NCBI RefSeq assembly: GCF_024612015.1
Contig: NZ_CP102512.1
Location: 1 to 64,000, forward strand
Reading direction: 5' to 3'
Source of the DNA: Streptomyces sp. CA-210063
Lineage (GTDB): Bacteria; Actinomycetota; Actinomycetes; Streptomycetales; Streptomycetaceae
Length of the DNA stretch: 64,000 nt
Position numbers and translations under genes: made by a program. Position 1 is the stretch's first letter. Every line of letters begins with the position of its first letter. The notes beneath the pieces are model-generated. The model did no database searches, was not told where the DNA came from, and saw only the letters and a list, made by a program, of their open reading frames with translations. Below, in pieces: positions 1 to 64,000 of the stretch.

Positions 1-330
1 TACCACATCGCTGCGCGATGTGCAAGCGAACACCCATGCTGCGCATGGGTGTTGCGCTCCCGCACCGCGGGAGCGCTGGCGGGCCGCTCCGCGGCCCGCT
101 CAACCTGACTGCTGCGCAGTCAGGTTGACGGTCCGTCCGCTGCGCTCCCGGACCGGCGGGGCTACGCCCCGTTGTCAGGCCTCCGCTGCGCTCCAGCCTT
201 GGGGGGCGGGTCCGCTGCGCTCCCCCGCCTGACGGTCTTTCCGGCTGCGCCTCCAGAACCTTGGGGCCCGCTGCCGCGGGCCGGGCTGGCTACGAGGGGG
301 GTTGCTCGTTCGTGTCGGTTCTAGTGTATC
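1..330. other. Streptomyces-type telomere (terminal palindrome array)
   Basis: The replicon end is a run of near-contiguous perfect inverted repeats, most closing on a 3-nt loop (TGC, TCC or TAC). Arms and loops are at 4-22, 29-53, 54-76, 79-99, 101-127 and 157-171, with looser ones out to about 290. This is the arrangement known from archetypal Streptomyces telomeres, where the 3' overhang left after bidirectional replication folds into hairpins and is patched using the terminal protein Tpg and Tap. From memory, the archetypal end begins with a 13-bp GC palindrome directly before the TACCACATCG found here at position 1, so palindrome I is probably missing from the assembly. Nothing in 1-387 looks coding. 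Confidence 0.93.
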
Positions 331-387
331 GCTGCCCCAGCTTGATGCAGCATGTATTATTGGCAAAAATGGAGTAGGGGCGGAACG

Positions 388-1056
388 ATGGTCGTCAGTG
401 AGGTAATCCCTGGAGGGCTCACCCGCAGGGCTAAGTATTTCATTAGGTGCCACGGCTACTGGACTGGTCGCGGAAATATAGAGCAGTACAGGGCTCGATG
501 GATGGAGCACGGGGTACCTGAGGGGCAGATCGATCGGGTGTCCGCCTTCGAGGCTGTCTGGGGCGGCCTGGTCCTTCCTCCTTCTCCTCACTATGACGGG
601 GGGCCTCGGGCGTTCCGCGGGGACGTACCCGAGAGGCCGGCCCGTGACTGGCTCTTCGAAGCCGGCGCGCAGCGTACGGCTCTTCCCTATGCGTTCGTGA
701 TCGGTCCGAACGGAGAGTTCGGGCTTCACGCCGGGACGTGGGTGCCCTTGCATGCCAGCATCGCAGGGTGGGTTGAGTCTCTGGCCCTGGCGGATCACGC
801 CCGTAGGTGCGCGCGTACCACTGCGACGTTGACGGGCGCTGCCGTGGACGACCTCGAGCTGGACGGGTTCGAGGCCGTGCCGGAGGTTGCCGGCCTCGCA
901 GACGCCTGGTGGCGCGGCAACGACTCGCTGATCGCCATCTACCGCGGCGAAGCCGAGGTCATGGAAGCGCCCCGCTGCCAGACCGCCACCATCTACGCCG
1001 GACTCGACGCATGGGGACTCAGAGGACTCGACGGCACCGACACACCCTCGAAATAA
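388..1056 (+). CDS. Telomere-proximal protein of unknown function
   Basis: This is the first gene from the end, about 222 aa if it starts at the ATG at 388, which has a GGGGCGGA element just upstream. An ATG at 352 would add 12 residues. I do not recognise a family. The protein is soluble-looking and Trp-rich, with no signal peptide or membrane segment and no obvious catalytic motif. It ends 44 bp before the helicase gene on the same strand, so the two may be co-transcribed. Its position between the telomere palindromes and the TtrA-like helicase suggests a telomere-related role or subtelomeric cargo, but that is context only. Confidence 0.7.
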   Translation: MVVSEVIPGGLTRRAKYFIRCHGYWTGRGNIEQYRARWMEHGVPEGQIDRVSAFEAVWGGLVLPPSPHYDGGPRAFRGDVPERPARDWLFEAGAQRTALPYAFVIGPNGEFGLHAGTWVPLHASIAGWVESLALADHARRCARTTATLTGAAVDDLELDGFEAVPEVAGLADAWWRGNDSLIAIYRGEAEVMEAPRCQTATIYAGLDAWGLRGLDGTDTPSK

Positions 1057-1100
1057 CCTCACACAACACCGCCGGGTCCTACCCGAAAAGGGAATCAGAA

Positions 1101-4085
1101 ATGCAGGTCATCTCGCTCAGGGAACACCAGATCGACCAGAAGGCCGCCTTCCGTAAATGGGTGGGATTTCCTGCAAGATCGTCTGTGCCCCCTCAGGGTG
1201 CTCGGGGCACGATCGTGTCCGCGACCGGATCCGGCAAGACGATCACGGCAGCCGCGTGTGCGCTGGAGTGCTTCCCGGGCGGCCGGATCCTCGTGACCGT
1301 GCCGACCCTGGACCTGCTCGTGCAGACCGCCCAGGCGTGGCGCCTGGTCGGCCACCGCTCCCCCATGGTCGCGGTCTGCTCACTGGAGAACGACCCGGTG
1401 CTCAACTCGCTGGGGGTGCGCACCACCACCAACCCGATCCAGCTCGCCCTGTGGGCCGGGTCCGGGCCGGTCGTCGTGCTTGCCACATACGCCTCTCTGG
1501 TGGACCGTGAGGACATCGATGCACCCGTGGGCCAGCGGAAGGTCCGCGGGCCGCTGGAGGCCGCTCTGGCGGGCGGAGAGCGGCTGTACGGCCAGCAGAT
1601 GGCGGGCTTCGACCTCGCGATCGTGGATGAGGCTCATGGAACTGCCGGTGATCTTGGTCGTCCGTGGGCGGCGATCCACGACAACGCCCGTATCCCCGCC
1701 GACTTCCGGCTCTACCTCACCGCCACCCCCCGCATCCTCGCCTCGCCCCGCCCGCAGAAGGGCACGGACGGCCAGGAGGTGGAGATCGCGACCATGGGCC
1801 AGGACTCGGAAACCTACGGGCCGTGGCTGGCTGAGCTTGGGCTAAGCGAGGCGATCGAACGCGCAATCCTCGCCGGGTTCGAGATCGACGTGCTGGAGAT
1901 CCGCGACCCCTCCCCGGTCCTCGGGGAATCGGAGGAGGCGCAGCGAGGCCGGCGCCTGGCCCTACTGCAGACCGCGCTCCTGGAGCACGCCGCAAGGTGG
2001 AACCTGCGCACCGTGATGACCTTCCATCAGAAGGTTGAGGAGGCAGCGGCGTTCGCGGAGAAGATGGCGGAGACGGCCGCGGAGCTGTACATGAATGACG
2101 CCTCCGACGACGACCTGGCGGCCGCAGACCGGCTCCCCGCATCGTCGATCGACGCGGAGTTCTACGAGCTGGAAGCAGGTCGCCACGTACCCCCGGACCG
2201 GGTGTGGTCGGCATGGCTGTGCGGCGACCACCTCGTATCCGAACGCCGCGAGGTGCTGCGGCAGTTCGCCAACGGCATCGACGCCGCCGGCCGCCGGGTC
2301 CACCGCGCGTTCCTCGCCTCGGTGCGGGTCCTCGGGGAAGGCGTCGACATCACCGGCGAACGCGGAGTGGAGGCGATCTGCTTCGCCGACACCCGCGGCT
2401 CCCAGGTCGAGATCGTGCAGAACATCGGCCGCACGCTCCGGCTGAACCGCGACGGCAGCACGAAGATCGCGCGCATCATCGTGCCGATCTTCCTGGAGCC
2501 CGGCGAGGACCCGACGGACATGGTGGCCTCCGCCTCGTTCCGCCCTCTCGTAGCCGTCCTCCAAGGCCTCCGCAGTCATGATGAACGACTCGTTGAGCAA
2601 CTCGCCTCCCGCGCCCTCAGCAGCGGGAAACGCAAGGTGCACGTCCAGCGCGATGAGAACGGGCGGATCGTCGGGACCGGCGGCGAGAGCGACGGCAAGG
2701 ACCAGGAGCAGGACGACACCGACGCCGCCGCCGAGTCGGCCCTGCTCCACTTCTCCAGCCCGCGCGACGCGTCGACCATCGCGGCCTTCCTGCGCACCCG
2801 GGTCTACCGGCCGGAGTCCCTGGTGTGGCTCGAGGGCTACCAAGCCCTGCTGCGCTGGCGGAAGGAGAACCACATCACCGGCCTCTACGCCGTCCCCTAC
2901 GACACCGAGACGACGGTCGGCGTCACAAAGGGCTTCCCGTTGGGCAGGTGGGTGCACCAGCAGCGAAAGGCACTGCGGGCCGGGGAACTGGAGCTGCGGC
3001 GCAGGGAGCTCCTGGACGCTCCCGAGGCCGGGATGGTCTGGGAGCCGGGGGAAGAGGCATGGGAGAACAAACTCGCCACGCTCCGCTCCTACCGGCGGGC
3101 CACCGGGCATCTCGCACCCCGCCAGGACGCCGTCTGGGGCGAGAGCGAGGCCGAGGGCCTGGTGCCCATCGGACAGCACATGGCCAACCTCCGCCGCAAA
3201 GGCGGCCTCGGAAAAAACCCCGAACGCGCGCAGGCTCGGGCCGCGCAACTGACCGCCATCGACGAGGACTGGGACTGTCCGTGGCCTCTGGACTGGCAAC
3301 GTCACTACCGCATCCTCGCCGACCTCGTCGACACCGACGGCCACCTGCCCGAGATCGCACCCGGCGTGACCTTCGACGGCGACGACATCGGACGATGGCT
3401 CGCACGGCAACGCGAGGCGAGCACCTGGGCGCAACTGTCCACCGAGCAGCAGGAACGGCTATCCAAGCTGGGCATCAAGCCCACTGAGGCGCCGACTCCC
3501 GCCCCGGCGGCAACGCGTGCGACCAAGGGCCCGAGCAAGGCGCAGCAAGCGTTCCAGCGTGGCCTGACCGCCCTCGCACAGTGGGTGGAACGGGAAGGCG
3601 CCAACCGGCCTGTACCACGCAGCCACGCTGAGGAGATCACGGTCGACGGCGAGACGGAACCGATGGTCGTGAAACTGGGCGTATGGACTTCGAACGCCCG
3701 GGCGAGGTGGGACAAGCTCACTTCCGAGCAGCAGGCCGCCCTCGCCGCCTTGGGTGCGCCCTGGGCGAAGGCCGCAGCGGTGCCGGCCCCGTCCGGCGGC
3801 ATGGGCGACGGTTCCGTCCGGCCCGCGTCGTCGGACGCACAGGCCCAGGAGGACCACGACCAGGGCGACACGGTGACGGGGGAAGAGCGCGAGACCCAGG
3901 CAGCACGGGGCCGGGCGCGGGCGCAGCGCAAGAACGAGCTGATGCGCAACCACACCAAGGCAGAACTGCTGCACATGGCCTACGCGGGCGGCCTGGTGCG
4001 CCACAACTCCCCCGAGCAGTGGCGCAAGGACGAAATCGCCTCCACCGTGGTCGACATCGAACTCCGAGCTGCCGACCGGCTCTGA
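1101..4085 (+). CDS. ttrA: TtrA-like terminal SF2 helicase with helicase-associated repeats
   Basis: About 994 aa. The N-terminal half is a superfamily 2 helicase: Walker A SATGSGKT near residue 39, DEAH box VDEAH near 175, motif III LTATPR, and motif VI QNIGRTLR near 440. The C-terminal half carries repeats of the helicase-associated (HA) type, recognisable by the ID-DW--PWPLDWQ signature near 730 and following Trp-rich repeats. A low-complexity linker and a charged tail follow. Helicases of this layout (TtrA/TtrA-like) sit at Streptomyces chromosome and plasmid ends and have been linked to conjugation and end processing. The ATG at 1101 is chosen because it immediately precedes the helicase domain and has a GAAAAGGGA element upstream; the frame is open earlier but overlaps the preceding gene. 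Confidence 0.88.
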   Translation: MQVISLREHQIDQKAAFRKWVGFPARSSVPPQGARGTIVSATGSGKTITAAACALECFPGGRILVTVPTLDLLVQTAQAWRLVGHRSPMVAVCSLENDPVLNSLGVRTTTNPIQLALWAGSGPVVVLATYASLVDREDIDAPVGQRKVRGPLEAALAGGERLYGQQMAGFDLAIVDEAHGTAGDLGRPWAAIHDNARIPADFRLYLTATPRILASPRPQKGTDGQEVEIATMGQDSETYGPWLAELGLSEAIERAILAGFEIDVLEIRDPSPVLGESEEAQRGRRLALLQTALLEHAARWNLRTVMTFHQKVEEAAAFAEKMAETAAELYMNDASDDDLAAADRLPASSIDAEFYELEAGRHVPPDRVWSAWLCGDHLVSERREVLRQFANGIDAAGRRVHRAFLASVRVLGEGVDITGERGVEAICFADTRGSQVEIVQNIGRTLRLNRDGSTKIARIIVPIFLEPGEDPTDMVASASFRPLVAVLQGLRSHDERLVEQLASRALSSGKRKVHVQRDENGRIVGTGGESDGKDQEQDDTDAAAESALLHFSSPRDASTIAAFLRTRVYRPESLVWLEGYQALLRWRKENHITGLYAVPYDTETTVGVTKGFPLGRWVHQQRKALRAGELELRRRELLDAPEAGMVWEPGEEAWENKLATLRSYRRATGHLAPRQDAVWGESEAEGLVPIGQHMANLRRKGGLGKNPERAQARAAQLTAIDEDWDCPWPLDWQRHYRILADLVDTDGHLPEIAPGVTFDGDDIGRWLARQREASTWAQLSTEQQERLSKLGIKPTEAPTPAPAATRATKGPSKAQQAFQRGLTALAQWVEREGANRPVPRSHAEEITVDGETEPMVVKLGVWTSNARARWDKLTSEQQAALAALGAPWAKAAAVPAPSGGMGDGSVRPASSDAQAQEDHDQGDTVTGEERETQAARGRARAQRKNELMRNHTKAELLHMAYAGGLVRHNSPEQWRKDEIASTVVDIELRAADRL

Positions 4086-4087
4086 CC

Positions 4088-4102
4088 ACAGCATGATGCT
4101 GT
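4088..4102. terminator. Short palindrome between convergent genes
   Basis: A perfect 7-bp inverted repeat (ACAGCAT/ATGCTGT, 1-nt centre) lies in the 43-bp gap between the convergent helicase and tpg genes. There is no T-run, so it could be a weak bidirectional terminator or merely a protein-binding palindrome. Confidence 0.3.
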
Positions 4103-4128
4103 CGACGGGGCTCGCGGCTGTTCGAGAT

Positions 4129-4686
4129 CTACAGGTCGAACTCGAGGTGCTCGATGTCCGTGAAGCGGACCTCCTCCAACTGCCCGGCGCGGCGGCCGCC
4201 GTCCTGGAAGTACACCTCCTTGAGTGCCTCAGCCGCGATCTCCTGCAGGCGCTGCTCGGTGGCGCCCTGCTCCTGGGCGTCGAAGAGGCGGGCGGCGTAG
4301 CGGGGCGGCAGGGCGACGGTCAGGTGCCGGATGCGGTCCTGATCCGTCGACCCGATCGGCGCGGTGTAGCCGAGCCGGGCCCGGGTGTCGACGACGATGC
4401 CGCCCGTGGTCGCCGCCTTCTGCCGGGCCTTGGCCCTAATCTGCGGCTGCCACCGCTTCTTCACCTCGCGCTCCAGCCGGGCTGCGAGGTCCGGGCGCGG
4501 CTTTTTGATCTGGTCCTTCACGTACCGCTCGACGGTGCGCTGGGAGATCCGCAGCATCTGGGCGACCGCCTTGGTGCCCTTGAGCTGCTTGACCAGGTAC
4601 CGCATCTGCGCGGGCGCGCTCTTGGGCGCGGGGCGGGTGAACGCCTTCTGCACCGCGGCTTCCAGGCCGTCCCCGAACAGGCTCAT
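4129..4686 (-). CDS. tpg: Telomere terminal protein Tpg
   Basis: 185 aa, matching the characteristic length of Tpg. The protein attaches covalently to the 5' ends of linear Streptomyces replicons and primes fill-in of the terminal gap. Visible features are the conserved N-terminal segment (KAFTRP, then YLVKQLKGTKAVAQ), a helix-turn-helix-like stretch around residues 38-60 ending TVERYVKDQIKKPRPDL, and the basic KKRWQPQIRA segment. The residue at position 114 is Thr, which, from memory, is the deoxynucleotidylated residue in the S. lividans protein. The start ATG has an AGGAGAAGG ribosome-binding site. The gene lies 12 bp after the tap stop, so tap-tpg is an operon, as in known replicons. Confidence 0.96.
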   Translation of the reverse strand: MSLFGDGLEAAVQKAFTRPAPKSAPAQMRYLVKQLKGTKAVAQMLRISQRTVERYVKDQIKKPRPDLAARLEREVKKRWQPQIRAKARQKAATTGGIVVDTRARLGYTAPIGSTDQDRIRHLTVALPPRYAARLFDAQEQGATEQRLQEIAAEALKEVYFQDGGRRAGQLEEVRFTDIEHLEFDL

Positions 4687-4698
4687 CGTCGCCTTCTC

Positions 4699-6942
4699 CT
4701 ACTCTCCGTTGTCGACGTCGGTGACGGTGCCGTCCTTGATGTACCGGGCGAGGTTGAGCTCCGGCGCGTTGAACCGCTCGCGGACCTCTTCGCCCCACAA
4801 GACGCTCTGGGTGCCCTCGTGCTTGACCAGGCCCGGGTTGATGCCGAGCTTGAAGCCGCCCGGCAGCGGCTTGCCGTCCCGGTACGGCAGGAAGTCCAGC
4901 GGGCTGGTGCCGTCGACGGCGTAGACGACGCAGTCGGACAGGACCGCGACCGGGTACTGCCCGGTGAACGCCGCGTGCTTGACGATCTTTCGGTGCAGGT
5001 TGATCCGGGTGCGGGAGATGACCGCCGCGCGGATGTCCGGCCGCCACGTCGGCCGGGACAAGGCCCGCCACGGCTCGCCCGGCCGCCAGCGCTCACCGCG
5101 CGGGCGCTCGCGCAGCTTGCCCAGGCCGCCCTTGACCGTCGCCTTGACCGCAGAGACGACGATCGCCAGCTCCGGGTCACGCTCCTTGTAGCCGTCCATC
5201 GCCGCCAGGAAGTCCTCCGGCGACAGGTCCGCGTGCACGCCGAGGTCAGCCATCGTGGTCAGGTAGGCGTCCCGCAGCCGGTTGTACCAGCCGTCCAGGT
5301 AGCGGCCGCTCTCGTACCGGACGTACGCCTCGATCGGCGCGACGTCGTAGCCGAGCTCCACCGCGTACGCCACGGTCGGCGTCGCGTACCAGGCCGGCCC
5401 CTCGGGCCGCTCGCCCTTCGGCGTGAACGGGCTCGGCAGCAGACTCGCGTCCAAGTCTGCCCATTTGTTCTTGGCGACCCTCACCCGGGACAGGTCGACG
5501 TGCGAGAGGTCCACCAGCCACGAGCCGGGCAGCTTCGCATCGAACACCGGCGCCTTCACATGCGTCGGCGCACCGAGGCCGACGACCAGGCCGTTGGCTC
5601 CGGCGGCGAAGGCCATGTTCACGTCGATGCCCACCAGGTGCCGCAGGGTGCACTCGGCATCCGTCATCGGCCGCGCCCAGTCGTACGCCTCCTCGAACAA
5701 CTTCTCCGCCGGACCGCGCACGTGGAACCGCGGCAGGTCCGCCAGGAGCGGGTGCCCGTCGGGGGCCTCGCACGGCGCGCAGTCCACCGGGTCCTTCCCG
5801 AGCGAGCCGGGGTTGTGCTCGGAGTGCCGCTTGCCGTCGGCGTCCGGCTCGGAGGCCCGGGTCGGCGGGTGCAGCGCGGTCATCAGCTCCAGACCGGTCA
5901 CGGCGGTCGATCCGCGCGGCGTCATCACCCGGGACGCGTACACGCCCAGCACGCGGGCGAGTTCCGCCGGCGCCAGCTTCCCGGCCTCGCCCCAGTGCCG
6001 GGTGTCGAGCGCGTGCCACGACGGGATGCACAGCTGCACGCAGGCACGCTCCGAACCGGTGGCGGGACGGTAGATCCTCGCCCACGGCCCGAACCCGCGC
6101 TTGGTCAGCTTCCAGTCGGCACGCGCCAGTTGCTTGATGACCTTGTGACCCTCCGGAATCCGCCCGGCGAGCCGCTCCTCCTCCGTGAGGGCGACGGGGA
6201 GGCCGTAACGCTCCAGCGCGGACTCGGTGAGCACAAGTAGCGGATCGGCGTCCTTGCCCGGCCCGGACAGCTTCGGCTGCCCGAGCCGCGCCTCCTTGAG
6301 CGTCCACTCCACCAGGGCCGGGATGCTCTTGGCGGGCACCTCCAGGACCAGGCCGCCGACGCAGTACGCCAGCACCTGCCCGTCCTCGACATCGACGACC
6401 GCCAGCGGACCGTTCACAAACCGCGGATCCGTGCCACCCGCAGGAGTACCGGCCGGAGGCGCCTTCCGCGCGCCCGGACGGCGCGACGTCGACGACGGCC
6501 TGGCGGTGCGCGCCGGACGCGACGCAGCGGCCGGAGCTGGGGCGACGGGGGCAGAGGTCTGGGTGTTCTCGGTCGCAGTCATGGCCGCAGCCTCGGAGAC
6601 CGGCGCCGCGGCCAGAGTCCGGACTTGTGGAGCGGGGGCAGGCTCGCCGGTGAATGTCTCAGGCACCGCCGTGTCCTGCTCGGGTGCGGCGGGGTTGGTG
6701 GGGGCGGGGTAGAGCTCCGCGAGCTGCTTGAGCATCCGCGCATACGCGTCACGCTCCGGCGGTCTGGGCTCGGTCTTACCGGCCTCCCAGCCGCTGACGG
6801 TTGCCCGCCGAACGTCCAGGGCTGCGGCAACTTCGTCCAGCGTCAGGCCGTGTGCCTGGCGCAGCCGCTTACGTTCCGCCGACGGCGGCAGCACAGACCG
6901 GGACGCGACCAGCGCATCGATCCGATCGAACAACTCGGACAT
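4699..6942 (-). CDS. tap: Telomere-associated protein Tap
   Basis: About 747 aa, close to the ~740 aa of known Tap proteins. Tap binds the folded 3' overhang and recruits Tpg to it. The N-terminus has an XRE-like helix-turn-helix at about residues 22-60 (GLTLDEVAAALDV, then VSGWEAGKTEP). An Ala/Pro-rich linker (about 90-165) leads to the large conserved Tap core. The chosen ATG at 6942 has a textbook AGGAGGT six bases upstream; the longer open frame adds only seven residues. tpg follows after 12 bp. Upstream are four phased CGTACG palindromes that this helix-turn-helix could bind. No frameshift was seen, unlike in the neighbouring transposition genes. Confidence 0.95.
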   Translation of the reverse strand: MSELFDRIDALVASRSVLPPSAERKRLRQAHGLTLDEVAAALDVRRATVSGWEAGKTEPRPPERDAYARMLKQLAELYPAPTNPAAPEQDTAVPETFTGEPAPAPQVRTLAAAPVSEAAAMTATENTQTSAPVAPAPAAASRPARTARPSSTSRRPGARKAPPAGTPAGGTDPRFVNGPLAVVDVEDGQVLAYCVGGLVLEVPAKSIPALVEWTLKEARLGQPKLSGPGKDADPLLVLTESALERYGLPVALTEEERLAGRIPEGHKVIKQLARADWKLTKRGFGPWARIYRPATGSERACVQLCIPSWHALDTRHWGEAGKLAPAELARVLGVYASRVMTPRGSTAVTGLELMTALHPPTRASEPDADGKRHSEHNPGSLGKDPVDCAPCEAPDGHPLLADLPRFHVRGPAEKLFEEAYDWARPMTDAECTLRHLVGIDVNMAFAAGANGLVVGLGAPTHVKAPVFDAKLPGSWLVDLSHVDLSRVRVAKNKWADLDASLLPSPFTPKGERPEGPAWYATPTVAYAVELGYDVAPIEAYVRYESGRYLDGWYNRLRDAYLTTMADLGVHADLSPEDFLAAMDGYKERDPELAIVVSAVKATVKGGLGKLRERPRGERWRPGEPWRALSRPTWRPDIRAAVISRTRINLHRKIVKHAAFTGQYPVAVLSDCVVYAVDGTSPLDFLPYRDGKPLPGGFKLGINPGLVKHEGTQSVLWGEEVRERFNAPELNLARYIKDGTVTDVDNGE

Positions 6943-6976
6943 CGAACACCTCCTGAGCAACACCCTAGCCCACTAA

Positions 6977-7017
6977 CCGTACGGATAGCGTACGTTTGCC
7001 GTACGAAATGCGTACGG
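6977..7017. promoter_or_regulatory. Four CGTACG palindromes at exact 11-bp spacing
   Basis: CGTACG occurs at 6978, 6989, 7000 and 7011, each copy exactly 11 bp from the next, or about one helical turn. The array ends 35 bp upstream of the tap start and lies in the 464-bp divergent gap before tniQ-1. Phased palindromes suggest cooperative binding on one DNA face, for example Tap autoregulation through its helix-turn-helix, or a replication/telomere-protein iteron. The spacing is directly visible; the function is inferred. The rest of the gap (7018-7406) shows no convincing gene. Confidence 0.6.
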
Positions 7018-7406
7018 CAGGTGTTCTATGTATCGGCGGCGGCCGTGGCCCTGCCCCAGGCCGCCCCCTGCGGGCCGGTCGCCCAGCGCACAGCCCTGGA
7101 CAGCCCGCGTCCTCACGACTCGTGCGGCATCTCGAAGTCGGCCTCGGCGCACAGGGCGTGCTGGGCCTGCGCGGCGTGGACCGTCCGGAAGGAGCGCCGC
7201 AGCGCGCCGGCGTCCCTATCCTCAGCTTTCCAGAGTCCGACCTGCCCGATGTGGTCTGCGTGGAGCAGCGACCAGTGCCCTCTACCTGGAACAAGCGGTG
7301 GGACGTGGCAGTAGGAGAAAGCGAGGAGGAAGGTGCAGCAGGGCAGCCTCGGTCCGACGAGAGCCGCGACCTGCTGAGAGGGCTGCGCCGGAAGGCGAGT
7401 GAGCGT

Positions 7407-9776
7407 GTGCGTGGAGTGTTGCGGGTGGTGCCGATGTCCGGTGAGACGACGTGGTCGTTCCTGCACCGGGTCGCGGCCGCCTACGGGCTGCAGGCCGGCG
7501 ACCTGACGGCGTGCTGGCGGTGGGCGAATCCCGTGCACCAAGCGCGCGGTGTGCGCCCGGACGGCGAGGTCCTTCTCGACGAGGCGGCGCAGGAGCAGCT
7601 GGCCGGCTGGTGCCGGGTGCCGGGCGGGCATCTGGCGCGGGCGTTGCCGTCGTGGTCGGCCGGGCCTGCAGCGCTGGCCGGCCGTGGCGGTGGGAGACAA
7701 GGGTGGGCGGGTGGCGGGTGGGGTCCTCGGAGTGGGGGCCGGTGGTGTCCGGCTGCCGGCTGTGTGCGGCTAGGGGCGGCCCGGGTGCGGGGCGGGTGTG
7801 GGTGTACCGGGCGCGGTGGCGGCGGTTTGTGTGTGCGCCATGGGCGGTGGCTGCTGGATGCGGGTGAGGGGCATCCGTGGGAGTTCGCCGATGTCGGGTG
7901 CCTGGGGCGGGAGCTGGACGGTGCGCAGCGGCGTTTTGGCCGAATAGTCCGGGCTGAGGCGGGCGCGGGCGTGGGGGTGGGGGTGGGGGTGGTGGGCGGG
8001 GAGGTGTTCGCGCTGGCGCGGGCGGTGGTGTGCGGGTGGTGGGAGCGGGAGGAGTTCTGGGCGCGGGAGCGGGTGTGGGGGCCGCGTCTGGAACAGGTGG
8101 TGGCGGCCACCTGCCGGCGGTATCCGGAACCGCCGGGCTGGGGGGAGCGGCAGTGGCGGCTGCTGGTGCGGGACGTGGTGGTCTTTCCCGAGGTGGTGAC
8201 GGTGGCGGCGGCGTTGAGCGATCCGGTGGTACGGGAGCTGGCTGCCGGGGGCGCAGCGCCGGGGCTGGTGCGCAGGCCGGGTGGGGAGGGGTTCGTGGCC
8301 GCGTTGGGTGCCCGGCTGGGACGGGACTGGCTGGGGGAGGTCGAACAGCCTGATCAGGCAGGGCCGTTGTCGGTGTGGGTGCAGGCGGTGGCCCGCGAGC
8401 AGCGCCGGCCCGCGGCGGTGCTGCCGCCGCCCGGGCGGGGGATGTGGTGGGTGCGCAGCGCGCACCGGCCCGTGGAGGTGGGCCCGGGCCTGCGTCTGCT
8501 GGCACCCGCCTTCGATACCGGCGCGGGTCCGGGCGGGGCTGCGGGGGCGGGGGCGGGAGGGTGGCGGGCGGAGCCGGCTGTGCCGCGGCGTACCGGGCAC
8601 GGTCAGGGCCTGACGCGGCGGCACGAGGAGCTGTTCGCCGAGGGGCTCGAGCACGCGCGGGCTCACGCGGCGCGGTGGGGACACCTGGCGCTCCCCCACA
8701 CCAGCGGCCGGGCCGGTGCGGGCTTCGATCTGGGGCGGTGGCTGGCCAACCGGCGTGCCGACGCGGCGTCGCTGACCCGCCGGCAGGCGGAACAGCTCGG
8801 CGCACTGGATGCCTGGTGGAACCCGCCGTGGCCGGTCGACTGGCAGCGGGCCTGGTACCGCGCCCGCACCCACGTGAGGGAGCGCGGGCCGGTACACGGC
8901 GGGGACAACCTGCAGGGGCTGCCGCGCTGGCTTGAGCGGTGGCTGCGCCACCAGATCACCCACTACCCGCAGCTGCACGACGGCCAGCAGCAGCTGCTCG
9001 CCGAGCTCGGGCTGCCCGCGGCCGAGGCCGAACGGTTTAACGCCTGGCCCGGCCGGCGCCGCCCGGCCGCCGACGGCCTGGCCCAGGCCCGCGCCTACGC
9101 CGCCCGCCACGGCCACCTCGCCGTCTCCAAGCCCACCCGCACCGACACCGGATTCGCCCTGGGAACCTGGCTCAACCAGGTACGCCAGCGTCAGCACCCC
9201 CACGGCCGGCCCACCCGCCTGGGCCGGCAACTGACCGCTATCGATACCTGGTGGAACCCGCCCTGGCCGGTCGCCTGGCAGCGCATGTGGTGGGCCTGCC
9301 GCCACCACCTGGCCGGCCTCCCCGACGGCATCGCCTGGTGGCCGGGCGCACCGGATGCCGAACAGGCCACCGCATGGCTGGGCGAGCAGCAGGACCGGCA
9401 GCCACTGCCGCACCCAGAACAGCAGGACCTGATCGACCAACTGGAGGCGCTGGCCGGCAGGGTGTTGGTGTGGCAGCCGCGGATCAGCGACACCGCCTGG
9501 CACTCCCTGTCCGCCCTGCTGCCCCCGCCCTCGCACACCGGCGGCCGCCGCAGCGAACGGCAGATCCTGGAAGCCATCATCCACATCGCCTGCACCCGGC
9601 AGGCCTGGCGACGCCTCCCCCAGGCCCTGGGCTCCTTCCAGACCTGCCGACGCCGCTACCTGAGCTGGCTGGCCGACGGCACCCTCACACGTATCTGCCA
9701 CGCTGCCCTCCCGGCCACCGACCAGGCATGGCAGCAAACCCTCGCCCACCGGCTGCGTACCAGCGCACAGGACTGA
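7407..9776 (+). CDS. tniQ: TniQ-HA-DUF4096 fusion, putative target-site selector (TniQ-1)
   Basis: About 789 aa from the GTG at 7407; the start is uncertain and the frame is open further upstream. Domain order: an N-terminal TniQ-like region (SGETTWSFLHRVAAAYGL, then CVRHGRWLLD as part of the zinc ribbon); at least two HA repeats of the type seen in the terminal helicase (LGRWLANRRA, then WWNPPWPVDWQ; a second copy ends WWNPPWPVAWQ); and a C-terminal domain like the DUF4096 DNA-binding domain of IS5 transposases (ISDTAWHSLSALLPPP, then RRLPQALGSFQTCRRRYL). TniQ proteins direct Tn7-like transposition to targets. Compared with TniQ-2, the first zinc-ligand segment (GCRLC, near 7755) lies in the +1-shifted frame, which implies two compensating frameshifts at about 7650-7700 and 7830. 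A sequencing error or an inactivated copy are both possible. Confidence 0.72.
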   Translation: MRGVLRVVPMSGETTWSFLHRVAAAYGLQAGDLTACWRWANPVHQARGVRPDGEVLLDEAAQEQLAGWCRVPGGHLARALPSWSAGPAALAGRGGGRQGWAGGGWGPRSGGRWCPAAGCVRLGAARVRGGCGCTGRGGGGLCVRHGRWLLDAGEGHPWEFADVGCLGRELDGAQRRFGRIVRAEAGAGVGVGVGVVGGEVFALARAVVCGWWEREEFWARERVWGPRLEQVVAATCRRYPEPPGWGERQWRLLVRDVVVFPEVVTVAAALSDPVVRELAAGGAAPGLVRRPGGEGFVAALGARLGRDWLGEVEQPDQAGPLSVWVQAVAREQRRPAAVLPPPGRGMWWVRSAHRPVEVGPGLRLLAPAFDTGAGPGGAAGAGAGGWRAEPAVPRRTGHGQGLTRRHEELFAEGLEHARAHAARWGHLALPHTSGRAGAGFDLGRWLANRRADAASLTRRQAEQLGALDAWWNPPWPVDWQRAWYRARTHVRERGPVHGGDNLQGLPRWLERWLRHQITHYPQLHDGQQQLLAELGLPAAEAERFNAWPGRRRPAADGLAQARAYAARHGHLAVSKPTRTDTGFALGTWLNQVRQRQHPHGRPTRLGRQLTAIDTWWNPPWPVAWQRMWWACRHHLAGLPDGIAWWPGAPDAEQATAWLGEQQDRQPLPHPEQQDLIDQLEALAGRVLVWQPRISDTAWHSLSALLPPPSHTGGRRSERQILEAIIHIACTRQAWRRLPQALGSFQTCRRRYLSWLADGTLTRICHAALPATDQAWQQTLAHRLRTSAQD

Positions 9777-10033
9777 CGGGCAGCAGGGGGCGCGGCTTTT
9801 AGGGGGCTGGCTGTCTGGGGGAGGGCGGGAATGCGGCGGGCCGGGCCGTGGTCGGCGGATGCGCCATGCCCAGGTGGCTGAGGAGCTCCGTGGACGCGCT
9901 GTCAGAGGGCGAAGCCGCTTCATCGAGCGGGTCAGCTCTCCACAGCCTCCCGCGCCAATCCGGTGTGCCTGATCCGTTGGGCATCCGTTGTGAAAGTGCC
10001 CGCCCGGGACGGCGAACACGAGACCGTGGTGGA

Positions 10034-11428
10034 GTGACCCCTCCCCCCGGCCTGCTGCGCACCGCTCCCCTGCAGGGAGAGACGACCTCGTCGCTGATCT
10101 GCCGCATCGCGAGCCGCTACGGGATGGAAGCGAAGGTGCTGCGGTCCTGCTGGCACTGGCGCAACTACCAGCCCGGACACGACGGCGGGGGCGCGCGAGC
10201 CGATGCCGAGGCGCTGCTGAACGCAGCCGGACGGCAGCTCCTGGCAGGCCTGTGCGGGGTCAAGGAAGACGTGCTGGTGCGGGCGCTGCCGTCCTGGGAA
10301 CAGGAGGACGCCAAGCTGCCCGCCGGGGAGGACGGAGCGCCGGCGGCGGCGTGGCGGATCGGCGGCGCGGTCGCGGGGCCGGTGGCATTCGGCTGCCGCC
10401 TGTGCACGGCCCGGCGTACGGGGACGGCCGTGCGGGTGGTGCGGTACGCGCCGCGGTGGTCCCGGGTGTGTGTCCGGCACGGGCGGTGGCTCCTGGACGC
10501 GGACGCCGACCAGCCCCTGGAGTATCTGGACGTGCGGCATCTGCCGGAAGTGGCCGCGGCGCAGCGGCGGTGGACCGGGGTGGCGCGGCGAGCGGTACGG
10601 ACCGGCGCGGAGCCAGAGCGGGTGTTCGCGCTGGCGCACGCGGTGGTGGCCCGGTGGTGGGAACAGGCCCTCAACTGGGAGCGGGAGACCATCTGGCCGC
10701 GGCGCCTGCACCAGGTCGCAGGCGGTAACGCCGGCGGTGATCTGGAACGGTGGCGGATCGTGGGGCGGGACGCGGTCGTCTTCCCCGAGGTGGTGGCCGT
10801 CGCCGACGCGCTGCTGGACCCGGCCATGGCCGAGCTGGCGTGGGCGGACAGCGGCGCCGGACGGCCGCGGGCGCTGCCCGCCGATGGAATGTTCTGCCGC
10901 CGACTCGGTGAGCGGGTCGGCCGACCGTGGCTGGGGCCGCTGGCCGCGACCGACTACGGCGGCCCGCTGACCTCCTGGATGGGTAGCGTCATCCGCCTTC
11001 GCCGCGGCGCTGGCGGGCCACCCGGATACGACAACGATCCATGGTGGCTGCGCCAGGAGCACCAGTGCGCGACCATGGCCGGGCAACTGCGGGTATTGGG
11101 CAAGGAGAAGAAGGCGCCCGGGTCGGGCAGGATGTGGCGCGCGGCGGTGCCCGCCGAACAGCGGGCGCTGATCACCCGGGCGATCGAGAGCGCCGAGGAA
11201 CAGCTGCTCCAACTGCGCGGAGCGCAGACCGGGCCTACCGCCGATGTTGCCCGGCAGCTCCTGCGCAGCCTCCGCCACAGCGCCGACCTGATCGAGAACG
11301 CGTGGAAGCGGACCGCCCTGGCCGCGGCGAACGCCGGGATGCCCCTGGACGAGGTCGCCCAGTGGGCGGACATGTCTCCCGACGCCTTGATGGACATACT
11401 GACGGCCGGCCAGGAAGACAGCGGCTGA
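10034..11428 (+). CDS. tniQ: TniQ family protein (TniQ-2)
   Basis: About 464 aa from the GTG at 10034, chosen because it precedes the TniQ start (LQGETTSSLICRIASRYGM) and matches the TniQ-1 N-terminus. The zinc-ribbon ligands are intact: GCRLC near residue 120, and VCVRHGRWLLD near 145. Downstream it aligns in sequence order with TniQ-1 (FALAHAVVARWWE, then DAVVFPEVVAVADALLDP), but it lacks the HA and DUF4096 domains. The C-terminus is instead a helical segment of about 120 aa. TniQ links target recognition to the TnsC ATPase. Two different TniQ proteins in one element usually mean two targeting modes or a heteromeric complex; which applies here is unknown. tnsA follows after 130 bp. Confidence 0.82.
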   Translation: MTPPPGLLRTAPLQGETTSSLICRIASRYGMEAKVLRSCWHWRNYQPGHDGGGARADAEALLNAAGRQLLAGLCGVKEDVLVRALPSWEQEDAKLPAGEDGAPAAAWRIGGAVAGPVAFGCRLCTARRTGTAVRVVRYAPRWSRVCVRHGRWLLDADADQPLEYLDVRHLPEVAAAQRRWTGVARRAVRTGAEPERVFALAHAVVARWWEQALNWERETIWPRRLHQVAGGNAGGDLERWRIVGRDAVVFPEVVAVADALLDPAMAELAWADSGAGRPRALPADGMFCRRLGERVGRPWLGPLAATDYGGPLTSWMGSVIRLRRGAGGPPGYDNDPWWLRQEHQCATMAGQLRVLGKEKKAPGSGRMWRAAVPAEQRALITRAIESAEEQLLQLRGAQTGPTADVARQLLRSLRHSADLIENAWKRTALAAANAGMPLDEVAQWADMSPDALMDILTAGQEDSG

Positions 11429-11558
11429 AGGACCGCCCGGCAAGCGCGGAACAGCCGCCAGAGGGGGCTCGTCAACCGTTAGCGCACGCGGTACCCGTTC
11501 GCGGCAGGAATCCCCAAAACCACCCTGCCTGCACGCGGACACGGCTTGGCTGAAGCAG

Positions 11559-12368
11559 GTGATCAACGCAGATACGGCCAGGCCAGGAAGCCGGGCAGGG
11601 CGGGTGGCGGCCGGTCGCCCTACCGGGTTCGAGGTGGTCTTTCTCGACCCCGTCGGGCAGGTGGTCCAGCAGCGGTGGGCGGACGCCGCCCTCGCGGTGG
11701 CGTTCGAGGACCTGGCGCCGGTGTCCGCATTCCCGGTGATCCCGGGGCGGCGGTGGGGACCGGGCCTGTGGTGGTCGTCCACGACCGGACGGCACGTTTC
11801 TGCGGGATCGAACGCGATGCGCACCCAGCTGATCGTCCTCGACCGCGATCCGCGCGTGACCGCCCTGGCGGGGCGGCCGGCACGGCTGCTGTGGCGCAAC
11901 CCCCGCGGGCAGGTGCGTTCCTGGGTGCCGCAGCTCTTCGCCCGCTACACCGACGGCACCGCCCTGCTCGCCGACTGCCCCAGCCACCCCGACACCGGCG
12001 GCGAACGTGCCCTCAACGCCGCAAGGGCCGTCGCGGAAGCGTGCGCACACATCGGCTGGACCTACCGCCGCCTCCCACCGCTCGACGACATCCTGGCCGC
12101 CAACCTGAAATGGCTGGCCGGCTACCGCCACCCCCGCAACGCCGGCCCGACCGGCCTGACAGCGGCCGTCCTTGAGGCGTTCGCGCGGCCGCGGCCGCTG
12201 ATCGAAGGCGCCGAAGCCACCGGCGACCCGATCGCAGTCCTCCCCGCCGTCTTCCACGCCCTGTGGCACAGACAGCTGACAGCAGACCTGGAAACGCCAC
12301 TGCACGAACGCGTCCTGATCGGCCCGCAGGGCTGGAGCGGCCCCGGCAAGACGGAAGGTGCCGGGTGA
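11559..12368 (+). CDS. tnsA: TnsA-like transposase endonuclease subunit, catalytic residues apparently lost
   Basis: 269 aa from a GTG. The protein resembles actinobacterial TnsA-like subunits (FEDLAPVSAFPVIPGRR, then SSTTGRHV, LFARYTDGTALLADCP). TnsA cuts the 5' strands at transposon ends in Tn7. The acidic residues expected in the nuclease core seem to be absent: where family members, as I recall them, have an E in the segment after the GRHV-like motif, this one reads SNAMRTQL, and where PD precedes the FAR segment it reads VPQLFAR. If so, cut-and-paste chemistry would be impaired. The stop codon overlaps the tnsB GTG in a GTGA junction, so translation is coupled. Confidence 0.72.
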   Translation: MINADTARPGSRAGRVAAGRPTGFEVVFLDPVGQVVQQRWADAALAVAFEDLAPVSAFPVIPGRRWGPGLWWSSTTGRHVSAGSNAMRTQLIVLDRDPRVTALAGRPARLLWRNPRGQVRSWVPQLFARYTDGTALLADCPSHPDTGGERALNAARAVAEACAHIGWTYRRLPPLDDILAANLKWLAGYRHPRNAGPTGLTAAVLEAFARPRPLIEGAEATGDPIAVLPAVFHALWHRQLTADLETPLHERVLIGPQGWSGPGKTEGAG

Positions 12369-14458
12369 GCGCGCGGCGCAATGCCCGGCCGGCCGTGAAG
12401 GTCGGAGCTCACGTCCGCTTCCGCGGCGTGAAGTGGCAGGTGGTCGCCCTGTCCGGGCAGGACATCCACCTCGTCGGCCCGGACGGCGGCGGCCAGGCCG
12501 TGCTCGCCGGGCACCTGTTCGCCGACCCCGGCTTCACCGTCATCGGGGCTGATGTGCCCCAGGCGGCCCCGCAGTGGGGGCTGTTCGAGACCGCCCCCGC
12601 CGCGGCGCGCGAGAAGGCACTGGCCTGGCAGCGGCACGTGAGAGAGGTTGAATGCGGCCTTGCCGGCGGACCCGGCAGCGACGGCGCGGTGCGGCCGCAG
12701 TACGACCCCGAACAGTACACGCTGGCCCAGCGCGAGCAGGCCAAAGCCGAGGAACTGACCGCGCTCGGCTTCGCCGCGTCTCACGCACCACGGTGCAGCG
12801 CATGCGGCTCGCCTACCGCAAACAAGGTCTGTGGGGGCTTCTCGACCACCGCAGCACGCGCGCCCCCAGTCCCACGGGGCGGGCCGACGAACGGGTCGTC
12901 GCCGCCGTCCGCGAGGCGCTGCGCCGCCGGCGCGGCCGCTCCAAGGGCACCATCAACGGCCTGTTCCCGCTGATCAACCAGATCCTTCAGGACCGGCACG
13001 GGCCCGGTACGGTGCCCGCGCCGTCCCAGGCCACCCTGTACCGGCTCGTCACCACCCTCGCCCGCCCCGGCGAACTACCCGCAGGGCCCGTGCGGCAGAC
13101 GCCCGCGAGCTTCGACGGGCGGGCCTTCACCCCCACCACGGCCTTGCGGCCCGGCGAGCAGGTCCAGGTCGACACCACCCGCCTGGACGTCCTCGCCCTC
13201 TTCGACGACGGCACCCTCGCCCGCCCCGAACTCACCATCGCCATCGACGTCGCCACCCGCGCCATCCTCGCCGCCGTGCTGCGCCCGAGTGCGACCAAGG
13301 CCGTCGACGCGGCCCTGCTGCTGGCGGAGATGGCCGTCCCGCACCCCGCCCGCCCCACCTGGCCCAACATCCTGCGCATGGACCACGCCCCCGCACTCCC
13401 CTACCAACGGCTGACCACGCTCGATGAGCGCCTGGCGGGGGCGGCGGCTAGGCCGGTCGTCCTGCCCGAGACGATCGTCGTCGACCGGGGCAAAGTTTTC
13501 GTCTCCCGGGCGTTCACCGCCGCCTGCGAAACCCTCGGCATCAGCGTCCAGCCCGCCCCGCCCTTCGCTCCCACCGCCAAAGGCATCGTCGAGCGCGCCT
13601 TCGGCACCATCAACCATCTGTTCTGCCAGCACCTGCCCGGCTACACCGGATCCGACGTCACCCGCCGCGGCCCCGACGCCGAACAAGACGCCTGCTACAG
13701 CGTCGCCCAGCTGCAGGACCTGCTTGATGAGTGGCTGGTGCACTACCACCACCGCCCCCACGAAGGCCTGCGCCACCCGATGATGCCCCGCAAGGCCCTC
13801 ACTCCGAACCAGATGTGGGCCGCGCTCGTCGCCGTCGCCGGATACGTCCCCGTCCCGTTGACCGGCCACGACTACCTCGAACTGCTGCCCGTGCGCTGGC
13901 AGGCCATCACCGCCTCCGGCATCCGCATCCACCACCGCACCTACGACGCGGACCTCCTCGCCCCCTACCGCGGCCAGCCCTCCCCCCACACCGGCCGAGG
14001 CGGGAAATGGGAGATCCACTACAACCCCCAACGTCCGCCAGATCTGGATCCGCCTGCCCGACGGCCAGCTCACCGAGATCGGCTGGATCCACCGCGACCA
14101 CGTCCACCAGCCGTTCAACGACCGCACCTGGCAGCACATCAGAACCCTCACCCTGCACGGCAACCACCACGACGCCGAGCAGTACGAAGCCGACCTCGCC
14201 GACGCTCTCGACCAGCTCATGCGACGCGTCCACAGCGGCCACGCCACCAAAGCAGAACAGGCACTCGTAGCCCGCACCGCCGCCCTCCCCCTCCCCGCAG
14301 CCCGCCGCCCAGAACACGACACGGGCCAGAGCGCCGACGACCCAGCGCAGTGGGACGAGGACGACAGCATCGACGACCTCCCCCACGACGACACCCACCC
14401 CGCCGCGGCCACCGGATTCGGGCTCTACGACGCATACGAGGAAGCCGACAAGTGGTAA
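12365..14458 (+). pseudogene. tnsB: TnsB-like DDE transposase, interrupted by two frameshifts
   Basis: The coupled GTG at 12365 opens a TnsB/MuA-type integrase-fold transposase of about 697 codons. Conserved order: N-terminal beta/helix region (KVGAHVRFRGVKWQVV), helix-turn-helix (RTTVQRMRLAYRKQGLWGLL), then the DDE core with D in EQVQVDTT (about residue 268), D in TIVVDRGKVF (374) and E in GIVERAFGTI (410), followed by a C-terminal beta-barrel and an acidic tail. Two lesions are visible. An extra TC near 12779-12782 shifts frame 2 to frame 1. One extra C in the C5 run at 14025-14029 shifts it back to frame 2. Together they add 3 nt, so both ends share a frame. The stop overlaps the tnsC start. 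Confidence 0.85.
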
Positions 14459-15510
14459 GCCCATGCCCACAGAGCCCAAGCAGCACAGCAGCCACCGCCG
14501 GCGGCGCGGACGGCGGTGCCGCCGAGCCGTCGTGGCCCCTGACCACCTGGCAGGGCTGGCACCGCTTCGCCACCGCCGCCCCCGTCACCCCGCCCCAGCC
14601 CGGCGCCCCGCCCCGCAGTACCGAAGAGCGCCTCGCCTACCACTCCAGCTTCGTCACCATCCGCACCCCCGCGATCAGCACCCTCGCCACCCAGGTCCGC
14701 ACCCTGATGATCCTCGGCCGCCACCAACAGGCCACCGCACGACCCTCACTGATCGTCACCGGACCCGCCGCAGCCGGGAAAACCACCGCCCTCCTCCACG
14801 TCGGCCGCGCCTGCCACCTCGCCCACACCCGCAAAAACCCCGCACCACCCGGGTCAACCCACGCCGCGGTACCCGTCGCGTACGTCCTCGTCCCGCCCGG
14901 CGCCACCGCGAAAACCCTCATCACCGAATTCGCCCGCTACCTCGGCATCCCCACCACCACCCGCATGACCCAGACCCAGATCACCGACGCCGTCTGCCAC
15001 ACCTACACCCAGGCGGGTGTCCAACTCGTCCTCATCGACGAAATCCACCGCCTCAACCCCCGCACCACCACCGGCGCGCAGGCCGCCGACCTCTTGAAAG
15101 ATCTCACCGAACGCCTGCGGGCCACGTTCGTCTACGCCGGCATCGACGTCACCGACACACCTCTCTTCTCCGGCACCCGCGGCGCCCAGCTCGCCGGACG
15201 CGCCACCCTCATCACCTGCGGCCCCCTCCCCGCCCGCCACGGATCACGTGAACCCTTCCGCGACGTCATCACCGACATCGAGAACAACCTCGACCTCACC
15301 CACCACAAAAACGGCGCCCTCCCCCGCCACGCCCCCTACCTCCACCAGCGCACCGCCGGCCGCATCGGATCCCTCACACGACTCATCCGCCAAGCCGCCA
15401 TCACCGCCATCAGTGACGGCACCGAACGCATCACCAAGCAATCACTCGAGGCCATCCGCCTCGACCACCTCGCCGAAACCCACCACCGCCCCCGCACACG
15501 AGGCCGCTAA
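14452..15510 (+). CDS. tnsC: TnsC/TniB-type AAA+ ATPase
   Basis: About 352 aa from a GTG that overlaps the tnsB stop by 7 nt, in the usual tnsB-tnsC coupling. Walker A is GPAAAGKTT near residue 103 and Walker B is LVLIDEIHRL near 193. An arginine-rich sensor region and a C-terminal helical lid (AGRIGSLTRLIRQAA) follow. TnsC-type ATPases polymerise on target DNA, receive the signal from TniQ and activate the TnsB transposase. It is the last gene of the element; only the repeat-bearing end follows. No frameshift is seen. An ATG at 14463 is in another frame and was not used. Confidence 0.88.
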   Translation: MVSPCPQSPSSTAATAGGADGGAAEPSWPLTTWQGWHRFATAAPVTPPQPGAPPRSTEERLAYHSSFVTIRTPAISTLATQVRTLMILGRHQQATARPSLIVTGPAAAGKTTALLHVGRACHLAHTRKNPAPPGSTHAAVPVAYVLVPPGATAKTLITEFARYLGIPTTTRMTQTQITDAVCHTYTQAGVQLVLIDEIHRLNPRTTTGAQAADLLKDLTERLRATFVYAGIDVTDTPLFSGTRGAQLAGRATLITCGPLPARHGSREPFRDVITDIENNLDLTHHKNGALPRHAPYLHQRTAGRIGSLTRLIRQAAITAISDGTERITKQSLEAIRLDHLAETHHRPRTRGR

Positions 15511-15523
15511 CCCCACCACCCCG

Positions 15524-15721
15524 CCAGCACAAACAGCCCTGACCAGCACAAACACCGGCCGATCCTTTTCACGCCAGAGCTACCAACGACGAACCAAGCC
15601 AGACTCAGCACACAACACACAACCCCAGCTCACACACCCCGGCCACCCCGCTGGAACCGGTCACCCGGCCTCTCAACAAACCAGCAACACACCAGGCCAG
15701 CCGCCACCCTGTACACCAACA
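15524..15721. repeat. Degenerate TnsB-site-like repeats and putative transposon right end
   Basis: Read inward, five copies approximate TGTKTGnGCTGG. On the plus strand they are at 15524-15535 and 15543-15554 (identical 12-mers CCAGCACAAACA, 19 bp apart), 15605-15617, 15625-15637 and 15681-15692. Arrays of this kind at the outer edge of a tnsC gene are typical TnsB-binding sites of Tn7-like ends. ACA at 15719-15721 is the best candidate terminal trinucleotide. The exact terminus within about 15713-15737 cannot be fixed. Confidence 0.6.
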
Positions 15722-15737
15722 AGCCCTCCCTCGAGCG

Positions 15738-16310
15738 TCAGCCGCGGGTGGCGCGGTGGAGCCACCACGGGAGCCGGCCGACGTACTCGCCGGGCCCGAG
15801 GATGACGCCTGGGCGCAGTATCACCGCCCGGTCTTCACCGAACGCTGCGGTGGTCGCCCTCTCCGCGCCCGCCTTCTGCCTGCCGTAGTACCAGTCCGGG
15901 CCGTCCCAGTCGTCCGGGAGCCGCCCGTAGTCGGCGTCGGCATCCGGCGGGCCGTCCAGGACTTCAGAGTCCTCCGTCAGCGGATCGTTCGGCCATCCAC
16001 GGTAGGCGTTCACGGTGGAGACGTACACGTACCGGCCGGATACCGGCTCCAGCGCGCGGGCGCCGGCGAGGACATCGCGCGGCGCCATCTCGGAGGCGGA
16101 CGTGTCCACGACGGCATCCCACGGGCCTTCACCGGCCAGGCGCGCGAGGTCTGCGGCGTCTGTGCGGTCGCCGCGGACCGTCCGGGCTCCTTCTGGTGCG
16201 GAGCCGGAACGGCCGCGATTGAACACCGTCACTTCCCAGCCGCGATCGAACGCGGTCTGCGCGACCGCCCGCCCCAGGAACCAGGTCCCGCCGAGTACAA
16301 GAATTCTCAT
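15738..16310 (-). pseudogene. NAD-dependent epimerase/dehydratase, 3'-truncated at the element junction
   Basis: 190 aa with a clear Rossmann start (MRILVLGGTWFLG), the DTSA segment near residue 90 and the WYYGRQKAGAE Tyr-x3-Lys active site near 140. Extended SDR epimerases of this kind are about 320 aa. This one ends just after LPWWLHRATRG, losing the substrate-binding half. The coding match breaks within a few bases of 15738, beside the putative transposon end. The missing part is not elsewhere in the window, as expected if the distal arm was replaced rather than a gene simply split by insertion. Confidence 0.85.
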
Positions 16311-16353
16311 GGCGGCGATCCTGCCGTGTCGAGTCGGCTTGACGGAAGAAAGG

Positions 16354-16815
16354 TCAGTCGGGCACGCCCGACCGTGCTCGGATAGCCGTCAGTCTTCTGT
16401 GCCCGCCGCTGGGTTGTGCGGAGAAAGAGCTGTGGCTCGAAGCACCGACCTTGCGGTCGTGGACCGGGACAAGTGTGCCGTCCACGATCCACAGCCGGTC
16501 CGCGGCATCGACCGGACGGGAGGCCGGCTCAAGCGCGAGGAGAGGTCGGAGCCGCTGGATGACCCAGCACACCGTGGCAGGCGAGAGCCCGAACAGCGGC
16601 GCAAGCTGCCGCATGGTCAGGTTCGTCCGGTAGTAGACAGCCACCACCAGCACCCGGTCGGCAAGCGGCAGACACCACGATCACCCGATCCGCGGCCCGT
16701 CGCCACCCCGCTCCCGCACCATCTTCAGCAACCGCTCGAACTGCTTCATGCGCAGCACCGTGAACGTCTCCACCCACAACGGATCAGCCCTCAACACCCC
16801 AGTCGCACAAGGGAA
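16354..16815 (-). pseudogene. IS5-family transposase remnant (HTH_Tnp_4/DDE_Tnp_4 type)
   Basis: The relic reads LWVETFTVLRMKQFERLL, a spacer, then YYRTNLTMRQLAPLFGLS and WIVDGTLVPVHDRKVG. This is the N-terminal helix-turn-helix and first catalytic Asp region of this transposase class. An in-frame TGA at 16681-16683 interrupts it, and the sequence loses homology after VHDRKVGASS, so the rest of the DDE domain is gone. No inverted repeats were found, and nothing indicates activity. Confidence 0.75.
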
Positions 16816-16910
16816 ATGCCCTGATCACGGCCTTCTGCACCACGCTTTACAGGGCGTTCCCGGACTCCTTCAGTTCGCCGCCGCGTAGCCGGGGGCAGAC
16901 CGGCCCAAGG

Positions 16911-17645
16911 TCACTGGGCGCACGAGCCAAGAAGCGTGCCCACAAGCGTCCCGGCGAGAACGAACGGCCCGACCGGGATCGCCTTGGTACGGCTCGAGCG
17001 GCGAGTGAGGATGAGGCCGATCCCGTACAGGGAGAACAGCAGGTATCCGGCGAAGGTGCCGGCCAGCAAGATTCCCCAGCCGCGCCAGCCCAGAACAGCG
17101 CCGAGGGCGAGGGCGAGCTTCACATCGCCGAACCCCAAGCCCCGGGGTGCGATCAGGAACATCGCGAAGAAGCCCGCGCCCAGCGCGACCGAGCCGAGCA
17201 GCGCGGTCTTCCAACTGCCGTCGGCCCCGGGCAGCAACGCGACAACGCCGAGCAGAACGAGCACGGCCACGGCAAGCGGCAGCGTAAGCACGTCGGGCAG
17301 CCGGTGCGCCCTGGCGTCGACGATGGCGAGCAGCACCCCGGCCGGGGCGAGCAGCAGCCAGACCACCAGCTCGGGGCGCACACCCGTGGCGGCCGCCAGG
17401 ACGGCGCAGGCCGCAGCTGAAACGGTGGCGAGGACGGGCATGCTGGGGCCGTACGAGTCGCCGTCGGCGCAGCGGGCTCGCCCCAGCCAACCGTTCCCGG
17501 CACCGGCGACGGGGTGTCCAGCAGGACACACCGCCCGCCACGGCTCACCGGGCGGTACGGAAAGCCGGTACGCGGCGCGCGGTATGAGCAGGCCCGTGCC
17601 GACACCCCACAGGACGGCAGCCGCAGTGATCCAGAACGTCTCCAC
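16911..17645 (-). CDS. A24-family prepilin peptidase-like membrane protease
   Basis: 244 aa, almost entirely hydrophobic with six to eight predicted membrane spans. Both catalytic Asp motifs of type IV prepilin peptidases are present: IVDARAHRLPD near residue 110 and GLGFGDVKLALALG near 172. Such enzymes cleave the leader of type IV pilin-like proteins at the membrane. The Cys-rich cytoplasmic loop typical of bifunctional PilD enzymes is reduced to two Cys near 40-60, so N-methylation is unlikely. No pilin genes are nearby, so it may act on unlinked substrates. The ATG at 17645 opens directly onto the first membrane span. Confidence 0.85.
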   Translation of the reverse strand: METFWITAAAVLWGVGTGLLIPRAAYRLSVPPGEPWRAVCPAGHPVAGAGNGWLGRARCADGDSYGPSMPVLATVSAAACAVLAAATGVRPELVVWLLLAPAGVLLAIVDARAHRLPDVLTLPLAVAVLVLLGVVALLPGADGSWKTALLGSVALGAGFFAMFLIAPRGLGFGDVKLALALGAVLGWRGWGILLAGTFAGYLLFSLYGIGLILTRRSSRTKAIPVGPFVLAGTLVGTLLGSCAQ

Positions 17646-18099
17646 CGGACGGAGCTTAGGCTCAGCCCCGTCCGGTGTTGCGGACGGCCTGCACCGTGCC
17701 GTGTGACGAGCAGGCAGGACAGCGGACGGTCAGGGTTTCCAGGTGCGCAGCAGGGAGGCAATCTGGGTAGCGGTGCAGCGCGGGTTGTCCAGTTCAGCGT
17801 TCAGGCTGCTCCTCGGGACCCCTCCCCGCCTCAGATTGTTACCGTGCTGGTCCGTCTCATGGAGCGCAGAGGAGGAAGCAGCAAGTCGGCTACGCGGCGT
17901 TCGACATGCTGAGCCATGAACAACAGTCGGCGTGATCGGGACGGTGCTGGCCGTCGCGATCGCGGTAGAGACGGACGATCAGATACCTGGCGGCGGCCCT
18001 CCGGTGGAACTTCTCGGTCTCGGAGGCCACGCGCCTCGTCGGCCCTCGCGGCGAAGGGTGCGCCAGCGAGCTCGAGCGGATGGACGGTGAGATGAGGCG
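17646..18099. other. Non-coding stretch between prepilin peptidase and lipoprotein
   Basis: Open frames here lack convincing codon structure or recognisable motifs. It presumably holds the divergent promoters. I see no repeat or hairpin worth naming. Confidence 0.4.
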
Positions 18100-18808
18100 A
18101 TGAGGCGTCTTGTGATCCCGGCCGTGGCAGCAGTCGTGGCCCTGGTCGGTGGCTGCGCCGACGAGCCGAGCGGCTGCGATGCGAAGCCGAAGCTCTCGGA
18201 GGCAGAGGGCGAGAAGCGGCCGGTGGAGATCGAACCGAGCCAACGGCATCCCGGCATCGTCGACTCCGAGTTGGAGGACGCCCTCCCGTCGCCGGAGCTC
18301 GAGGCGGAGCCCGTCGAGAAGGTGCTCAACCACCTGCGGCAGGAGACGCTGCGCATGGCCGGCGTCATCGGCGAGACCGGTCCCGGCAAGTGCGATGGCG
18401 AGGTCATGCGGCCACGCGGCGAGACCGTCCGCTGCACCGTGTCCTTCGAGGGGGTGACGGTACCGTGGCTGGTCACCAGCAAGGGCAACACGTCGGGCAG
18501 CGCCGGGGCCTTCAGCCAGGACTTCGTCTACACGGCCCAGCCGCTGAAGACCGTTCACACCGCCCAGTCGGTCTACGACAGGTTCGCCTGGGAGACCGGG
18601 AAGAACGGGACGACGGAAGGGCCCAACGGCACCGGTGGATCCGCGGTGCGACCGGCTTCCGAAGGTGTTCACCGCAGAGCCCGGCGAGGAAACCGGCTAC
18701 TTCTGCCAGGACATCGATGTGGGCTGCACCGACGACGTCCAGCACGTCGAGTGGTCCGACCATGCCATCCACGTCGACAAGCTCGGGCGGCTGTCGTTCC
18801 TCGCCTAG
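18100..18808 (+). pseudogene. Secreted lipoprotein, frameshifted near its C-terminus
   Basis: The ATG at 18100 starts a lipoprotein signal (VVALVGGC lipobox, Cys at about residue 19), followed by a low-complexity acidic region. A domain with paired Cys (GKCDGEVMRPRGETVRC) resembles DUF4333-type extracellular domains. The annotated frame loses sense after about 18,640. The sense reading resumes in the +1 frame as CDRLPKVFTAEPGEETGYFCQ and ends at the TAG at 18806-18808. One indel near 18640-18655 explains this. The intact product would be about 235 aa and anchored to the outer face of the membrane. It is unclear whether the lesion is real or an assembly error. Confidence 0.65.
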
Positions 18809-18935
18809 CTCCACTGACCGGCCCATCAGTCACAGAACGTCACAGATCACCGGATCTGACACAGCTTCTCAGCTTGTCTTTTAACCTCTGTGCGCTTGTG
18901 TCTGCGGGTTCCTCTCCGTAGGGCGCGGTTTCTGA

Positions 18936-19373
18936 TCACGCGGAAGGGGAGAGCTGTTCGCGCACCCATTCGGGATCGGGGTTGGTGTGTGGTTGGCCCG
19001 CCACGACGAGGGTCGGCACGGTCTCGTTGCCGTCGTTGGCTGCTCTCACCGCTGCGGCTCCTGCCGGGTCGCGCCAGATGTTGACCCAGTGCAACTGGCG
19101 GGCGCTGCGGCCCAGCCGGATGCGCAGTCGTATACAGTACTTGCAGCCCGGCCGCCAGAAGACGACCGGTCGGCCGTCGACCGCGCTGCGGCGTTGTGCC
19201 TCCTGCGCACTGATCGACCTCGGGAAGATCAGGGGTGAGTTCACGCTGGCGAGCGCCAGGAACGCCAGCAGGAGTGCTGCGGCCGCGCCGGGGCTCCCCT
19301 TGAAGATCTGCCCAGTCGCGACGGCTGAGCCGCTGAGCACAAGCAGCATCGGCAGGATCCAAGCGCGCATCAT
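18936..19373 (-). CDS. Membrane-anchored glutaredoxin/mycoredoxin-like protein
   Basis: 145 aa. Two N-terminal hydrophobic segments (about residues 5-20 and 30-47) anchor a thioredoxin-fold domain with the redox motif FWRPGCKYC (CxxC at about 76-79) and the cis-Pro segment TVPTLVVAG near 120. The fold and motif match actinobacterial mycoredoxins, which reduce mixed disulfides, here probably at the membrane. It lies between the inverted repeats of the IS-like element, transcribed away from the transposase. It therefore looks like a passenger gene, or a chromosomal gene captured by the element. Confidence 0.8.
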   Translation of the reverse strand: MMRAWILPMLLVLSGSAVATGQIFKGSPGAAAALLLAFLALASVNSPLIFPRSISAQEAQRRSAVDGRPVVFWRPGCKYCIRLRIRLGRSARQLHWVNIWRDPAGAAAVRAANDGNETVPTLVVAGQPHTNPDPEWVREQLSPSA

Positions 19374-19482
19374 GGTGATGCAGGCTACCGATGAGTCGAA
19401 ATACTCCTCGAACTAGGCCGCTCACCTGGGTGTTCGCCGGACGCTGAGGCGGCCTTCGTCCGATCATGTGCTCCGACCAAGG

Positions 19483-20958
19483 ATGCACGTGACCACGACG
19501 AAGGCCGTGAAGGTGAGTCTGCTGCCTGATCATGTTCCGGGGGAAGCGTTCGCGAAAGCGTCACGCTTCCGGGACGACTTATTCGACTGCCTGACCGCTC
19601 GCGGGGACGAACTGTTCGACCTCACGGATGCGCTGCTGTGTGCCGACGGGCCGGTGAAGGCGCCGGTGGATCTGACGCTGGTGGCTGAGCACCGGCGCGG
19701 GCACGGCGCGATGTACGACGCGCTGAACAACGGGATCGTCGACGTGCCCCGGCTGCGGCAGGTGCTGGCCGGCCTACCCATGCCGCAGGCAGCCGACGGG
19801 CGCCTGGTCCTCGCCGTCGACATCAGCAACTGGCTCCGCCCCGACCCGCCGACCAGCCCGGACCGCCTGTTCTGCCACGTCTACGGCCGCAACGGCCGCT
19901 CCAGCGATCAGATGATCCCGGGCTGGCCGTACTCCTTCGTCGCCGCCCTGGAGACGGGCCGCACGTCTTGGTGCCAACTGCTGGACGCGGTCCGCCTCGG
20001 TCCCGAGGACGACGTCGCCGAGGTCACCGCCGCCCAAGTCCGACGAGTGGTCGAAGACCTCATCGACATGGGCCGCTGGCACTTCGGCGACCGCGACATC
20101 CTCATCGTCTTCGACGCCGGATACGACGCCCCGCGCATGTCCCACCTCCTGGCCGGTCTGCCGGTGGAGGTCCTCGGCCGGATGCGTTCGGACCGGGTCA
20201 TGCGCAAGCCGATCCCAGTCCCGTGGCTCTCCCCGCCGCAGGGCGGGCGGCCCCCGAAGCACGGCAAGGAGTTCCGCTTCGCCAAGCCGGACACCTGGGG
20301 CGAGCCGGACGCGGCAACCGTGCACGTCACCGACCGATATGGCACAGCCCGCGCGATGGCCTGGGACCGCATCCACCCCCGCCTGACCACCCGCTCCGCA
20401 TGGATCGACCACACCGGCGAACTCCCCATCATCGAGGGCACGTTGATCCGCCTGAAGGTCGACCACCTGCCCGGCGGCGGCGAACCGTTCCCGGTCTGGC
20501 TGTGGTCGTCCGCCACCGGCCTGAGCGACGAGGACGTCGACGTGCGCTGGCAGGCGTTCCTGAGGAGATTCGACGTGGAGCACACCTTCCGCATGATCAA
20601 ACAGACCCTGGGATGGACCCGGCCGAAGCTTCGTACCCCGGAGGCCGGCGACCGCTGGACCTGGCTGATCATCGCCGCCCACACCCAACTGCGACTCCTC
20701 CGCCGGGCCGCCGCCGACCTGCGGCACCCCTGGGAGAAACCCGCTGAGCCCGGCCGGCTCACCCCCGCCCGGGTCCGCCGCGGGTTCAGGAACCTCCGCC
20801 CTCACCTCACCTGCCCCGCCCGTGCACCCAAACCATCGCGGCCCGGGCCCGGACGGCCACTCGGCTCGAAGAACCGACGACTCGCCACCCGCTACGACGT
20901 AGGCAAAACCGTCAAACGACCCGAGAGCATCACCGAACGAAACCTACTCAGACCATAA
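19483..20958 (+). CDS. Transposase (IS701/IS4-like DDE, Streptomyces type)
   Basis: About 491 aa. Features are an early Asp motif (VLAVDISNWLRP near residue 115), ILIVFDAGYDAPR near 210 and RFDVEHTFRMIKQTLGW near 370. These give a D-D-E triad with the YREK-like EHTFRxxK signature of IS4-superfamily DDE enzymes. The tail is Arg/Pro-rich and reads through into the right inverted repeat. The ATG at 19483 is given; the GTG at 19489 has a better spaced AAGGA element and may be the real start. The frame is intact, so the element may be functional. Confidence 0.85.
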   Translation: MHVTTTKAVKVSLLPDHVPGEAFAKASRFRDDLFDCLTARGDELFDLTDALLCADGPVKAPVDLTLVAEHRRGHGAMYDALNNGIVDVPRLRQVLAGLPMPQAADGRLVLAVDISNWLRPDPPTSPDRLFCHVYGRNGRSSDQMIPGWPYSFVAALETGRTSWCQLLDAVRLGPEDDVAEVTAAQVRRVVEDLIDMGRWHFGDRDILIVFDAGYDAPRMSHLLAGLPVEVLGRMRSDRVMRKPIPVPWLSPPQGGRPPKHGKEFRFAKPDTWGEPDAATVHVTDRYGTARAMAWDRIHPRLTTRSAWIDHTGELPIIEGTLIRLKVDHLPGGGEPFPVWLWSSATGLSDEDVDVRWQAFLRRFDVEHTFRMIKQTLGWTRPKLRTPEAGDRWTWLIIAAHTQLRLLRRAAADLRHPWEKPAEPGRLTPARVRRGFRNLRPHLTCPARAPKPSRPGPGRPLGSKNRRLATRYDVGKTVKRPESITERNLLRP

Positions 20959-20967
20959 AAGACAAGC

Positions 20968-21327
20968 TCAGGCCAGAGGCAATTGACCGAGCGGCCGGCT
21001 GCGGTCATTCTGCACCTCCAGCAGAGTGGCCACGTCCAGGCCCCGCGTGAAGACGGGACCGTCCCAGTACGTCGGGACCGCCACGGGTGTAAGGCACGCT
21101 TCGGTGCCATGGACGCGCGCGGCGTCGAAGAGGGCCTGCAGCATCTCCACGCCCGCCAGGTCGAGCGCGCCAAGGCGGGCATGCCACGTCTGGGTCTCCG
21201 GATCGTACGAGGCGATTTGGCGGAGCCTGTCGAGTTGCTTCTGCCATTGAGAATCGGCGGCCGGCGCTGTCCGGATGGTGGCCTCCAACACCCATGCGCT
21301 CTCAGGGGAGTTCGGCGAACTGGTCAT
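20968..21327 (-). CDS. Hypothetical protein abutting the IS insertion
   Basis: 119 aa from the ATG at 21325-21327. Coherent alpha/beta sequence with regular charge patterning, but no family I recognise. Its stop TGA is formed at the IS boundary (CTCAG repeat), so the native C-terminus may have been lost on insertion. The frame is open further upstream, but that part looks non-coding (Arg/Ser-rich). From 21328 to 21643 I see no gene. Confidence 0.45.
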   Translation of the reverse strand: MTSSPNSPESAWVLEATIRTAPAADSQWQKQLDRLRQIASYDPETQTWHARLGALDLAGVEMLQALFDAARVHGTEACLTPVAVPTYWDGPVFTRGLDVATLLEVQNDRSRPLGQLPLA

Positions 21328-21643
21328 GCAAGGGACGATAGACGTCGCCACTGACAACTCGCCCGGTCTGGTGAATCCCCTGCGGATGTACACCGACATG
21401 CGGCAGGTCCTCGATGAGGCCCCTCGCCGGAGCCGGCTCCGTCGGCCACGTAGACAGGCGGGTCCGCCACCACGGGGGGAGTGGCGGACCCGCCTGCGTC
21501 CACGGTGCCATACCTCTCCCAGGAGCGCTCGTAAGCCGGTGGATTGGACGGCGAGCACTGTCGCGTCTGTGTCCGTGTCTTCCACGCGTTGGTCTGCAGT
21601 CTCCGTCAACGTCCTTCCTGTAGTTGAGTCTGCTCCCGTGCGG

Positions 21644-22390
21644 TTACAGGAGTATCCGTGCGTACCTGTCGACGAGGAGTTCGAGGTAGTCGGCATGCGG
21701 GCCGATGAGGGCCGTGAGGTCGGCCGGGCTGTGGACGAACGTGATCTGTTCGAGCTCGGGGGCCTGGCCGACGGCGGTGGTGGTGGCGGAGACGACTGCG
21801 GCGAACCGCTCGTTGAGGACCGTCGCAGGCTGGGGCGGGGCCGCGAAGTGGATGCCGATGTTGCCGTAGTTTCCGCAGGTGACGGCCCACAGCGTCAGGT
21901 CGTCGGGGGCGGTGTCGACGCCGAGTTCTTCGAGAAGTTCGCGTGCTGCGTTGTGGCGCAGTGACGCGGTGTCCAGCGGCTGGCCGGCGTCGGGGGGCTC
22001 AACCGATCCGCCGGGCAGGTGCCAGCGGCCGGGGTGGGCGGTGGCGGTCGACATCTGGGCGACCAGCAGGGCTCCGTCGTCGGTGGGCTGGAGGACGTCG
22101 ACGAACAGGGATGGCAGGGCGGTGGCGCTGGGCACCCGGCGCAGGGCGAAGTTGCGGTAGGTCACGCGAGCCCAGCCGAGGAGGAGTTCGTGCGGGTGGG
22201 GCTGGGTGAGGCTGGTGCAGGCGACGACGGGACCGTCGAAGAGGGCGGGGTTGCTGCTGGCCAGTTCGTCCCAGACGCGGTCTCGTGCCGCTCGGTGTTC
22301 GGCGGACAGCTGCGGCGGTGGCTCTTCGACGAGGCGGAGCTCGGTGGCCTCGATGACGTCAACGGGTGGGTGCGTTGAGGGTTGGGTCAC
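21644..22390 (-). CDS. Nudix hydrolase
   Basis: 248 aa from a GTG. The Nudix box is recognisable as HLPGGSVEPPD followed, after an insertion of about 12 residues, by AARELLEELGV. It therefore has the REXXEEXG metal-binding core but an expanded loop after the GG. Nudix enzymes hydrolyse nucleoside diphosphates linked to another moiety; the substrate cannot be told here. It lies 98 bp downstream of the acetyltransferase gene and may be the last gene of that operon or independent. Confidence 0.85.
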   Translation of the reverse strand: MTQPSTHPPVDVIEATELRLVEEPPPQLSAEHRAARDRVWDELASSNPALFDGPVVACTSLTQPHPHELLLGWARVTYRNFALRRVPSATALPSLFVDVLQPTDDGALLVAQMSTATAHPGRWHLPGGSVEPPDAGQPLDTASLRHNAARELLEELGVDTAPDDLTLWAVTCGNYGNIGIHFAAPPQPATVLNERFAAVVSATTTAVGQAPELEQITFVHSPADLTALIGPHADYLELLVDRYARILL

Positions 22391-22488
22391 CGCCGCAGGC
22401 TGTCACACAGGAGACCTTGTTCCCACGGGGGTGTCTGTTTCGTTAGAGAAGTCGACCCCTGCGTGGTGCTTCCTGACCGGGTGGTGGG

Positions 22489-23661
22489 TCAGAAGTGCTC
22501 GGCACACCAGAGTTCGTGTTCCGTGGTGCTCCGGATGAGGGTGGCTAGGCTCTGTTCGTCGGTGGCGCGGACTCCCGCCATGGAGGCGGCGGCGGTGCTG
22601 CGGTCGCCGCCGGCGTACCAGAGGGTGGCCTGGCGGCGGTTGACCGTGACCCGGGGCTCGGTGGTGGTGGGCTGGAGTTCGGCCGCGCCGTGCGCGATCT
22701 GCAGGAGTTAGCGGTCGGTGGTGCCGTTGCCCTGTTCGACGCCGATGGGGAGGGTGGTGTCCAGGTCGGCGGGCCAGCCGCGGAGCCGTACGGCTTCGGG
22801 TAGGTCGAGGATGCGCAGCATCCAGGGGTGCCAGGACTCGGTGGTGGCGTTGCCGTAGTGGTGGAGGCCGTTGAGGAGCAGTGGGTGGGGCGGGAGGCTG
22901 GTGCGCTGGAAGGTGATGGTGGGGATCCGGCTGTTGTGGCGGCCGAGGAAGGCGAGCATTGCGGAGGCTACGGTGTCGTCGGCGGCCCAGAAGTCGTGGA
23001 CGTCCAGGTGTGCACCGTGCCTGTCATGTTGGCGGGTGGCCAGTGACAGGTAGCCGGCCGTGGGCTGGCTGGGGCGGTTGAACCGGTAGAAGGTCAGGTC
23101 GTGCTGGCGCTGCTTGTGGGCGGTCCACCAGGTGGGTCGCAGGAGCGTGCCGTTCCAGCGCGGGGCGAGGCGCCGCTGGAGTTCCTCGCTGTCCGGCGTG
23201 AGGCCGTGCTCGATGTCGAGGTCGCCGGGGGCGAAGTCGCGTTTGAGGGCGTCGGCTTGCACGGACCATGAGAACACCGGGACGGGTGCCTCCCAGCCCA
23301 TGCGGCGGGCGTAGCCGTTGGAGGACGTCCACAGGCTGGCGAGTACCGCGCCTTGCTCCTGGAGGGGGCGGATGCGGTCGTTGAGCATGCGGACGGTCAG
23401 GCGGTCGCCGCGGTATTCGGGGGCGACGCATCCCGAGCCGAGGCAGGCGCTGGGGACCGGGCGGCCGCCGAAGTGCTGTGCGATGAGCATGCCCAGCCCG
23501 CCGGCGATGACGCTGCCGCCGTGGAGGGCGACGCGGATGTCGGCGTGCCCAGCCAGCTGGGTGACATCGTCGATGCGGCGCCCGAAGGCCCGGGTCGCGA
23601 GGGCGTCGTACTCGGTCAGGAGGTCCTCGTCCGCGGGGACGACGGTGATGGCCTCACCCAT
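22489..23661 (-). pseudogene. Eis-like GNAT acetyltransferase with in-frame stop
   Basis: The open part (317 codons) contains an Eis-type GNAT: the acetyl-CoA loop region (CLGSGCVAPEYRGDRLTVRML), a central second GNAT-like fold, and the start of the sterol-carrier-like C-terminal domain. TAA at 22708-22710 stops it, but the same frame continues sensibly for 73 codons (LLQIAHGAAELQP, then TLWYAGGDRSTAAA) to a natural stop at 22489-22491. The total of about 390 residues matches the family length. A single C-to-A type change at a Tyr codon would explain the stop. Eis enzymes acetylate amines on aminoglycosides and peptides. The start has an AGGAGC ribosome-binding site 9 bp after the previous gene, making it an operon member. 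Confidence 0.8.
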
Positions 23662-23670
23662 GAGTTGCTC

Positions 23671-25092
23671 CTAGTAGTTGGTGGTGTCGCGGACGGCGGC
23701 GGCGTCGGCCGGGACGAAGAAGGTCCGCTGGAAGACGATGACCCTTCGGCGGTCCTGGTTGAAGCCGCTGATCTTGCAAGTGACGACGCCGTACTCGGGG
23801 CGGCTCCGGGACTGCCGGGCTTCGGTGATCTCCGTCTGGGCGTAGAGGGTGTCGCCGACGAACACGGGGTGTTCCAGGCGCAATTCGTCTATCGCGAGGT
23901 TGGCGGTGGTCAGGCCGCTGATGCTGCGGACACTGGCGCCCATGACAATCCCGAGGGTGACCATGCCGCATACCAGCACCCGGTCCCTGTCGAGGTGCTC
24001 GCAGAACTCGATGTCGGAGTGGATCGGTGCCACGTTGCCGGTCAGGGCGAGGTTCAGGACGTGGTCGGTCTCGGTGACTGTCCGTCCGGGCCGGTGCTCG
24101 AAGACCTGGCCGACGACGAAGTCGGTTAGCCCGGCTCCGACGTTCTCGCGGAAGCGGCCCTTGCCGACCTCCCGGTAGCCCTGCGGGGTCGTGGTGGCGG
24201 TGCTGCTGTTCATGGGTGGCTCCTTCAGCTGCGGGAGGCGGGTGGACGCGGACGCGGCGGCCTGGTTGACGACGGCCTGGGCGGCGGCGACAAGGGGCGG
24301 GCCGACCATCTGGCCGCCGACGGTGGTCACGGCCGCCGAGGCTTGGTGGCCGGCGGCGACGACGGCCTGGGCTGCGGCGACCTCGTCTTCGGACGGGGTG
24401 AACGCCTGTGTGATGACGGGGATCTGCCGGGGGTGGACGGCTCCCTTGCCCTGGAAGCCGAGGGCCCGGGCGCGTTTGGCCTCCCGGCGGAGGCCCTCAA
24501 GGTCCTGGACGTCGAAGTAGGGGCTGTCGATCGCGGGGATGCCGGCGGTGCCGGCGTTGTTGGCCACGGCGGACCGCGCGTACAGCAGGGCCTCCCAGGT
24601 GCGGGCGCAGCCGGTGAGGGCGGCGTAGTCGGCCGCCCCGAACAGGAGGCCGCCGAGCCGGTCGGCGGTCACGATCGCGGGCAGCCGGTCGATGGCGCGC
24701 GGTGTTTCGATCAGTGCGTAGATGACGGGGGCGTGCTGGTCGGTGTCCAGAGCGCCGGCGACGACCTCGATGTCGCGGGCGGACTCCACCTTCGGGACCA
24801 GGACGATGCCCGGCTGGTGGGTGTAGCCGGTGATGGCTGCGAGGTCCCGTATGCCGTCGGCGGTGACGGGCGTGTTCACGCGCAGTCCCAGCGTCGCCCC
24901 GCCGTCCGCCGCCGGGTACAGGAAGCGGTCGGCGGTCGCCTGGGCGGTCGCCTTGTCGGCGGGGGCGACGGAGTCCTCCAGGTCCGCCAGGGCGACGTCG
25001 GCACCGTACGACTTGGCCTTCTCGAACCGGTCGGCGTTCAGCGCGGGGGTGATCAGCCAGGCCCTCAGTGGCTGCGGTGCGGGCCGGTTCAC
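23671..25092 (-). CDS. CitE-like CoA-ester lyase fused to MaoC-like hydratase
   Basis: 473 aa. Residues 1-290 form a HpcH/CitE-type lyase (ADLEDSVAPADK near 38, VPKVESARDIEV near 100, LIETPRAI near 127, GKGAVHPRQIPVI near 216). Residues 294-473 form a MaoC-like hotdog hydratase (FEHRPGRTVTETDHVLN, then GNVAPIHSD). In central metabolism, separate enzymes of these families act in sequence on beta-methylmalyl-CoA and mesaconyl-CoA, so a fused lyase-hydratase is plausible. An internal ATG at 24211-24213 has a perfect AAGGAG six bases upstream, so the hydratase may also be made alone. The start overlaps the ACP stop by 4 bp. Confidence 0.85.
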   Translation of the reverse strand: MNRPAPQPLRAWLITPALNADRFEKAKSYGADVALADLEDSVAPADKATAQATADRFLYPAADGGATLGLRVNTPVTADGIRDLAAITGYTHQPGIVLVPKVESARDIEVVAGALDTDQHAPVIYALIETPRAIDRLPAIVTADRLGGLLFGAADYAALTGCARTWEALLYARSAVANNAGTAGIPAIDSPYFDVQDLEGLRREAKRARALGFQGKGAVHPRQIPVITQAFTPSEDEVAAAQAVVAAGHQASAAVTTVGGQMVGPPLVAAAQAVVNQAAASASTRLPQLKEPPMNSSTATTTPQGYREVGKGRFRENVGAGLTDFVVGQVFEHRPGRTVTETDHVLNLALTGNVAPIHSDIEFCEHLDRDRVLVCGMVTLGIVMGASVRSISGLTTANLAIDELRLEHPVFVGDTLYAQTEITEARQSRSRPEYGVVTCKISGFNQDRRRVIVFQRTFFVPADAAAVRDTTNY

Positions 25093-25334
25093 TGCTGCTC
25101 CTGCGCGGCGAGTTGCTGCTCGACCAGCGTGTTCAGGGCTCCGACGGTGGCGGCCTTGTTCAGGACGTCGTCGCCGAGGTGTACGCCGAGCCGCTCGGGC
25201 AGCAGTTCGGCGAGCGCGAGGGAGTCGAGGCCGGTGTCGTTGAGGCTGGCGTCCGGGCGCAGGTCGTCCTCGCTGATGCCCAGGTCCTCGACGAGGATCC
25301 GGACCAGCTGAGGGTTCGCCTTGTTCGTGGTCAT
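25089..25334 (-). CDS. Acyl carrier protein
   Basis: 81 aa, the usual size. The phosphopantetheine attachment site is DTGLDSLALAEL, with Ser near residue 39. The sequence is acidic and helical (LVEDLGISEDDLRPD), as expected. It carries the acyl intermediate for the neighbouring FabH-type ketosynthase. Both ends overlap neighbours by ATGA, so its translation is coupled to the ketosynthase and the lyase-hydratase. A freestanding ACP beside a single KSIII points to a dedicated short pathway rather than housekeeping fatty-acid synthesis. Confidence 0.93.
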   Translation of the reverse strand: MTTNKANPQLVRILVEDLGISEDDLRPDASLNDTGLDSLALAELLPERLGVHLGDDVLNKAATVGALNTLVEQQLAAQEQQ

Positions 25335-26338
25335 GTGCGCTCCATGGCGGTGTCGTGGTGCGGGTGAGCGGCCGGTTTGAGGTCGGGCCAGGTGACGGTG
25401 GTGGCGCCCCAGGTCAGTCCGGCGCCGAACGCGGTCAGGCAGACGCGGTGCCCGGGCCGGAGGGTGCCGCCCGCGGACGCCTGGGCCAGGGCGAGTGGGA
25501 TGGAGGCGGCACCGGTGTTGCCGACGTACTCGATGTTCTGCACCCGCCGGTCGGCGTCGATCGTGAGGTGGCGGCCGACAGCGGCGGTGATGCGGGCGTT
25601 GGCCTGGTGGGGGACGATCCGGTCGACGTCCGCGAGGCGCCAGCCCGCGAGCTGGACGGCTTGCCGGGTGACAGCGGACATCCGGTCGACGGCGTGCCGG
25701 AACAGGTTCGGGCCCTGCATCTTCATGTGCCCGCCGTGCGGGACGATGAGGAGGTCGCGGTGTGCGCCGTCGCTGCCGAGGACCATCGGTCCGAGCGCGC
25801 CGGGCTCGGTGGCGGTGCCGGAGCGGAGCACGACGGCGCCGGCGCCGTCGGCGAACAAGGGGCGGGTGGTGCGGTCGTCGGCGGCCGGGAGTTGGGACAT
25901 GCGGTCCGCGCCGACGACCAGGACCGTGCGGGCCGTTTGGGTGGTGATGAGGCCGGCGGCGGCGGCCAGGGCGTACACGAAGCCGGTGCACACGGCGGCG
26001 ACGTCGAAGGCGGCTACACCGGTCAGGCCGAGTCGGGCGGCCACCGACGGGGCGGTGGCCGGCATCAGGTGGTCGGGGGTGGTGGTGGCGAGCACCACGG
26101 CGTGGACGTCGTTGGTGCCGGAGGACTCCAGTGCCTGGGTGGCCGCGGCGACCGCCAGGTCCTCGGTGGACACCCCGGCGTCCGCGATGCGCCGCTCCCG
26201 GATCCCGGTCCGGGTGCGGATCCACTCGTCGGTCGTGTCCAGTTCGGCGCACAGCTCTTCGTTCGGCACCGCGCGGTGCGGGAGGACGGCACCGAGCCCG
26301 CAGATCACGGCGGCCGGGCCCGTCTGGGGGCTGGTCAT
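25331..26338 (-). CDS. FabH-type 3-oxoacyl-ACP synthase III
   Basis: 335 aa. The KSIII triad is complete: Cys in [11 protein letters not shown] (about residue 116), His in VPHQANARI (about 246) and Asn in [11 protein letters not shown] (about 276). The N-terminus has the [15 protein letters not shown] signature. Such enzymes condense an acyl-CoA starter with an extender on ACP, or act as acyltransferases in secondary metabolism. With the ACP just downstream (4-bp overlap) and the aldolase just upstream (4-bp overlap), it probably acts in one coupled pathway. The starter unit cannot be read from sequence. Confidence 0.92.
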
Positions 26339-27375
26339 ACTCCCGCCCGGGTCTTCAGCTGGAGGGCGGTCTCGGCGATCAGGTCTTCCTGTCCGGCGAC
26401 GACACCCCGCTGCCCGAGCGCGAAGAACAAGTCGACCGGATCGACCTGCTCGCGTTCGGCGACCTGAAGGACCGGCTTCTTGAAACCGGAGAACACCCCG
26501 GCCAGTCCGCTGACCAGGCTCACCGAGTCGATGACCGGAGGGGCGGGCATCAGCTGCTCATGGGCGATGTCCGCCGCGTGCAACAGGGACTTGAGGTCGA
26601 TACCGGTGGCGTAGCCGAGACGCTCCAGGACCGCCACGACGACTTCCAGCTGGGTGTTGCCGGCACCGGCTCCGAAGCCGCGCGCGCAGCCGTCAATGAC
26701 GGTGGCGCCTGCGGTGACCGCGGCAACCGAGTTGGCGACGGCCATGCCGAGGTTGTTGTGCCCGTGGAAGATGACGGGCACGTCGACCGCCGCGGCGATC
26801 GCGCTGATCCGCTGGGTCACGTCGGCCGGGAGGTAGTGGCCGGCGGAGTCCATAATGCCGATCGCCTGCGCTCCCCACCCGGCCATCAGGGCGCACTGCT
26901 CGGCGAGTTGGGCGGGGCTGGTCATGTGGCTCATGAGCAGCACGGCTTGCGCTTCCACGCCCATGTCCCGCAGCTCGACCAGGTGCCGTTCGGTGATATC
27001 GGCCTCGGTGCAGTGCGCGCCGATCCGGGCGACGTCCGCGCCGCGCGCGACCGCGTTGCGCAGGTCTTCGGAGGTTCCCCAGCCCGGGACCATGAAGACG
27101 CCCATCTTGCTGTGGGTGAGGGCGTCGCGGACGGTGCTGAGCATCTCGTCGTCGCTGAGGCGGGCCCGGCCGATTTGGAGCGACGACGCCCCTAAGCCGT
27201 TGCCGTGGCCGACCTCCACCACGGGGACGCCGGCCACGTCGGCGGCCGCCGCGTAGGCGCGTAACTGCGCGGCGTCGAGCTGGTGGCGTACGGCGTGGTG
27301 GCCGTCGCGCAGGGTCGGGTCGTAGATCAGGACCTGGGGAGTGTTGTTGTCGGTCGTGGATGTCATGTCGTTCAC
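26335..27375 (-). CDS. 4-hydroxy-2-oxovalerate aldolase (DmpG family)
   Basis: 346 aa TIM-barrel aldolase of the HMGL/DmpG group. Motifs: [10 protein letters not shown] near residue 19 (metal-binding Asp), the EVGHGNGL segment near 54, [11 protein letters not shown] near 173, and the HGHNNLGMA metal-binding His pair near 204. DmpG enzymes cleave 4-hydroxy-2-oxoacids to pyruvate and an aldehyde, or run in reverse, and normally channel the aldehyde to a partner dehydrogenase (DmpF). The partner encoded just upstream is truncated, so the enzyme may work alone or in the condensing direction. It is translationally coupled (ATGA) to both neighbours. Confidence 0.92.
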
Positions 27376-27791
27376 CGGGCTTTCGCGGTGGCGCGCTGCT
27401 CCGCCAGGAGCACGGCGGCGGCGTTGATGATGTGGAGGTTTCCTGCGTGGCGGGGAAGCCGTGCGCCCTGTGCCGTCACCTCGGCGGCGACCGTTGTCTT
27501 TTCGTCGGTGACGGTGCAGGAGGTGATCTCGAATCCCGGGACGGATGTCTGCACCATCGTCGCCGCGGTCTGGACGGCCGCGTGGACGCGTGATGGGTCC
27601 ATGCCGGATGCCAGGACCGTCATCGCGACCCGGAACGGTGGCGGCGGGGTGGCCGGGCTGATGTTGACGAGGACTTTCGCGGTCTCGGCGCCGGTGAACG
27701 CGGCGATGGCGTTCTCGGTGGTGTCGATGTACTCGTCCAGGTTCAGGCGGGTCGCGCGTCCTGCGGTGGGGCTGGCCACGGTAATGACCAA
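27372..27791 (-). pseudogene. Acylating acetaldehyde dehydrogenase (DmpF-like), C-terminal fragment
   Basis: 139 aa that match only the C-terminal half of DmpF-type dehydrogenases ([17 protein letters not shown], then [25 protein letters not shown]). The NAD-binding N-terminal domain and the catalytic Cys are missing; full proteins are about 300 aa. The fragment still overlaps the aldolase start by 4 bp, so the original dmpF-dmpG coupling survives. The 5' part was lost to a deletion that fuses the region to an unrelated upstream frame. Confidence 0.7.
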
Positions 27792-28072
27792 CTCGGTGTT
27801 GTGGAGTTGTCGGTGACCTGCAGGCCGCCTGCCGCGAAGAGGTTGTCGGAGGTCAGGAGTCCGTGAAGGAACGAGTCACGTGAGGCGGCCGGCAGAGGCG
27901 GGCGATCGCCGTCCGGGTCGATGTCATTGCAGCTGGCGATGCGCATCATCGCCGTCCCGACCTCAGCGGGTGAGAGCTCACCGCTGAGAGGCAGGAAGCC
28001 GAACGACTTGATCTCGGCGACAGGCCAGAGGTCGAAGCCGTCAGGTGCGTATATCTCCAGGACGGGCTGCAT
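27743..28072 (-). CDS. Hypothetical protein, probably a deletion-fused remnant
   Basis: About 109 aa from the ATG at 28070-28072. The first 85 residues look like real protein ([20 protein letters not shown], then [18 protein letters not shown]). The Pro/Trp-rich end reads through the dehydrogenase fragment in the wrong frame. I do not recognise the family. It is probably the 5' part of a gene whose 3' end was removed together with the 5' half of dmpF. Confidence 0.35.
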
Positions 28073-28253
28073 CACGATCACCCAGCGAAGTGTTCCGCAT
28101 CCCGCGCCCCTACCGCCTTCCTATTCGCCGAGCACCTTCGTCTCGGCCACGGGAGCTGAGCACCTTCGCTTGTACCGTCCTGAACAGATGCGGGTGCACG
28201 CCGACACGGGCGGTTGAACCGGCGTCGACACCCAACGCGACCCTCGCCCAGGT

Positions 28254-28340
28254 GGGGCCAATCAACTCGTTCACGAAGAGCACCCAAGATCGATAATCAG
28301 GGCCAACGGACTCGTTCCCGTGGGGCCAATCGACTCGTTC
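28254..28340 (+). repeat. Three 19-bp direct repeats upstream of biosynthetic operon
   Basis: Copies of a GGGGCCAATCGACTCGTTC-like sequence lie at 28254-28272, 28299-28317 and 28322-28340, differing at two to four positions. They sit in the 433-bp gap between two minus-strand transcription units, where no gene is evident. The arrangement suits an iterated regulator-binding site; this is inferred. Confidence 0.5.
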
Positions 28341-28505
28341 GAAGCCAGGTATCGGTGCGCATCTCCCTGGAGCCTTGTTTGGTAACCAGCGTGGTCGTGA
28401 CCGACGTCGTGCCGGCCGCACGCCAGACCCCGCAGGCCCTGCCGCGTACAGCGCTTCTCCGGTACACGGGGCAGACAGCGGCGCATGGCCAGTCCTAGTT
28501 TTCCG

Positions 28506-30170
28506 TTACTCCGCTTGCGGTAGGCGCAGCACCAGCGTGTCCTGCGTGTAGTGCAGGTCCGCTGCTGTTCGTCGTCGGCTACTCCAAGGGTCTGGCAGGA
28601 GCCGGAAGAGGTACTCGTCGAACCCGTCTTTGCTGAGCGCATCGGCGATCAGTGTGACCTCATGCTCGCTGCGGTCGCGGTGCACGGTTTCGAGCACCCA
28701 TCCAGCGTCCACGCTGTTGAGGGCTTCCACGACGGGTGCAATCGTCTGAGCCGGTCGCTCGCGGCCCACTGCGGACAACAACTGGTAGGCATCCGCTTCC
28801 TGGGCTGCGGCACGCAGCGTGTCCGCCATGGTGACGATGTCGTGGGGAGAGCGGGTCCGTCCGGCCGTGCTGAGCAGTTGGAAGGCGTAGCTGGCGCCGG
28901 CCATTCTGCGCAGCCCGGCGGTCAGAGCGGCCACGTGGTCGGCGGTTCCGTGTTCTCCGGCGACGTCGAGTAGATCGAAGGCCATCTCATAGTCGTCGTC
29001 CGACTGCAGAAGGACGCGCAGGGAGCCGAGGAAGATCTCGGAGTCTTCCGTGGCCATCATCTGAAAGCTGGCCGGGATTTGCCTGACCTTGCGGAACATC
29101 TGGAGTACTTCCTGCGTCAGTTGTTCGGCGGTCTTCCCGTCCTTGGTGTCAGGGGTACTGGCTTCGCTCGGTTCAGGCTGGAGCGGCACGGTGAGCATGC
29201 CGGTGGCAGGGTTGTCCGGCAGGTTGTCCGCGTGCAGGTCCTGCGCCAGGCGTTCGAGGCGCTCGGCCCCGTCGTCCAGGTGCCGGGCTGCCTTGGCCAG
29301 CGCTTCGTCGATGTCGTCCGCGTCCGCGTCGGCGCTCTCCCGGCTCGTGGAGCGGGGGGTGAGGATGGTCTCGAAGGGGGAGTTGTCCGTTTGTCCGTTC
29401 TGGTGCCGCAGTCGTTCGAGTTCCTCGGTGAGGGCGCGGACCTGTTGTGCGGCCTGTTCGGCCAGGCGGTCGGCCCTGTTCCGCTCGGACCGGGCGCGCT
29501 CCAGTTCAGCCTCGGCCTTCTTGCGCTGGATCTCGCTGCGGGCGAGGCGTTCGCGGACCTTCTCCAGCAGGTCTGGCCGGCGCTCGTGGCGGCGCAACCG
29601 GTCGCGTTCGGCGGTCAAGGACGCAGTGTCACGGTGGAGTTTGTCCACCATGGTCAGCAGCACCACCACCATCCGGTTGGCGTTGCCCCGTTCGCGTTCC
29701 AGGTCGGCGGCCCGTTCCCAGGCCCGAAGCAGCCTGTCGTGCACGTCCAGGGTCTGTCGCTGGACCTGCACCAGTTCCTCGACGAGTTCCGCACGGCCAT
29801 TCGGTTCGGCCGGGTGAGGGGATAACGGGTCGGTGCCGGGCCCGGGACGAAGGACGCCTTGGCCGGCCATGAGAGCGCTGGCCTCCTTCAGCCAGCGTTC
29901 CCGCTCGGTGGCGTCGCGGGAGCACACGTCCGCGACCGCCTGGACGAAGTCCTCTGTGAGGTTCACTCCGGCCAGTCGCTCGGCGGCCGTTGTCCGCCTG
30001 GGGACTCGGCCGTGGCGGAAATGCTCGGCGGTCAGCTGAGCCCGGAGGCCGTCGATCGTCATGCCTGCAGCATCCATCCAACTTCGCAGCAGTAGTGCTG
30101 TCTGGTTGGCCTGCGCGGTGGCGCCCTTCAACGGCCCCCAGGGCCGGGTGCGTCGGCTTCGGTCAGCCAA
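28506..30170 (-). CDS. Large coiled-coil protein with helical-repeat C-terminus, unknown function
   Basis: 554 aa. The N-terminal ~110 residues resemble the small helix-turn-helix domains of Streptomyces signalling proteins (LLRSWMDAAGMTIDGLRAQL). Residues about 120-260 form a long charged coiled coil (LVEELVQVQRQTLDVHDRLL, then ERLARSEIQRKKAEAELERA). The C-terminal ~190 residues are regularly spaced helical pairs (AFDLLDVAGEHG, AFQLLSTAGRTR, AYQLLSAVGRER) resembling TPR/HEAT-like repeats. No catalytic motif is visible. It is probably a regulatory or scaffold protein. Confidence 0.78.
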   Translation of the reverse strand: MADRSRRTRPWGPLKGATAQANQTALLLRSWMDAAGMTIDGLRAQLTAEHFRHGRVPRRTTAAERLAGVNLTEDFVQAVADVCSRDATERERWLKEASALMAGQGVLRPGPGTDPLSPHPAEPNGRAELVEELVQVQRQTLDVHDRLLRAWERAADLERERGNANRMVVVLLTMVDKLHRDTASLTAERDRLRRHERRPDLLEKVRERLARSEIQRKKAEAELERARSERNRADRLAEQAAQQVRALTEELERLRHQNGQTDNSPFETILTPRSTSRESADADADDIDEALAKAARHLDDGAERLERLAQDLHADNLPDNPATGMLTVPLQPEPSEASTPDTKDGKTAEQLTQEVLQMFRKVRQIPASFQMMATEDSEIFLGSLRVLLQSDDDYEMAFDLLDVAGEHGTADHVAALTAGLRRMAGASYAFQLLSTAGRTRSPHDIVTMADTLRAAAQEADAYQLLSAVGRERPAQTIAPVVEALNSVDAGWVLETVHRDRSEHEVTLIADALSKDGFDEYLFRLLPDPWSSRRRTAADLHYTQDTLVLRLPQAE

Positions 30171-30349
30171 CTTGCTGCTCCCCTACTCGTCACGGACAAC
30201 CGAACCCCGTCCGGTCTTGTCCTGGCGTGGGGCCGGACAAGTCGACGCGCTCCGGGCGGACGTCGCACCGTGGTTCCCACACCCAGTGCCGCGACGGAAC
30301 ACCGCGGCCCGGGCCTGCCATTCGTACGCACGTTCTGGAGACCTTACCG

Positions 30350-30526
30350 ATGCCCGATCTTCTTCAGCACGCCGTTCGCATGATGCTGAACGGACTCCTG
30401 ACCGAACTGCCCGCCCAGTTGCTCACCGCTGCGGTTGCGGCGGCTGTGGCGGCCTGGTGGCGCGCCCACCGGCAACGCCGGGTGACACCGCCCGCCCGGG
30501 AGGTGCCTCCCGCCACCGACCAGTGA
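30350..30526 (+). CDS. Small single-span membrane protein
   Basis: 58 aa from the ATG at 30350 with a weak GGAG element upstream. One clear hydrophobic helix (LLTAAVAAAVAAWW) is followed by a basic HRQRRV stretch and a Pro-rich tail. Short proteins of this layout are common in Streptomyces, but I cannot assign a role. It diverges from the coiled-coil gene. Confidence 0.4.
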   Translation: MPDLLQHAVRMMLNGLLTELPAQLLTAAVAAAVAAWWRAHRQRRVTPPAREVPPATDQ

Positions 30527-30742
30527 GGGCACGCGGCTCGGCCGCGCGGGCTTCAGGCTCTTACGCAAGCGGGTACTACTCGCCTGAGCTGGCTGGCCGA
30601 GTTCCGGCTACTTCAGCAGCTGGAAGCAGGGCTGCTGAGCCCATGCCCTGAGGAACTCCGCCGAACCGTACGCAGTGGGCCATGGATCGGTCACCACGGC
30701 GATAACGCCGGGGAGGCCGGCCACGACGGGCACCTGGTCCTG

Positions 30743-31638
30743 CCTTACTGATCGTTTCAGAATGAGTTCAGCTGTGGGTCTTGCGCTCCATGATCTTGGT
30801 CGGCAGGGTGTCCGGGGTGCGTGCTGATCTTGTTCCGGATGACCTGTGGGAGCGGGTGGCCCCGCTTCTGCCGCCCGAGACCGCACGGCGCCATCGCTAC
30901 CCGGGTCGCCTGCGTGTTCCCGACCGGGCCGCCCTCGCGGGCGTCATGTACGTGTTGCGGACCGGTGTCGCCTGGCGTGATGTCCCTGCCGAGACCGTGG
31001 GCTGCTCCGGGGTGACGGCATGGCGCCGGCTGCGAGACTGGACCGAGGCCGGTGTCTGGCCGTGCCTGCACGCCGCCCTACTCACCGAACTACGCCGCGC
31101 TGGCCTTCTCGGCTTGGACGACTGCGCCGTGGACGGGTCGCATGTCCGGGCCCTGAAAGGGGGGATCACGTCGGCCCCTCGCCCGTCGACCGCGCCCGTC
31201 CCGGCTCCAAACACCATCTAATCGTCGACCGCCACGGCACCCCGCTCGCCGTCACGCTCACCGGCGGGAACCGACATGGCGTCACCCAGTTGCTGCCGCT
31301 GCTGGACGCCGTCCCAGCGATTCGGGGCCTACGAGGACGCCCCCGCCGCAAGCCCCGACGCCTGTACGCCGACCGGGGCTACGACTTCGACAAGTACCGC
31401 CGTCTGCTGTGGAAGCGCGGCATCAAGCCGGTGATCGCCCGACGCGGCGTCGCGCACGGCTCCGGACTGGGCAAGGTGCGCTGGGTGGTCGAGCCCGCCT
31501 TCGCCTGGCTGCACCAGTTCAAGCGGCTCCGCATCCGCTACGAACGACGCGCAGATCTCCACCAGGGCCTGCTCGAACTGGCCTGCTGCCTCATATGTCT
31601 TCGCCGCCTCCGAACTTCATTCTGAAAGATCAGTAAGG
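30743..31638 (+). mobile_element. IS5-family (IS427-like) insertion sequence
   Basis: Near-perfect inverted repeats of about 22 bp lie at 30743-30765 and 31617-31638 (reading CTTACTGATC-TTTCAGAATGA inward). They flank a two-frame transposase. The total of about 0.9 kb is typical of this group. A related solitary end lies at 32181-32201. Confidence 0.88.
30790..31625 (+). CDS. IS5-family transposase made by -1 frameshifting
   Basis: Frame 1 encodes the DUF4096 DNA-binding domain (LWERVAPLLPP, then YVLRTGVAWRDVPAE) and the first Asp (LDDCAVDGSHVRALKGG). Frame 2 continues with GSKHHLIVDRHGTPL, ADRGYDFDKYRRLL and WVVEPAFAWLHQFKRL, ending at 31625. The switch occurs at A3G6 (31156-31164), which is a slippery heptamer-like site. 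A -1 slip joins KGG to DHVGPSPVD, exactly what this IS group uses to make its full transposase. It is intact as far as seen. Confidence 0.87.
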
Positions 31639-31703
31639 GGCGGCGACGCACCGGAGTCGGTAGGAGGGTGGCGAAGTCGGGTTCCTGCCCTTCCGAGCTG
31701 AAC

Positions 31704-32036
31704 TCAGGTGAGGTCGAAGGTGACGCTCACCGAGCCGTCCCAGTCCGGTGCCTCCATAAGCGTGAGGGTTCCATCCTCGGCCTCGACGACTCGCACCGTG
31801 ATCCCGCCGCGGTCCTCACCGGGAAACGCAATGGAGAAGTGGGGGTCCATCTCCATGAGGAAGTCCCAGCCCTCGCGTTGGGTCGTGTCAAGGGCGCTGG
31901 CATGCCGCCCGGTTGCCTGCCACTTGCCGACCGCGTCGACAGTGACGGTGATGTCGATGTCGATGTCGTACATCTCAAGGCAAGTCGAGTGATTGGCCCA
32001 CCATTCGAGGCGGCCCTGACCCACGAATCGATCCAT
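31704..32036 (-). CDS. Small acidic hypothetical protein
   Basis: About 110 aa from the ATG at 32034-32036; the open frame extends upstream but becomes Arg-rich and implausible. Acidic, beta-rich sequence (YDIDIDITVTVDAVGKW, then ITVRVVEAEDGTLTLMEAP) with no family I recognise. Size and acidity recall immunity proteins, but no toxin is adjacent. It lies between an IS5 element and a solitary IS end. Confidence 0.5.
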   Translation of the reverse strand: MDRFVGQGRLEWWANHSTCLEMYDIDIDITVTVDAVGKWQATGRHASALDTTQREGWDFLMEMDPHFSIAFPGEDRGGITVRVVEAEDGTLTLMEAPDWDGSVSVTFDLT

Positions 32037-32180
32037 GAGCACACTATGCACAGTGGCTAGGCCGACCGGATGAGCCTGCACGGCTGCCGGCCGTCGTGGG
32101 TCAGGCCGTGAGACAGAACTGCATGGGGCAGACCGGACAGGCCCTCGCCTCATCCGGCGGCGCCCCATACGCTCGCGACC

Positions 32181-32201
32181 TCATTCTGAAACCATCAGTA
32201 G
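32181..32201. repeat. Solitary IS end related to the IS5 element at 30.7 kb
   Basis: TCATTCTGAAACCATCAGTAG closely matches the right inverted repeat of the intact IS (TCATTCTGAAAGATCAGTAA). No transposase or partner repeat is near it, so it is a relic of a deleted copy. The rest of 32037-32627 has no convincing gene. Confidence 0.5.
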
Positions 32202-32417
32202 CGCGCGAAGGGCGCCCGCGGAGGGAACTCGCACCTGGTCGGTGCCCGGCAAGGTCGACGCCCTCGATGGCGTCAGCCGCTGCGGTACGGAGCAGCCCAG
32301 CGCCGCGTGGGACTACCTCGCCTCGGTAGTCCCCTGAGCCGGTCCCCGCCCCGTCTCCCGGCCCTCTCCGCCGCGTTGGGTACGTCCTGCTTGCTTTGTG
32401 GGCTCACCCCGACCTAA

Positions 32418-32436
32418 TATCGTCATCGTGACGATA
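32418..32436. promoter_or_regulatory. Palindromic operator-like site
   Basis: TATCGTCA-TCG-TGACGATA is a perfect 8-bp inverted repeat with a 3-bp centre, typical in size of a GntR/TetR-type operator. It lies about 190 bp upstream of the 2OG oxygenase gene. The cognate regulator is not in the window. Confidence 0.45.
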
Positions 32437-32627
32437 ATCGCCCAGTGGTCCCCGCTCCCTGCAGGCATTGACTCCAGGGGCTTCGAGTCCCTCCACGGAC
32501 TCGAAGCGCACAAGTACGTGGCCCGCGGTCCCGCCGTCCACCTCAATGCGCTGCCCGCGGCCGTTCCGGGCTGTGGGGCCCACGGCCACGTTGGGATCGA
32601 CGACGGCCTCAGCACGGAGAAGTGATC

Positions 32628-33371
32628 ATGTTCGAAATGCCGGTAAATCCCTTTGAGCTCTCCGAAGAAGCGCTGAGCCGAATATCTGCCGATGACTCAT
32701 GGACCCCGATCGAATCGGAGATCCCAAAGGCCAACGCCAAGGTGATTCGCCATTTCCTCACTCCGGCCGAAGTGGAGGCATTCGCGACCGAACTGGCCGC
32801 CCAGTGCTTTGCCCCGGTGGGCCGAGACGGCATTGCCGCCAACTATGCAGAGGGAGATCCGGTCGCTCATCTCCGCGCCACGGCCGAATCCACATCCCTG
32901 GCGGCAGAATTCTACCGCAGGCTGCGGACGCTTCTATCGCTTGAAGTGGGATCGGACGATCCGACGGATTCGGATGGAAGGCCCTGGAGGCCGGCGGCCG
33001 TCAATCCGCGTATGCGCTTCATCACGTACGAACACGGCGGATTCATTGTCCCGCACTACGATTCGCCCTATTTCGCCCCCGACGGAAGACGCACTCTCCT
33101 GACGGTCGTCGTCTACCTGTCGTATGAGGCCGTGGGCGGAGAAACGCGGTTCATCGCCGATAAGCAGAACGATCTTCCCTTTGCGCAACGTGACTTCTCT
33201 GACTGGCCGCGGCTCGCGAAGCCTGAGGAAATATTGAGTGCCCACCGCCCCGAACCGGGCGATGCGCTCCTCTTCTGGCATCGGACGCTTCACGACTCGG
33301 CCCCGCTTCTTGAGGGTACGAAGACAATACTCAGAACCGACGTGCTCTACGAGCCCGTAGATGTGCCTTGA
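32628..33371 (+). CDS. 2-oxoglutarate/Fe(II)-dependent oxygenase
   Basis: About 247 aa. The C-terminal half has the prolyl-4-hydroxylase-like fold: His-x-Asp in VPHYDSPYF (about residues 144-146), distal His in FWHRTLHDSAP and the 2OG-binding Arg in KTILRTDVLYEP. It probably hydroxylates a protein or small molecule. The ATG at 32628 is preferred, with GGAGAAG upstream; an in-frame GTG at 32622 is possible. AT content is somewhat higher than in neighbouring genes, with more A-ending codons, which suggests separate acquisition. The next gene starts 149 bp later on the same strand. Confidence 0.85.
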   Translation: MFEMPVNPFELSEEALSRISADDSWTPIESEIPKANAKVIRHFLTPAEVEAFATELAAQCFAPVGRDGIAANYAEGDPVAHLRATAESTSLAAEFYRRLRTLLSLEVGSDDPTDSDGRPWRPAAVNPRMRFITYEHGGFIVPHYDSPYFAPDGRRTLLTVVVYLSYEAVGGETRFIADKQNDLPFAQRDFSDWPRLAKPEEILSAHRPEPGDALLFWHRTLHDSAPLLEGTKTILRTDVLYEPVDVP

Positions 33372-33519
33372 GCAGCGGCAAGGCCACCGTCGCGTTGTCC
33401 CTCACCCCGGAGACCGACGTCCGGCACGCCGTGATCGCCCACCTCCGGGCCGGGCGGCATCGGGCCCTGCCCGCGGCCGGGCATCGAATCCACTCGCACC
33501 GAACGGCAGGGAGAGCAGC

Positions 33520-34404
33520 ATGACCAACGGGAGGATCCACACCGACTGGGTGGAGACGGTGTCTCAGGACGGCCTGCACCTGATGCAGACGCGCTTGGAG
33601 GTGAGAGTTCCTACGTCTGAGGGTCGCAAGTTCATCACCTGCGGTCTGGCCCGGAAGACGTACGTGGTGAAAGACGGTATTGCCTGTCGGGTTTCGTCCT
33701 ACGCACTCGGCCGCGACCTGGGCAGCCCGGGCAACTACGATTTCGAGATCGCTTCTGCGACGGGGGGCCCTCCGATCCGGAGGTTCTTCAACTGGGACGG
33801 CGTGCCGGCCGAGATACGCGAGGGCGCTCTGTTCGACGCGCATGAGGGGCTTGACGATGGCGAGTACATCGTCCGGATCGCGGCGGGAATGACGACCAGC
33901 TGGGACAGCGGGACGGGACAGAGCAGCGAGCTCCCTGTCCCGTGCCACGAGCTCGCATTCGGCGTGGCGGGATCCGCACCGCAGGAGGTGCGCGCGAGTA
34001 CCGGCGGCCCGCGGGCGGCGCGGCCCTCCGTGGAGATCCCCGTGGTCGATTGGCGCGATCAGCCCACGGCGGAGGCGGCATGGGAGGCCTACCTGAACGG
34101 GAACAGAATCAGTCTGGATGCCTACGGGATCTTCTCTCCGCAGCATCTGATGAGGAATCAACGGGATACCGCTCTGGAGATTCTCCGGAGCGAGGGCTAC
34201 GCCATACCGCGGACCCCGGAACCCGCCGAGACGCCTGGGACCTGGCTGGGCCACTGGGGTGGAGCATGGATGCCGGCCGATGTGCTCGCGGCCCTTCACA
34301 CCGTGCCGGACGACACCGCGCAACGTGCGTGGTATCAGGGAGCGAAGGAATCCCTGGACATCGCATGGGATATGCACCTCCTGTGGACCACCGACGTGTT
34401 CTGA
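33520..34404 (+). CDS. Unknown protein downstream of the 2OG oxygenase
   Basis: 294 aa from the ATG at 33520, with GGGAGAG upstream. Soluble, Trp/Gly-rich sequence with a beta-rich first half (VRVPTSEGRKFITCGLA) and a helical C-terminal part (AWEAYLNGNRISLDAYGIFS). I recognise no family or catalytic motif. Adjacency and shared strand with the oxygenase suggest a substrate or partner, but no direct evidence exists. The frame is open upstream to 33361, but that portion is Arg/Pro-rich. Confidence 0.6.
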   Translation: MTNGRIHTDWVETVSQDGLHLMQTRLEVRVPTSEGRKFITCGLARKTYVVKDGIACRVSSYALGRDLGSPGNYDFEIASATGGPPIRRFFNWDGVPAEIREGALFDAHEGLDDGEYIVRIAAGMTTSWDSGTGQSSELPVPCHELAFGVAGSAPQEVRASTGGPRAARPSVEIPVVDWRDQPTAEAAWEAYLNGNRISLDAYGIFSPQHLMRNQRDTALEILRSEGYAIPRTPEPAETPGTWLGHWGGAWMPADVLAALHTVPDDTAQRAWYQGAKESLDIAWDMHLLWTTDVF

Positions 34405-34529
34405 CCGGGCCCGCGCTCCGTCCATGACCACCGTGGCGGGCCGTCGGCAGTCACCCTGCACCGAGGTGCCGAGTACCGGCCGCGGCCCGGTCCGCCTCCG
34501 GCCTGACTGCCGGTCGCGGCCCGGGCGAG

Positions 34530-34788
34530 GATGTACGGCAGCACCAGAAGGTGCGCCCGCGAGGTTGCGCCAGCGCGGCATCCGCCACCGCATCGCCCGC
34601 AGGGGAATCGAGTCCTCGCAGCGGCTCGGACGCCACCGCTGGACCATAGAACGACCATGGCCTGGCTCGCCGGCTACCGCCGACTCCACCGCCGCGACGA
34701 ACGCAAGGCCGAACGCTTCCTCGCCTTCACCAGCCCGGCCCCCGCACCCTCATCTGCTACCGCAGACTCGCCAAATGAGATGACCTCT
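34530..34788 (+). pseudogene. IS5-family transposase C-terminal remnant
   Basis: The relic reads RGIRHRIARRGIESSQRLGR in one frame, then MAWLAGYRRLHRRDERKAER in another, and LICYRRLAK at the end. This is the C-terminal catalytic segment of an IS5-type transposase. At least two frame changes are needed to read it through, and the 5' two thirds are missing. Confidence 0.75.
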
Positions 34789-34895
34789 TAGCGTGTTACC
34801 GCAGGTGGCGGGGGTTGGGGAGCGAGTCTGTAAGGGCTCTAGCTCTGTGAACTCTGCCCCGATTTGGGTGGTTGTCCGGCGAAAGCCCCTCGCGG

Positions 34896-34959
34896 CAACG
34901 GAGTTCCCCATAGACAGGAGATCGACCAAGATCCTTCTGTCGCACGAGGAACTCCGTTG
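34896..34959. repeat. Long imperfect stem-loop in gene-free stretch
   Basis: 12-bp perfect arms CAACGGAGTTCC (34896-34907) and their complement (34948-34959) enclose a second, imperfect inverted repeat (GACAGGAGATC/GATCCTTCTGTC). The whole 64-bp segment can fold into one hairpin. The surrounding 34790-35124 holds no gene I can support. It could be a MITE-like relic or a transcriptional hairpin. Confidence 0.5.
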
Positions 34960-35124
34960 GATGCTCAGTGTCGCACCCTGCCCGCAACAACCAGGCAGCA
35001 TGACCGGATACGGCGACGGACCGGCCGTAAGCGGTATCTGTCGGCTTCGAGGCGACGGGCCAGGGCGCCGGTGTCGGTGCTGTCCCGAGCTGTCCTCCCG
35101 ACGGTGGTGGAAGGGACGGCCGCG

Positions 35125-36414
35125 TCAGCGCCGCTGGAAGGCGCGGTTCAGGACGTCGAGGGTGACCGCCAGCCCGAGCCGGTGCCCGTGCTCGGAGGCG
35201 AAGCGGTAATGCACGCCGGCCCAGATTCGCGCCTCCAGGAGTTCGGCTGTCGCCGCCTGAAGGCTGTCGTAGTGGCGGGTCGTGCCGGAGGCGGGGCTGT
35301 ACGCGGCGAACGTGAGGTCGTCACGGCCGAAGAACGACCCCAGGGCCGTCATGACCGCCGTGGTGAAGCAGGCGTGGCCCGACGGGTACTCCGGCGACGG
35401 GGCGGTGACCCGCAGCGGCGTCCAGTCCGGGTCGGGATCGGTGGCCGCGTTGCCGTCGGTGCCGGCGAGCGGAATGGCCGTCACTGGGCGCCAGAAGTTC
35501 CAGTGCGCCTTGGCCTTGTAGCAGGCGATCAGGGTGTCGGCGGAAGCCACGTACACCATGGCGAGCAGCCGGGCCGTCCGGAGGCTGCTGAGGCGGTGCG
35601 CGCCGGCCAGTTGCCGGGTGATCGACCATTCGACCATCCGGGGGTCGTCCCACCAGATCGCCGCCTCGGTCTGGTCCTCGGTGCGGACGGTGCTGGTGGC
35701 CGCGCCGAGGCTCTTGACCTCGTTCAGGTCGCGGGCCCAGGCGGCGCCGGTCAGGGCCGGCGGGGGCTTGACCCGGTAGGCGCCGGCGTCGGGGACGACG
35801 AACGGCTTCAGATTCGGCACCCAGGCGCCGACGTTGACGTAGCCGGGCGGGGTGAGCCGGTAATCGCCCGGCTCGGTGCCGACGGTCCACGGCGCGGTGG
35901 GGTCGAAGCCGTCGTCACGGCGGCTCTCGGTCATCGCCGCGGCGGCGGCCCTGCCGACGGCCACCCCGCCGTCCTCGGCGCGGCCGTCGGGGATCGCGGC
36001 CAGCGCCTCGTCGTACCGGGCGTTCAGCGACTCGGCCTGCCCGGGGAAGAGCCACAGCAGCGTGTCGTGGGCGGCCGCGGCCACCGCCGCGGCGGTGGAG
36101 TCCCCGGGGCGGCTGCGGGGCGCGCTGACCAGGGGCTCGTACGGACGGCCGGCGACGGCGTTGACCGCGTCGTACACGGCGCCCTGCACGATGGCGAAGC
36201 TGCGGGTGCTGGTGGTGGGCGACTGCTTGGCGGTGTCGTAGATGGCGGTCTGGGCGTGGATGTTCCAGGCGATGACGGGATTGCCCGGGGCAGCCTCCAC
36301 GCCGCTGTGTGCCTCGGCAGTGGTGGCCGTCAGCGGGACGGTCAGGGCGAGTACGGTGAGGACCGCGATACGGCGTAACCCTCTGAATGATCCGGCGAGC
36401 GGGCGTTGTGTCAC
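35125..36414 (-). CDS. Secreted vanadium-dependent haloperoxidase family protein
   Basis: 429 aa with an N-terminal signal peptide (hydrophobic stretch to about residue 33, then AEA). The C-terminal vanadate/phosphate pocket is complete: KAHWNFWRPVTAI (Lys/Arg), EYPSGHACF (Ser-Gly-His) and ARIWAGVHYRFASEHGHRLG (Arg and His ligand). The family includes chloro/bromoperoxidases and PAP2-type acid phosphatases; the long N-terminal helical domain favours the haloperoxidase side. It would act outside the cytoplasm, halogenating or oxidising substrates with peroxide. No halogenated-metabolite cluster is adjacent. Nothing regulatory was identified. Confidence 0.88.
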   Translation of the reverse strand: MTQRPLAGSFRGLRRIAVLTVLALTVPLTATTAEAHSGVEAAPGNPVIAWNIHAQTAIYDTAKQSPTTSTRSFAIVQGAVYDAVNAVAGRPYEPLVSAPRSRPGDSTAAAVAAAAHDTLLWLFPGQAESLNARYDEALAAIPDGRAEDGGVAVGRAAAAAMTESRRDDGFDPTAPWTVGTEPGDYRLTPPGYVNVGAWVPNLKPFVVPDAGAYRVKPPPALTGAAWARDLNEVKSLGAATSTVRTEDQTEAAIWWDDPRMVEWSITRQLAGAHRLSSLRTARLLAMVYVASADTLIACYKAKAHWNFWRPVTAIPLAGTDGNAATDPDPDWTPLRVTAPSPEYPSGHACFTTAVMTALGSFFGRDDLTFAAYSPASGTTRHYDSLQAATAELLEARIWAGVHYRFASEHGHRLGLAVTLDVLNRAFQRR

Positions 36415-36564
36415 GAGACCCCCATGGGCTTGTCGGTGACAGATTGTCCGACCCTATAGGCGGGGGTCAGTTTTGTCGTTACATCGACAATCCGACGGGG
36501 TTCACACCCGGATGTCCGTCACCTCGGCGACGAATGCGCGGGCTCCGGCCGGGAGCACTCGGCC

Positions 36565-37419
36565 GGGCGTTGTCACGTTGTTGGGTGGGTAGGGCCTGAC
36601 GGTGTGTCGAGGCATGGTTCAGTCGGGCCCCGGGCCTGTTGCTCAGGCCGCTTCGGGCCGGCCGGTGATGTGGTCCCAGATGGCGAAGCGGATGATCATC
36701 TCGGTTCGGTAGCCGGGAGCGGTCATCAGGTGGCGGCGGGGTCGGAAAGTGGGGTGAGATGCCGCTGAACGCGGACAGGAACCGCTGGGCTGCGCCGGTA
36801 CTGCGGAAGCCTTTCATCGCCCGTTCGCGCTGCCGGGTCGGTTGGTGGCTGTTCTCGGCCCGGTTGTTCAGGCCCTTGTGGGAGCGGTGCTCGACGGAGG
36901 CCATGACCTCGCGGTGGGCCGCGCCGTAGGAGCGGAGCTTGTCCGTGACGATCACCCGGGGCACCGCACCCGTCTTCTTGAGAAGGCGACGAAAGAAGCG
37001 CCTGGCCGCGGCCTTGTCGCGGCGGTTCTGCACGAGGATGTCCAGCACCATCCCGTCCCGGTCGACGGCCCGCCACAGGTAGCGGCTCCGCCCGTTGATC
37101 TTGACGAAGACTTCGTCCAGGTGCCACTTGTCACCGAGCCGGGGCTGTCGGCGGCGCAGCGCGTTGGCGTACTGCTGCCCGAACTTCAGACACCACTGCC
37201 GGATGGTCTCGTAGGAGACGCACACGCCGCGCTCCAGCATGAGCTCCTCGACCTCGCGGAAGCTGAGCGGGAAGCGGTGGTACAGCCACACACAGTGGGA
37301 GATGACCTCGACCGGATACCGGTGCCCCTTGTTCGACGGCGACCCGCTCTCCATAAACTCCCCTCCGGCATGATCAACCCGAAGATCATCCCATCCGGTC
37401 AACCAACGTGACAGCGCCC
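36565..37419 (-). mobile_element. IS6-family insertion sequence
   Basis: 16-bp inverted ends (GGGCGTTGTCACGTTG at 36565-36580; complement with one mismatch at 37404-37419) bound a single transposase gene, total about 855 bp. This is the right size for IS6. No 8-bp target duplication is visible, so flanking DNA may have been rearranged. It sits in an IS701-like remnant. Confidence 0.75.
36643..37354 (-). pseudogene. IS6-family transposase with late frameshift
   Basis: From the ATG at 37354: RYPVEVISHCVWLYHRFPLS, the DDE triad in WHLDEVFVKINGR, VIVTDKLRSYGAA and RAENSHQPTR. All catalytic residues precede the lesion. At ISPHF one extra T shifts the frame. The expected end (FRPRRHLMTAPGYRTEM to GRPEAA) continues in the other frame to the TGA at 36643-36645. 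Only about 25 C-terminal residues are altered, so the enzyme could retain activity. Confidence 0.82.
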
Positions 37420-37495
37420 CGCTGATCCTTGCGCGGCACCGACGCGAACACATCAGCGACGAATAACGCCAACTTCGCCCGAGCACGGTTCACTT
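37386..37495 (-). pseudogene. IS701-like transposase N-terminal scrap
   Basis: One frame reads EVNRARAKLALFVADVFASV then PRKDQR, the start of an IS701-type transposase. It is cut by the right end of the IS6 element. No further part is found. This indicates nested insertion. The remaining bases up to 37560 hold nothing I can name. Confidence 0.55.
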
Positions 37496-37560
37496 CATGT
37501 GCGTCCACACACCCACCATGCCGCTGAACACCACCGACCGAAAGACCTAACGGACTCCTA

Positions 37561-39684
37561 CTAGACGTGGGCGGGCTTGCGCTCGTCCACGTCGGCGTCG
37601 AGCTTCGCGCCTTCGACGTCCATGTCGGGGAGGACGCGGTCCAGCCACTGCGGCAGGCTCCATGCCCGCCGACCGAGCAGGGCGAGGACAGCGGGAACGA
37701 TGGTCATCCGGACCACGAAGGCGTCGAAGAAGACTCCGGCGGCCATTGCGAAGCCCATCAGTTTGATCATCGGGTCGTGTGAGAAGAGGAAGCCGGCGAA
37801 GACCGCGATCATGATGACGGCGGCCGCGGTCACCACTCGCGCTCCGTGCTGGAACCCGGCCTCCACGGCCCGTTTGGGGGACGCGCCGTTCACGTATTCC
37901 TCGCGCATGGGCGTCACCAGGAACACCTGGTAGTCCATGGCGAGACCGAAAACGACGCCCACAAGGAAGATCGGGGTGAGGCTCTGGATCGGGCCGGCGA
38001 CCGGCACACCGAACAGGTCAGAGAGCCAGCCCCACTGGAAGACCGCGACGACTGCGCCGAACGTGGCGGCCATGGTCAGCAGGAAGCCGAGCGCAGCCTT
38101 GAGCGGTACCAGGATCGAGCGGAACACGAGCAGGAGCAGCACAAGCGCGAGGCCTACGATCAGCGCGAGATAGGGCGCCAGGGCACTTCCGAGCTTCGCG
38201 GAGATGTCAATGCCGACCGCGGTGTTCCCGGTGACCATGGTGCCGTTGGGGGCTGTGTCCCGCAGGTGTTCGACCAGGTCCGTAGTGGCCTGCTCGCTCG
38301 GCCCGGATTTGGGGACGACGGTGAACACGGCAGTGTCGCCGCTCGTGTTGGGAGTGGGCGCGGTGACGGCGGCGACGCCGTCGAAGGACGAGACCTCCCT
38401 GGCGAAGCCGTCCGCAGTGGCAGCGGCGTCCGGGCTGTCGACGACCAGCAAGAGCGGGCCGTTGAAGCCCGGCCCGAACCCCTCCTCGAGCAGCTCGTAC
38501 GCGCGGCGCTCGGTCCTCTCGGTGCTGAGCGCCTCGTCGCCCGAGATGCCCAGGCGCAGGTCGAGCGCGGGCAGCGCGACGACGCCGAGTAGTGCGGTGG
38601 CGGCCAACAGTGCGGCCAGTGGCCGGCGGGTGATTGCCGTCGCCCAACGGCGGCTCAGCGGGTTCGGATTGGCCTTCCTTTCCGCACTCTTGCCCAGGAC
38701 CCGGCGGCCGGCGAAGCCGAGCAGTGCCGGGCCCAGTGTCAGCGCGACGAGCATCGCGACGGTCACCGCGAAGCTCGCGGCCAGCCCCATCTCGGTCAGC
38801 GTCGGGATGCCCGCGACGGCAAGCCCCGCCAGTGCGATGACCACGGTGAGCCCGGCAAACACAACGGCCGAGCCGGCGGTGCCCAACGCCCGGCCGGCGG
38901 CCTCCTCCGGCTCACGCCCATCCTGGAGCTCCTTGCGGTACCGGGAGACGATGAACAGGGTGTAGTCGATCGCCACGGCGAGGCCCAGCATCAATGCGAG
39001 GATGGGCGTGGTTGACCCGATCTTGGTGAACCCGCTGGCCGCCATGATCGCCGCCATCGCGATCCCCACTCCGATCAGCGCGTTCAGCAGCGGCAGCCCG
39101 GCAGCGACCAGAGATCCGAAGGTCATAGCGAGCACCAGAGCGGCGACACCGACGCCGATGGCCTCGGTCGCCGACACCCCCGCGGGCTCCTGCATCGCGT
39201 CGCCGCCGACCTCGACGGTCAGGCCGGCGTCCTTCGCGACCTGTGTCGCCCCCACCAGCGCGTCCCGGTCCGCGTGCTCAAGCTCGACGCCCTGCACCTT
39301 GTAGGCGACCTGGGCAAATGCGATGGACCCGTCCGGCGATACCAGCTCCGCCTCGAACGGATCCGTGACGGACGCCACATCGTCGAGCTTGTTCAGCTCG
39401 CGGACAACCTTCTCCACCGGCTCCTTCGCGACCTTCTGCCCGTGCGGCGCCTGGAACACGACCCGGGCGGTAGCACCATCGGCGGAGGCCTCAGGCATCC
39501 TCGTCTTGAGCAGGTCCAATGCGCGCTGTGCCTCAGTTCCCGGGATCGAGAACGAGTTGGAAGTCGGCCCGCTGAGTGCGGCCGCGCCCACCCCTGCGGC
39601 GAGGAGCACTGCCAACCACAGGGCCAACACGAATTTCCGGCCGCGGAAAGCGGCCTTACCCAACCTGTAGAGGTATGAGGCCAT
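37561..39684 (-). CDS. MMPL/RND-family exporter
   Basis: 707 aa from the ATG at 39684, with AAGGAGC upstream. The frame extends further but non-plausibly. Standard MMPL layout: one N-terminal span, a periplasmic-type domain of about 130 residues, a bundle of five to six spans with the SRYRKELQDG region after them, a second extracellytoplasmic domain, and a final bundle with GLAMDYQVFLVTPMRE. These proteins export lipids, fatty acids or drugs using the proton gradient. A TetR-family gene lies 151 bp upstream on the same strand, preceded by a perfect operator, so the pump is probably TetR-controlled. Confidence 0.9.
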   Translation of the reverse strand: MASYLYRLGKAAFRGRKFVLALWLAVLLAAGVGAAALSGPTSNSFSIPGTEAQRALDLLKTRMPEASADGATARVVFQAPHGQKVAKEPVEKVVRELNKLDDVASVTDPFEAELVSPDGSIAFAQVAYKVQGVELEHADRDALVGATQVAKDAGLTVEVGGDAMQEPAGVSATEAIGVGVAALVLAMTFGSLVAAGLPLLNALIGVGIAMAAIMAASGFTKIGSTTPILALMLGLAVAIDYTLFIVSRYRKELQDGREPEEAAGRALGTAGSAVVFAGLTVVIALAGLAVAGIPTLTEMGLAASFAVTVAMLVALTLGPALLGFAGRRVLGKSAERKANPNPLSRRWATAITRRPLAALLAATALLGVVALPALDLRLGISGDEALSTERTERRAYELLEEGFGPGFNGPLLLVVDSPDAAATADGFAREVSSFDGVAAVTAPTPNTSGDTAVFTVVPKSGPSEQATTDLVEHLRDTAPNGTMVTGNTAVGIDISAKLGSALAPYLALIVGLALVLLLLVFRSILVPLKAALGFLLTMAATFGAVVAVFQWGWLSDLFGVPVAGPIQSLTPIFLVGVVFGLAMDYQVFLVTPMREEYVNGASPKRAVEAGFQHGARVVTAAAVIMIAVFAGFLFSHDPMIKLMGFAMAAGVFFDAFVVRMTIVPAVLALLGRRAWSLPQWLDRVLPDMDVEGAKLDADVDERKPAHV

Positions 39685-39835
39685 GACGAACCGAGCTCCT
39701 TGCTCTCGAAAGGGGTTACAGGCGCGCGAAGGCAACGCGCGGCCCGTGAAGTGAAGTGGACCCGCTAAGGGGATTCCGGGCGCGCCGGAGGGAACGCGTG
39801 ACCCTGGAATGGGAGTTGGGTGATCTTGCCGAAAG

Positions 39836-40435
39836 TCAGGCGGGTTGGGGCAGTCCCGCGCGCAGCTGCTCGACGCCATCGATCAGACGGTTGCGGAACT
39901 CTTCGAGAGGTTCGCCGTCCCAGATGACGATGGCCGAGTCCAGTACCGAGCCGCAGGCATTGGCCACGAGATGTGGGTAGAGGTCGGTCTTGGGGTCGGT
40001 CCCTGTTCGTGCGGCGACCGTCTCTACCGCGGAGAAGTGGACCGCCGTCACCTTCGCGATGTGCTGGGCCAATTGCTCGGGTTCGGTCCGCAGAGTCCGC
40101 ATCACCGCCAGCCCGTCCGCCCACTTGGTGGGCGCCTCGTCGACCGAGGCAAGTACCGCATTACGGAAGGCGTCCCAGATCTTTTCCCCGGCCGGCCTGG
40201 CCGCGAACCGCTGGACCGCATCGTGAAGTACTTCGCTCACGTGGGCGAAGACCGCTTCCTCCTTGCTGCCGAAATAGTTGTGGAACGTCCTGACTGAGAC
40301 CCCGCCCTCCGCGGCGACGGCCTCGACCGTCAACCGGTCAAGCCCTTCCTCCGCCACGATCCGCATTGCAGCCCTGCACAGAGCGGCTCGCGTCTCCGCC
40401 TTCTTCCGCTCCCGCAGGGACATCTCCTCAGCCAT
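39836..40435 (-). CDS. TetR-family repressor of the MMPL exporter
   Basis: 199 aa. The N-terminal helix-turn-helix is LTVEAVAAEGGVSVRTFHNYF (residues about 36-56). The C-terminal ligand-binding domain is all-helical, with the AcrR-type layout. It is transcribed in the same direction as the exporter, which starts 151 bp downstream. The 12-bp perfect inverted repeat 18 bp before its start is the likely binding site, giving autoregulation and control of the pump. Confidence 0.9.
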   Translation of the reverse strand: MAEEMSLRERKKAETRAALCRAAMRIVAEEGLDRLTVEAVAAEGGVSVRTFHNYFGSKEEAVFAHVSEVLHDAVQRFAARPAGEKIWDAFRNAVLASVDEAPTKWADGLAVMRTLRTEPEQLAQHIAKVTAVHFSAVETVAARTGTDPKTDLYPHLVANACGSVLDSAIVIWDGEPLEEFRNRLIDGVEQLRAGLPQPA

Positions 40436-40453
40436 ACCGACACTCTATCAAAC

Positions 40454-40485
40454 TTGCATGGTCTGCAAAATTTCAGACCATGCAA
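40454..40485. promoter_or_regulatory. TetR operator (12-bp perfect inverted repeat)
   Basis: TTGCATGGTCTG at 40454-40465 and its exact complement at 40474-40485, with an 8-bp AT-rich centre, lie directly upstream of the tetR start at 40435. Downstream of it, 40486-40959 contains only weak open frames on both strands, none of which I can support as a gene. Confidence 0.75.
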
Positions 40486-40959
40486 AGAGTGGTGATGCCT
40501 CTCACGCTTGATGTGCCGCGGTGAGCCAGAGCCGCAGCAGCGCCTGGGCGTCCTATATCAAGGAAGCGCTGCGTGGAGGCCGCGGCCCTGTGCCTCGCCG
40601 CTGTAGGCCGGCCTGCTTCAGATCGAGAGCGGTCTTGGTGCCCGGGTGAGCCAGGTTGGCGGGTCGCGAGATGTCGTGAGCGTTCGCTGCGCCCTGGTTG
40701 ATCCGGCGGCCTTCCTCGCGCTGCCGGGCGGCTGCGGGGACGGTGATCGCGGCGAATGGCACGACGCGGTCGGCGGTGCGTCGACGCTCGGTGTCGAGCC
40801 GTGGGCGCCCGACGCGGACCTAAAGGAGCGCCGGGTACGGATCCAGCCGACCGAGGTGCACGGACGCTGGTTCGAGCTGCCCGCCCGCTGAGGCGGCGCG
40901 CCCGTGGGGCCGGCCGCTTCGGCGCGTGCCCCCGCAGCCTCAGCGAGTGAGCGTGCGCC

Positions 40960-41895
40960 TCAGCGGCTGAGCGCCGCGCGAAGCGCTCGCGCCTGCTCGG
41001 CGTGGAACTCGCGTGACACTCGCGCCCCCCGGTACAGCGCGTCGAAGCCGTGGAACGCGCCGTCGACGACGTGGAACTCGCACGGCACGCCGGCCTCGCG
41101 CAACCGCCTGGCGTACTCGACGTCCTCGTCGTGGAAGAGGTCGAGCGTGCCGACGCCGATCCACGCCGCCGGCAGGCCGGTGAGGTCCTGCCGGCGGGCG
41201 GCCGCGGCGTAGGGCGAGACATCCGGGCTGCCGGGCTCACGGCCGAGGTACGAGGTCCAGCCGATGCGGTTTTGCGCCGGCGACCAGAGGCGCACGTTGC
41301 GGGTGTCGTGGTCGCGCCGGGTGACCGTGCGGTCATCGAGCATCGGGTAGACGAGTAGCTGGAAGGCGGGTCGAATCTCGCCGCGGTCGTGTGCGTAGAG
41401 CACGAGGGAGGCTGCGAGCCCGCCGCCGGCGCTGGCGCCGCCGACCGCGATCCGCTCGTCGTCGACGCCGAGCCGGGCGGCGTTCTCGAACAGCCACGTG
41501 AGTGCGGCGTACGCGTCCTCCACAGCGGCGGGTGACGGATACTCCGGCGCGAGCCGGTACCTGACGGCGACGACGACCATGCCGAGCGCGCGGGCGAACG
41601 CGATGCTCGACGCCTCGTCCTGGGCGGGGCTGCCAAGGAGGAACCCGCCGCCGTGGATCCACAGCATCGCGGGTGCGGGAGCCGCATCCGCGGCGTCGAG
41701 CGCCGTTGGCCGGTAGATGCGGAGCCGAACGGCCGGGGCACCCTCGGCGCCGGGCACGTCGAGTTCCTCGATCCGGACGTCGTGGGGCGCCGGCTTCGGC
41801 TTCGGCGTGCGGCGCATGAGGCGGACGACGGGCATTCTCGCCGGGATGGGCGGGATGAAGCGGGCGCTGCGCAGGTCGGGATGGAAGACCGACAT
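40960..41895 (-). CDS. Alpha/beta-hydrolase esterase (HSL family)
   Basis: 311 aa from the ATG at 41895, which has a strong GAGGAGG site. Oxyanion-hole motif WIHGGGFLLG near residue 80, nucleophile motif GGASAGGG near 150, and the Asp and His in the C-terminal part (DLFHDEDVEYA, then VDGAFHGFD). This is the hormone-sensitive-lipase-like group that hydrolyses short acyl esters. No signal peptide, so it is cytoplasmic. It is apparently monocistronic. Confidence 0.9.
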   Translation of the reverse strand: MSVFHPDLRSARFIPPIPARMPVVRLMRRTPKPKPAPHDVRIEELDVPGAEGAPAVRLRIYRPTALDAADAAPAPAMLWIHGGGFLLGSPAQDEASSIAFARALGMVVVAVRYRLAPEYPSPAAVEDAYAALTWLFENAARLGVDDERIAVGGASAGGGLAASLVLYAHDRGEIRPAFQLLVYPMLDDRTVTRRDHDTRNVRLWSPAQNRIGWTSYLGREPGSPDVSPYAAAARRQDLTGLPAAWIGVGTLDLFHDEDVEYARRLREAGVPCEFHVVDGAFHGFDALYRGARVSREFHAEQARALRAALSR

Positions 41896-42040
41896 GAATC
41901 CTCCTCTTATCAGCCCGCCGGGGCGGGTACGTGAATCGGACAGAGACACCCGCGGAGCGGGACGCGCAGCGTTCCCGGATCATAGGAACAGCAGCGGTCC
42001 GACCCTGCCGAGCCGGGCCGGCTCCCGACTCGGTTCATGG

Positions 42041-42095
42041 TCGCTCGAGGGGTTGTCTGGTTTCGCGGAAAGGGTCACTGGTCTGTTCCTTTGCA
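42041..42095 (+). repeat. 55-bp direct repeat, copy 1
   Basis: This matches 46355-46409 at 54 of 55 positions in the same orientation. The two copies flank the TetR/GH78 segment (4.3 kb apart). It may be an IS end relic or a recombination scar. Confidence 0.7.
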
Positions 42096-42124
42096 CGGGG
42101 AAGACCCCGCCCGTCACCGCTCGC

Positions 42125-42781
42125 TCAGGTTCCGTTCTGTGGTGTCAGGTAGGCGCGCCAAGCATCGAGCGCCATGGCCAAGTGCTGCTCGATGTCTATT
42201 TCGCGGGCCGATGGACCATCGGCGGTCACCAGGGCTCGTTGCGCAAGACCCAGGATGCTCTCACCGATGACCTCGACCGTCTGGGGGATATCCAGTTCGG
42301 GACGGATCGAGCCGTCCTGCTGACCTTTCCTGAACGACTCCCGGGCGATCTCCATGAGGAAGGCCTCCCGCTCGTGGAGGGCACGAAGTTCGTCGTCGGT
42401 CAGCCCATGGCGGCGGAAGGTGTAGTCGAAGTAGCTGCTGAACCGGATGAGGTCCGGCCGGACACTGGCAAGAGAGGCGAAGGTGGCCATCCGCTGGAGA
42501 ACCTGTGTCCGCCCGTCGAGATCCTCTTCGGCGGGGCTTTGCCTGCCGTGCTCCGCGATGGTGTCGATGACCTGGCGATGCACGTGAAGCATCGCCGCAC
42601 CGAGGGTCGGGAAGTACTTGTAGAACGTGGGTCGGCTCACGCCGGCACGGTCGGCGATCTGCGCGATCGTGATGACGCTGTCCTGTTCATTGACGAGCTC
42701 GATGATCGCCGCGACGATCCCGGCTCGCTGGGTATCGCGGAACCGTTCCCACGACTCGTTGACCAGTGGTGTTGCCGACAT
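42125..42781 (-). CDS. TetR-family regulator next to rhamnosidase
   Basis: 218 aa from the ATG at 42779-42781. The helix-turn-helix is ITIAQIADRAGVSRPTFYKYF (residues about 37-57), followed by a helical ligand domain. The gene begins 2 bp after the rhamnosidase stop, so both are one transcript. It probably represses the rhamnosidase operon in response to a substrate-derived ligand. A candidate operator lies upstream of the rhamnosidase (45608-45672). Confidence 0.88.
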   Translation of the reverse strand: MSATPLVNESWERFRDTQRAGIVAAIIELVNEQDSVITIAQIADRAGVSRPTFYKYFPTLGAAMLHVHRQVIDTIAEHGRQSPAEEDLDGRTQVLQRMATFASLASVRPDLIRFSSYFDYTFRRHGLTDDELRALHEREAFLMEIARESFRKGQQDGSIRPELDIPQTVEVIGESILGLAQRALVTADGPSAREIDIEQHLAMALDAWRAYLTPQNGT

Positions 42782-42783
42782 CG

Positions 42784-45447
42784 TCAGAGTGTATCGGCCG
42801 GGGCCGACCGCACTCGCCAGGTCGAGGTCCCGCTGGGAAGCACCGCGATCCGCGTCCCGTCCTCGAGCATGTTGGCACCGTCGAGACGAATGCGGGCTTC
42901 GGCACCTGCCGGGACGGTTACCTCCAGGTCCCAGCCCGATTCGCTGCGCCGCCATGCGCTGGACACGGGCCCGAACGGTGTCATGGTCTGCCCCTGGACG
43001 TGCTCGAGACGGTGCGTGAGCACCGGGCGGATCTCGATCTGCTGCCACCCGGGAGCGGCTGCTCGCAGGCCGGCCAGGTTCTCGTACATCCACCGGGCCA
43101 CCGCCCCGAGTGCGTAGTGGTTCTGGGAGCCCGCCCCGTTCCAGGATTCGAGCATGGTCGTGGCGCCCTGCGCGACCTGACCGAGCCAGGACGGCTGCTC
43201 CTCCTGCAGCAGCAGGTCGAGCGCAAGGTCGTCGTGTCCCCCTGCCGAGAGGGCGGGCAGGAGATACCCGGTGGACAGAAATCCGGTCGCAAGTCGTGTG
43301 CCGTTGGCCACGACAAGGTCGGCGAGCCGGTCCGCGACGCGCTGCCTGGCGTGTTCCGGAATCAGACCGAATGTGAGAGGCCGGACCAGTTTCGCCTGCG
43401 TCACTGTCCTCGGCATCCCGTCGGCATCGAGGAACTCGGCCTGATACGCGGCCCGGATCTGCTCGTGCAGCTCGGCGTACTCCTGTGCGCTCTGGGTCTT
43501 GCCGAGAACGGCTGCCGCTTCGGCTACGAGCCTGGCCGAGTGCGCGAAGTACGCCGTGGCAACCTCGGCATCGGGATTGTTGGCCAGGTTGAGGATCATC
43601 TGCAAGGCTTCAGGGCCATCGAACTCATTGCCGGGTTCCAGCCATTCGCCCCAGTGGAAGCCGGTGTCGACGACGTACCGCTCATGGGGCAACGGGTCGC
43701 CGGTCCGGGAGGGGTGGCGGTCCGCGGCCCGGCGGAGGCAGAACTGCACCCATGCGACCATCGCGTCCCAGTTCTCCGCGAGCACCTCAGTGGATCCGTA
43801 GCGCTGGTACAGGGTCCACGGCACCATCGTGATCGCGTCCGCCCAGCCCGCGGAACCCTTGCCGTCCATCAGCTCGGCAAGCTGCGAGAGTTCCGGCCCC
43901 GGGCTCGAATCGCGCGGAACGACGTCGCGGAGGGCTCCGTCCTCGCCCTGCTGCAGCACCACGTCACGCAGCCAGTCCCGAAGGAAGAGGCTGACGTCGG
44001 CGAGATGAGTTGCGGCCGGAGCGAACACCTGCGCGTCGCCGGTCCAGCCGGACCGTTCCCGAGTGGGGCAGTCGGTGGGGACATCGGTGAAGTTTCCCCG
44101 CATGCTCCACACGATGTTGTCGTGCAGCTGATTCAGTCCGGAATCGGAACTGCTGAACTCCCCGTCATACCGGAGGTCTGCCTGGAGAACCAGGGCCTCG
44201 ATGCGCTCGAGTTCGACCCGCGAGGCGCCTTCGATCTCGATGTACCGGAAGCCACGCATCGTGTATCGCGGCTCAAAGATCTCACTGCCTCCCCCAGCCA
44301 GGACATACCGGTCGATGGCCGGCACGCTGGGAGGAAGCACTCCGTCTCCCAGCAGGTAGTCCGTCCGGACTCGCCCGGCCTTGTCGACCAGCTCACTGTG
44401 ATGTACCGCCAGCGTTGCCCCGGCGGGCCCGGCGACGGTCAGTCGGACAACACCGACGAGGTTCTGCCCGAAGTCGACCACAGTCCGGTCGTCGATCGTG
44501 GTCACCCGAGCCGGCTCGAGCACGTCGGCCACGACGACTGGCTCGCTCCGCGCCGCATCCACCCGCTCGGTCCCATGGGGGAACACCACGACCGGTCGAG
44601 CGTCTGTCAGCGAGGCCCCGGTAGTGAATTGCGCCCCGGGGATCCGGGCATCGATGGTCGCCCCTTCCATCGGGTCAGCGAACCGGCGTGGACCATATCC
44701 ACCCTCCCAAGCCGCATCCGTCGTGATGATCTCGCGGCGCCCGGACTCGAATTCCATCAGCAGATACGCGATCGCGGCGAGCTGCTCCCCGTACGTATTC
44801 CGCTGCCCAAAGGCGCTGTTCCGGCCGCGATAGCGGCCTTCCGCGAGTTCGATCCCGATCGTGTTGGAACCAGCTACCAGCTCATCGGTGACGTCGTATC
44901 CCTCGTACTCGAACCGCTGGTCGTACGCGGTGAAGCGCGGGGTGATGCGCACTCCCGTCACGTCGCCTCCGTTGACGGCCACGCCGTACCAACCGCGGGC
45001 ACTGGCATAGAGGCGTGCGCGGACAGGCGCGGCCTCGAGGTCGAACGTACGACGCAGGTACTGCACCGGTGTCGGCGCGTCCGCGGGCTCGGTCACCCGC
45101 AGTCCGATCCACTCGGCGAGCTCGTGCAGCGGACCCGGATGGGTTTCGAAGCTCGCGGCCTCGCTCCAGACCTGGGTGTCACGAACAGTCGCCCCGACTC
45201 GCCACGTGTACGCAGCGGACCTTTCCAGCGGCGGCCCCTCGTACCGGACGGTGGGCAGCGCCCCCAGCCGCCAGGTGCCCTGCCATATCGGCACGCTCGC
45301 CCCCGCCTGATAGACCTCCACGACGCCCCGGTCCGGGGCTTCCGCGCCGGTCGCGAACTCCCAGGACAGCTCAGGGACAGGGTCGGCGAGCAGTTGGTGA
45401 CCAAGGCCCGACGTGCGCAGATTGATGAAGGGTGCGATAGACGACAT
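42784..45447 (-). CDS. GH78 alpha-L-rhamnosidase
   Basis: 887 aa. Domain order as in GH78: N-terminal fibronectin-like domain, beta-sandwich (TFDLEAAPVRARLYASARGW), then the catalytic (alpha/alpha)6 barrel with NFTDVPTDCPTRERSGWTGD (acidic residues of the active site, about residue 455) and VDTGFHWGEWLEPG, and a C-terminal beta-sandwich. It releases terminal L-rhamnose from plant glycosides or pectic side chains. There is no signal peptide, so it likely works on imported glycosides. It is co-transcribed with the TetR gene that follows. Confidence 0.93.
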   Translation of the reverse strand: MSSIAPFINLRTSGLGHQLLADPVPELSWEFATGAEAPDRGVVEVYQAGASVPIWQGTWRLGALPTVRYEGPPLERSAAYTWRVGATVRDTQVWSEAASFETHPGPLHELAEWIGLRVTEPADAPTPVQYLRRTFDLEAAPVRARLYASARGWYGVAVNGGDVTGVRITPRFTAYDQRFEYEGYDVTDELVAGSNTIGIELAEGRYRGRNSAFGQRNTYGEQLAAIAYLLMEFESGRREIITTDAAWEGGYGPRRFADPMEGATIDARIPGAQFTTGASLTDARPVVVFPHGTERVDAARSEPVVVADVLEPARVTTIDDRTVVDFGQNLVGVVRLTVAGPAGATLAVHHSELVDKAGRVRTDYLLGDGVLPPSVPAIDRYVLAGGGSEIFEPRYTMRGFRYIEIEGASRVELERIEALVLQADLRYDGEFSSSDSGLNQLHDNIVWSMRGNFTDVPTDCPTRERSGWTGDAQVFAPAATHLADVSLFLRDWLRDVVLQQGEDGALRDVVPRDSSPGPELSQLAELMDGKGSAGWADAITMVPWTLYQRYGSTEVLAENWDAMVAWVQFCLRRAADRHPSRTGDPLPHERYVVDTGFHWGEWLEPGNEFDGPEALQMILNLANNPDAEVATAYFAHSARLVAEAAAVLGKTQSAQEYAELHEQIRAAYQAEFLDADGMPRTVTQAKLVRPLTFGLIPEHARQRVADRLADLVVANGTRLATGFLSTGYLLPALSAGGHDDLALDLLLQEEQPSWLGQVAQGATTMLESWNGAGSQNHYALGAVARWMYENLAGLRAAAPGWQQIEIRPVLTHRLEHVQGQTMTPFGPVSSAWRRSESGWDLEVTVPAGAEARIRLDGANMLEDGTRIAVLPSGTSTWRVRSAPADTL

Positions 45448-45607
45448 CGAATGGATTCCTTCGTTGAAAGGCTGGCAGTTGCGGCCTGATCAGGCATTCG
45501 CGAACGGCCGAGGTCGGCCGACCGTCGCTTCGACGACCACTGGCTCATGTACGTCTCTCCACCGAGGGTTCTTACGTTCCGCAATGGGATTCATACGTCC
45601 CGTAGCA

Positions 45608-45672
45608 GTCATTTACATGCCGCAAGCACTGGTTTACGTCACACCAGGAAGGGTTTACGACGTGTAAATGAC
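45608..45672. promoter_or_regulatory. Separated inverted repeat upstream of rhamnosidase operon
   Basis: GTCATTTACA at 45608-45617 and its complement at 45663-45672 lie about 160-225 bp before the rhamnosidase start, with several TTTACG-like elements between. This is a candidate control region for the TetR regulator. The rest of 45448-45849 is gene-free and comparatively AT-rich. Confidence 0.4.
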
Positions 45673-45849
45673 AGTATCGTAGCGCCCACGCCTCCACAAG
45701 AGGTCTCGTCCAGGGCCTGGCCGACCTCGACCTGGCACCGCAGTTGATCCGCCACCACCCGCAAGTCCACAAAACCGTGAAGGGTGCGGCCTGATTTGAG
45801 GGACGATCCCTCCGGGTTCGCCTGCGGTTGATCGTGGTCCTCTCCTACC

Positions 45850-46305
45850 GTGCCCGGCATAGACGAGCTGATGAGACAGGTGCAGGCCAAGGAGTCCGCG
45901 GCGCGGGCTCGGGTGGAGGGCCTGCGGGCGGAGCTGGAGCGGATCACGGCCGAGCTCGCGGCGGAGGAAGGGTCCCTGGCGGGCTGGACGACCACGCGTG
46001 AGCACGTGATGTTGCTGCGGTCCGAGCAGAACGGTGCCGGACCGCTGGAGTCAGCGGAAGGCGTGGTCGGTGAGGTCGTCGGCGTGCTGAGCGTGGACGA
46101 CCAGGCTGTGGTCGAGGCGCTGACCAGGGCCGGGCAGGGGATGCGGGCCAAGGAGCTGTGCGAGGCGGTGGGCCTGGTGGTGGATCACCGTCGGGTCGAG
46201 ACGCTGCGGGCGCGGTTGAAACGCCTGGTCAAGCGGAGTGTTCTGGTCGAGAACGCGGGCTTGTTCGACCTGGCCGAGGGTGTTCGCACAGCTGATCCGG
46301 ACTGA
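45850..46305 (+). CDS. Coiled-coil plus winged-helix hypothetical protein
   Basis: 151 aa. Residues 1-55 form a coiled coil (ELMRQVQAKESAARARVEGL). The C-terminal half looks like a winged helix (GMRAKELCEAVGLVVDHRRV, then LKRLVKRSVLVENAGLF). Small proteins of this type often accompany transposons in Streptomyces, and this one ends 50 bp before a 55-bp repeat copy. The function is unknown. Confidence 0.65.
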   Translation: MPGIDELMRQVQAKESAARARVEGLRAELERITAELAAEEGSLAGWTTTREHVMLLRSEQNGAGPLESAEGVVGEVVGVLSVDDQAVVEALTRAGQGMRAKELCEAVGLVVDHRRVETLRARLKRLVKRSVLVENAGLFDLAEGVRTADPD

Positions 46306-46354
46306 ACCGCCCCGACTCGGGGCACTCCGAAATCTCTACGGAACCCGGAACGGT

Positions 46355-46409
46355 TCGCTCGAGGGGTTGTCAGGTTTCGCGGAAAGGGTCACTGGTCTGT
46401 TCCTTTGCA
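46355..46409 (+). repeat. 55-bp direct repeat, copy 2
   Basis: Same sequence as 42041-42095 with one mismatch, beginning TCGCTCGAGGGG and ending CCTTTGCA. No transposase adjoins it. It lies in a short gap before the GH2 gene. Confidence 0.7.
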
Positions 46410-46488
46410 GCCTGGAACAAGCCGGTCGCTCCGGACAAACTCACCGCGACCTGCTGGGCGCGGTCTGGGGGACGAGGCCGTCAGGGAC

Positions 46489-48939
46489 CTATGCCACGAT
46501 GATCAAGATTTCGACCGGCTCACACTCAGGCGCGGAGGCGTGGAGGCGGATTTTCCCAGTGCCGGTGGGGCGGAGAACGGCCAGGGCGCGGCCTTCGTAG
46601 GTGTGATGTGCGGTGGTGTCGAAGCGCTCCTCGGTGGAGGGGGCGGCGCTGCCGAAGCCTGCAAGGGCGCCGCTTCCGGAGATCTCTAGGCTCACGGTGC
46701 GGTCGGCCGCGGTGTGGAGGGTGCCGTCGGTGTCGGTCAGGGTGAGGGTGACGTAGGCGAGGTCGCCGTTTGCGGCGGTGATGGTGGGGCGGTCGGCTTC
46801 GGCGCGCAGTCGTACGGAGCCGGTGGCCGAGCGCAGGAGGTGGCGGCCGGTCTCGGCGCCGTCCTGGTAGGCGATGGCCACCAGCTCGCCGGGTTCATAG
46901 ACGGTGTCGAACTCGGCGCGGAACCGGTGTTGTTCACCGGCCGGTTCGCGGCCTAGGGAGCGGCCGTTGACCAGGAGTTCCACCTCGTCGGCGGCGCTGT
47001 AGACCTCGACCTTGACCGGCTTGCCCGTAAACCCCGGCCAGGTCCAGCTGGAGATGGTGTCGCTCCAGGCCCAGGGGGATCCGGCCCAGGTCTTGCCGTG
47101 GTGCTCGGGCCGCTGGACGGCGATGTAGGGCTGGGTGCGCAGGCCGAAGACGATCTCCCGGTAGTAGGAGGCGGGCCGGCGGTGGCCGGTGATGTCGATG
47201 TCGCCGCACCCGGCCAGGAGGTACGGATAGGGCGCGAGGAGGCCGGAAGGGGGTTCGGAGGTGAGGTACTGGGGGCGGCCGAGGCCGGCCTCGCCCAGGT
47301 ACTCCCAGCCGGTCCAGGTGAAGTCGCCGATGACGTGGCCGTACTGCTTCACCAGCTTCCAGTTGGTGTCGATGTGGGTCGGGAAGGTCTCGGTCCCCAC
47401 GATGATCCGGTTCGGGAACAGTTCGCGGTCCAGGGCGTAGCGGGCGTCGGAGTAGTTCATGCCCGCGATATCCAGCACGCCGTAGGACTCGGCGGTCCGT
47501 TCGGTCACCACCTCCGAGGCACCGATGACGTTCATCATGTCCAAGGCGTTGGCCATGAAGGTGTTGATCCCCGTGCTCTCTCCCTCCGCCTGCTGCGCCT
47601 GCTCGCTCATCTGCGCCAGGTCCGACTGCACGGCCAGCATGTTGTTGATCCCGTTGGTGACGTAGCGGGTACCGTCCAGGGAGCGGATCTTCTCGGCGAG
47701 CGTGCGTCCCAGGGCTGCCCCGGTGGGCGAGCCGGTCTCGGGAATCTCGTTGCCGATCGAGTAGAGGACGACGCTGGGGTGGTTGAAATCCTTGGCGATC
47801 ATGGACTCGATGTCGCGTTCCCACCATTCGGGGAAGCTGAGACTGTAGTCGAAGTCGCTCTTGGCCGAGGTCCACACGTCGAACGCTTCGTCCATCACCA
47901 GCATGCCCAGGCGATCACATGCCTCCAGCATCGCGCGGCTCATCGGGTGGTGCGCCATGCGAAGGGCGTTGAACCCGGACTCTTTGAGGATCTCGACTCG
48001 CCGCTCTTCGGCGCGGGCGTAGGTCGCCGCGCCCAGCACCCCGTTGTCGTGGTGGAGGCATGCGCCGCGCAGCTTGACGGTTTCGCCGTTGATGCGCAGT
48101 CCGGATCGGGGGTCGAGTTGCAGGGAGCGAATGCCGAAGACAGAAGACTCGGTGTCCACCGTGCCGTTCTCGTCGTGGAGCCGGACCTCGCAGGAATACA
48201 GGGAGGGTGATTCGGGGCTCCACAGCGAGGGATCGAAGACATAGAGATGCTGCCGAGCGGTCGCGGGCTCACCGGGCAGCACCGTGACCTTTGCCGTGTC
48301 GGTGGCGACGACGGCCCCGGCGGCGTCGCGGATCTCGGTCACCAGGTCGAGGGTGCGGATCGCGATCGTGTCGTTCTCGAGCGTGGTCGCCACCTGCACC
48401 ACTGCTCGATCCCGGTCGATGTCGGGGGTGGTCACGCACAGGCCGTCCGGGGTGACCCGCACCAGATCACCGACGAGCATCCAGGTGTCCCGGTAGATCC
48501 CCGCGCCCGAGTACCAGCGGGAGTCCTGGTGGACGCGGGCTTCGACACGGACCTCGTTGTCCTGCCCGAAGCGTAGGAAGCGGCCGGCGTCGACGCGGAA
48601 GCGGGAGTAGCCGTAGGGGCGCTGCCCGGCGTAGTCCCCGTTGACGTACACGGTCGCGTCGCGGTAAACGCCTTCGAACTCCAGGAAGACCCGCTTGCCC
48701 TGATGCTCCTGCGGGACGAAGAAGGTCTTGCGATATTCGAAGGCACCGCCGGGGAAGTGGGCACGGACCCCGTCCTCGATCGCGCCTTCGCCGTCCGGAA
48801 CTACCCGGTCCTGCTCGATCAGCGCATCGTGCGGCAGCGTGACGTTCCGGTAGGGGGTGATGGCCCCGCCAGCCATCTCGGCGAACGGGTTGACCTTGGG
48901 CCGGATCTGCCAGCCGTCATTGAAGCTGATACGGAGCAT
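46489..48939 (-). CDS. GH2 beta-galactosidase-like glycosidase
   Basis: 816 aa. An N-terminal sugar-binding domain (VTLPHDALIEQ near residue 35, VYVNGDYAGQRPYGYSRF near 115) and immunoglobulin-like domain precede the TIM barrel, with acid/base Glu in LYSIGNEIPETG and nucleophile Glu in IIVGTETFP. DUF4982-like (VEVYSAADEVELLVNGRSLG) and further beta-sandwich domains follow. The start ATG has GGAAGAG upstream. It cleaves beta-linked sugars from oligosaccharides. It lies 64 bp downstream of the deleted GH3 gene, so it is probably in the same operon and under the divergent TetR. Confidence 0.92.
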   Translation of the reverse strand: MLRISFNDGWQIRPKVNPFAEMAGGAITPYRNVTLPHDALIEQDRVVPDGEGAIEDGVRAHFPGGAFEYRKTFFVPQEHQGKRVFLEFEGVYRDATVYVNGDYAGQRPYGYSRFRVDAGRFLRFGQDNEVRVEARVHQDSRWYSGAGIYRDTWMLVGDLVRVTPDGLCVTTPDIDRDRAVVQVATTLENDTIAIRTLDLVTEIRDAAGAVVATDTAKVTVLPGEPATARQHLYVFDPSLWSPESPSLYSCEVRLHDENGTVDTESSVFGIRSLQLDPRSGLRINGETVKLRGACLHHDNGVLGAATYARAEERRVEILKESGFNALRMAHHPMSRAMLEACDRLGMLVMDEAFDVWTSAKSDFDYSLSFPEWWERDIESMIAKDFNHPSVVLYSIGNEIPETGSPTGAALGRTLAEKIRSLDGTRYVTNGINNMLAVQSDLAQMSEQAQQAEGESTGINTFMANALDMMNVIGASEVVTERTAESYGVLDIAGMNYSDARYALDRELFPNRIIVGTETFPTHIDTNWKLVKQYGHVIGDFTWTGWEYLGEAGLGRPQYLTSEPPSGLLAPYPYLLAGCGDIDITGHRRPASYYREIVFGLRTQPYIAVQRPEHHGKTWAGSPWAWSDTISSWTWPGFTGKPVKVEVYSAADEVELLVNGRSLGREPAGEQHRFRAEFDTVYEPGELVAIAYQDGAETGRHLLRSATGSVRLRAEADRPTITAANGDLAYVTLTLTDTDGTLHTAADRTVSLEISGSGALAGFGSAAPSTEERFDTTAHHTYEGRALAVLRPTGTGKIRLHASAPECEPVEILIIVA

Positions 48940-49003
48940 GGGCTCTCTTCCTCTTCGCGTTGCTACGGGCCGTCCGGGCCGTCGGGCGGATCTGATGGGA
49001 AGG

Positions 49004-49846
49004 TCAGGTGAGTTCGAGCTCGCTTGCAGCGGTGATGGCGCCGGGGTCCCCGGCGTAGGAGGCTGCCTCGATCACGGCTGTGGGAGACGCGGGAACGAAG
49101 CCGTCGGACATCCAGCGCTGCAGGGGCCGGGGCGAGGCGGCGACGCTGATCGATGCCGACGCGCCGGCCGCGAGATCGACGGCTGCGAAACCGAGCAGCA
49201 CCCGAGTGGGGAAGTCCTCGCCCGCGCCGATGGGGAGTCCGTAGAACTGGACGACGTGGCGGCCCGCGCGCGAGCCGGTGTTGGTCACGGTCACGGTGGC
49301 AGTGAACGCGCCGCCGTCAGGGGCGCCGACGGCTAGTTCGGTGAGCGTGAAGGTGGTGTCGGAGAGCCCGTAACCGAGAGGGAAGGCGGCCGGGTGGCCG
49401 TCGCGGTGCGACCGCCCCCAGGCTGGATGGCGGGGCAGGTTGATGCACACACCGCCGAAGAAGTTGCCGCCCTGGGCCCGCACCTCCAGGCCGATCGCGA
49501 CGCCGACGCGCTCCTTGAGTTCCACGTCCCAGGTGGCGCCGCGCGCCATGGAGACGGGGAAGGCGGTCGAGGCGCCCACGACCACCCCGCGCGGGCCGTC
49601 GGAGAACAGCAGGCCCGGGATGCCGAGTCTCTCGATCCGGCCCATCGGGACGGGCGTGCGGTTGTATCCCTCCGCCATCATCTCGGCCAGGCCCTGCCAG
49701 AACGGCAGGTCGCCATCGAGCAGCCCCAGGCGTTCTTCCAGGCTGAGCCGTTCCAGCAGTTCCTCGGCCGCCTCGTCCGGGGAGGTGCCGACGCGTACGG
49801 CGGCCACGGCGGTCGAGAAGGCGGTGGAGTCTGCGGTCGTCGCCAT
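49004..49846 (-). pseudogene. GH3 beta-glucosidase with large in-frame internal deletion
   Basis: 280 aa from the ATG at 49846. The first ~145 residues are the GH3 N-terminus (ELLERLSLEERLGLLDGDL, then GVCINLPRHPAWGRS). The sequence then jumps directly to the C-terminal part (HPAAFPLGYGLSDTTF) and fibronectin-III-like domain. Most of the TIM barrel including the nucleophile Asp motif and the second alpha/beta domain, some 450-500 residues, is absent although the reading frame is preserved. The product cannot be a glycosidase. Confidence 0.85.
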
Positions 49847-49879
49847 CGCACGACCCTTCTGTGAGCAGGCCACGGTGCT

Positions 49880-49901
49880 TTATCTACCAAACCGTAGATA
49901 A
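49880..49901. promoter_or_regulatory. TetR operator between divergent GH3 and tetR
   Basis: TTATCTAC-N6-GTAGATAA, perfect 8-bp arms, lies in the 104-bp divergent gap. It is well placed to control both the GH3-GH2 operon and the regulator itself. Confidence 0.7.
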
Positions 49902-49950
49902 GCTAGGTCGGTAGCATGCCCGACGTCAATCCCCGTACGGAAGGAGCCGC

Positions 49951-50532
49951 GTGCGCATGTCCTCAGCCACCGGCCGCCGTCGGCTGCCGCTCGCCGAACG
50001 CCGCGAGGAGATCCTGAAGGCGGCCACCGAACTCATCGCCTCCTCCGGCTTCAAAGGCGTTCCGCTGGAGGCGTTCGCTACTGCGTGCGGCATGACCAAG
50101 GCCGGAATGCTCCACCACTTCCCCTCCAAGGACGCCCTGCTCGTCGCGGTCCTCGAACGCCGCGACGAACTCGACCTCGCCAGCGTCGTCGGCACGCTGG
50201 AATCCGCCCCGGACCCGGCCGCCGCACGCGCCCTCATGACCGACGTCGTCCAGCGCAACCTCACCCAGCGTTCGATCCTGCAGCTGTACGCCGTGCTGGC
50301 CGCCGAGGCCCTCAACCCCGACCACCCCGCCCACACCTACTTCCAGACGCGCCTGAGCGACGGCCGCGCCATGTTCGAGCACTACCTCCTGGCCTGGCAC
50401 CCCCGTCCAGACCTGGCCGCGGTGGAACTGCTCTCCTTCCTTGACGGCCTGCAGCTCCACTGGCTGCGCGACTCGGACATCGACTTCCTCGCCCAGTGGG
50501 AGCTCTTCGCCGACCGGTTCTTCACCATCTGA
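49951..50532 (+). CDS. TetR-family regulator of the GH3-GH2 operon
   Basis: 193 aa (ATG at 49951 or 49957). The helix-turn-helix is VPLEAFATACGMTKAGMLHHF, residues about 37-57, followed by a short helical ligand-binding domain. It is divergent from the glycosidase operon, with a perfect operator between them. It probably represses sugar hydrolase genes until an inducing sugar is present. Confidence 0.9.
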   Translation: MRMSSATGRRRLPLAERREEILKAATELIASSGFKGVPLEAFATACGMTKAGMLHHFPSKDALLVAVLERRDELDLASVVGTLESAPDPAAARALMTDVVQRNLTQRSILQLYAVLAAEALNPDHPAHTYFQTRLSDGRAMFEHYLLAWHPRPDLAAVELLSFLDGLQLHWLRDSDIDFLAQWELFADRFFTI

Positions 50533-50559
50533 ACCCGCGCTTCTACGCATGCCGGCCGG

Positions 50560-50890
50560 AGAATGCCAGAAAGGGGGTTCGCCGGACCGGGCGCGGGTCG
50601 GCCGACTCGCTTGTCGCGGGCGGTTCGTGCCCGTCGGCCAGCGGTTGGCGAGGGCTTCGACGAAGGGTCATGTCCGGTCGAGCAACGGTGCGTTGAATAT
50701 CGCCTCGCGTGGCCCGGACGCGAGGGTCTGGTGATATCCAGAACCTCGCCGACCCGTTCGGGGTCGAGTGCTCTGGTGGGTTCGTCGAAGAGGATGATCT
50801 CGGGGTCATGGCGAGTGCCCGGGCGATGGCGACTCGTTGCTGCTCTCCCCTGACAGCTGCGCGGGGTAGGAGTGGACTCATCCGGCGAGG
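50560..50890 (-). pseudogene. ABC transporter ATPase fragment
   Basis: Pieces in different frames read GEQQRVAIARALAM (signature and following helix) and then PEIILFDEPTRALDPERVGEVLDI (Walker B and D-loop). This is the C-terminal half of an amino-acid-uptake type ATPase. Walker A is missing and there is at least one frameshift. It is a relic. Confidence 0.75.
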
Positions 50891-50916
50891 CCGAGTTGTC
50901 GAGCAGTTCAGCAGAC

Positions 50917-51118
50917 CCGGCTGGAGGCGGCCAAGGTCCTCCTTTTGACCGGTGACGAAAGCCAGGAGTCCATGGCACGGCGTGCCGGCTTCGGCTCCCC
51001 GGAGACGATGAGACGGATCCTCCGCCGCAACCTCGGCGTCTCACCGCGCGGCTACCGCAGCCGGTTCCGTACCACCGGCATCGACCGCCAGGAGGCGGAG
51101 TCCGACCAGGATGACTGA
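50917..51118 (+). pseudogene. AraC/GlxA-type regulator C-terminal fragment
   Basis: One frame reads RLEAAKVLLLTGDESQESMA then RRAGFGSPETMRRILRRNLG and VSPRGYRSRFR. This is the second helix-turn-helix of an AraC-family DNA-binding domain, ending at the TGA at 51116-51118. The rest of the gene is absent. Confidence 0.75.
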
Positions 51119-51429
51119 TCCGGTGATGTCCTCACCCCCACGCGCTCCAGCGACGGCGTCGACCTCCCCAAAGCGCGCGGGTTCGCGGAATCCGGGAGGC
51201 CATGAGCTGCGAACGGGACCGAGCTGCCGCTCTGGAGCCGGGGAAGCGTGCGGGATCGTCGTGGCTCGGGTCCTCGCCTTCGGCCCGACTGCGGATTGGT
51301 CGGACACGGTGAAAACGCTTCAAGAATCCCGAAGTTACGTCACGCGACCGCAGGCCACCCGAAGGGGGAACAACCCCCTGGCCACGGGCACGGGGACTCA
51401 GCGGGGCTCAGGGGAACTCACGGGATGTC

Positions 51430-51770
51430 GCACAGTCGGTGATGGCGGTGGCCTGGAGGAGAGTGAAGGTTTCCGCGGACGACTCCGGCCAGTACGGCGA
51501 GCAGGATCAGAAGCGGGATCGGGCCAGAGGTGAGGCCGAGTGCCAGTGTGGTGATTCCTCCGGTGGCGATCAGGGCCACGGTGCGGGTCGTGACGCCCGT
51601 GCGGCGGATGAGGGTCGCGTAGAGAGGGTGCGGCCGAGGATCTGGCCGGCGCCCTCAAGTCCTAGTGCCCAGACGGCCGTCGTCACGTCCGCGCCGCGTG
51701 CGGTCAGCAGTGGGACGAGGCCGATGACGACGGCGTACAAGGCGAATCCGGACAGCGCCGCCCCCACTGG
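51430..51770 (-). pseudogene. MFS transporter fragment
   Basis: Hydrophobic spans typical of the major facilitator superfamily (GFALYAVVIGLVPLLTARGA, then TTAVWALGLEGAGQILGRTL) continue in a second frame as LIRRTGVTTRTVALIATGGI and IPLLILLAVLAGV. There is one frameshift near 51640, and both ends are missing. Between 51119 and 51430 I see nothing that I can name. Confidence 0.65.
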
Positions 51771-51862
51771 CCGTCCACTCGAACACTCAGTCCCTCCGCC
51801 GCGTCGCCGGTCAGGGCGAAGTCGAAGAAACAGGGTTCACCCTTGTGGGGTTATAGGTGCCC

Positions 51863-52768
51863 TCAGGGAACCAGTACCAGTCGTCCCCGTACCCCGCCCT
51901 CCGCCAGGTGGGCGTGGGCCTTCGCGGCCTCGGCGAGGGGGTAGGTCTGGGCGACGCGGGACGTCAGGACGCCCTTGTCCGCGAGGGCGACCAGGGCCGC
52001 GAGGCGAGGGCCGTCGGTGGCGATGACGCCGACGGAAGTGGGGCGGATGCCGCGCGTGGGCGCCGGTTCGGCGCCGAAGCGCAAGCCTACGAAGGCGCCG
52101 CCGTCGCGGACCCAGGACAGGGCCGTGTCGCCGAGGATGGCCGTGTCCAGGACCGCGTCCACGCTTGCCGGTCCGGCGGTGGTCGAGGTGAAGTGGGCGG
52201 CGCCCAGGGAGCGTACGTACTCCTCGTCAGTCTCGCGGGCCAGGGCCGTGACCTCGATGCGCTGGTGGACGGCGAGCTGGACGGCGTAGGCGCCGACCGC
52301 GCCCGCCGCGCCGGTCACCAGGAGGCTCTGGCCGGGGCTGAGGTCGAGGAGGTCGAGGCACTGGGCGGCGGTGCGGGCGTTGAGGGGAAGGGTGGCGGCG
52401 AGGGTGGTGTCCCAGCTCTTGGGGGCCCTGGCCGCCGCGTCGGCGTCGACGATCAGGTACTCCGCGTGGGTGCCCGTGCCGAGGGGCTTGAACAGGCCGG
52501 GCGCCAGGGCCACCACCTCGTCGCCGGCCTTCCAGTGAGCGTCCTGGCCTGCCGCGTCGACCGTTCCTGCCACGTCCCAGCCGAGGGCGAATCGTCCGCC
52601 CGCTTCGCCGTAGGCGCCTGAACGAGCGCCCGCATCCACGGGGTTGAGGGCCGCGGCCGCCACCTTGATCCGTATCTGGCCGGTGGCCGGTTCCGGGATC
52701 TCGGTCTCAATGATCTCCACGGCCTCGGGTCCGCCGAAGGTCGTCACCACTGCGGTGCGCATGCTCAT
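51863..52768 (-). CDS. NADP-dependent quinone-oxidoreductase-like protein
   Basis: 301 aa from the ATG at 52768 (MSMRT; a second ATG two residues on). GroES-like N-terminal domain (ALNPVDAGARSGAYG), then Rossmann domain with LLVTGAAGAVGAYAVQLA near residue 146. No zinc ligands, so this is the zeta-crystallin/quinone reductase type of MDR. It is divergent from an HxlR regulator, with two palindromes between, which is a common pairing for electrophile or redox-stress response. Confidence 0.9.
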   Translation of the reverse strand: MSMRTAVVTTFGGPEAVEIIETEIPEPATGQIRIKVAAAALNPVDAGARSGAYGEAGGRFALGWDVAGTVDAAGQDAHWKAGDEVVALAPGLFKPLGTGTHAEYLIVDADAAARAPKSWDTTLAATLPLNARTAAQCLDLLDLSPGQSLLVTGAAGAVGAYAVQLAVHQRIEVTALARETDEEYVRSLGAAHFTSTTAGPASVDAVLDTAILGDTALSWVRDGGAFVGLRFGAEPAPTRGIRPTSVGVIATDGPRLAALVALADKGVLTSRVAQTYPLAEAAKAHAHLAEGGVRGRLVLVP

Positions 52769-52872
52769 GTCGTGTCTCCAAAAGAGTAGTTGACCAGAGA
52801 ACGGGAGCTTTTGCGAGGTATTGGCTCCCGTGGTCACAACCCTAGGAAGAGCTACTATGCATTCGTAAGTAG

Positions 52873-52905
52873 GCACCTGAAGGTGCGTACGTCACCTGGA
52901 GGTGA
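52873..52905. promoter_or_regulatory. Twin palindromic HxlR operators
   Basis: GCACCT-GA-AGGTGC (52873-52886) and TCACCT-GG-AGGTGA (52892-52905) are perfect 6-bp inverted repeats, 19 bp apart centre to centre, between the divergent oxidoreductase and HxlR genes. The second overlaps the hxlR ribosome-binding region, suggesting autoregulation. Confidence 0.7.
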
Positions 52906-52917
52906 ACCATCGCGACC

Positions 52918-53328
52918 ATGACGGCGGCGCAACGGCGCGAGCAGGCGCGGGCGGACTACGACGTGTTCATGAACGGGTGTCCGACCAACCAGCTGCTCAA
53001 CCGCATCAGCGACAAGTGGGTCAGTCTCGTCGTCGGCGCGCTCGCCGGCGGGTCGATGCGCTACAGCGACCTCGGGCGCCGGATCGCGGGCGTCAGCCCC
53101 AAGATGCTGACGCAGACGCTGCGTTCACTGGAGCGGGACGGTCTGGTGACGCGTACGGTCACCCCGTCCGTCCCTGTCCGGGTCGACTACGAGCTCACGC
53201 CTCTCGGCCACAGCCTGTGCCTGCTGCTCCTCGCCGTGGCAGCCTGGGCGGAGTCGCACATCGATGAGGTGCACGAGGCGCGGGAGCAGTACGACTTGAG
53301 CTCGGACGAAGGCCGCGCCGACCACTAG
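52918..53328 (+). CDS. HxlR-family redox/aldehyde-responsive regulator
   Basis: 136 aa. The winged helix matches HxlR: CPTNQLLNRISDKWVSLVVG (conserved Cys at residue 20), MRYSDLGRRIAGVSPKMLTQ, then LERDGLVTRTV. The conserved N-terminal Cys is the sensing residue in many members. It is divergent from the oxidoreductase it probably controls. Its TAG stop is part of the CTAG repeat at the IS5 insertion point, so the natural stop is preserved. Confidence 0.92.
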   Translation: MTAAQRREQARADYDVFMNGCPTNQLLNRISDKWVSLVVGALAGGSMRYSDLGRRIAGVSPKMLTQTLRSLERDGLVTRTVTPSVPVRVDYELTPLGHSLCLLLLAVAAWAESHIDEVHEAREQYDLSSDEGRADH

Positions 53329-54361
53329 GCCGTTTCTGATGGCTCTTGGACAGTGTCGCGGAGCCAGATGACGATTGCGGTGATGGTCAAGGTGCCGTTG
53401 AAGATGTAGTCGCGCTTGATGCCCCTATCGGGACACGCCCCCCGTTTCGGCGGCAGCACGCACCGCCTCAGACAGCAGTCGGCAGATCAAACGCAAGGCA
53501 CCAGGGCCAGTCGTATCGCGGGCCAGACCACCGCCCGAGGCGGCACCCCAACATCCTCACAGTCGTACCGGATGGCCACAGCGCGGAACTGCTTCCACTT
53601 GTTCACGCACCGCTCGACTGCGTTGCGACGGCGGTACTGGGACTTGTCGAAGGCCGGGGGCCGGCCTCCGGCTCGTCCCCGGCGCTTGCGATGAGCCCGC
53701 TGATCGTCGGGCTGCGCGATGGTGGCCTTGATCCCGCGTCGTCGCAGGTAGGCACGGTTCTCGCGGCTGGAGTACGCCTTGTCGCCGCGCACCCGGTCCG
53801 GCTGACTGCGCGGGCGGCCCGTGCCGCGGCGCCGGATGCGTAAACCGTCCAGCACCGGAGCGAACATCGGGCTGTCACCTCGCTGACCCCCCTTTTGCGG
53901 GTAGTCGGCCGTGGGCTTGCGTGGTGCTCCGGCCGCGTGCTGATGCGCCCGGCAGGAGGTGGAGTCGATGTTGACGGCCCACTCCTGCCGGTCCGCCTGG
54001 CGAGCAAGTGCCCTGTCCGGGTCACCGGCATCGGCCTCGATCTGTAACTCCTGAAGGATGGCCTGCCAGGTGCCGTCGGCCGACCAGCGACGGTGACGTT
54101 CGTAGACGGTCTGCCAGGGACCGTACCGTTCGGGCAGGTCAGGCCAGGGCACCCCGGGCCGGGCCCGGAACAGTACCCCGTTGATCACCCACCCTGCGGT
54201 GATCCGCCCACTGCCCGCCCGGCTTTCCGTTGCCGGGCAGGAGGGGTTCGATCTTCTGCCACTGCGCGTCCGTGAGTTCGTGTCGCCGCACCATACGAGC
54301 GTCCTGCCCGGCCAACCACGAGATCCATCCAGCCGACCAAGAGCCATCAGAAACGGCCTAG
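53325..54361 (-). mobile_element. IS5-family element with 25-bp perfect ends
   Basis: Perfect inverted repeats at 53325-53349 and 54337-54361 include CTAG at each outer edge, probably the target duplication. They enclose one transposase gene. Total about 1.03 kb. The left copy coincides with the hxlR stop codon. The right copy abuts a truncated gene fragment. Confidence 0.9.
53487..54294 (-). pseudogene. IS5-family transposase with 4-nt duplication
   Basis: The true N-terminus (ATG at 54294: MVRRHELTDAQWQKIEPLLP) is the DUF4096 domain. After HRRV a 4-nt repeat (GGTG) shifts the frame. The remainder (INGVLFRARPGVPWPDLPE, then VNIDSTSCRAHQHAAG, VRGDKAYSSRENRAYL, RRNAVERCVNKWKQFRA) contains all DDE residues and ends at 53487. 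It is probably inactive unless frameshifting restores it. Confidence 0.85.
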
Positions 54362-54483
54362 CGAAGCAGGTGGCCGATGGCCGCAGTTATCAGGAAATCC
54401 TCGACGACTTCGACTCCCTGGGCAGCGAGGCCCGGGGCCTGCTACGTGTCCTAACCCTCAACCGGGGTGCGGCGTCCACATGA
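54361..54483 (+). pseudogene. 3' fragment of a gene coupled to the HNH gene
   Basis: About 40 codons emerge from the IS5 right end (QVADGRSYQEILDDFDSLGS, then RGLLRVLTLN) and stop at the TGA at 54481-54483. The stop overlaps the ATG of the next gene (ATGA), so the two were an operon. The family cannot be identified from so little; the 5' part was lost at the IS. Confidence 0.5.
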
Positions 54484-55537
54484 TTTCGCTCGATCCCCCC
54501 GACATGCATGTCAAGGACACGCTGACGGCTAGGGGGTGTTTTGAAAGTCCAGTGCGGTGCCCGCGGTGTTCGGTGCGTGCCCTCGGCGTGCCGGACGAAG
54601 GCCCTCGATGGGGGTCCCCCCGCTCGAGCGAAGCCGAGAGTGGGGGAGGAGCTACTTGGGTCTTTGGCCGGTGCGGCGAGGGTGCGTGCCGGGCGCCGCG
54701 GGTGCTGTGCGGGGCTTTCAAAACACCCCCTAGCTGCACCGGCATGCAGGACCTCGACCTGAAGAAGAGGCTGCTGGTCAGGGAGTCAGATCTGTCTGCT
54801 GCGGAGAAGGCGTACACAGATGCTGCCGAACACAACGGCCTCTACGCTCTCGCCCTAGCAGCACAGGCCGCAGAGAAGCACAGCCCCGATCCCGATGGTG
54901 AGCAGCTACGGAGCCTGTACAGTGCCGGGCTGGTCGGTCGGAAAAACGGACGGATCAAGTATGACGAGCTCAAGGCTCGAGCACCGTTCGGTCGTTGTCT
55001 CCTGTGCGGCAACACCGAAATCGGCTCGCTGGACCACCACCTGCCCAAAGACTCGCTCCCGCTCTACACCATCTGCCCCGCTAATCTGGTGCCAGCCTGC
55101 GGCAAGTGCAACCAGGCCAAAGGGGACCGGATCGGCACCACCCCGAGCCAGCGCACCCTCCACCTGTACTATGACCGCCCGGGTGCAGCGGGACGCTATC
55201 TCATCGCTGACGTCCCGGGCTGGCCCGTGCAGTTCCGCATTCAGCCGCTGCCAGGATGGGACGCTGAGCTCAGCCAGCGCGTCGCACACCATTTCCGCGT
55301 CTTCGCCCTAGCGCAGCGATATATGCCGAGTTCTCCATATCGCCGCTGACCAGCAGCCAGTGGATCCACCAGAAGATATGGCGCGACGGCGGCCCACCAG
55401 CGCTGGCCGCGCACCTGCGAGAGGACGCTGACCAGCACGCCAGCACACACGGGCCCAACGCCTGGGACACCGCCCTGCGTTACGGGCTCGCCGACAGCGC
55501 CTGGTACCTCAACTACGGTGTGAACGAGACGCCATGA
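54480..55537 (+). pseudogene. HNH endonuclease, crossed in frame by a MITE and frameshifted near the end
   Basis: The ATG at 54480 overlaps the upstream stop. The core (from about 54,744) has a C-terminal HNH fold with CLLCGNTEIGSLDHHLPK and LVPACGKCNQAKGDR: two CxxC zinc pairs and the HH metal-site motif. A 201-bp MITE-like unit inserted at CTAG adds exactly 67 codons without breaking the frame. At 55318-55323 a TATATA tract carries an extra TA. The open frame stops at 55349, but the sense frame continues (EFSISPLTSSQWIHQKIWRD to YGVNETP) to the TGA at 55535-55537. It is probably part of a defence or mobile module. An alternative start at the ATG at 54744 would omit the MITE. Confidence 0.75.
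54529..54733. mobile_element. MITE of about 200 bp with CTAG target duplication
   Basis: 15-bp perfect inverted ends (GGGGTGTTTTGAAAG at 54533-54547 and complement at 54715-54729) are flanked by CTAG at 54529-54532 and 54730-54733. There is no coding capacity of its own. An inner palindromic GGGGG/CCCCC segment near 54,610-54,645 resembles repeats common in Streptomyces. It would need a transposase in trans, probably an IS5-type enzyme given the CTAG target. Confidence 0.88.
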
Positions 55538-55809
55538 TCTCGGGAGTTCATTGACCCACAAGGTTGTTGCTGCGGTTGATCGGTGGCGGAACGGGCACCG
55601 GCCGCTTCCATCCCCTTCGGTCGATCGACTACACCGCACTCTGGCCGGACGATTGTCGGGTCGTACAGGGAACCAAGGAAGTCGATCTCGTCGAACCGTC
55701 CCCACCAGGGGCCACCCTCACCGCTCAGGTAGTCGAGAATATCGCGCCGCGTGAGTCTCGTGATCCGTTGCGTGCTGTGTGGTGCCGGGGAAGCGGGGAA
55801 CTGCGTCAT
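55513..55809 (-). pseudogene. AbiJ-N-terminal-domain-like fragment
   Basis: From the ATG at 55809, about 40 residues (ITRLTRRDILDYLSGEGGPW, then RFDEIDFLGSLYD) resemble the AbiJ_NTD3 domain of abortive-infection-like proteins. After about 55,690 the sequence is no longer similar (Pro/Gln-rich) and ends at 55513. Only the N-terminal helper domain remains. It converges with the HNH gene. Confidence 0.5.
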
Positions 55810-56015
55810 GCCCCAAGGATGGACGGCCGTCGGCTCACCCGGCGGGCGATTGAACATCTCGGCTCTCTCTTCGGCAAGTGACGTCGCTTGGCTTCCACTC
55901 TGCTCCACAGCCCCTCCTCGACGAATTGGGCCGGGTGGCTGGAGGCTCACCAACGACAGCATCGTGCCTTACATGACTTCAGGGCTCCGTGTCCTTGACC
56001 AGTGCTCATGCTTGA

Positions 56016-56378
56016 CAGCTGCAGATAAACCCGGCCGTCCGCTTCGCCTACGGCCTCATCGACACCGCCGCGCCCCCGGCCGGCCAGTTGGTGGGAGTAC
56101 TCACCCTGGGCATCCCGACCCAGGCCGCCGTACTCACCTCGGTGTTCGGCCGACTCACGCCGTACGAGGAGTCGCTGATGCTGCCCCGACTCGCCGAAAT
56201 CGAGAAGGACTTGATCCTCCGCCGCAAGAGAGCCGAGGAAGAGCAGTGGCTCGGCGAGATCGACGGCATCGACATGACCCTGACCTTCGTCCGCACCAAA
56301 CAAGCCGACGCCGCTCGACTCGCACATCGGTCACCCGTCGCCCTCGGCATCCCGACCACCCGTCCCCAGCGCAACTGA
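56016..56378 (+). pseudogene. Unrecognised C-terminal fragment
   Basis: Open from 56016 with no good start; ATG 56088 is the first. It reads NPAVRFAYGLIDTAAPPAGQ, then GRLTPYEESLMLPRLAEIEK and LILRRKRAEEEQWLGEIDGI, i.e. a globular part and a charged helix. It appears to be the end of a longer protein whose beginning is gone. I cannot assign a family. 55810-56015 has no gene. Confidence 0.4.
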
Positions 56379-56409
56379 CCACCACGATCGCCTCTCCGCC
56401 TCGGAGGTC

Positions 56410-57079
56410 CGAACGAACCCTCAGTGGGCCCCAGTGCCTTTCCCCGAAGGTGAGGTCCCGCCATAGCAAGAAGGGGTGGCCACCAATGAGGATGCCCGTC
56501 ATGACCAGGCCCGGTTCGGCGGCGAGCAGGTTCAGCAGGGTCTCGCGCTCGTCAGCCTTGGCCCCGGTCAGGGCGAAAGCGACGGGCAGGCCCCGGAGGG
56601 TGCACACCAGGTGCAGGCGCAGGCCCCAGAAGAAGCGGCTGTGACTGGCGCAGTACCCGTACTCGGCCCATCCGGCCGGGTCGGAGCGTTTCACGGCCTC
56701 AAGGGAGCGTCCGCACTCCACCGGCGTGGAGTCCACGATCCACACGTCGTCGCTCCACACGGAGGTGTCGGTGGCCAGTAGCCGGGGTGACCGATGCAAC
56801 AGCTCGGCGGCCTTGCGCAGCCGCTTGTTGTAGCCGGGGCCGTTGGGGCAGGTACGGGAAGAGATGCCGCAGGTGGGAGCGGGGGTGGCGGAGCCACCTG
56901 GCCTCGGAGGTGAGACCGCGCATGGCCTGCATCGTCGCGAGCGTGACCAGCTCGGCGTCGCTCAGCGGCGGGGTGATCTCCACCGTCGGCCGCCACGGAG
57001 CGAGATGCGGCGAGTCCCTTGGCAGATCCTCTGTCTTCACATGGAGTGCGGTCGCAAGGGAGTCCAACTCTGTCTTCAC
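56410..57079 (-). pseudogene. IS982-family transposase relic
   Basis: N-terminus from 57079 (MKTELDSLATALHV), then SDAELVTLATMQAMRGLTSE, LFPYLPQRP, a frame change, WIVDSTPVECGRS, AGWAEYGYCASHSRFFWGLR and HLVCTLRGLPVAFALT. This is the IS982 layout with the first catalytic Asp. At least one frameshift occurs, and the sequence breaks off after about 56,430 before the second Asp, so it is inactive. Confidence 0.82.
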
Positions 57080-57103
57080 ACAATGACGTTGGGCTTCCTC
57101 ACC

Positions 57104-57610
57104 TCATGTGCGCAGCCGATCCGTCCGCGTCGAGGTGTTCGGCGGGCTTGAACGACGTGTACGAGGCGACGGCGCCGCAAGGACGAGGACCGCGAAGGCG
57201 AGGACCGCGGCCGTCGTCCGGACGGCGTGGGCGATCTGCCAGCGGTCCCGGACGTCGGTCCAGTCGGAGGGCGGGGACTGGGCGTTCCAGTGGAGCTGGT
57301 CGGAGTTGATGGGCAGGTTGACGATGAGCGTGAGGCCGAGAACGAAGACCAGGAGCACGAGCGCGGCCACGGTCAGCCAGCGGGTGTCTGTTCGGTAGGT
57401 CTGGTAAGCCAGTACCGCGGTGGCGATCAGCGCCGGCAGGAGTGTGGCGACGGCGAGTTTGTCGAGGGCGTCGAGTTCGACCAGGCGGACCTGGGTGTAG
57501 ATGGTGCTGTCGAAGCTGCGCAGCGAGAGTTCCAGGACAAGGACCGACGTGAGGAATCCGGCGAACAGCCCCGCGAACACGAGGCTGACGAAACGGGCGT
57601 ACTTCGTCAT
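57104..57610 (-). CDS. DUF1772 integral membrane protein
   Basis: 168 aa from the ATG at 57610. Four hydrophobic spans (about residues 8-27, 52-70, 80-100, 135-155) and the conserved stretch IVNLPINSDQLHWN, then DWTDVRDRWQIAHAVRTTA. These mark DUF1772, the anthrone-oxygenase-like family. Function in this context is unknown. It is on the same strand as the oxidoreductase and ECF41 genes and might be part of their regulon, but no ECF41-type promoter was seen directly before it. Confidence 0.82.
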   Translation of the reverse strand: MTKYARFVSLVFAGLFAGFLTSVLVLELSLRSFDSTIYTQVRLVELDALDKLAVATLLPALIATAVLAYQTYRTDTRWLTVAALVLLVFVLGLTLIVNLPINSDQLHWNAQSPPSDWTDVRDRWQIAHAVRTTAAVLAFAVLVLAAPSPRTRRSSPPNTSTRTDRLRT

Positions 57611-57756
57611 GATCACGTTCTTTCGTGAGGGGTGACCCGGACGGCGAAGTGACGGGCGGGACGGCCGAGGCATTTTCACCACCTTGTTGGCTACCGTCGC
57701 GGATCGTCGCTCGCCTTCTCACCCGCAGCCCGGGTCGTGTGCGTGGCTGGTATTCG

Positions 57757-58425
57757 TCAGTTCGCGATTCCGACGACCTGCTCGATGGTGTCCGGCTGGT
57801 TCACCATGGCGAGCATGTGGTGGGCGACGTCGGCGCGTGGCACGGAGAACCCGCCCCGGATGTTGCGGTTCCACGCGGTCCGGTACGTGCCGGTCAGGGG
57901 CTTGTCGGTGAGCTTGGGCGGGCGCGACACCGTCCATTGCAGTCCGCTGTCGCGCAGGGTCTGCTCGGTGACGGCGAGGTCGGCGTAGTGCCGGCCGAAC
58001 ATGGCCCGGGTCAACGGGCCGCCCAGGTAGCGCATGAAGAAGCCGTCGCCGGGATCGTGCCTGGGTGGCGTCGACCGGCCAGGCACCGGCACCGGTCCGA
58101 CGGGTGCGGCGCTGACGATGATGATCCGCCGGACGTGCTCGGCATGCATCGCCGCGACGATCGCGCGGGTGCCACGCGAGGTGATGCCCGCGTCCGCGCG
58201 TGGGTTTCGCGGGCCGAGCGCGGACAGTACGGCGTCGGCGCCGCGTACCGCCGCGGCGAGCGTCCGCATGTCGGGTCGGGTGAGGTCGACGGCGACCGCC
58301 CGGACGCCGCCCGGCAGCTCACGTGGGCGGCGGGCCACGGCGGTCACGTCGTGCCCGCCGGCTACCGCCTGCTCGACCAGGTGCCGTCCGATACCGCCGG
58401 TGGCGGCCACGATCGTGAGTTTCAT
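57757..58425 (-). CDS. NmrA-like NAD(P)-binding oxidoreductase 1
   Basis: 222 aa. Atypical SDR: MKLTIVAATGGIGRHLVEQA gives the GxxGxxG dinucleotide site. The C-terminal part is short, as in NAD(P)-binding epimerase-like proteins. The start overlaps the previous gene's stop by 4 bp (ATGA), so the pair is co-translated. An oxidoreductase/epimerase beside an ECF41 sigma gene is the classic ECF41 neighbourhood. Confidence 0.88.
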   Translation of the reverse strand: MKLTIVAATGGIGRHLVEQAVAGGHDVTAVARRPRELPGGVRAVAVDLTRPDMRTLAAAVRGADAVLSALGPRNPRADAGITSRGTRAIVAAMHAEHVRRIIIVSAAPVGPVPVPGRSTPPRHDPGDGFFMRYLGGPLTRAMFGRHYADLAVTEQTLRDSGLQWTVSRPPKLTDKPLTGTYRTAWNRNIRGGFSVPRADVAHHMLAMVNQPDTIEQVVGIAN

Positions 58426-59255
58426 CGGGGTCCTCCCGCGGTGAAGGCGGCACGGTGGTCTTGCGCCCAGGTGGCGTACGTGCGTGCCGGGCGGCCCAGC
58501 AGCCGCCGCACGGTGTCGGTGGTGGGCCCGGCTTCGCGGGCGTAGTCGGCCAGCGAGCCGAGCAGCCGGTCGGGTACCTCCTCGGGCAGGCCGGCGGCGA
58601 GCATGCCGCGGCGGATCTCGTCCGGTGCGGCCTCGACGAACGACAGTGTCCGGTCGAGCGCCGCGCCGAGCGCGGCGACCTTCTCCGGCTGGCTCAGCGA
58701 CTGCTCTCCGGTGAGCAGGTACGTCTGACCGCGGTGCTGCGGGTGGGTCAGGGCGAGGGCGGCCACCGCGGCGATGTCACGCTCGTCGACGGTCGAGGTC
58801 CTCGCGTGCGGGTATGCCCCTCGCACGGTCCCGGTCGCCCGGATCTGGCCGGCCCAGGCCCGGGTGTTGGCGGCGAAATCGGCGCAGCGCAGGATCGTCC
58901 AGTCCAGGCCGCTTCCCTTGGCGACGTCCTCGACCGCGTGGAACTGCTTCCGGAAGCGTGCGTGCCCGGCCGGGTACTGCACGGTCACGGCGGACAGGAC
59001 GACCACTCTTGCCGCGCCCGTCTCGCGGGCGCGGGCCAACAGGTCGACAGCGGTGGATCCGGCGGCACGCGGGCTGAGCAGGATGGCCTCCACGCCGTCG
59101 AGGGTGGGAACCTTCGCGGGGTGGACGAGCTGTGTCCCCGCGGGGAATTCGGCGTGCGGGTCGCGGGTGACAGCGGCGACTTCCGCTCCCCCCTCGACCA
59201 GGAGGCGGACGGTTTCCCGGCCGACGACGCCGGTGGCCCCGGTAATCAGGATCAT
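58422..59255 (-). CDS. NmrA-like NAD(P)-binding oxidoreductase 2
   Basis: 277 aa. MILITGATGVVGRETVRLLV is the dinucleotide-binding motif. The middle region (FHAVEDVAKGSGLDWTILRC) and C-terminus match NmrA/TMR-type SDRs, which reduce quinones or sense redox state. Translation is coupled to the following smaller paralogue. It lies 161 bp downstream of the sigma gene, on the same strand. Confidence 0.9.
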   Translation of the reverse strand: MILITGATGVVGRETVRLLVEGGAEVAAVTRDPHAEFPAGTQLVHPAKVPTLDGVEAILLSPRAAGSTAVDLLARARETGAARVVVLSAVTVQYPAGHARFRKQFHAVEDVAKGSGLDWTILRCADFAANTRAWAGQIRATGTVRGAYPHARTSTVDERDIAAVAALALTHPQHRGQTYLLTGEQSLSQPEKVAALGAALDRTLSFVEAAPDEIRRGMLAAGLPEEVPDRLLGSLADYAREAGPTTDTVRRLLGRPARTYATWAQDHRAAFTAGGPR

Positions 59256-59416
59256 GACTGAACCCCCAGTAGGTGTGTCGATAGTCGATCTTGCGCGGTG
59301 GATGATCGCGGTTCGGATCGCGGGAAGACGTCACGGGCGAGCCGTGCGCCAGGATCATCGGCATGCGGCACTGAAACCTCCCGTTCCTGCCCTGTCAGGC
59401 TGGTCGGGGGGAGAGA

Positions 59417-60337
59417 TCACTGGGTTTTACGGGTCTGCTTCACTTCCTGGTCGACGGCCCAGGCGTCGGCGACCGGGCCGAGGTGGCTGAGCTTGTCGGG
59501 GTTGATGACTGCGCGGATGGTCTGGATCTGCCCGTCGAGTGTGTCGAGGGCGAGGATGTGGAGGATTTTGCCGTCGCGGTCGCGGAAGAGCGCGCCCGGC
59601 TGGCCGTTGACCTCGTGAGGTTCGAATGTGATGTCGATCCGGGCCATGAGCGGGTAGACGGTGGCGAGCAGCCTGGCCACGTTCTCGGCGCCGGTGACGG
59701 CCCTGGCCAGCTGCGGTGCCTTGCCACCGCCGTCCCCGATGAGCTGGACGTCGGCGGACAGCAGATTCTGCAGTCCGTCCACGTCTCCCTGCGTCAGTGC
59801 CTCGAAGAACCGCCTCGCCAGCTCCTGCCGCTCCTGGCGGTCCGCTTCGAACCGGGGCCGTCCCTCGTGCATGTGGCGGCGTGCCCGTACGAGCAGCTGT
59901 CGGCACGCGGCCTCTGAGCGCCCCACCGCGGCGGCGATCTCGTCGAAGCCGAAGGCGAAGACCTCCCGCAGCACGAACACCGACCGCTCCAGCGGACTGA
60001 GCCGCTCCAGGAGCAGCAGCGCCGCCATCGACACCGAGTCGGCCAGCTCCGCCGCGTGGGCCGGGTCCTCGTACGGATCGTCCAGCAGCGGCTCGGGCAA
60101 CCACGGTCCGACGTACTCCTCCCGCCGCACCCGGGCGGAGCGCAGCACGTCGATGGCAATCCGGGTCACCGTGGCTGACAAGAACGCCTTGGCCGACACG
60201 GGCCGGGTGGTCGAGGCGTCGTAGCGGAGCCAGGTTTCCTGCACCGCGTCCTCCGCCTCGCCCACGCTGCCCAGGATCCGGTACGCGATTGAGAACAGCA
60301 GCGGCCGCAGCTCCTCGAACTCCTCGACCTTGCTCAC
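59417..60337 (-). CDS. sigJ: ECF41 (SigJ-type) RNA polymerase sigma factor
   Basis: 306 aa from a GTG at 60335-60337 with GGGGGAG upstream; the frame extends further without support. Sigma-70 regions 2 (AYRILGSVGEAEDAVQETWLR) and 4 (FAFGFDEIAAAVGRSEAACR) are followed by the SnoaL-like C-terminal domain that defines ECF41. All three signature motifs are present: WLPEP, DGGGK and NPDKL. In this group the C-terminal extension replaces an anti-sigma factor and modulates activity. Two perfect ECF41-type promoters lie 0.7-0.8 kb upstream in front of the decarboxylase and DoxX genes. Confidence 0.95.
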   Translation of the reverse strand: MSKVEEFEELRPLLFSIAYRILGSVGEAEDAVQETWLRYDASTTRPVSAKAFLSATVTRIAIDVLRSARVRREEYVGPWLPEPLLDDPYEDPAHAAELADSVSMAALLLLERLSPLERSVFVLREVFAFGFDEIAAAVGRSEAACRQLLVRARRHMHEGRPRFEADRQERQELARRFFEALTQGDVDGLQNLLSADVQLIGDGGGKAPQLARAVTGAENVARLLATVYPLMARIDITFEPHEVNGQPGALFRDRDGKILHILALDTLDGQIQTIRAVINPDKLSHLGPVADAWAVDQEVKQTRKTQ

Positions 60338-60516
60338 GCCGACTCCCCCTTGCGGTCTGAGTGCCCGGCCGGACCCGCGCCGACGAGGCATCTTTCGAAG
60401 ATCATCCGATGTGTGAGCGGAGCGGACAACGCCCGCGCCCGCGGACGACCTGATGGCCTTGAGCATGGCGTCCCGGCCCCGGCAGGCCTGACCCGGGCCA
60501 GGGGTGCGGTGGCGGT

Positions 60517-60990
60517 TCAGTGGAACTGGCCGACCTGGTAATCGCCGGCCGGCTGCTGGGTGATGATGTTCAGCCGGTTCACCGTGTTCATGAACGAGAC
60601 CAGCAGCACGAGGGCCGTGAGCTGCTCCTCGTCATAGTGCTGGGCGGCACGCGCCCACACCTCGTCACTGACCCCGGTGGCCGCGTCCGCGACCCGGGTT
60701 CCCTGCTCCGCCAATGCGAGCGCGGCGCGTTCAGCCTCGGTGAAGACCGTTGCTTCCCGCCAAGCCCCGATCAAGTTCAGCCGCACCGGGCTCTCGCCGG
60801 CCGCGGCGGCTTCCTTGGTGTGCATGTCGATGCAGACCGCGCAGCCGTTGATCTGGCTCACGCGCAGCGCCACCAACTCCTGCGTCGTGGCCGACAGCGG
60901 CAATTCCTTCAGCTCCCGGCCAGCCGACATGAAGTACTTGAGCGCCTTGCCGGCGGTCGGGTTGGCGAAGTAGTTCAATCGCGCGTCCAT
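60517..60990 (-). CDS. Carboxymuconolactone decarboxylase (AhpD-like)
   Basis: 157 aa. NGCAVCIDMHTKEA (CxxC near residues 50-53 and His three residues on) is the AhpD-like redox centre. The helical fold is of CMD type. Such proteins are the standard target genes of ECF41 sigma factors. Its ATG at 60990 lies about 40 bp downstream of an exact ECF41 promoter, so it is very likely transcribed by the sigma factor encoded next to it. Confidence 0.93.
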   Translation of the reverse strand: MDARLNYFANPTAGKALKYFMSAGRELKELPLSATTQELVALRVSQINGCAVCIDMHTKEAAAAGESPVRLNLIGAWREATVFTEAERAALALAEQGTRVADAATGVSDEVWARAAQHYDEEQLTALVLLVSFMNTVNRLNIITQQPAGDYQVGQFH

Positions 60991-61029
60991 CGTGTGCTCC
61001 TCCACGTTCGTCGATGCCTTCACCCCCGA

Positions 61030-61056
61030 GACGAGGCGGCCCTCACGCCTGTGACA
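61030..61056 (-). promoter_or_regulatory. ECF41 promoter for the decarboxylase gene
   Basis: On the minus strand TGTCACA (61056-61050), 16 bp, CGTC (61033-61030). This is exactly the motif described for ECF41 sigma factors. The start codon is 40 bp downstream. Confidence 0.88.
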
Positions 61057-61100
61057 CGACGCGGTGTGACCCACGTCTCTCCACTGTCTGGGTTCGGGCA

Positions 61101-61127
61101 TGTCACAGGCCGAGTCGCTGCCTCGTC
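61101..61127 (+). promoter_or_regulatory. ECF41 promoter for the doxX gene
   Basis: TGTCACA (61101-61107), 16 bp, CGTC (61124-61127), identical in both boxes and spacing to the divergent one. The doxX ATG is 32 bp downstream. Confidence 0.88.
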
Positions 61128-61158
61128 TCGGGTACGGAAGTCCTCGATCAGGGAGTTG

Positions 61159-61545
61159 ATGATGAACGTCGCGCTGTGGATCATCGCTGGGGTGCTCGCC
61201 GCTGTCTGCCTGGTGGGCAGCTCCAAGATGTTCGTGCCGCAGGAGAACCTGGCCGCGATGGGCTCCTCTGCGCAGTGGGTCCTGGAGTTCAGCCCCGGGA
61301 CTCTCAAGGCCATCGGCGCCGTCGAGCTGCTGGCTGCGGTCGGCCTGATTCTGCCCGCGGTGCTCGACATCGCGCCGGTGCTGGTGCCGCTGGCCGCCAC
61401 CGGACTCGTTCTGCTGTTCGCCTGCGCGGTCACCATGCGTCTGCGCCGTGGCGAGAAGGCCACGATCGCCGGCGACCTGATCTACCTCGCCCTTGCCGCC
61501 TTCATCGCATGGGGCCGTTTCGGCCCCGAGTCCTTCACCGGCTGA
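61159..61545 (+). CDS. DoxX-family membrane protein
   Basis: 128 aa with four hydrophobic spans. The DoxX pattern is visible: ALWIIAGVLAAVCLVGSSKM, then LKAIGAVELLAAVGLILP. DoxX proteins are linked to membrane redox homeostasis and are recurrent ECF41 neighbours. The start has GGGAG upstream (ATG 61159 or 61162), immediately behind a perfect ECF41 promoter and divergent from the decarboxylase. 61546-61756 holds no gene. Confidence 0.9.
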   Translation: MMNVALWIIAGVLAAVCLVGSSKMFVPQENLAAMGSSAQWVLEFSPGTLKAIGAVELLAAVGLILPAVLDIAPVLVPLAATGLVLLFACAVTMRLRRGEKATIAGDLIYLALAAFIAWGRFGPESFTG

Positions 61546-61756
61546 CCACCGGCGCATATCAGTCGAGCGCCGAAGTGCCGGGCACACTCCAGGTCGTACC
61601 GATACACCTACCAGCCAACGGAGTTGGCTACGGCGTCACTCTCTTCAGCAATGAACACCCGCCTACTACAACAGCTTCGTCGCTATTGAACTTGCGCCGC
61701 GCCGCACAAAGAACACAGCCGAGTGCCGGGACCCACGTCGGCTGCCGGTGCGTGGT

Positions 61757-62950
61757 TCAGGACTGTTCGGCGGTGGCCGTCGTCTCGCGGCGCTGGGCCC
61801 GCAGCAGTCGGCGGCCCTGCTCGCCCTTGGCCCAGGTGTGGGAGCCGGGCTTGCGTGCCTCGTTCACCAGCTGCTTGATGGTGTGCTTGCACACGAACTC
61901 CTTCACCTTGGCGCCTGTCCGGCCGCCTAGGTGGAGCCGCTTGGCGGTGTCGTCCTTGTGGGCGAACTGGAAAATGCCCGCGCGGCGCCCCAGGCTGATG
62001 CACTGGCCTGCGAACCCCAGGTCGATCGGTGCGGGCCGCTTGCTCGCGATGCGGCTGAGCACCGTGTCGGCGGCGTGTGCGCCCAGTGGGCCGGCGGCCT
62101 GGCAGCTCATCCGGAACGGCATGTCCGACGGTGCCGCCGAGTCCCCGGCGGCGACGATCCGCTCGTCGTCGATGCTCGTCAGGGTCTCGTCGGTGAGCAG
62201 GCGGCCCAGGGTGTCGGTGCTGAGCCCGCTGCGGGCGGCCAGGTCCGGCACGCCGAACCCGGCGGTCCAGATGGTGACCTCGCTCGACAGCTCACGGCCG
62301 TCGCCGAGCCGCACGGTGTCGCCGGTCACCTCCGTGACCTTCGTGTCGGGGCCCTGCAGCACGGTCACACCGAGGCCGGCCAGCCGCTCGGCGACCGAGC
62401 GGCGGCCGTTCGGGTGCAGGTAGGGCCCGAGCAGCCCGCCGCAGACCAGGGTCACGGTGCGGCCCGCCTCCGCCAGTTCGGCCGCGGTCTCGATGCCGGT
62501 CGGACCGGCTCCGACCACCGTCACAGGGGCCGTGGCGGGAGCGGCGTCGAGGACCGACCGCAGCCGCAGCGCCTCCTCGAACGTGGCGATCGGGTGGGCG
62601 AACTCGGCCGCTCCGGGCACGCCCGGGTCGGCGCTGCCGCTGCCCACCGCGTAGAGCAGGTAGTCGTAGCCGACCGTGCCGCCGCTCGCCAGCTCCACCC
62701 GGCGCCCCGTCGCGTCGATCTGGGTCACGGTGTCGACCACCAGCCGGACGCGCTCGCCCAGGACCTTCCGGTAGTCGTTGACGGCCTTGTGCGTCCCGCC
62801 CGCCAGCTGGTGCAGTCGGATGCGCTCGACGAAGTCCGGGCGGGCGTTGATCAGCGTCACGGTCACGTCGTCGCGCTGCGTCAGCCGGTTGGCCGCCATG
62901 ACCCCGGCGTAACCGCCGCCGATCACGACGACCTCGATGTTCTCAGCCAT
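61757..62950 (-). CDS. NDH-2-like NAD(P)/FAD-dependent oxidoreductase
   Basis: 397 aa. FAD-binding VVVIGGGYAGVMAANRL at the start, NAD-binding VTVVGAGPTGIETAAELAE near residue 145, and the second FAD segment ERIVAAGDSAAPS near 265. This is the pyridine nucleotide-disulfide oxidoreductase fold of type II NADH dehydrogenases. Only a short C-terminus is present, without a clear amphipathic membrane anchor, so it may be soluble. The gene downstream of the SnoaL-like gene on the same strand is separated by tandem repeats. Confidence 0.9.
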   Translation of the reverse strand: MAENIEVVVIGGGYAGVMAANRLTQRDDVTVTLINARPDFVERIRLHQLAGGTHKAVNDYRKVLGERVRLVVDTVTQIDATGRRVELASGGTVGYDYLLYAVGSGSADPGVPGAAEFAHPIATFEEALRLRSVLDAAPATAPVTVVGAGPTGIETAAELAEAGRTVTLVCGGLLGPYLHPNGRRSVAERLAGLGVTVLQGPDTKVTEVTGDTVRLGDGRELSSEVTIWTAGFGVPDLAARSGLSTDTLGRLLTDETLTSIDDERIVAAGDSAAPSDMPFRMSCQAAGPLGAHAADTVLSRIASKRPAPIDLGFAGQCISLGRRAGIFQFAHKDDTAKRLHLGGRTGAKVKEFVCKHTIKQLVNEARKPGSHTWAKGEQGRRLLRAQRRETTATAEQS

Positions 62951-62985
62951 GGTTTATCTCCTCCGCTTTCAGGGATGCGCACGCC

Positions 62986-63020
62986 AGATGTCGACTTGGC
63001 GCGCAAGATGTCGACTTGGC
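62986..63020. promoter_or_regulatory. Tandem 15-bp direct repeat upstream of oxidoreductase
   Basis: AGATGTCGACTTGGC occurs at 62986-63000 and 63006-63020, a 20-bp period or about two helical turns, 36 bp before the oxidoreductase start. A likely regulator-binding site; the regulator is unknown, and the LysR gene nearby is a candidate. Confidence 0.55.
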
Positions 63021-63045
63021 ACGCCGTCACGGCGTGTGGGACGGA

Positions 63046-63507
63046 TCAGCTGAGGCGCTGCGGCGCCGAGCCGCGGAGCGGGGTGGAGTCCAGGTACCGG
63101 ACCTCGTAGACGCGTTCGCTGAACTTCCAGCCGTCGGCGGTGCGCTCGTAACGGTCGTGGTACAAGGCGTAGTTCAGGTGCGAGCTGCCGTCGCGCATCC
63201 GTCCGAACTCCTGGATGTGCGCCCGGCCGGCCGCGGTGTCGCCGTCCAGCCGGATGACGCCCGGGTGGACGTTCTGCACGAAGAACTCCCAGAGCGACTG
63301 GCCCCACTCGATCCCCGCGCGGATCTCCTCGCGGCCGACGAACTCCTTGTCGATGTGCGGCCAGCGCATGGCGCCCTCGGGCGTGAACAGCGAGACGGCG
63401 CGGTCGAAGTCACGCATCATCACCGCGTCCGTGAGCTCCGCTCGCAGCGCCTCTATCTCGACGCGATCGGCGATGGCCCGCATGTCGCCCATCGGTTCCC
63501 TCCCCAT
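63046..63507 (-). CDS. SnoaL/NTF2-like protein
   Basis: 153 aa. The alpha+beta-barrel pattern of SnoaL_4/NTF2-like proteins is seen: VEIEALRAELTDAVMMRDFD, then HIDKEFVGREEIRAGIEWGQ and SHLNYALYHDRYERTADGWK. Members are small-molecule enzymes (dehydratases, isomerases) or binding proteins. It is divergent from a LysR gene, so it is probably controlled by it, and lies upstream of the flavin oxidoreductase on the same strand. Confidence 0.85.
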   Translation of the reverse strand: MGREPMGDMRAIADRVEIEALRAELTDAVMMRDFDRAVSLFTPEGAMRWPHIDKEFVGREEIRAGIEWGQSLWEFFVQNVHPGVIRLDGDTAAGRAHIQEFGRMRDGSSHLNYALYHDRYERTADGWKFSERVYEVRYLDSTPLRGSAPQRLS

Positions 63508-63604
63508 CCATGTGTGCGTCAGGCGCGTGCCGCCTGGCTGGTGGTGATGGATCCAGCATCGGCGCGGGCGGCCGGCGGAACAATGTAAGGTTCCTTGGGC
63601 TATT

Positions 63605-63622
63605 CATAATGTGGCGGTTATG
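63605..63622. promoter_or_regulatory. LysR-box-like palindrome
   Basis: CATAA-N8-TTATG, a partial palindrome in the T-N11-A style of LysR sites, 19 bp before the lysR start in the divergent gap with the SnoaL-like gene. Confidence 0.45.
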
Positions 63623-63640
63623 CATGGGTGGGGGTTGTGC

Positions 63641-64000
63641 ATGGAGCTGCGTGACATCGAGATCTTCCTGACCCTGGCCGAGGAACTGCACTTCGGCCGC
63701 ACCGCGGAGCGGCTTCATGTGTCCCAGGCCCGCGTCAGCCAGGCCATCGCCAAGCAGGAACGGCGCCTCGGCGTCGTCCTGTTCGACCGCTCAAGCCGAC
63801 GCGTCGCCCTGACCCCGGTCGGCCGGCGTCTGCGCGAGGACCTCCAGCAAGCCGTCGACCTCCTCCGGGAGGGGCTCGCCCGCGCCGAAGCGGCCGGCGC
63901 GGCGACGGGGCAGACCCTGCGCCTGGGTGTGTTCGGCCATGCCGGCCACGAACTGCGCCCCCTCATCGAGGCCTTCCGCTCCCGCCACCCCGGCAGCGAT
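63641..64000 (+). CDS. LysR-family regulator, 5' part
   Basis: The first 120 residues are inside the window and the gene runs off the edge. The N-terminal winged helix is typical: MELRDIEIFLTLAEELHFGR, TAERLHVSQARVSQAIAKQE and LGVVLFDRSSRRVALTPVGR. The effector domain begins (LRLGVFGHAGHELRPLIEAF). It probably regulates the divergent SnoaL-like and oxidoreductase genes and its own expression. Confidence 0.93.
   Translation, partial: MELRDIEIFLTLAEELHFGRTAERLHVSQARVSQAIAKQERRLGVVLFDRSSRRVALTPVGRRLREDLQQAVDLLREGLARAEAAGAATGQTLRLGVFGHAGHELRPLIEAFRSRHPGSD

Follow-up and report, generated by a model that had tools for sequence, protein, structure and literature searches.

The first 15,740 bases of the window, i.e. 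of the whole analysed stretch of 64,000 nucleotides, are one Tn7-like unit that has a telomere as its outer border. The window forms the left end of a linear Streptomyces chromosome, which is represented by a single contig of 10,859,970 bp, and relatives of its sequence are found in Streptomyces. We are confident, short of certainty, that the unit is a Tn7-like telomeric transposon, and that it is likely to spread by joining a single end to a target and replacing everything distal to it. Such a spread is likely because related units, which end at the same base, cap many different replicons. The following features were assigned.

1..300, no strand: telomere, a row of hairpin palindromes and the outer element border (folding; base 1 is the start of the chromosome record)
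352..1056, plus strand: open frame of 234 aa
1101..4085, plus strand: ttrA-type terminal helicase (Pfam ResIII, DEAD and four HA stretches)
4129..4686, minus strand: tpg, terminal protein (NCBIfam NF047541, 298.7 bits)
4699..6963, minus strand: tap, telomere-associated protein (NCBIfam NF047542, 1127.5 bits)
7332..9776, plus strand: TniQ-HA-DUF4096 fusion (Pfam HA and DUF4096; start uncertain, homologues begin near 7,410)
9923..11428, plus strand: second TniQ (Pfam TniQ below cut-off; homologues begin near 10,034)
11559..12368, plus strand: tnsA (NCBIfam NF033179, 279.8 bits, cut-off 110)
12365..14458, plus strand: tnsB, DDE-type transposase, broken (integrase core; tblastn pieces)
14451..15510, plus strand: tnsC, TniB-type ATPase (Pfam TniB; start uncertain, 14,451 to about 14,539)
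15544..15740, plus strand: inner transposon end, a predicted TnsB-site array that ends at a conserved GCGT(T/C)A
15741..16310, minus strand: target remnant, an epimerase gene cut at the border (Pfam Epimerase)
14..18877, no strand: terminal inverted repeat of the chromosome, 18,864 bp with one mismatch, comprising the element and 3.1 kb of flank

Read inward, the order is telomere, 234-aa open reading frame, ttrA-type helicase, tpg-tap, two tniQ genes, tnsA, tnsB, tnsC, and the site array, with tpg and tap on the opposite strand to the remaining element genes. The telomere, ttrA, tpg, and tap thus all lie within the transposon unit, and TnsA, TnsB, TnsC, and TniQ are encoded together in it, the tnsB gene being broken in the window copy. 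Matches to Pfam and NCBIfam families, together with folding, confirmed the anatomy that the initial annotation had read from the letters, namely a telomere, a TtrA-like helicase, tpg-tap, two TniQ genes, tnsA, tnsB, tnsC, repeats, and a cut gene. The 234-aa frame had no match in Pfam or NCBIfam searches, and cas genes were absent from the Pfam and NCBIfam matches of the named genes, apart from one weak helicase cross-match far below the cut-off.

The terminal 150 nt fold into a row of small-loop hairpins with a z score of -9.07 (against 200 shuffles), and the z score for the terminal 300 nt is -8.74; the hairpin-rich terminal palindromes of the archetypal Streptomyces telomere are present at the tip of the window. 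The position and the inward direction of the ttrA-type gene are as described in the available part of PMC8743542. Tap and Tpg belong to the archetypal family, both scoring above the curated NCBIfam cut-offs of 600 and 90 bits, respectively. When the genome was searched for both proteins, the sole Tpg match at E 1e-3 was the element copy, once per arm, and the only Tap matches above the cut-off were likewise the element copies, once per arm. The remaining two Tap matches were weak and HTH-sized (22.2 and 20.9 bits), and the same Tap search also gave below-cut-off matches in 4 of 14 control genomes. Because the element holds the only archetypal-family Tap-Tpg genes of the genome, the host is likely to depend on it for its chromosome ends.

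The inner border was defined by comparison with 32 relative loci. The match to the window ended at 15,738-15,742 in 12 of them and stopped earlier in the other 20, which are divergent or truncated copies. Nine of the 12 border-stopping loci have readable flanks, all of which are unlike, one has an N, and in two the contig ends there. The draft contigs L102 (G301:C198) and L104 (G265:C19) terminate exactly at the border base, as is expected if the element has different flanks in those genomes. The aligned borders have ...ACACCAACAA...AGCGT(T/C)A in common, and likeness ceases beyond it. The proposal of the initial annotation that the repeat array is the transposon end was therefore retained, but the position given for it, 15,721, was not, the border being at 15,740 according to the 12 loci and the alignment.

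A model of TnsB sites was built from 16 relative ends, with the window excluded. It predicts sites in the window at about 15544, 15584, 15615, 15682, and 15717. The window array is weak: three of these five predictions exceed the threshold, and its terminal 28 bases contain five mismatches. The scan covered nine relative loci and the first 20 kb of the window, and in 10 of 10 sequences it found one site cluster, always located at the inner end and in a single orientation; one locus had an extra pair of hits elsewhere. The remainder of the window lacks any cluster of three sites. In agreement with the single-ended unit that had been envisaged at the outset, a second, outer TnsB end was not found on either strand in the 10 sequences, the scan of CP108532 covering all but its outermost 945 bp.

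Altogether 18 distinct inner flanks were compared, made up of the nine readable ones, the window flank, those of four more plasmid ends, and four from copies at opposite ends or of another subfamily. Two pairs of flanks resemble each other, but only because both members lie in ttrA-type genes. It had been anticipated that the same kind of unit would be joined to different sequences in other strains, and the 18 flanks bear this out. By eye, no obvious common target motif was seen in their first 40 bases. Six of the 18 flanks could be placed, the window belonging to the other 12: four lie in a ttrA-type gene, a fifth is 111 bp outside a ttrA-type gene that is intact, and the sixth is 0.52 kb from a native end. 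Reading of the flanks by eye places two of the junctions in ttrA about a dozen bases from each other, in homologous HA-coding sequence.

Unoccupied sites were sought by comparing the inner flanks of four element-bearing plasmids with the plasmid collection. For two of the four, CP109092 and CP109295, exact unoccupied counterparts were obtained. In four other plasmid ends, the sequence of the CP109092 flank sets in at bases 523, 549, 524, and 551, respectively, and it starts at the border base in four of four cases. For CP109295, the corresponding distance at four other ends is about 2,427-2,445 bases, and the site lies within the ttrA-type gene resident there; the flank sequence starts at the border base in three cases and four bases inside in the fourth. 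At the occupied ends of both plasmids, the target sequence distal to the insertion is missing. The element's outer 2.9 kb in CP109295 is about 79-81% like the end that it replaced, so homology is available for exchange at this site. For the flanks of CP108532 and CP130682, the latter of which is the 3' remnant of a ttrA-type gene, no unoccupied counterpart was found in the plasmid collection.

Three of the unoccupied plasmid ends of the CP109092 case were folded, and the loop type differs in two (L165 and L167, not L164). A switch of telomere type at CP109092 was considered but not supported, as the other CP109092 end also starts like an archetypal one (86.8% over 68 bp). The stretch outside tnsA in CP109092 is annotated with other genes. 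The CP109295 element carries tap and tpg too, which are about 50% identical to those of the window, and the two elements differ in the loop type of their telomeres. The different loop types, together with Tap and Tpg being only about 50% identical, suggest that a telomere and its end-patching genes may travel as matched sets.

At the border in the window, the stop codon of the truncated epimerase gene is formed by the last three bases of the element, and the epimerase homology to one relative starts exactly at 15,741. A stretch related to the window flank is present in 36 of 392 genomes, the closest others being 86, 84, and 82% identical. Among the three to five closest relatives examined, one (L178) has a full-length epimerase open reading frame, and the epimerase peptide pattern had no match in L175-L177. 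The initial annotation had called for genomes with an intact target and an arm that differs exactly outward of it. This prediction held for two of the four plasmids; for the window chromosome, the unoccupied counterpart of the arm was not found among the relatives (392 genomes), only the intact gene elsewhere. The flank, in its part repeated on both arms, also contains a transposase-like stretch at 16,354-16,840. Some 0.4 kb of this stretch (about 16,438-16,849) is the flank's best match in 30 related genomes, with several copies in each.

The terminal inverted repeats allow two processes to be distinguished, i.e. landing at one end and later copying from arm to arm, because repeats end either at the border or beyond it. 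In S. longwoodensis CP107736, element and terminal inverted repeat coincide exactly (14,329 bp, 100% identical), and the two ends diverge from the border base on into different flanks. Assembly error is a general risk at repeated ends; here, two independent S. longwoodensis plasmid records agree over 20 kb, the record of a second strain being 99.995% identical to the right end of CP107736. Streptomyces sp. NBC_00984 has a unit of 9.2 kb, shared at 99.9%, at the left and the right end of CP108735 and at the ends of CP108736; it stops at the same motif and occurs on these two plasmids in three contexts. In CP107736, CP108735, and CP108736, the unit extends from the record tip to the border, i.e. 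from telomere to predicted TnsB-bound end, as is characteristic of a telomeric transposon. In the window chromosome, equality of terminal repeat and element was ruled out: the repeat reaches 18,877, so that both arms share 3.1 kb of flank. The CP107794 terminal repeat similarly extends 2.2 kb past the border.

With a limit of E 1e-50, the inner part of the element (12263-15721) has a match in 100 of 392 Streptomyces genomes, a count that includes distant and partial copies. Within the plasmid collection, near-mode searching matched 50 records and distant-mode searching 75. For 60 of these 75, positions were listed; in 51 of the 60, the best match to the tnsC end lies at most 30 kb from a record end, compared with 14.2 expected at random. 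"Ends" here are record ends, as the topology of the records was not individually checked. Of these 51 near-end copies, 47 point inward and four outward, and the other nine of the 60 listed records have internal copies. The two internal copies inspected are partial. For one of the internal copies (L181, CP109189, record 49-60 kb), a ttrA-type gene that points the same way lies about 8 kb further out, and this copy is possibly a buried former end. When tpg loci were taken as the starting point (80 of 420, many of them ended by contig ends), tnsB was found at 60% identity or above in five, three of which have a ttrA match above 60%.

The transposase gene of the window copy is not intact. A relative of 700 aa matches it as three tblastn pieces, 12365-12772, 12775-14028, and 14030-14455, with identities of 85, 93, and 74%. 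The two frame changes accordingly lie between 12,772 and 12,775 and between 14,028 and 14,030, and they are present on both chromosome arms. Because the tnsB sequence is identical on both arms, either recent decay or a shared sequence error could account for the breaks. The window copy is predicted to be immobile because its tnsB is broken in frame, unless the breaks are sequence errors. The adjacent tnsA is 79% identical to its CP109092 relative, and relatives of tnsC are annotated as TniB or as ATP-binding.

The second TniQ scores 21.8 bits in the Pfam TniQ search (cut-off 27, E 3.3e-4), and it is 80-83% identical to the tnsA-adjoining TniQ in three relatives. The fusion gene itself has no TniQ profile match, and over 370 aa its N-terminal part and the second TniQ share 40.5% identity. 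Among the best 7,969 candidates scored, 47 of 74 proteins related to the fusion have both HA and DUF4096, and 10 of the 74 have a Pfam TniQ match. TniQ-HA-DUF4096 is a conserved fusion, and in the same set of the best 7,969 candidates five of the 47 proteins with HA and DUF4096 also have Pfam TniQ. A predicted structure of the TniQ-HA protein was set aside (mean pLDDT 52.0, pTM 0.26). Searches of PDB sequences gave no usable relative for TniQ (one match at E 0.094) or TnsA (none).

Comparison of these sequences shows defined borders, loss of the distal part, and movement as a unit; with its 18 flanks and two unoccupied sites, it supports the initial annotation, according to which a single transposon end is inserted into another arm and the distal part is replaced. 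From the gene set, we infer that TniQ and TnsC would choose the target, and that TnsA and TnsB would cut it and then join the single inner end. The other side of the element would already be a DNA end, and Tap-Tpg, or host equivalents, would then maintain the new end. After landing on one arm of the window chromosome, the element and 3.1 kb of flank were likely copied from arm to arm.

Two other origins of the arrangement were weighed against single-ended transposition. Homologous or break-induced recombination between linear replicons might have swapped telomeres and arms, with the tns genes as passengers. Published work explains telomere switching within a Streptomyces population in this way (PMC7205883, in its available part), and recombination would fit the terminal repeats that pass the border, by 3.1 kb in the window and by 2.2 kb on CP107794, as well as the likeness of about 79-81% over 2.9 kb between old and new end in one case. 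However, crossovers would not stop at one base beside a site array in 18 unlike flanks, nor would they leave a terminal repeat that ends exactly at the border, as in CP107736. We therefore regard recombination as an improbable explanation of the whole arrangement: as the cause of the border it is largely refuted, and as the cause of the second-arm copy it is likely. Still less probable, in our judgement, is an ordinary two-ended Tn7-like element near the telomere, with its outer end unrecognised between 1 and 12 kb. The gene set is indeed Tn7-like, and a very divergent end that escaped recognition is conceivable. Nevertheless, neither strand of the window's first 20 kb or of the nine relative loci has a second site cluster, the unit that is common to unlike flanks spans from record tip to border, and the target sequence distal to the insertion is missing.

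A different question is whether single-ended transposition is targeted. Insertion might be untargeted, with far-internal insertions lost through excess deletion, such that the survivors merely look targeted. We consider this well conceivable, at a little less than an even chance. It agrees with the lack of an obvious motif, by eye, in the first 40 bases of the 18 flanks, and with insertions into ttrA that occur both with TniQ-HA (CP109295) and without an annotated one (CP130682, CP108736). The idea that TniQ-HA is tied to insertion into ttrA found no support. The four junctions inside ttrA-type genes and the one 111 bp away argue against untargeted insertion, as do the two whose positions in homologous HA-coding sequence differ, by eye, by about a dozen bases. 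Somewhat more tentatively, the element might be a selfish telomere, i.e. a single-ended transposon that has captured the only end-patching genes of its host, cuts resident telomeres at or beside ttrA, and caps the stump with its own telomere, steered by a TniQ fused to HA domains of the telomere helicase. If this were true, transposition and subsequent arm copying would underlie much of what is regarded in Streptomyces as telomere switching and turnover of terminal repeats.

The unoccupied sites, the terminal repeat that consists of the element only, and the unit that two plasmids of a single strain have in common represent natural experiments, exact to the base, on how a linear bacterial chromosome can gain a new end. 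The question of how terminal inverted repeats and telomere switching arise in Streptomyces can thereby be put to a direct test. The only archetypal end-patching genes of the genome reside inside a transposon with an apparently decayed transposase, which is expected if the host now depends on the element. Eukaryotes, which have telomere-maintaining transposons, may offer a parallel.

Telomeric transposons are defined by a telomere as one border and a transposase-bound end as the other. Hsieh and colleagues are said to have described, in 2025, transposons of Streptomyces and others that have a telomere at one end and a transposase-bound end at the other. In the present case, the element occupies different replicons and the distal arm is replaced (18 flanks, two unoccupied sites), as is typical of this kind. 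The general kind is thus already in print (Hsieh et al., Science 2025, eadp1973, on telomeric transposons of linear bacterial genomes, known here by title and cited in the available parts of PMC12669027 and PMC13228271). A description of the tnsABC, twin-tniQ, tap-tpg family was not found in the accessible portions of these two articles. PMC12669027, as far as its text is available, mentions a class with a type I-E CRISPR system and without TniQ, whereas the window element has TniQ. End exchange has been discussed in other terms: the main text of PMC7205883, in the part at hand, presents telomere switching as a crossover followed by break-induced copying and contains no "transpos-" word, and the available part of PMC8743542 attributes end exchange mainly to recombination and names transposition as one possibility. 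In Streptomyces rimosus M4018, a 6.7-kb region with a TnsA-like transposase moved from the chromosome to a linear plasmid (PMC9045324, from its accessible part), and this could be an observed transfer of a related element.

With Tn7-like elements, the window element shares a TnsA-like protein, a DDE-type TnsB, a TniB-type TnsC, TniQ, and a directly repeated array of end sites. In contrast to them, one such end was found, and the unit contains tap, tpg, ttrA, and the telomere; Tn7-like elements are marked by two ends with TnsB-site arrays, and one cluster was found here in each of the 10 sequences. Because one side of the target remains, a target duplication is unreadable. With the archetypal Streptomyces telomere, it has in common the hairpin telomere, Tap and Tpg above the cut-offs, and an inward ttrA; in contrast to that system, its telomere genes sit inside a transposon unit.
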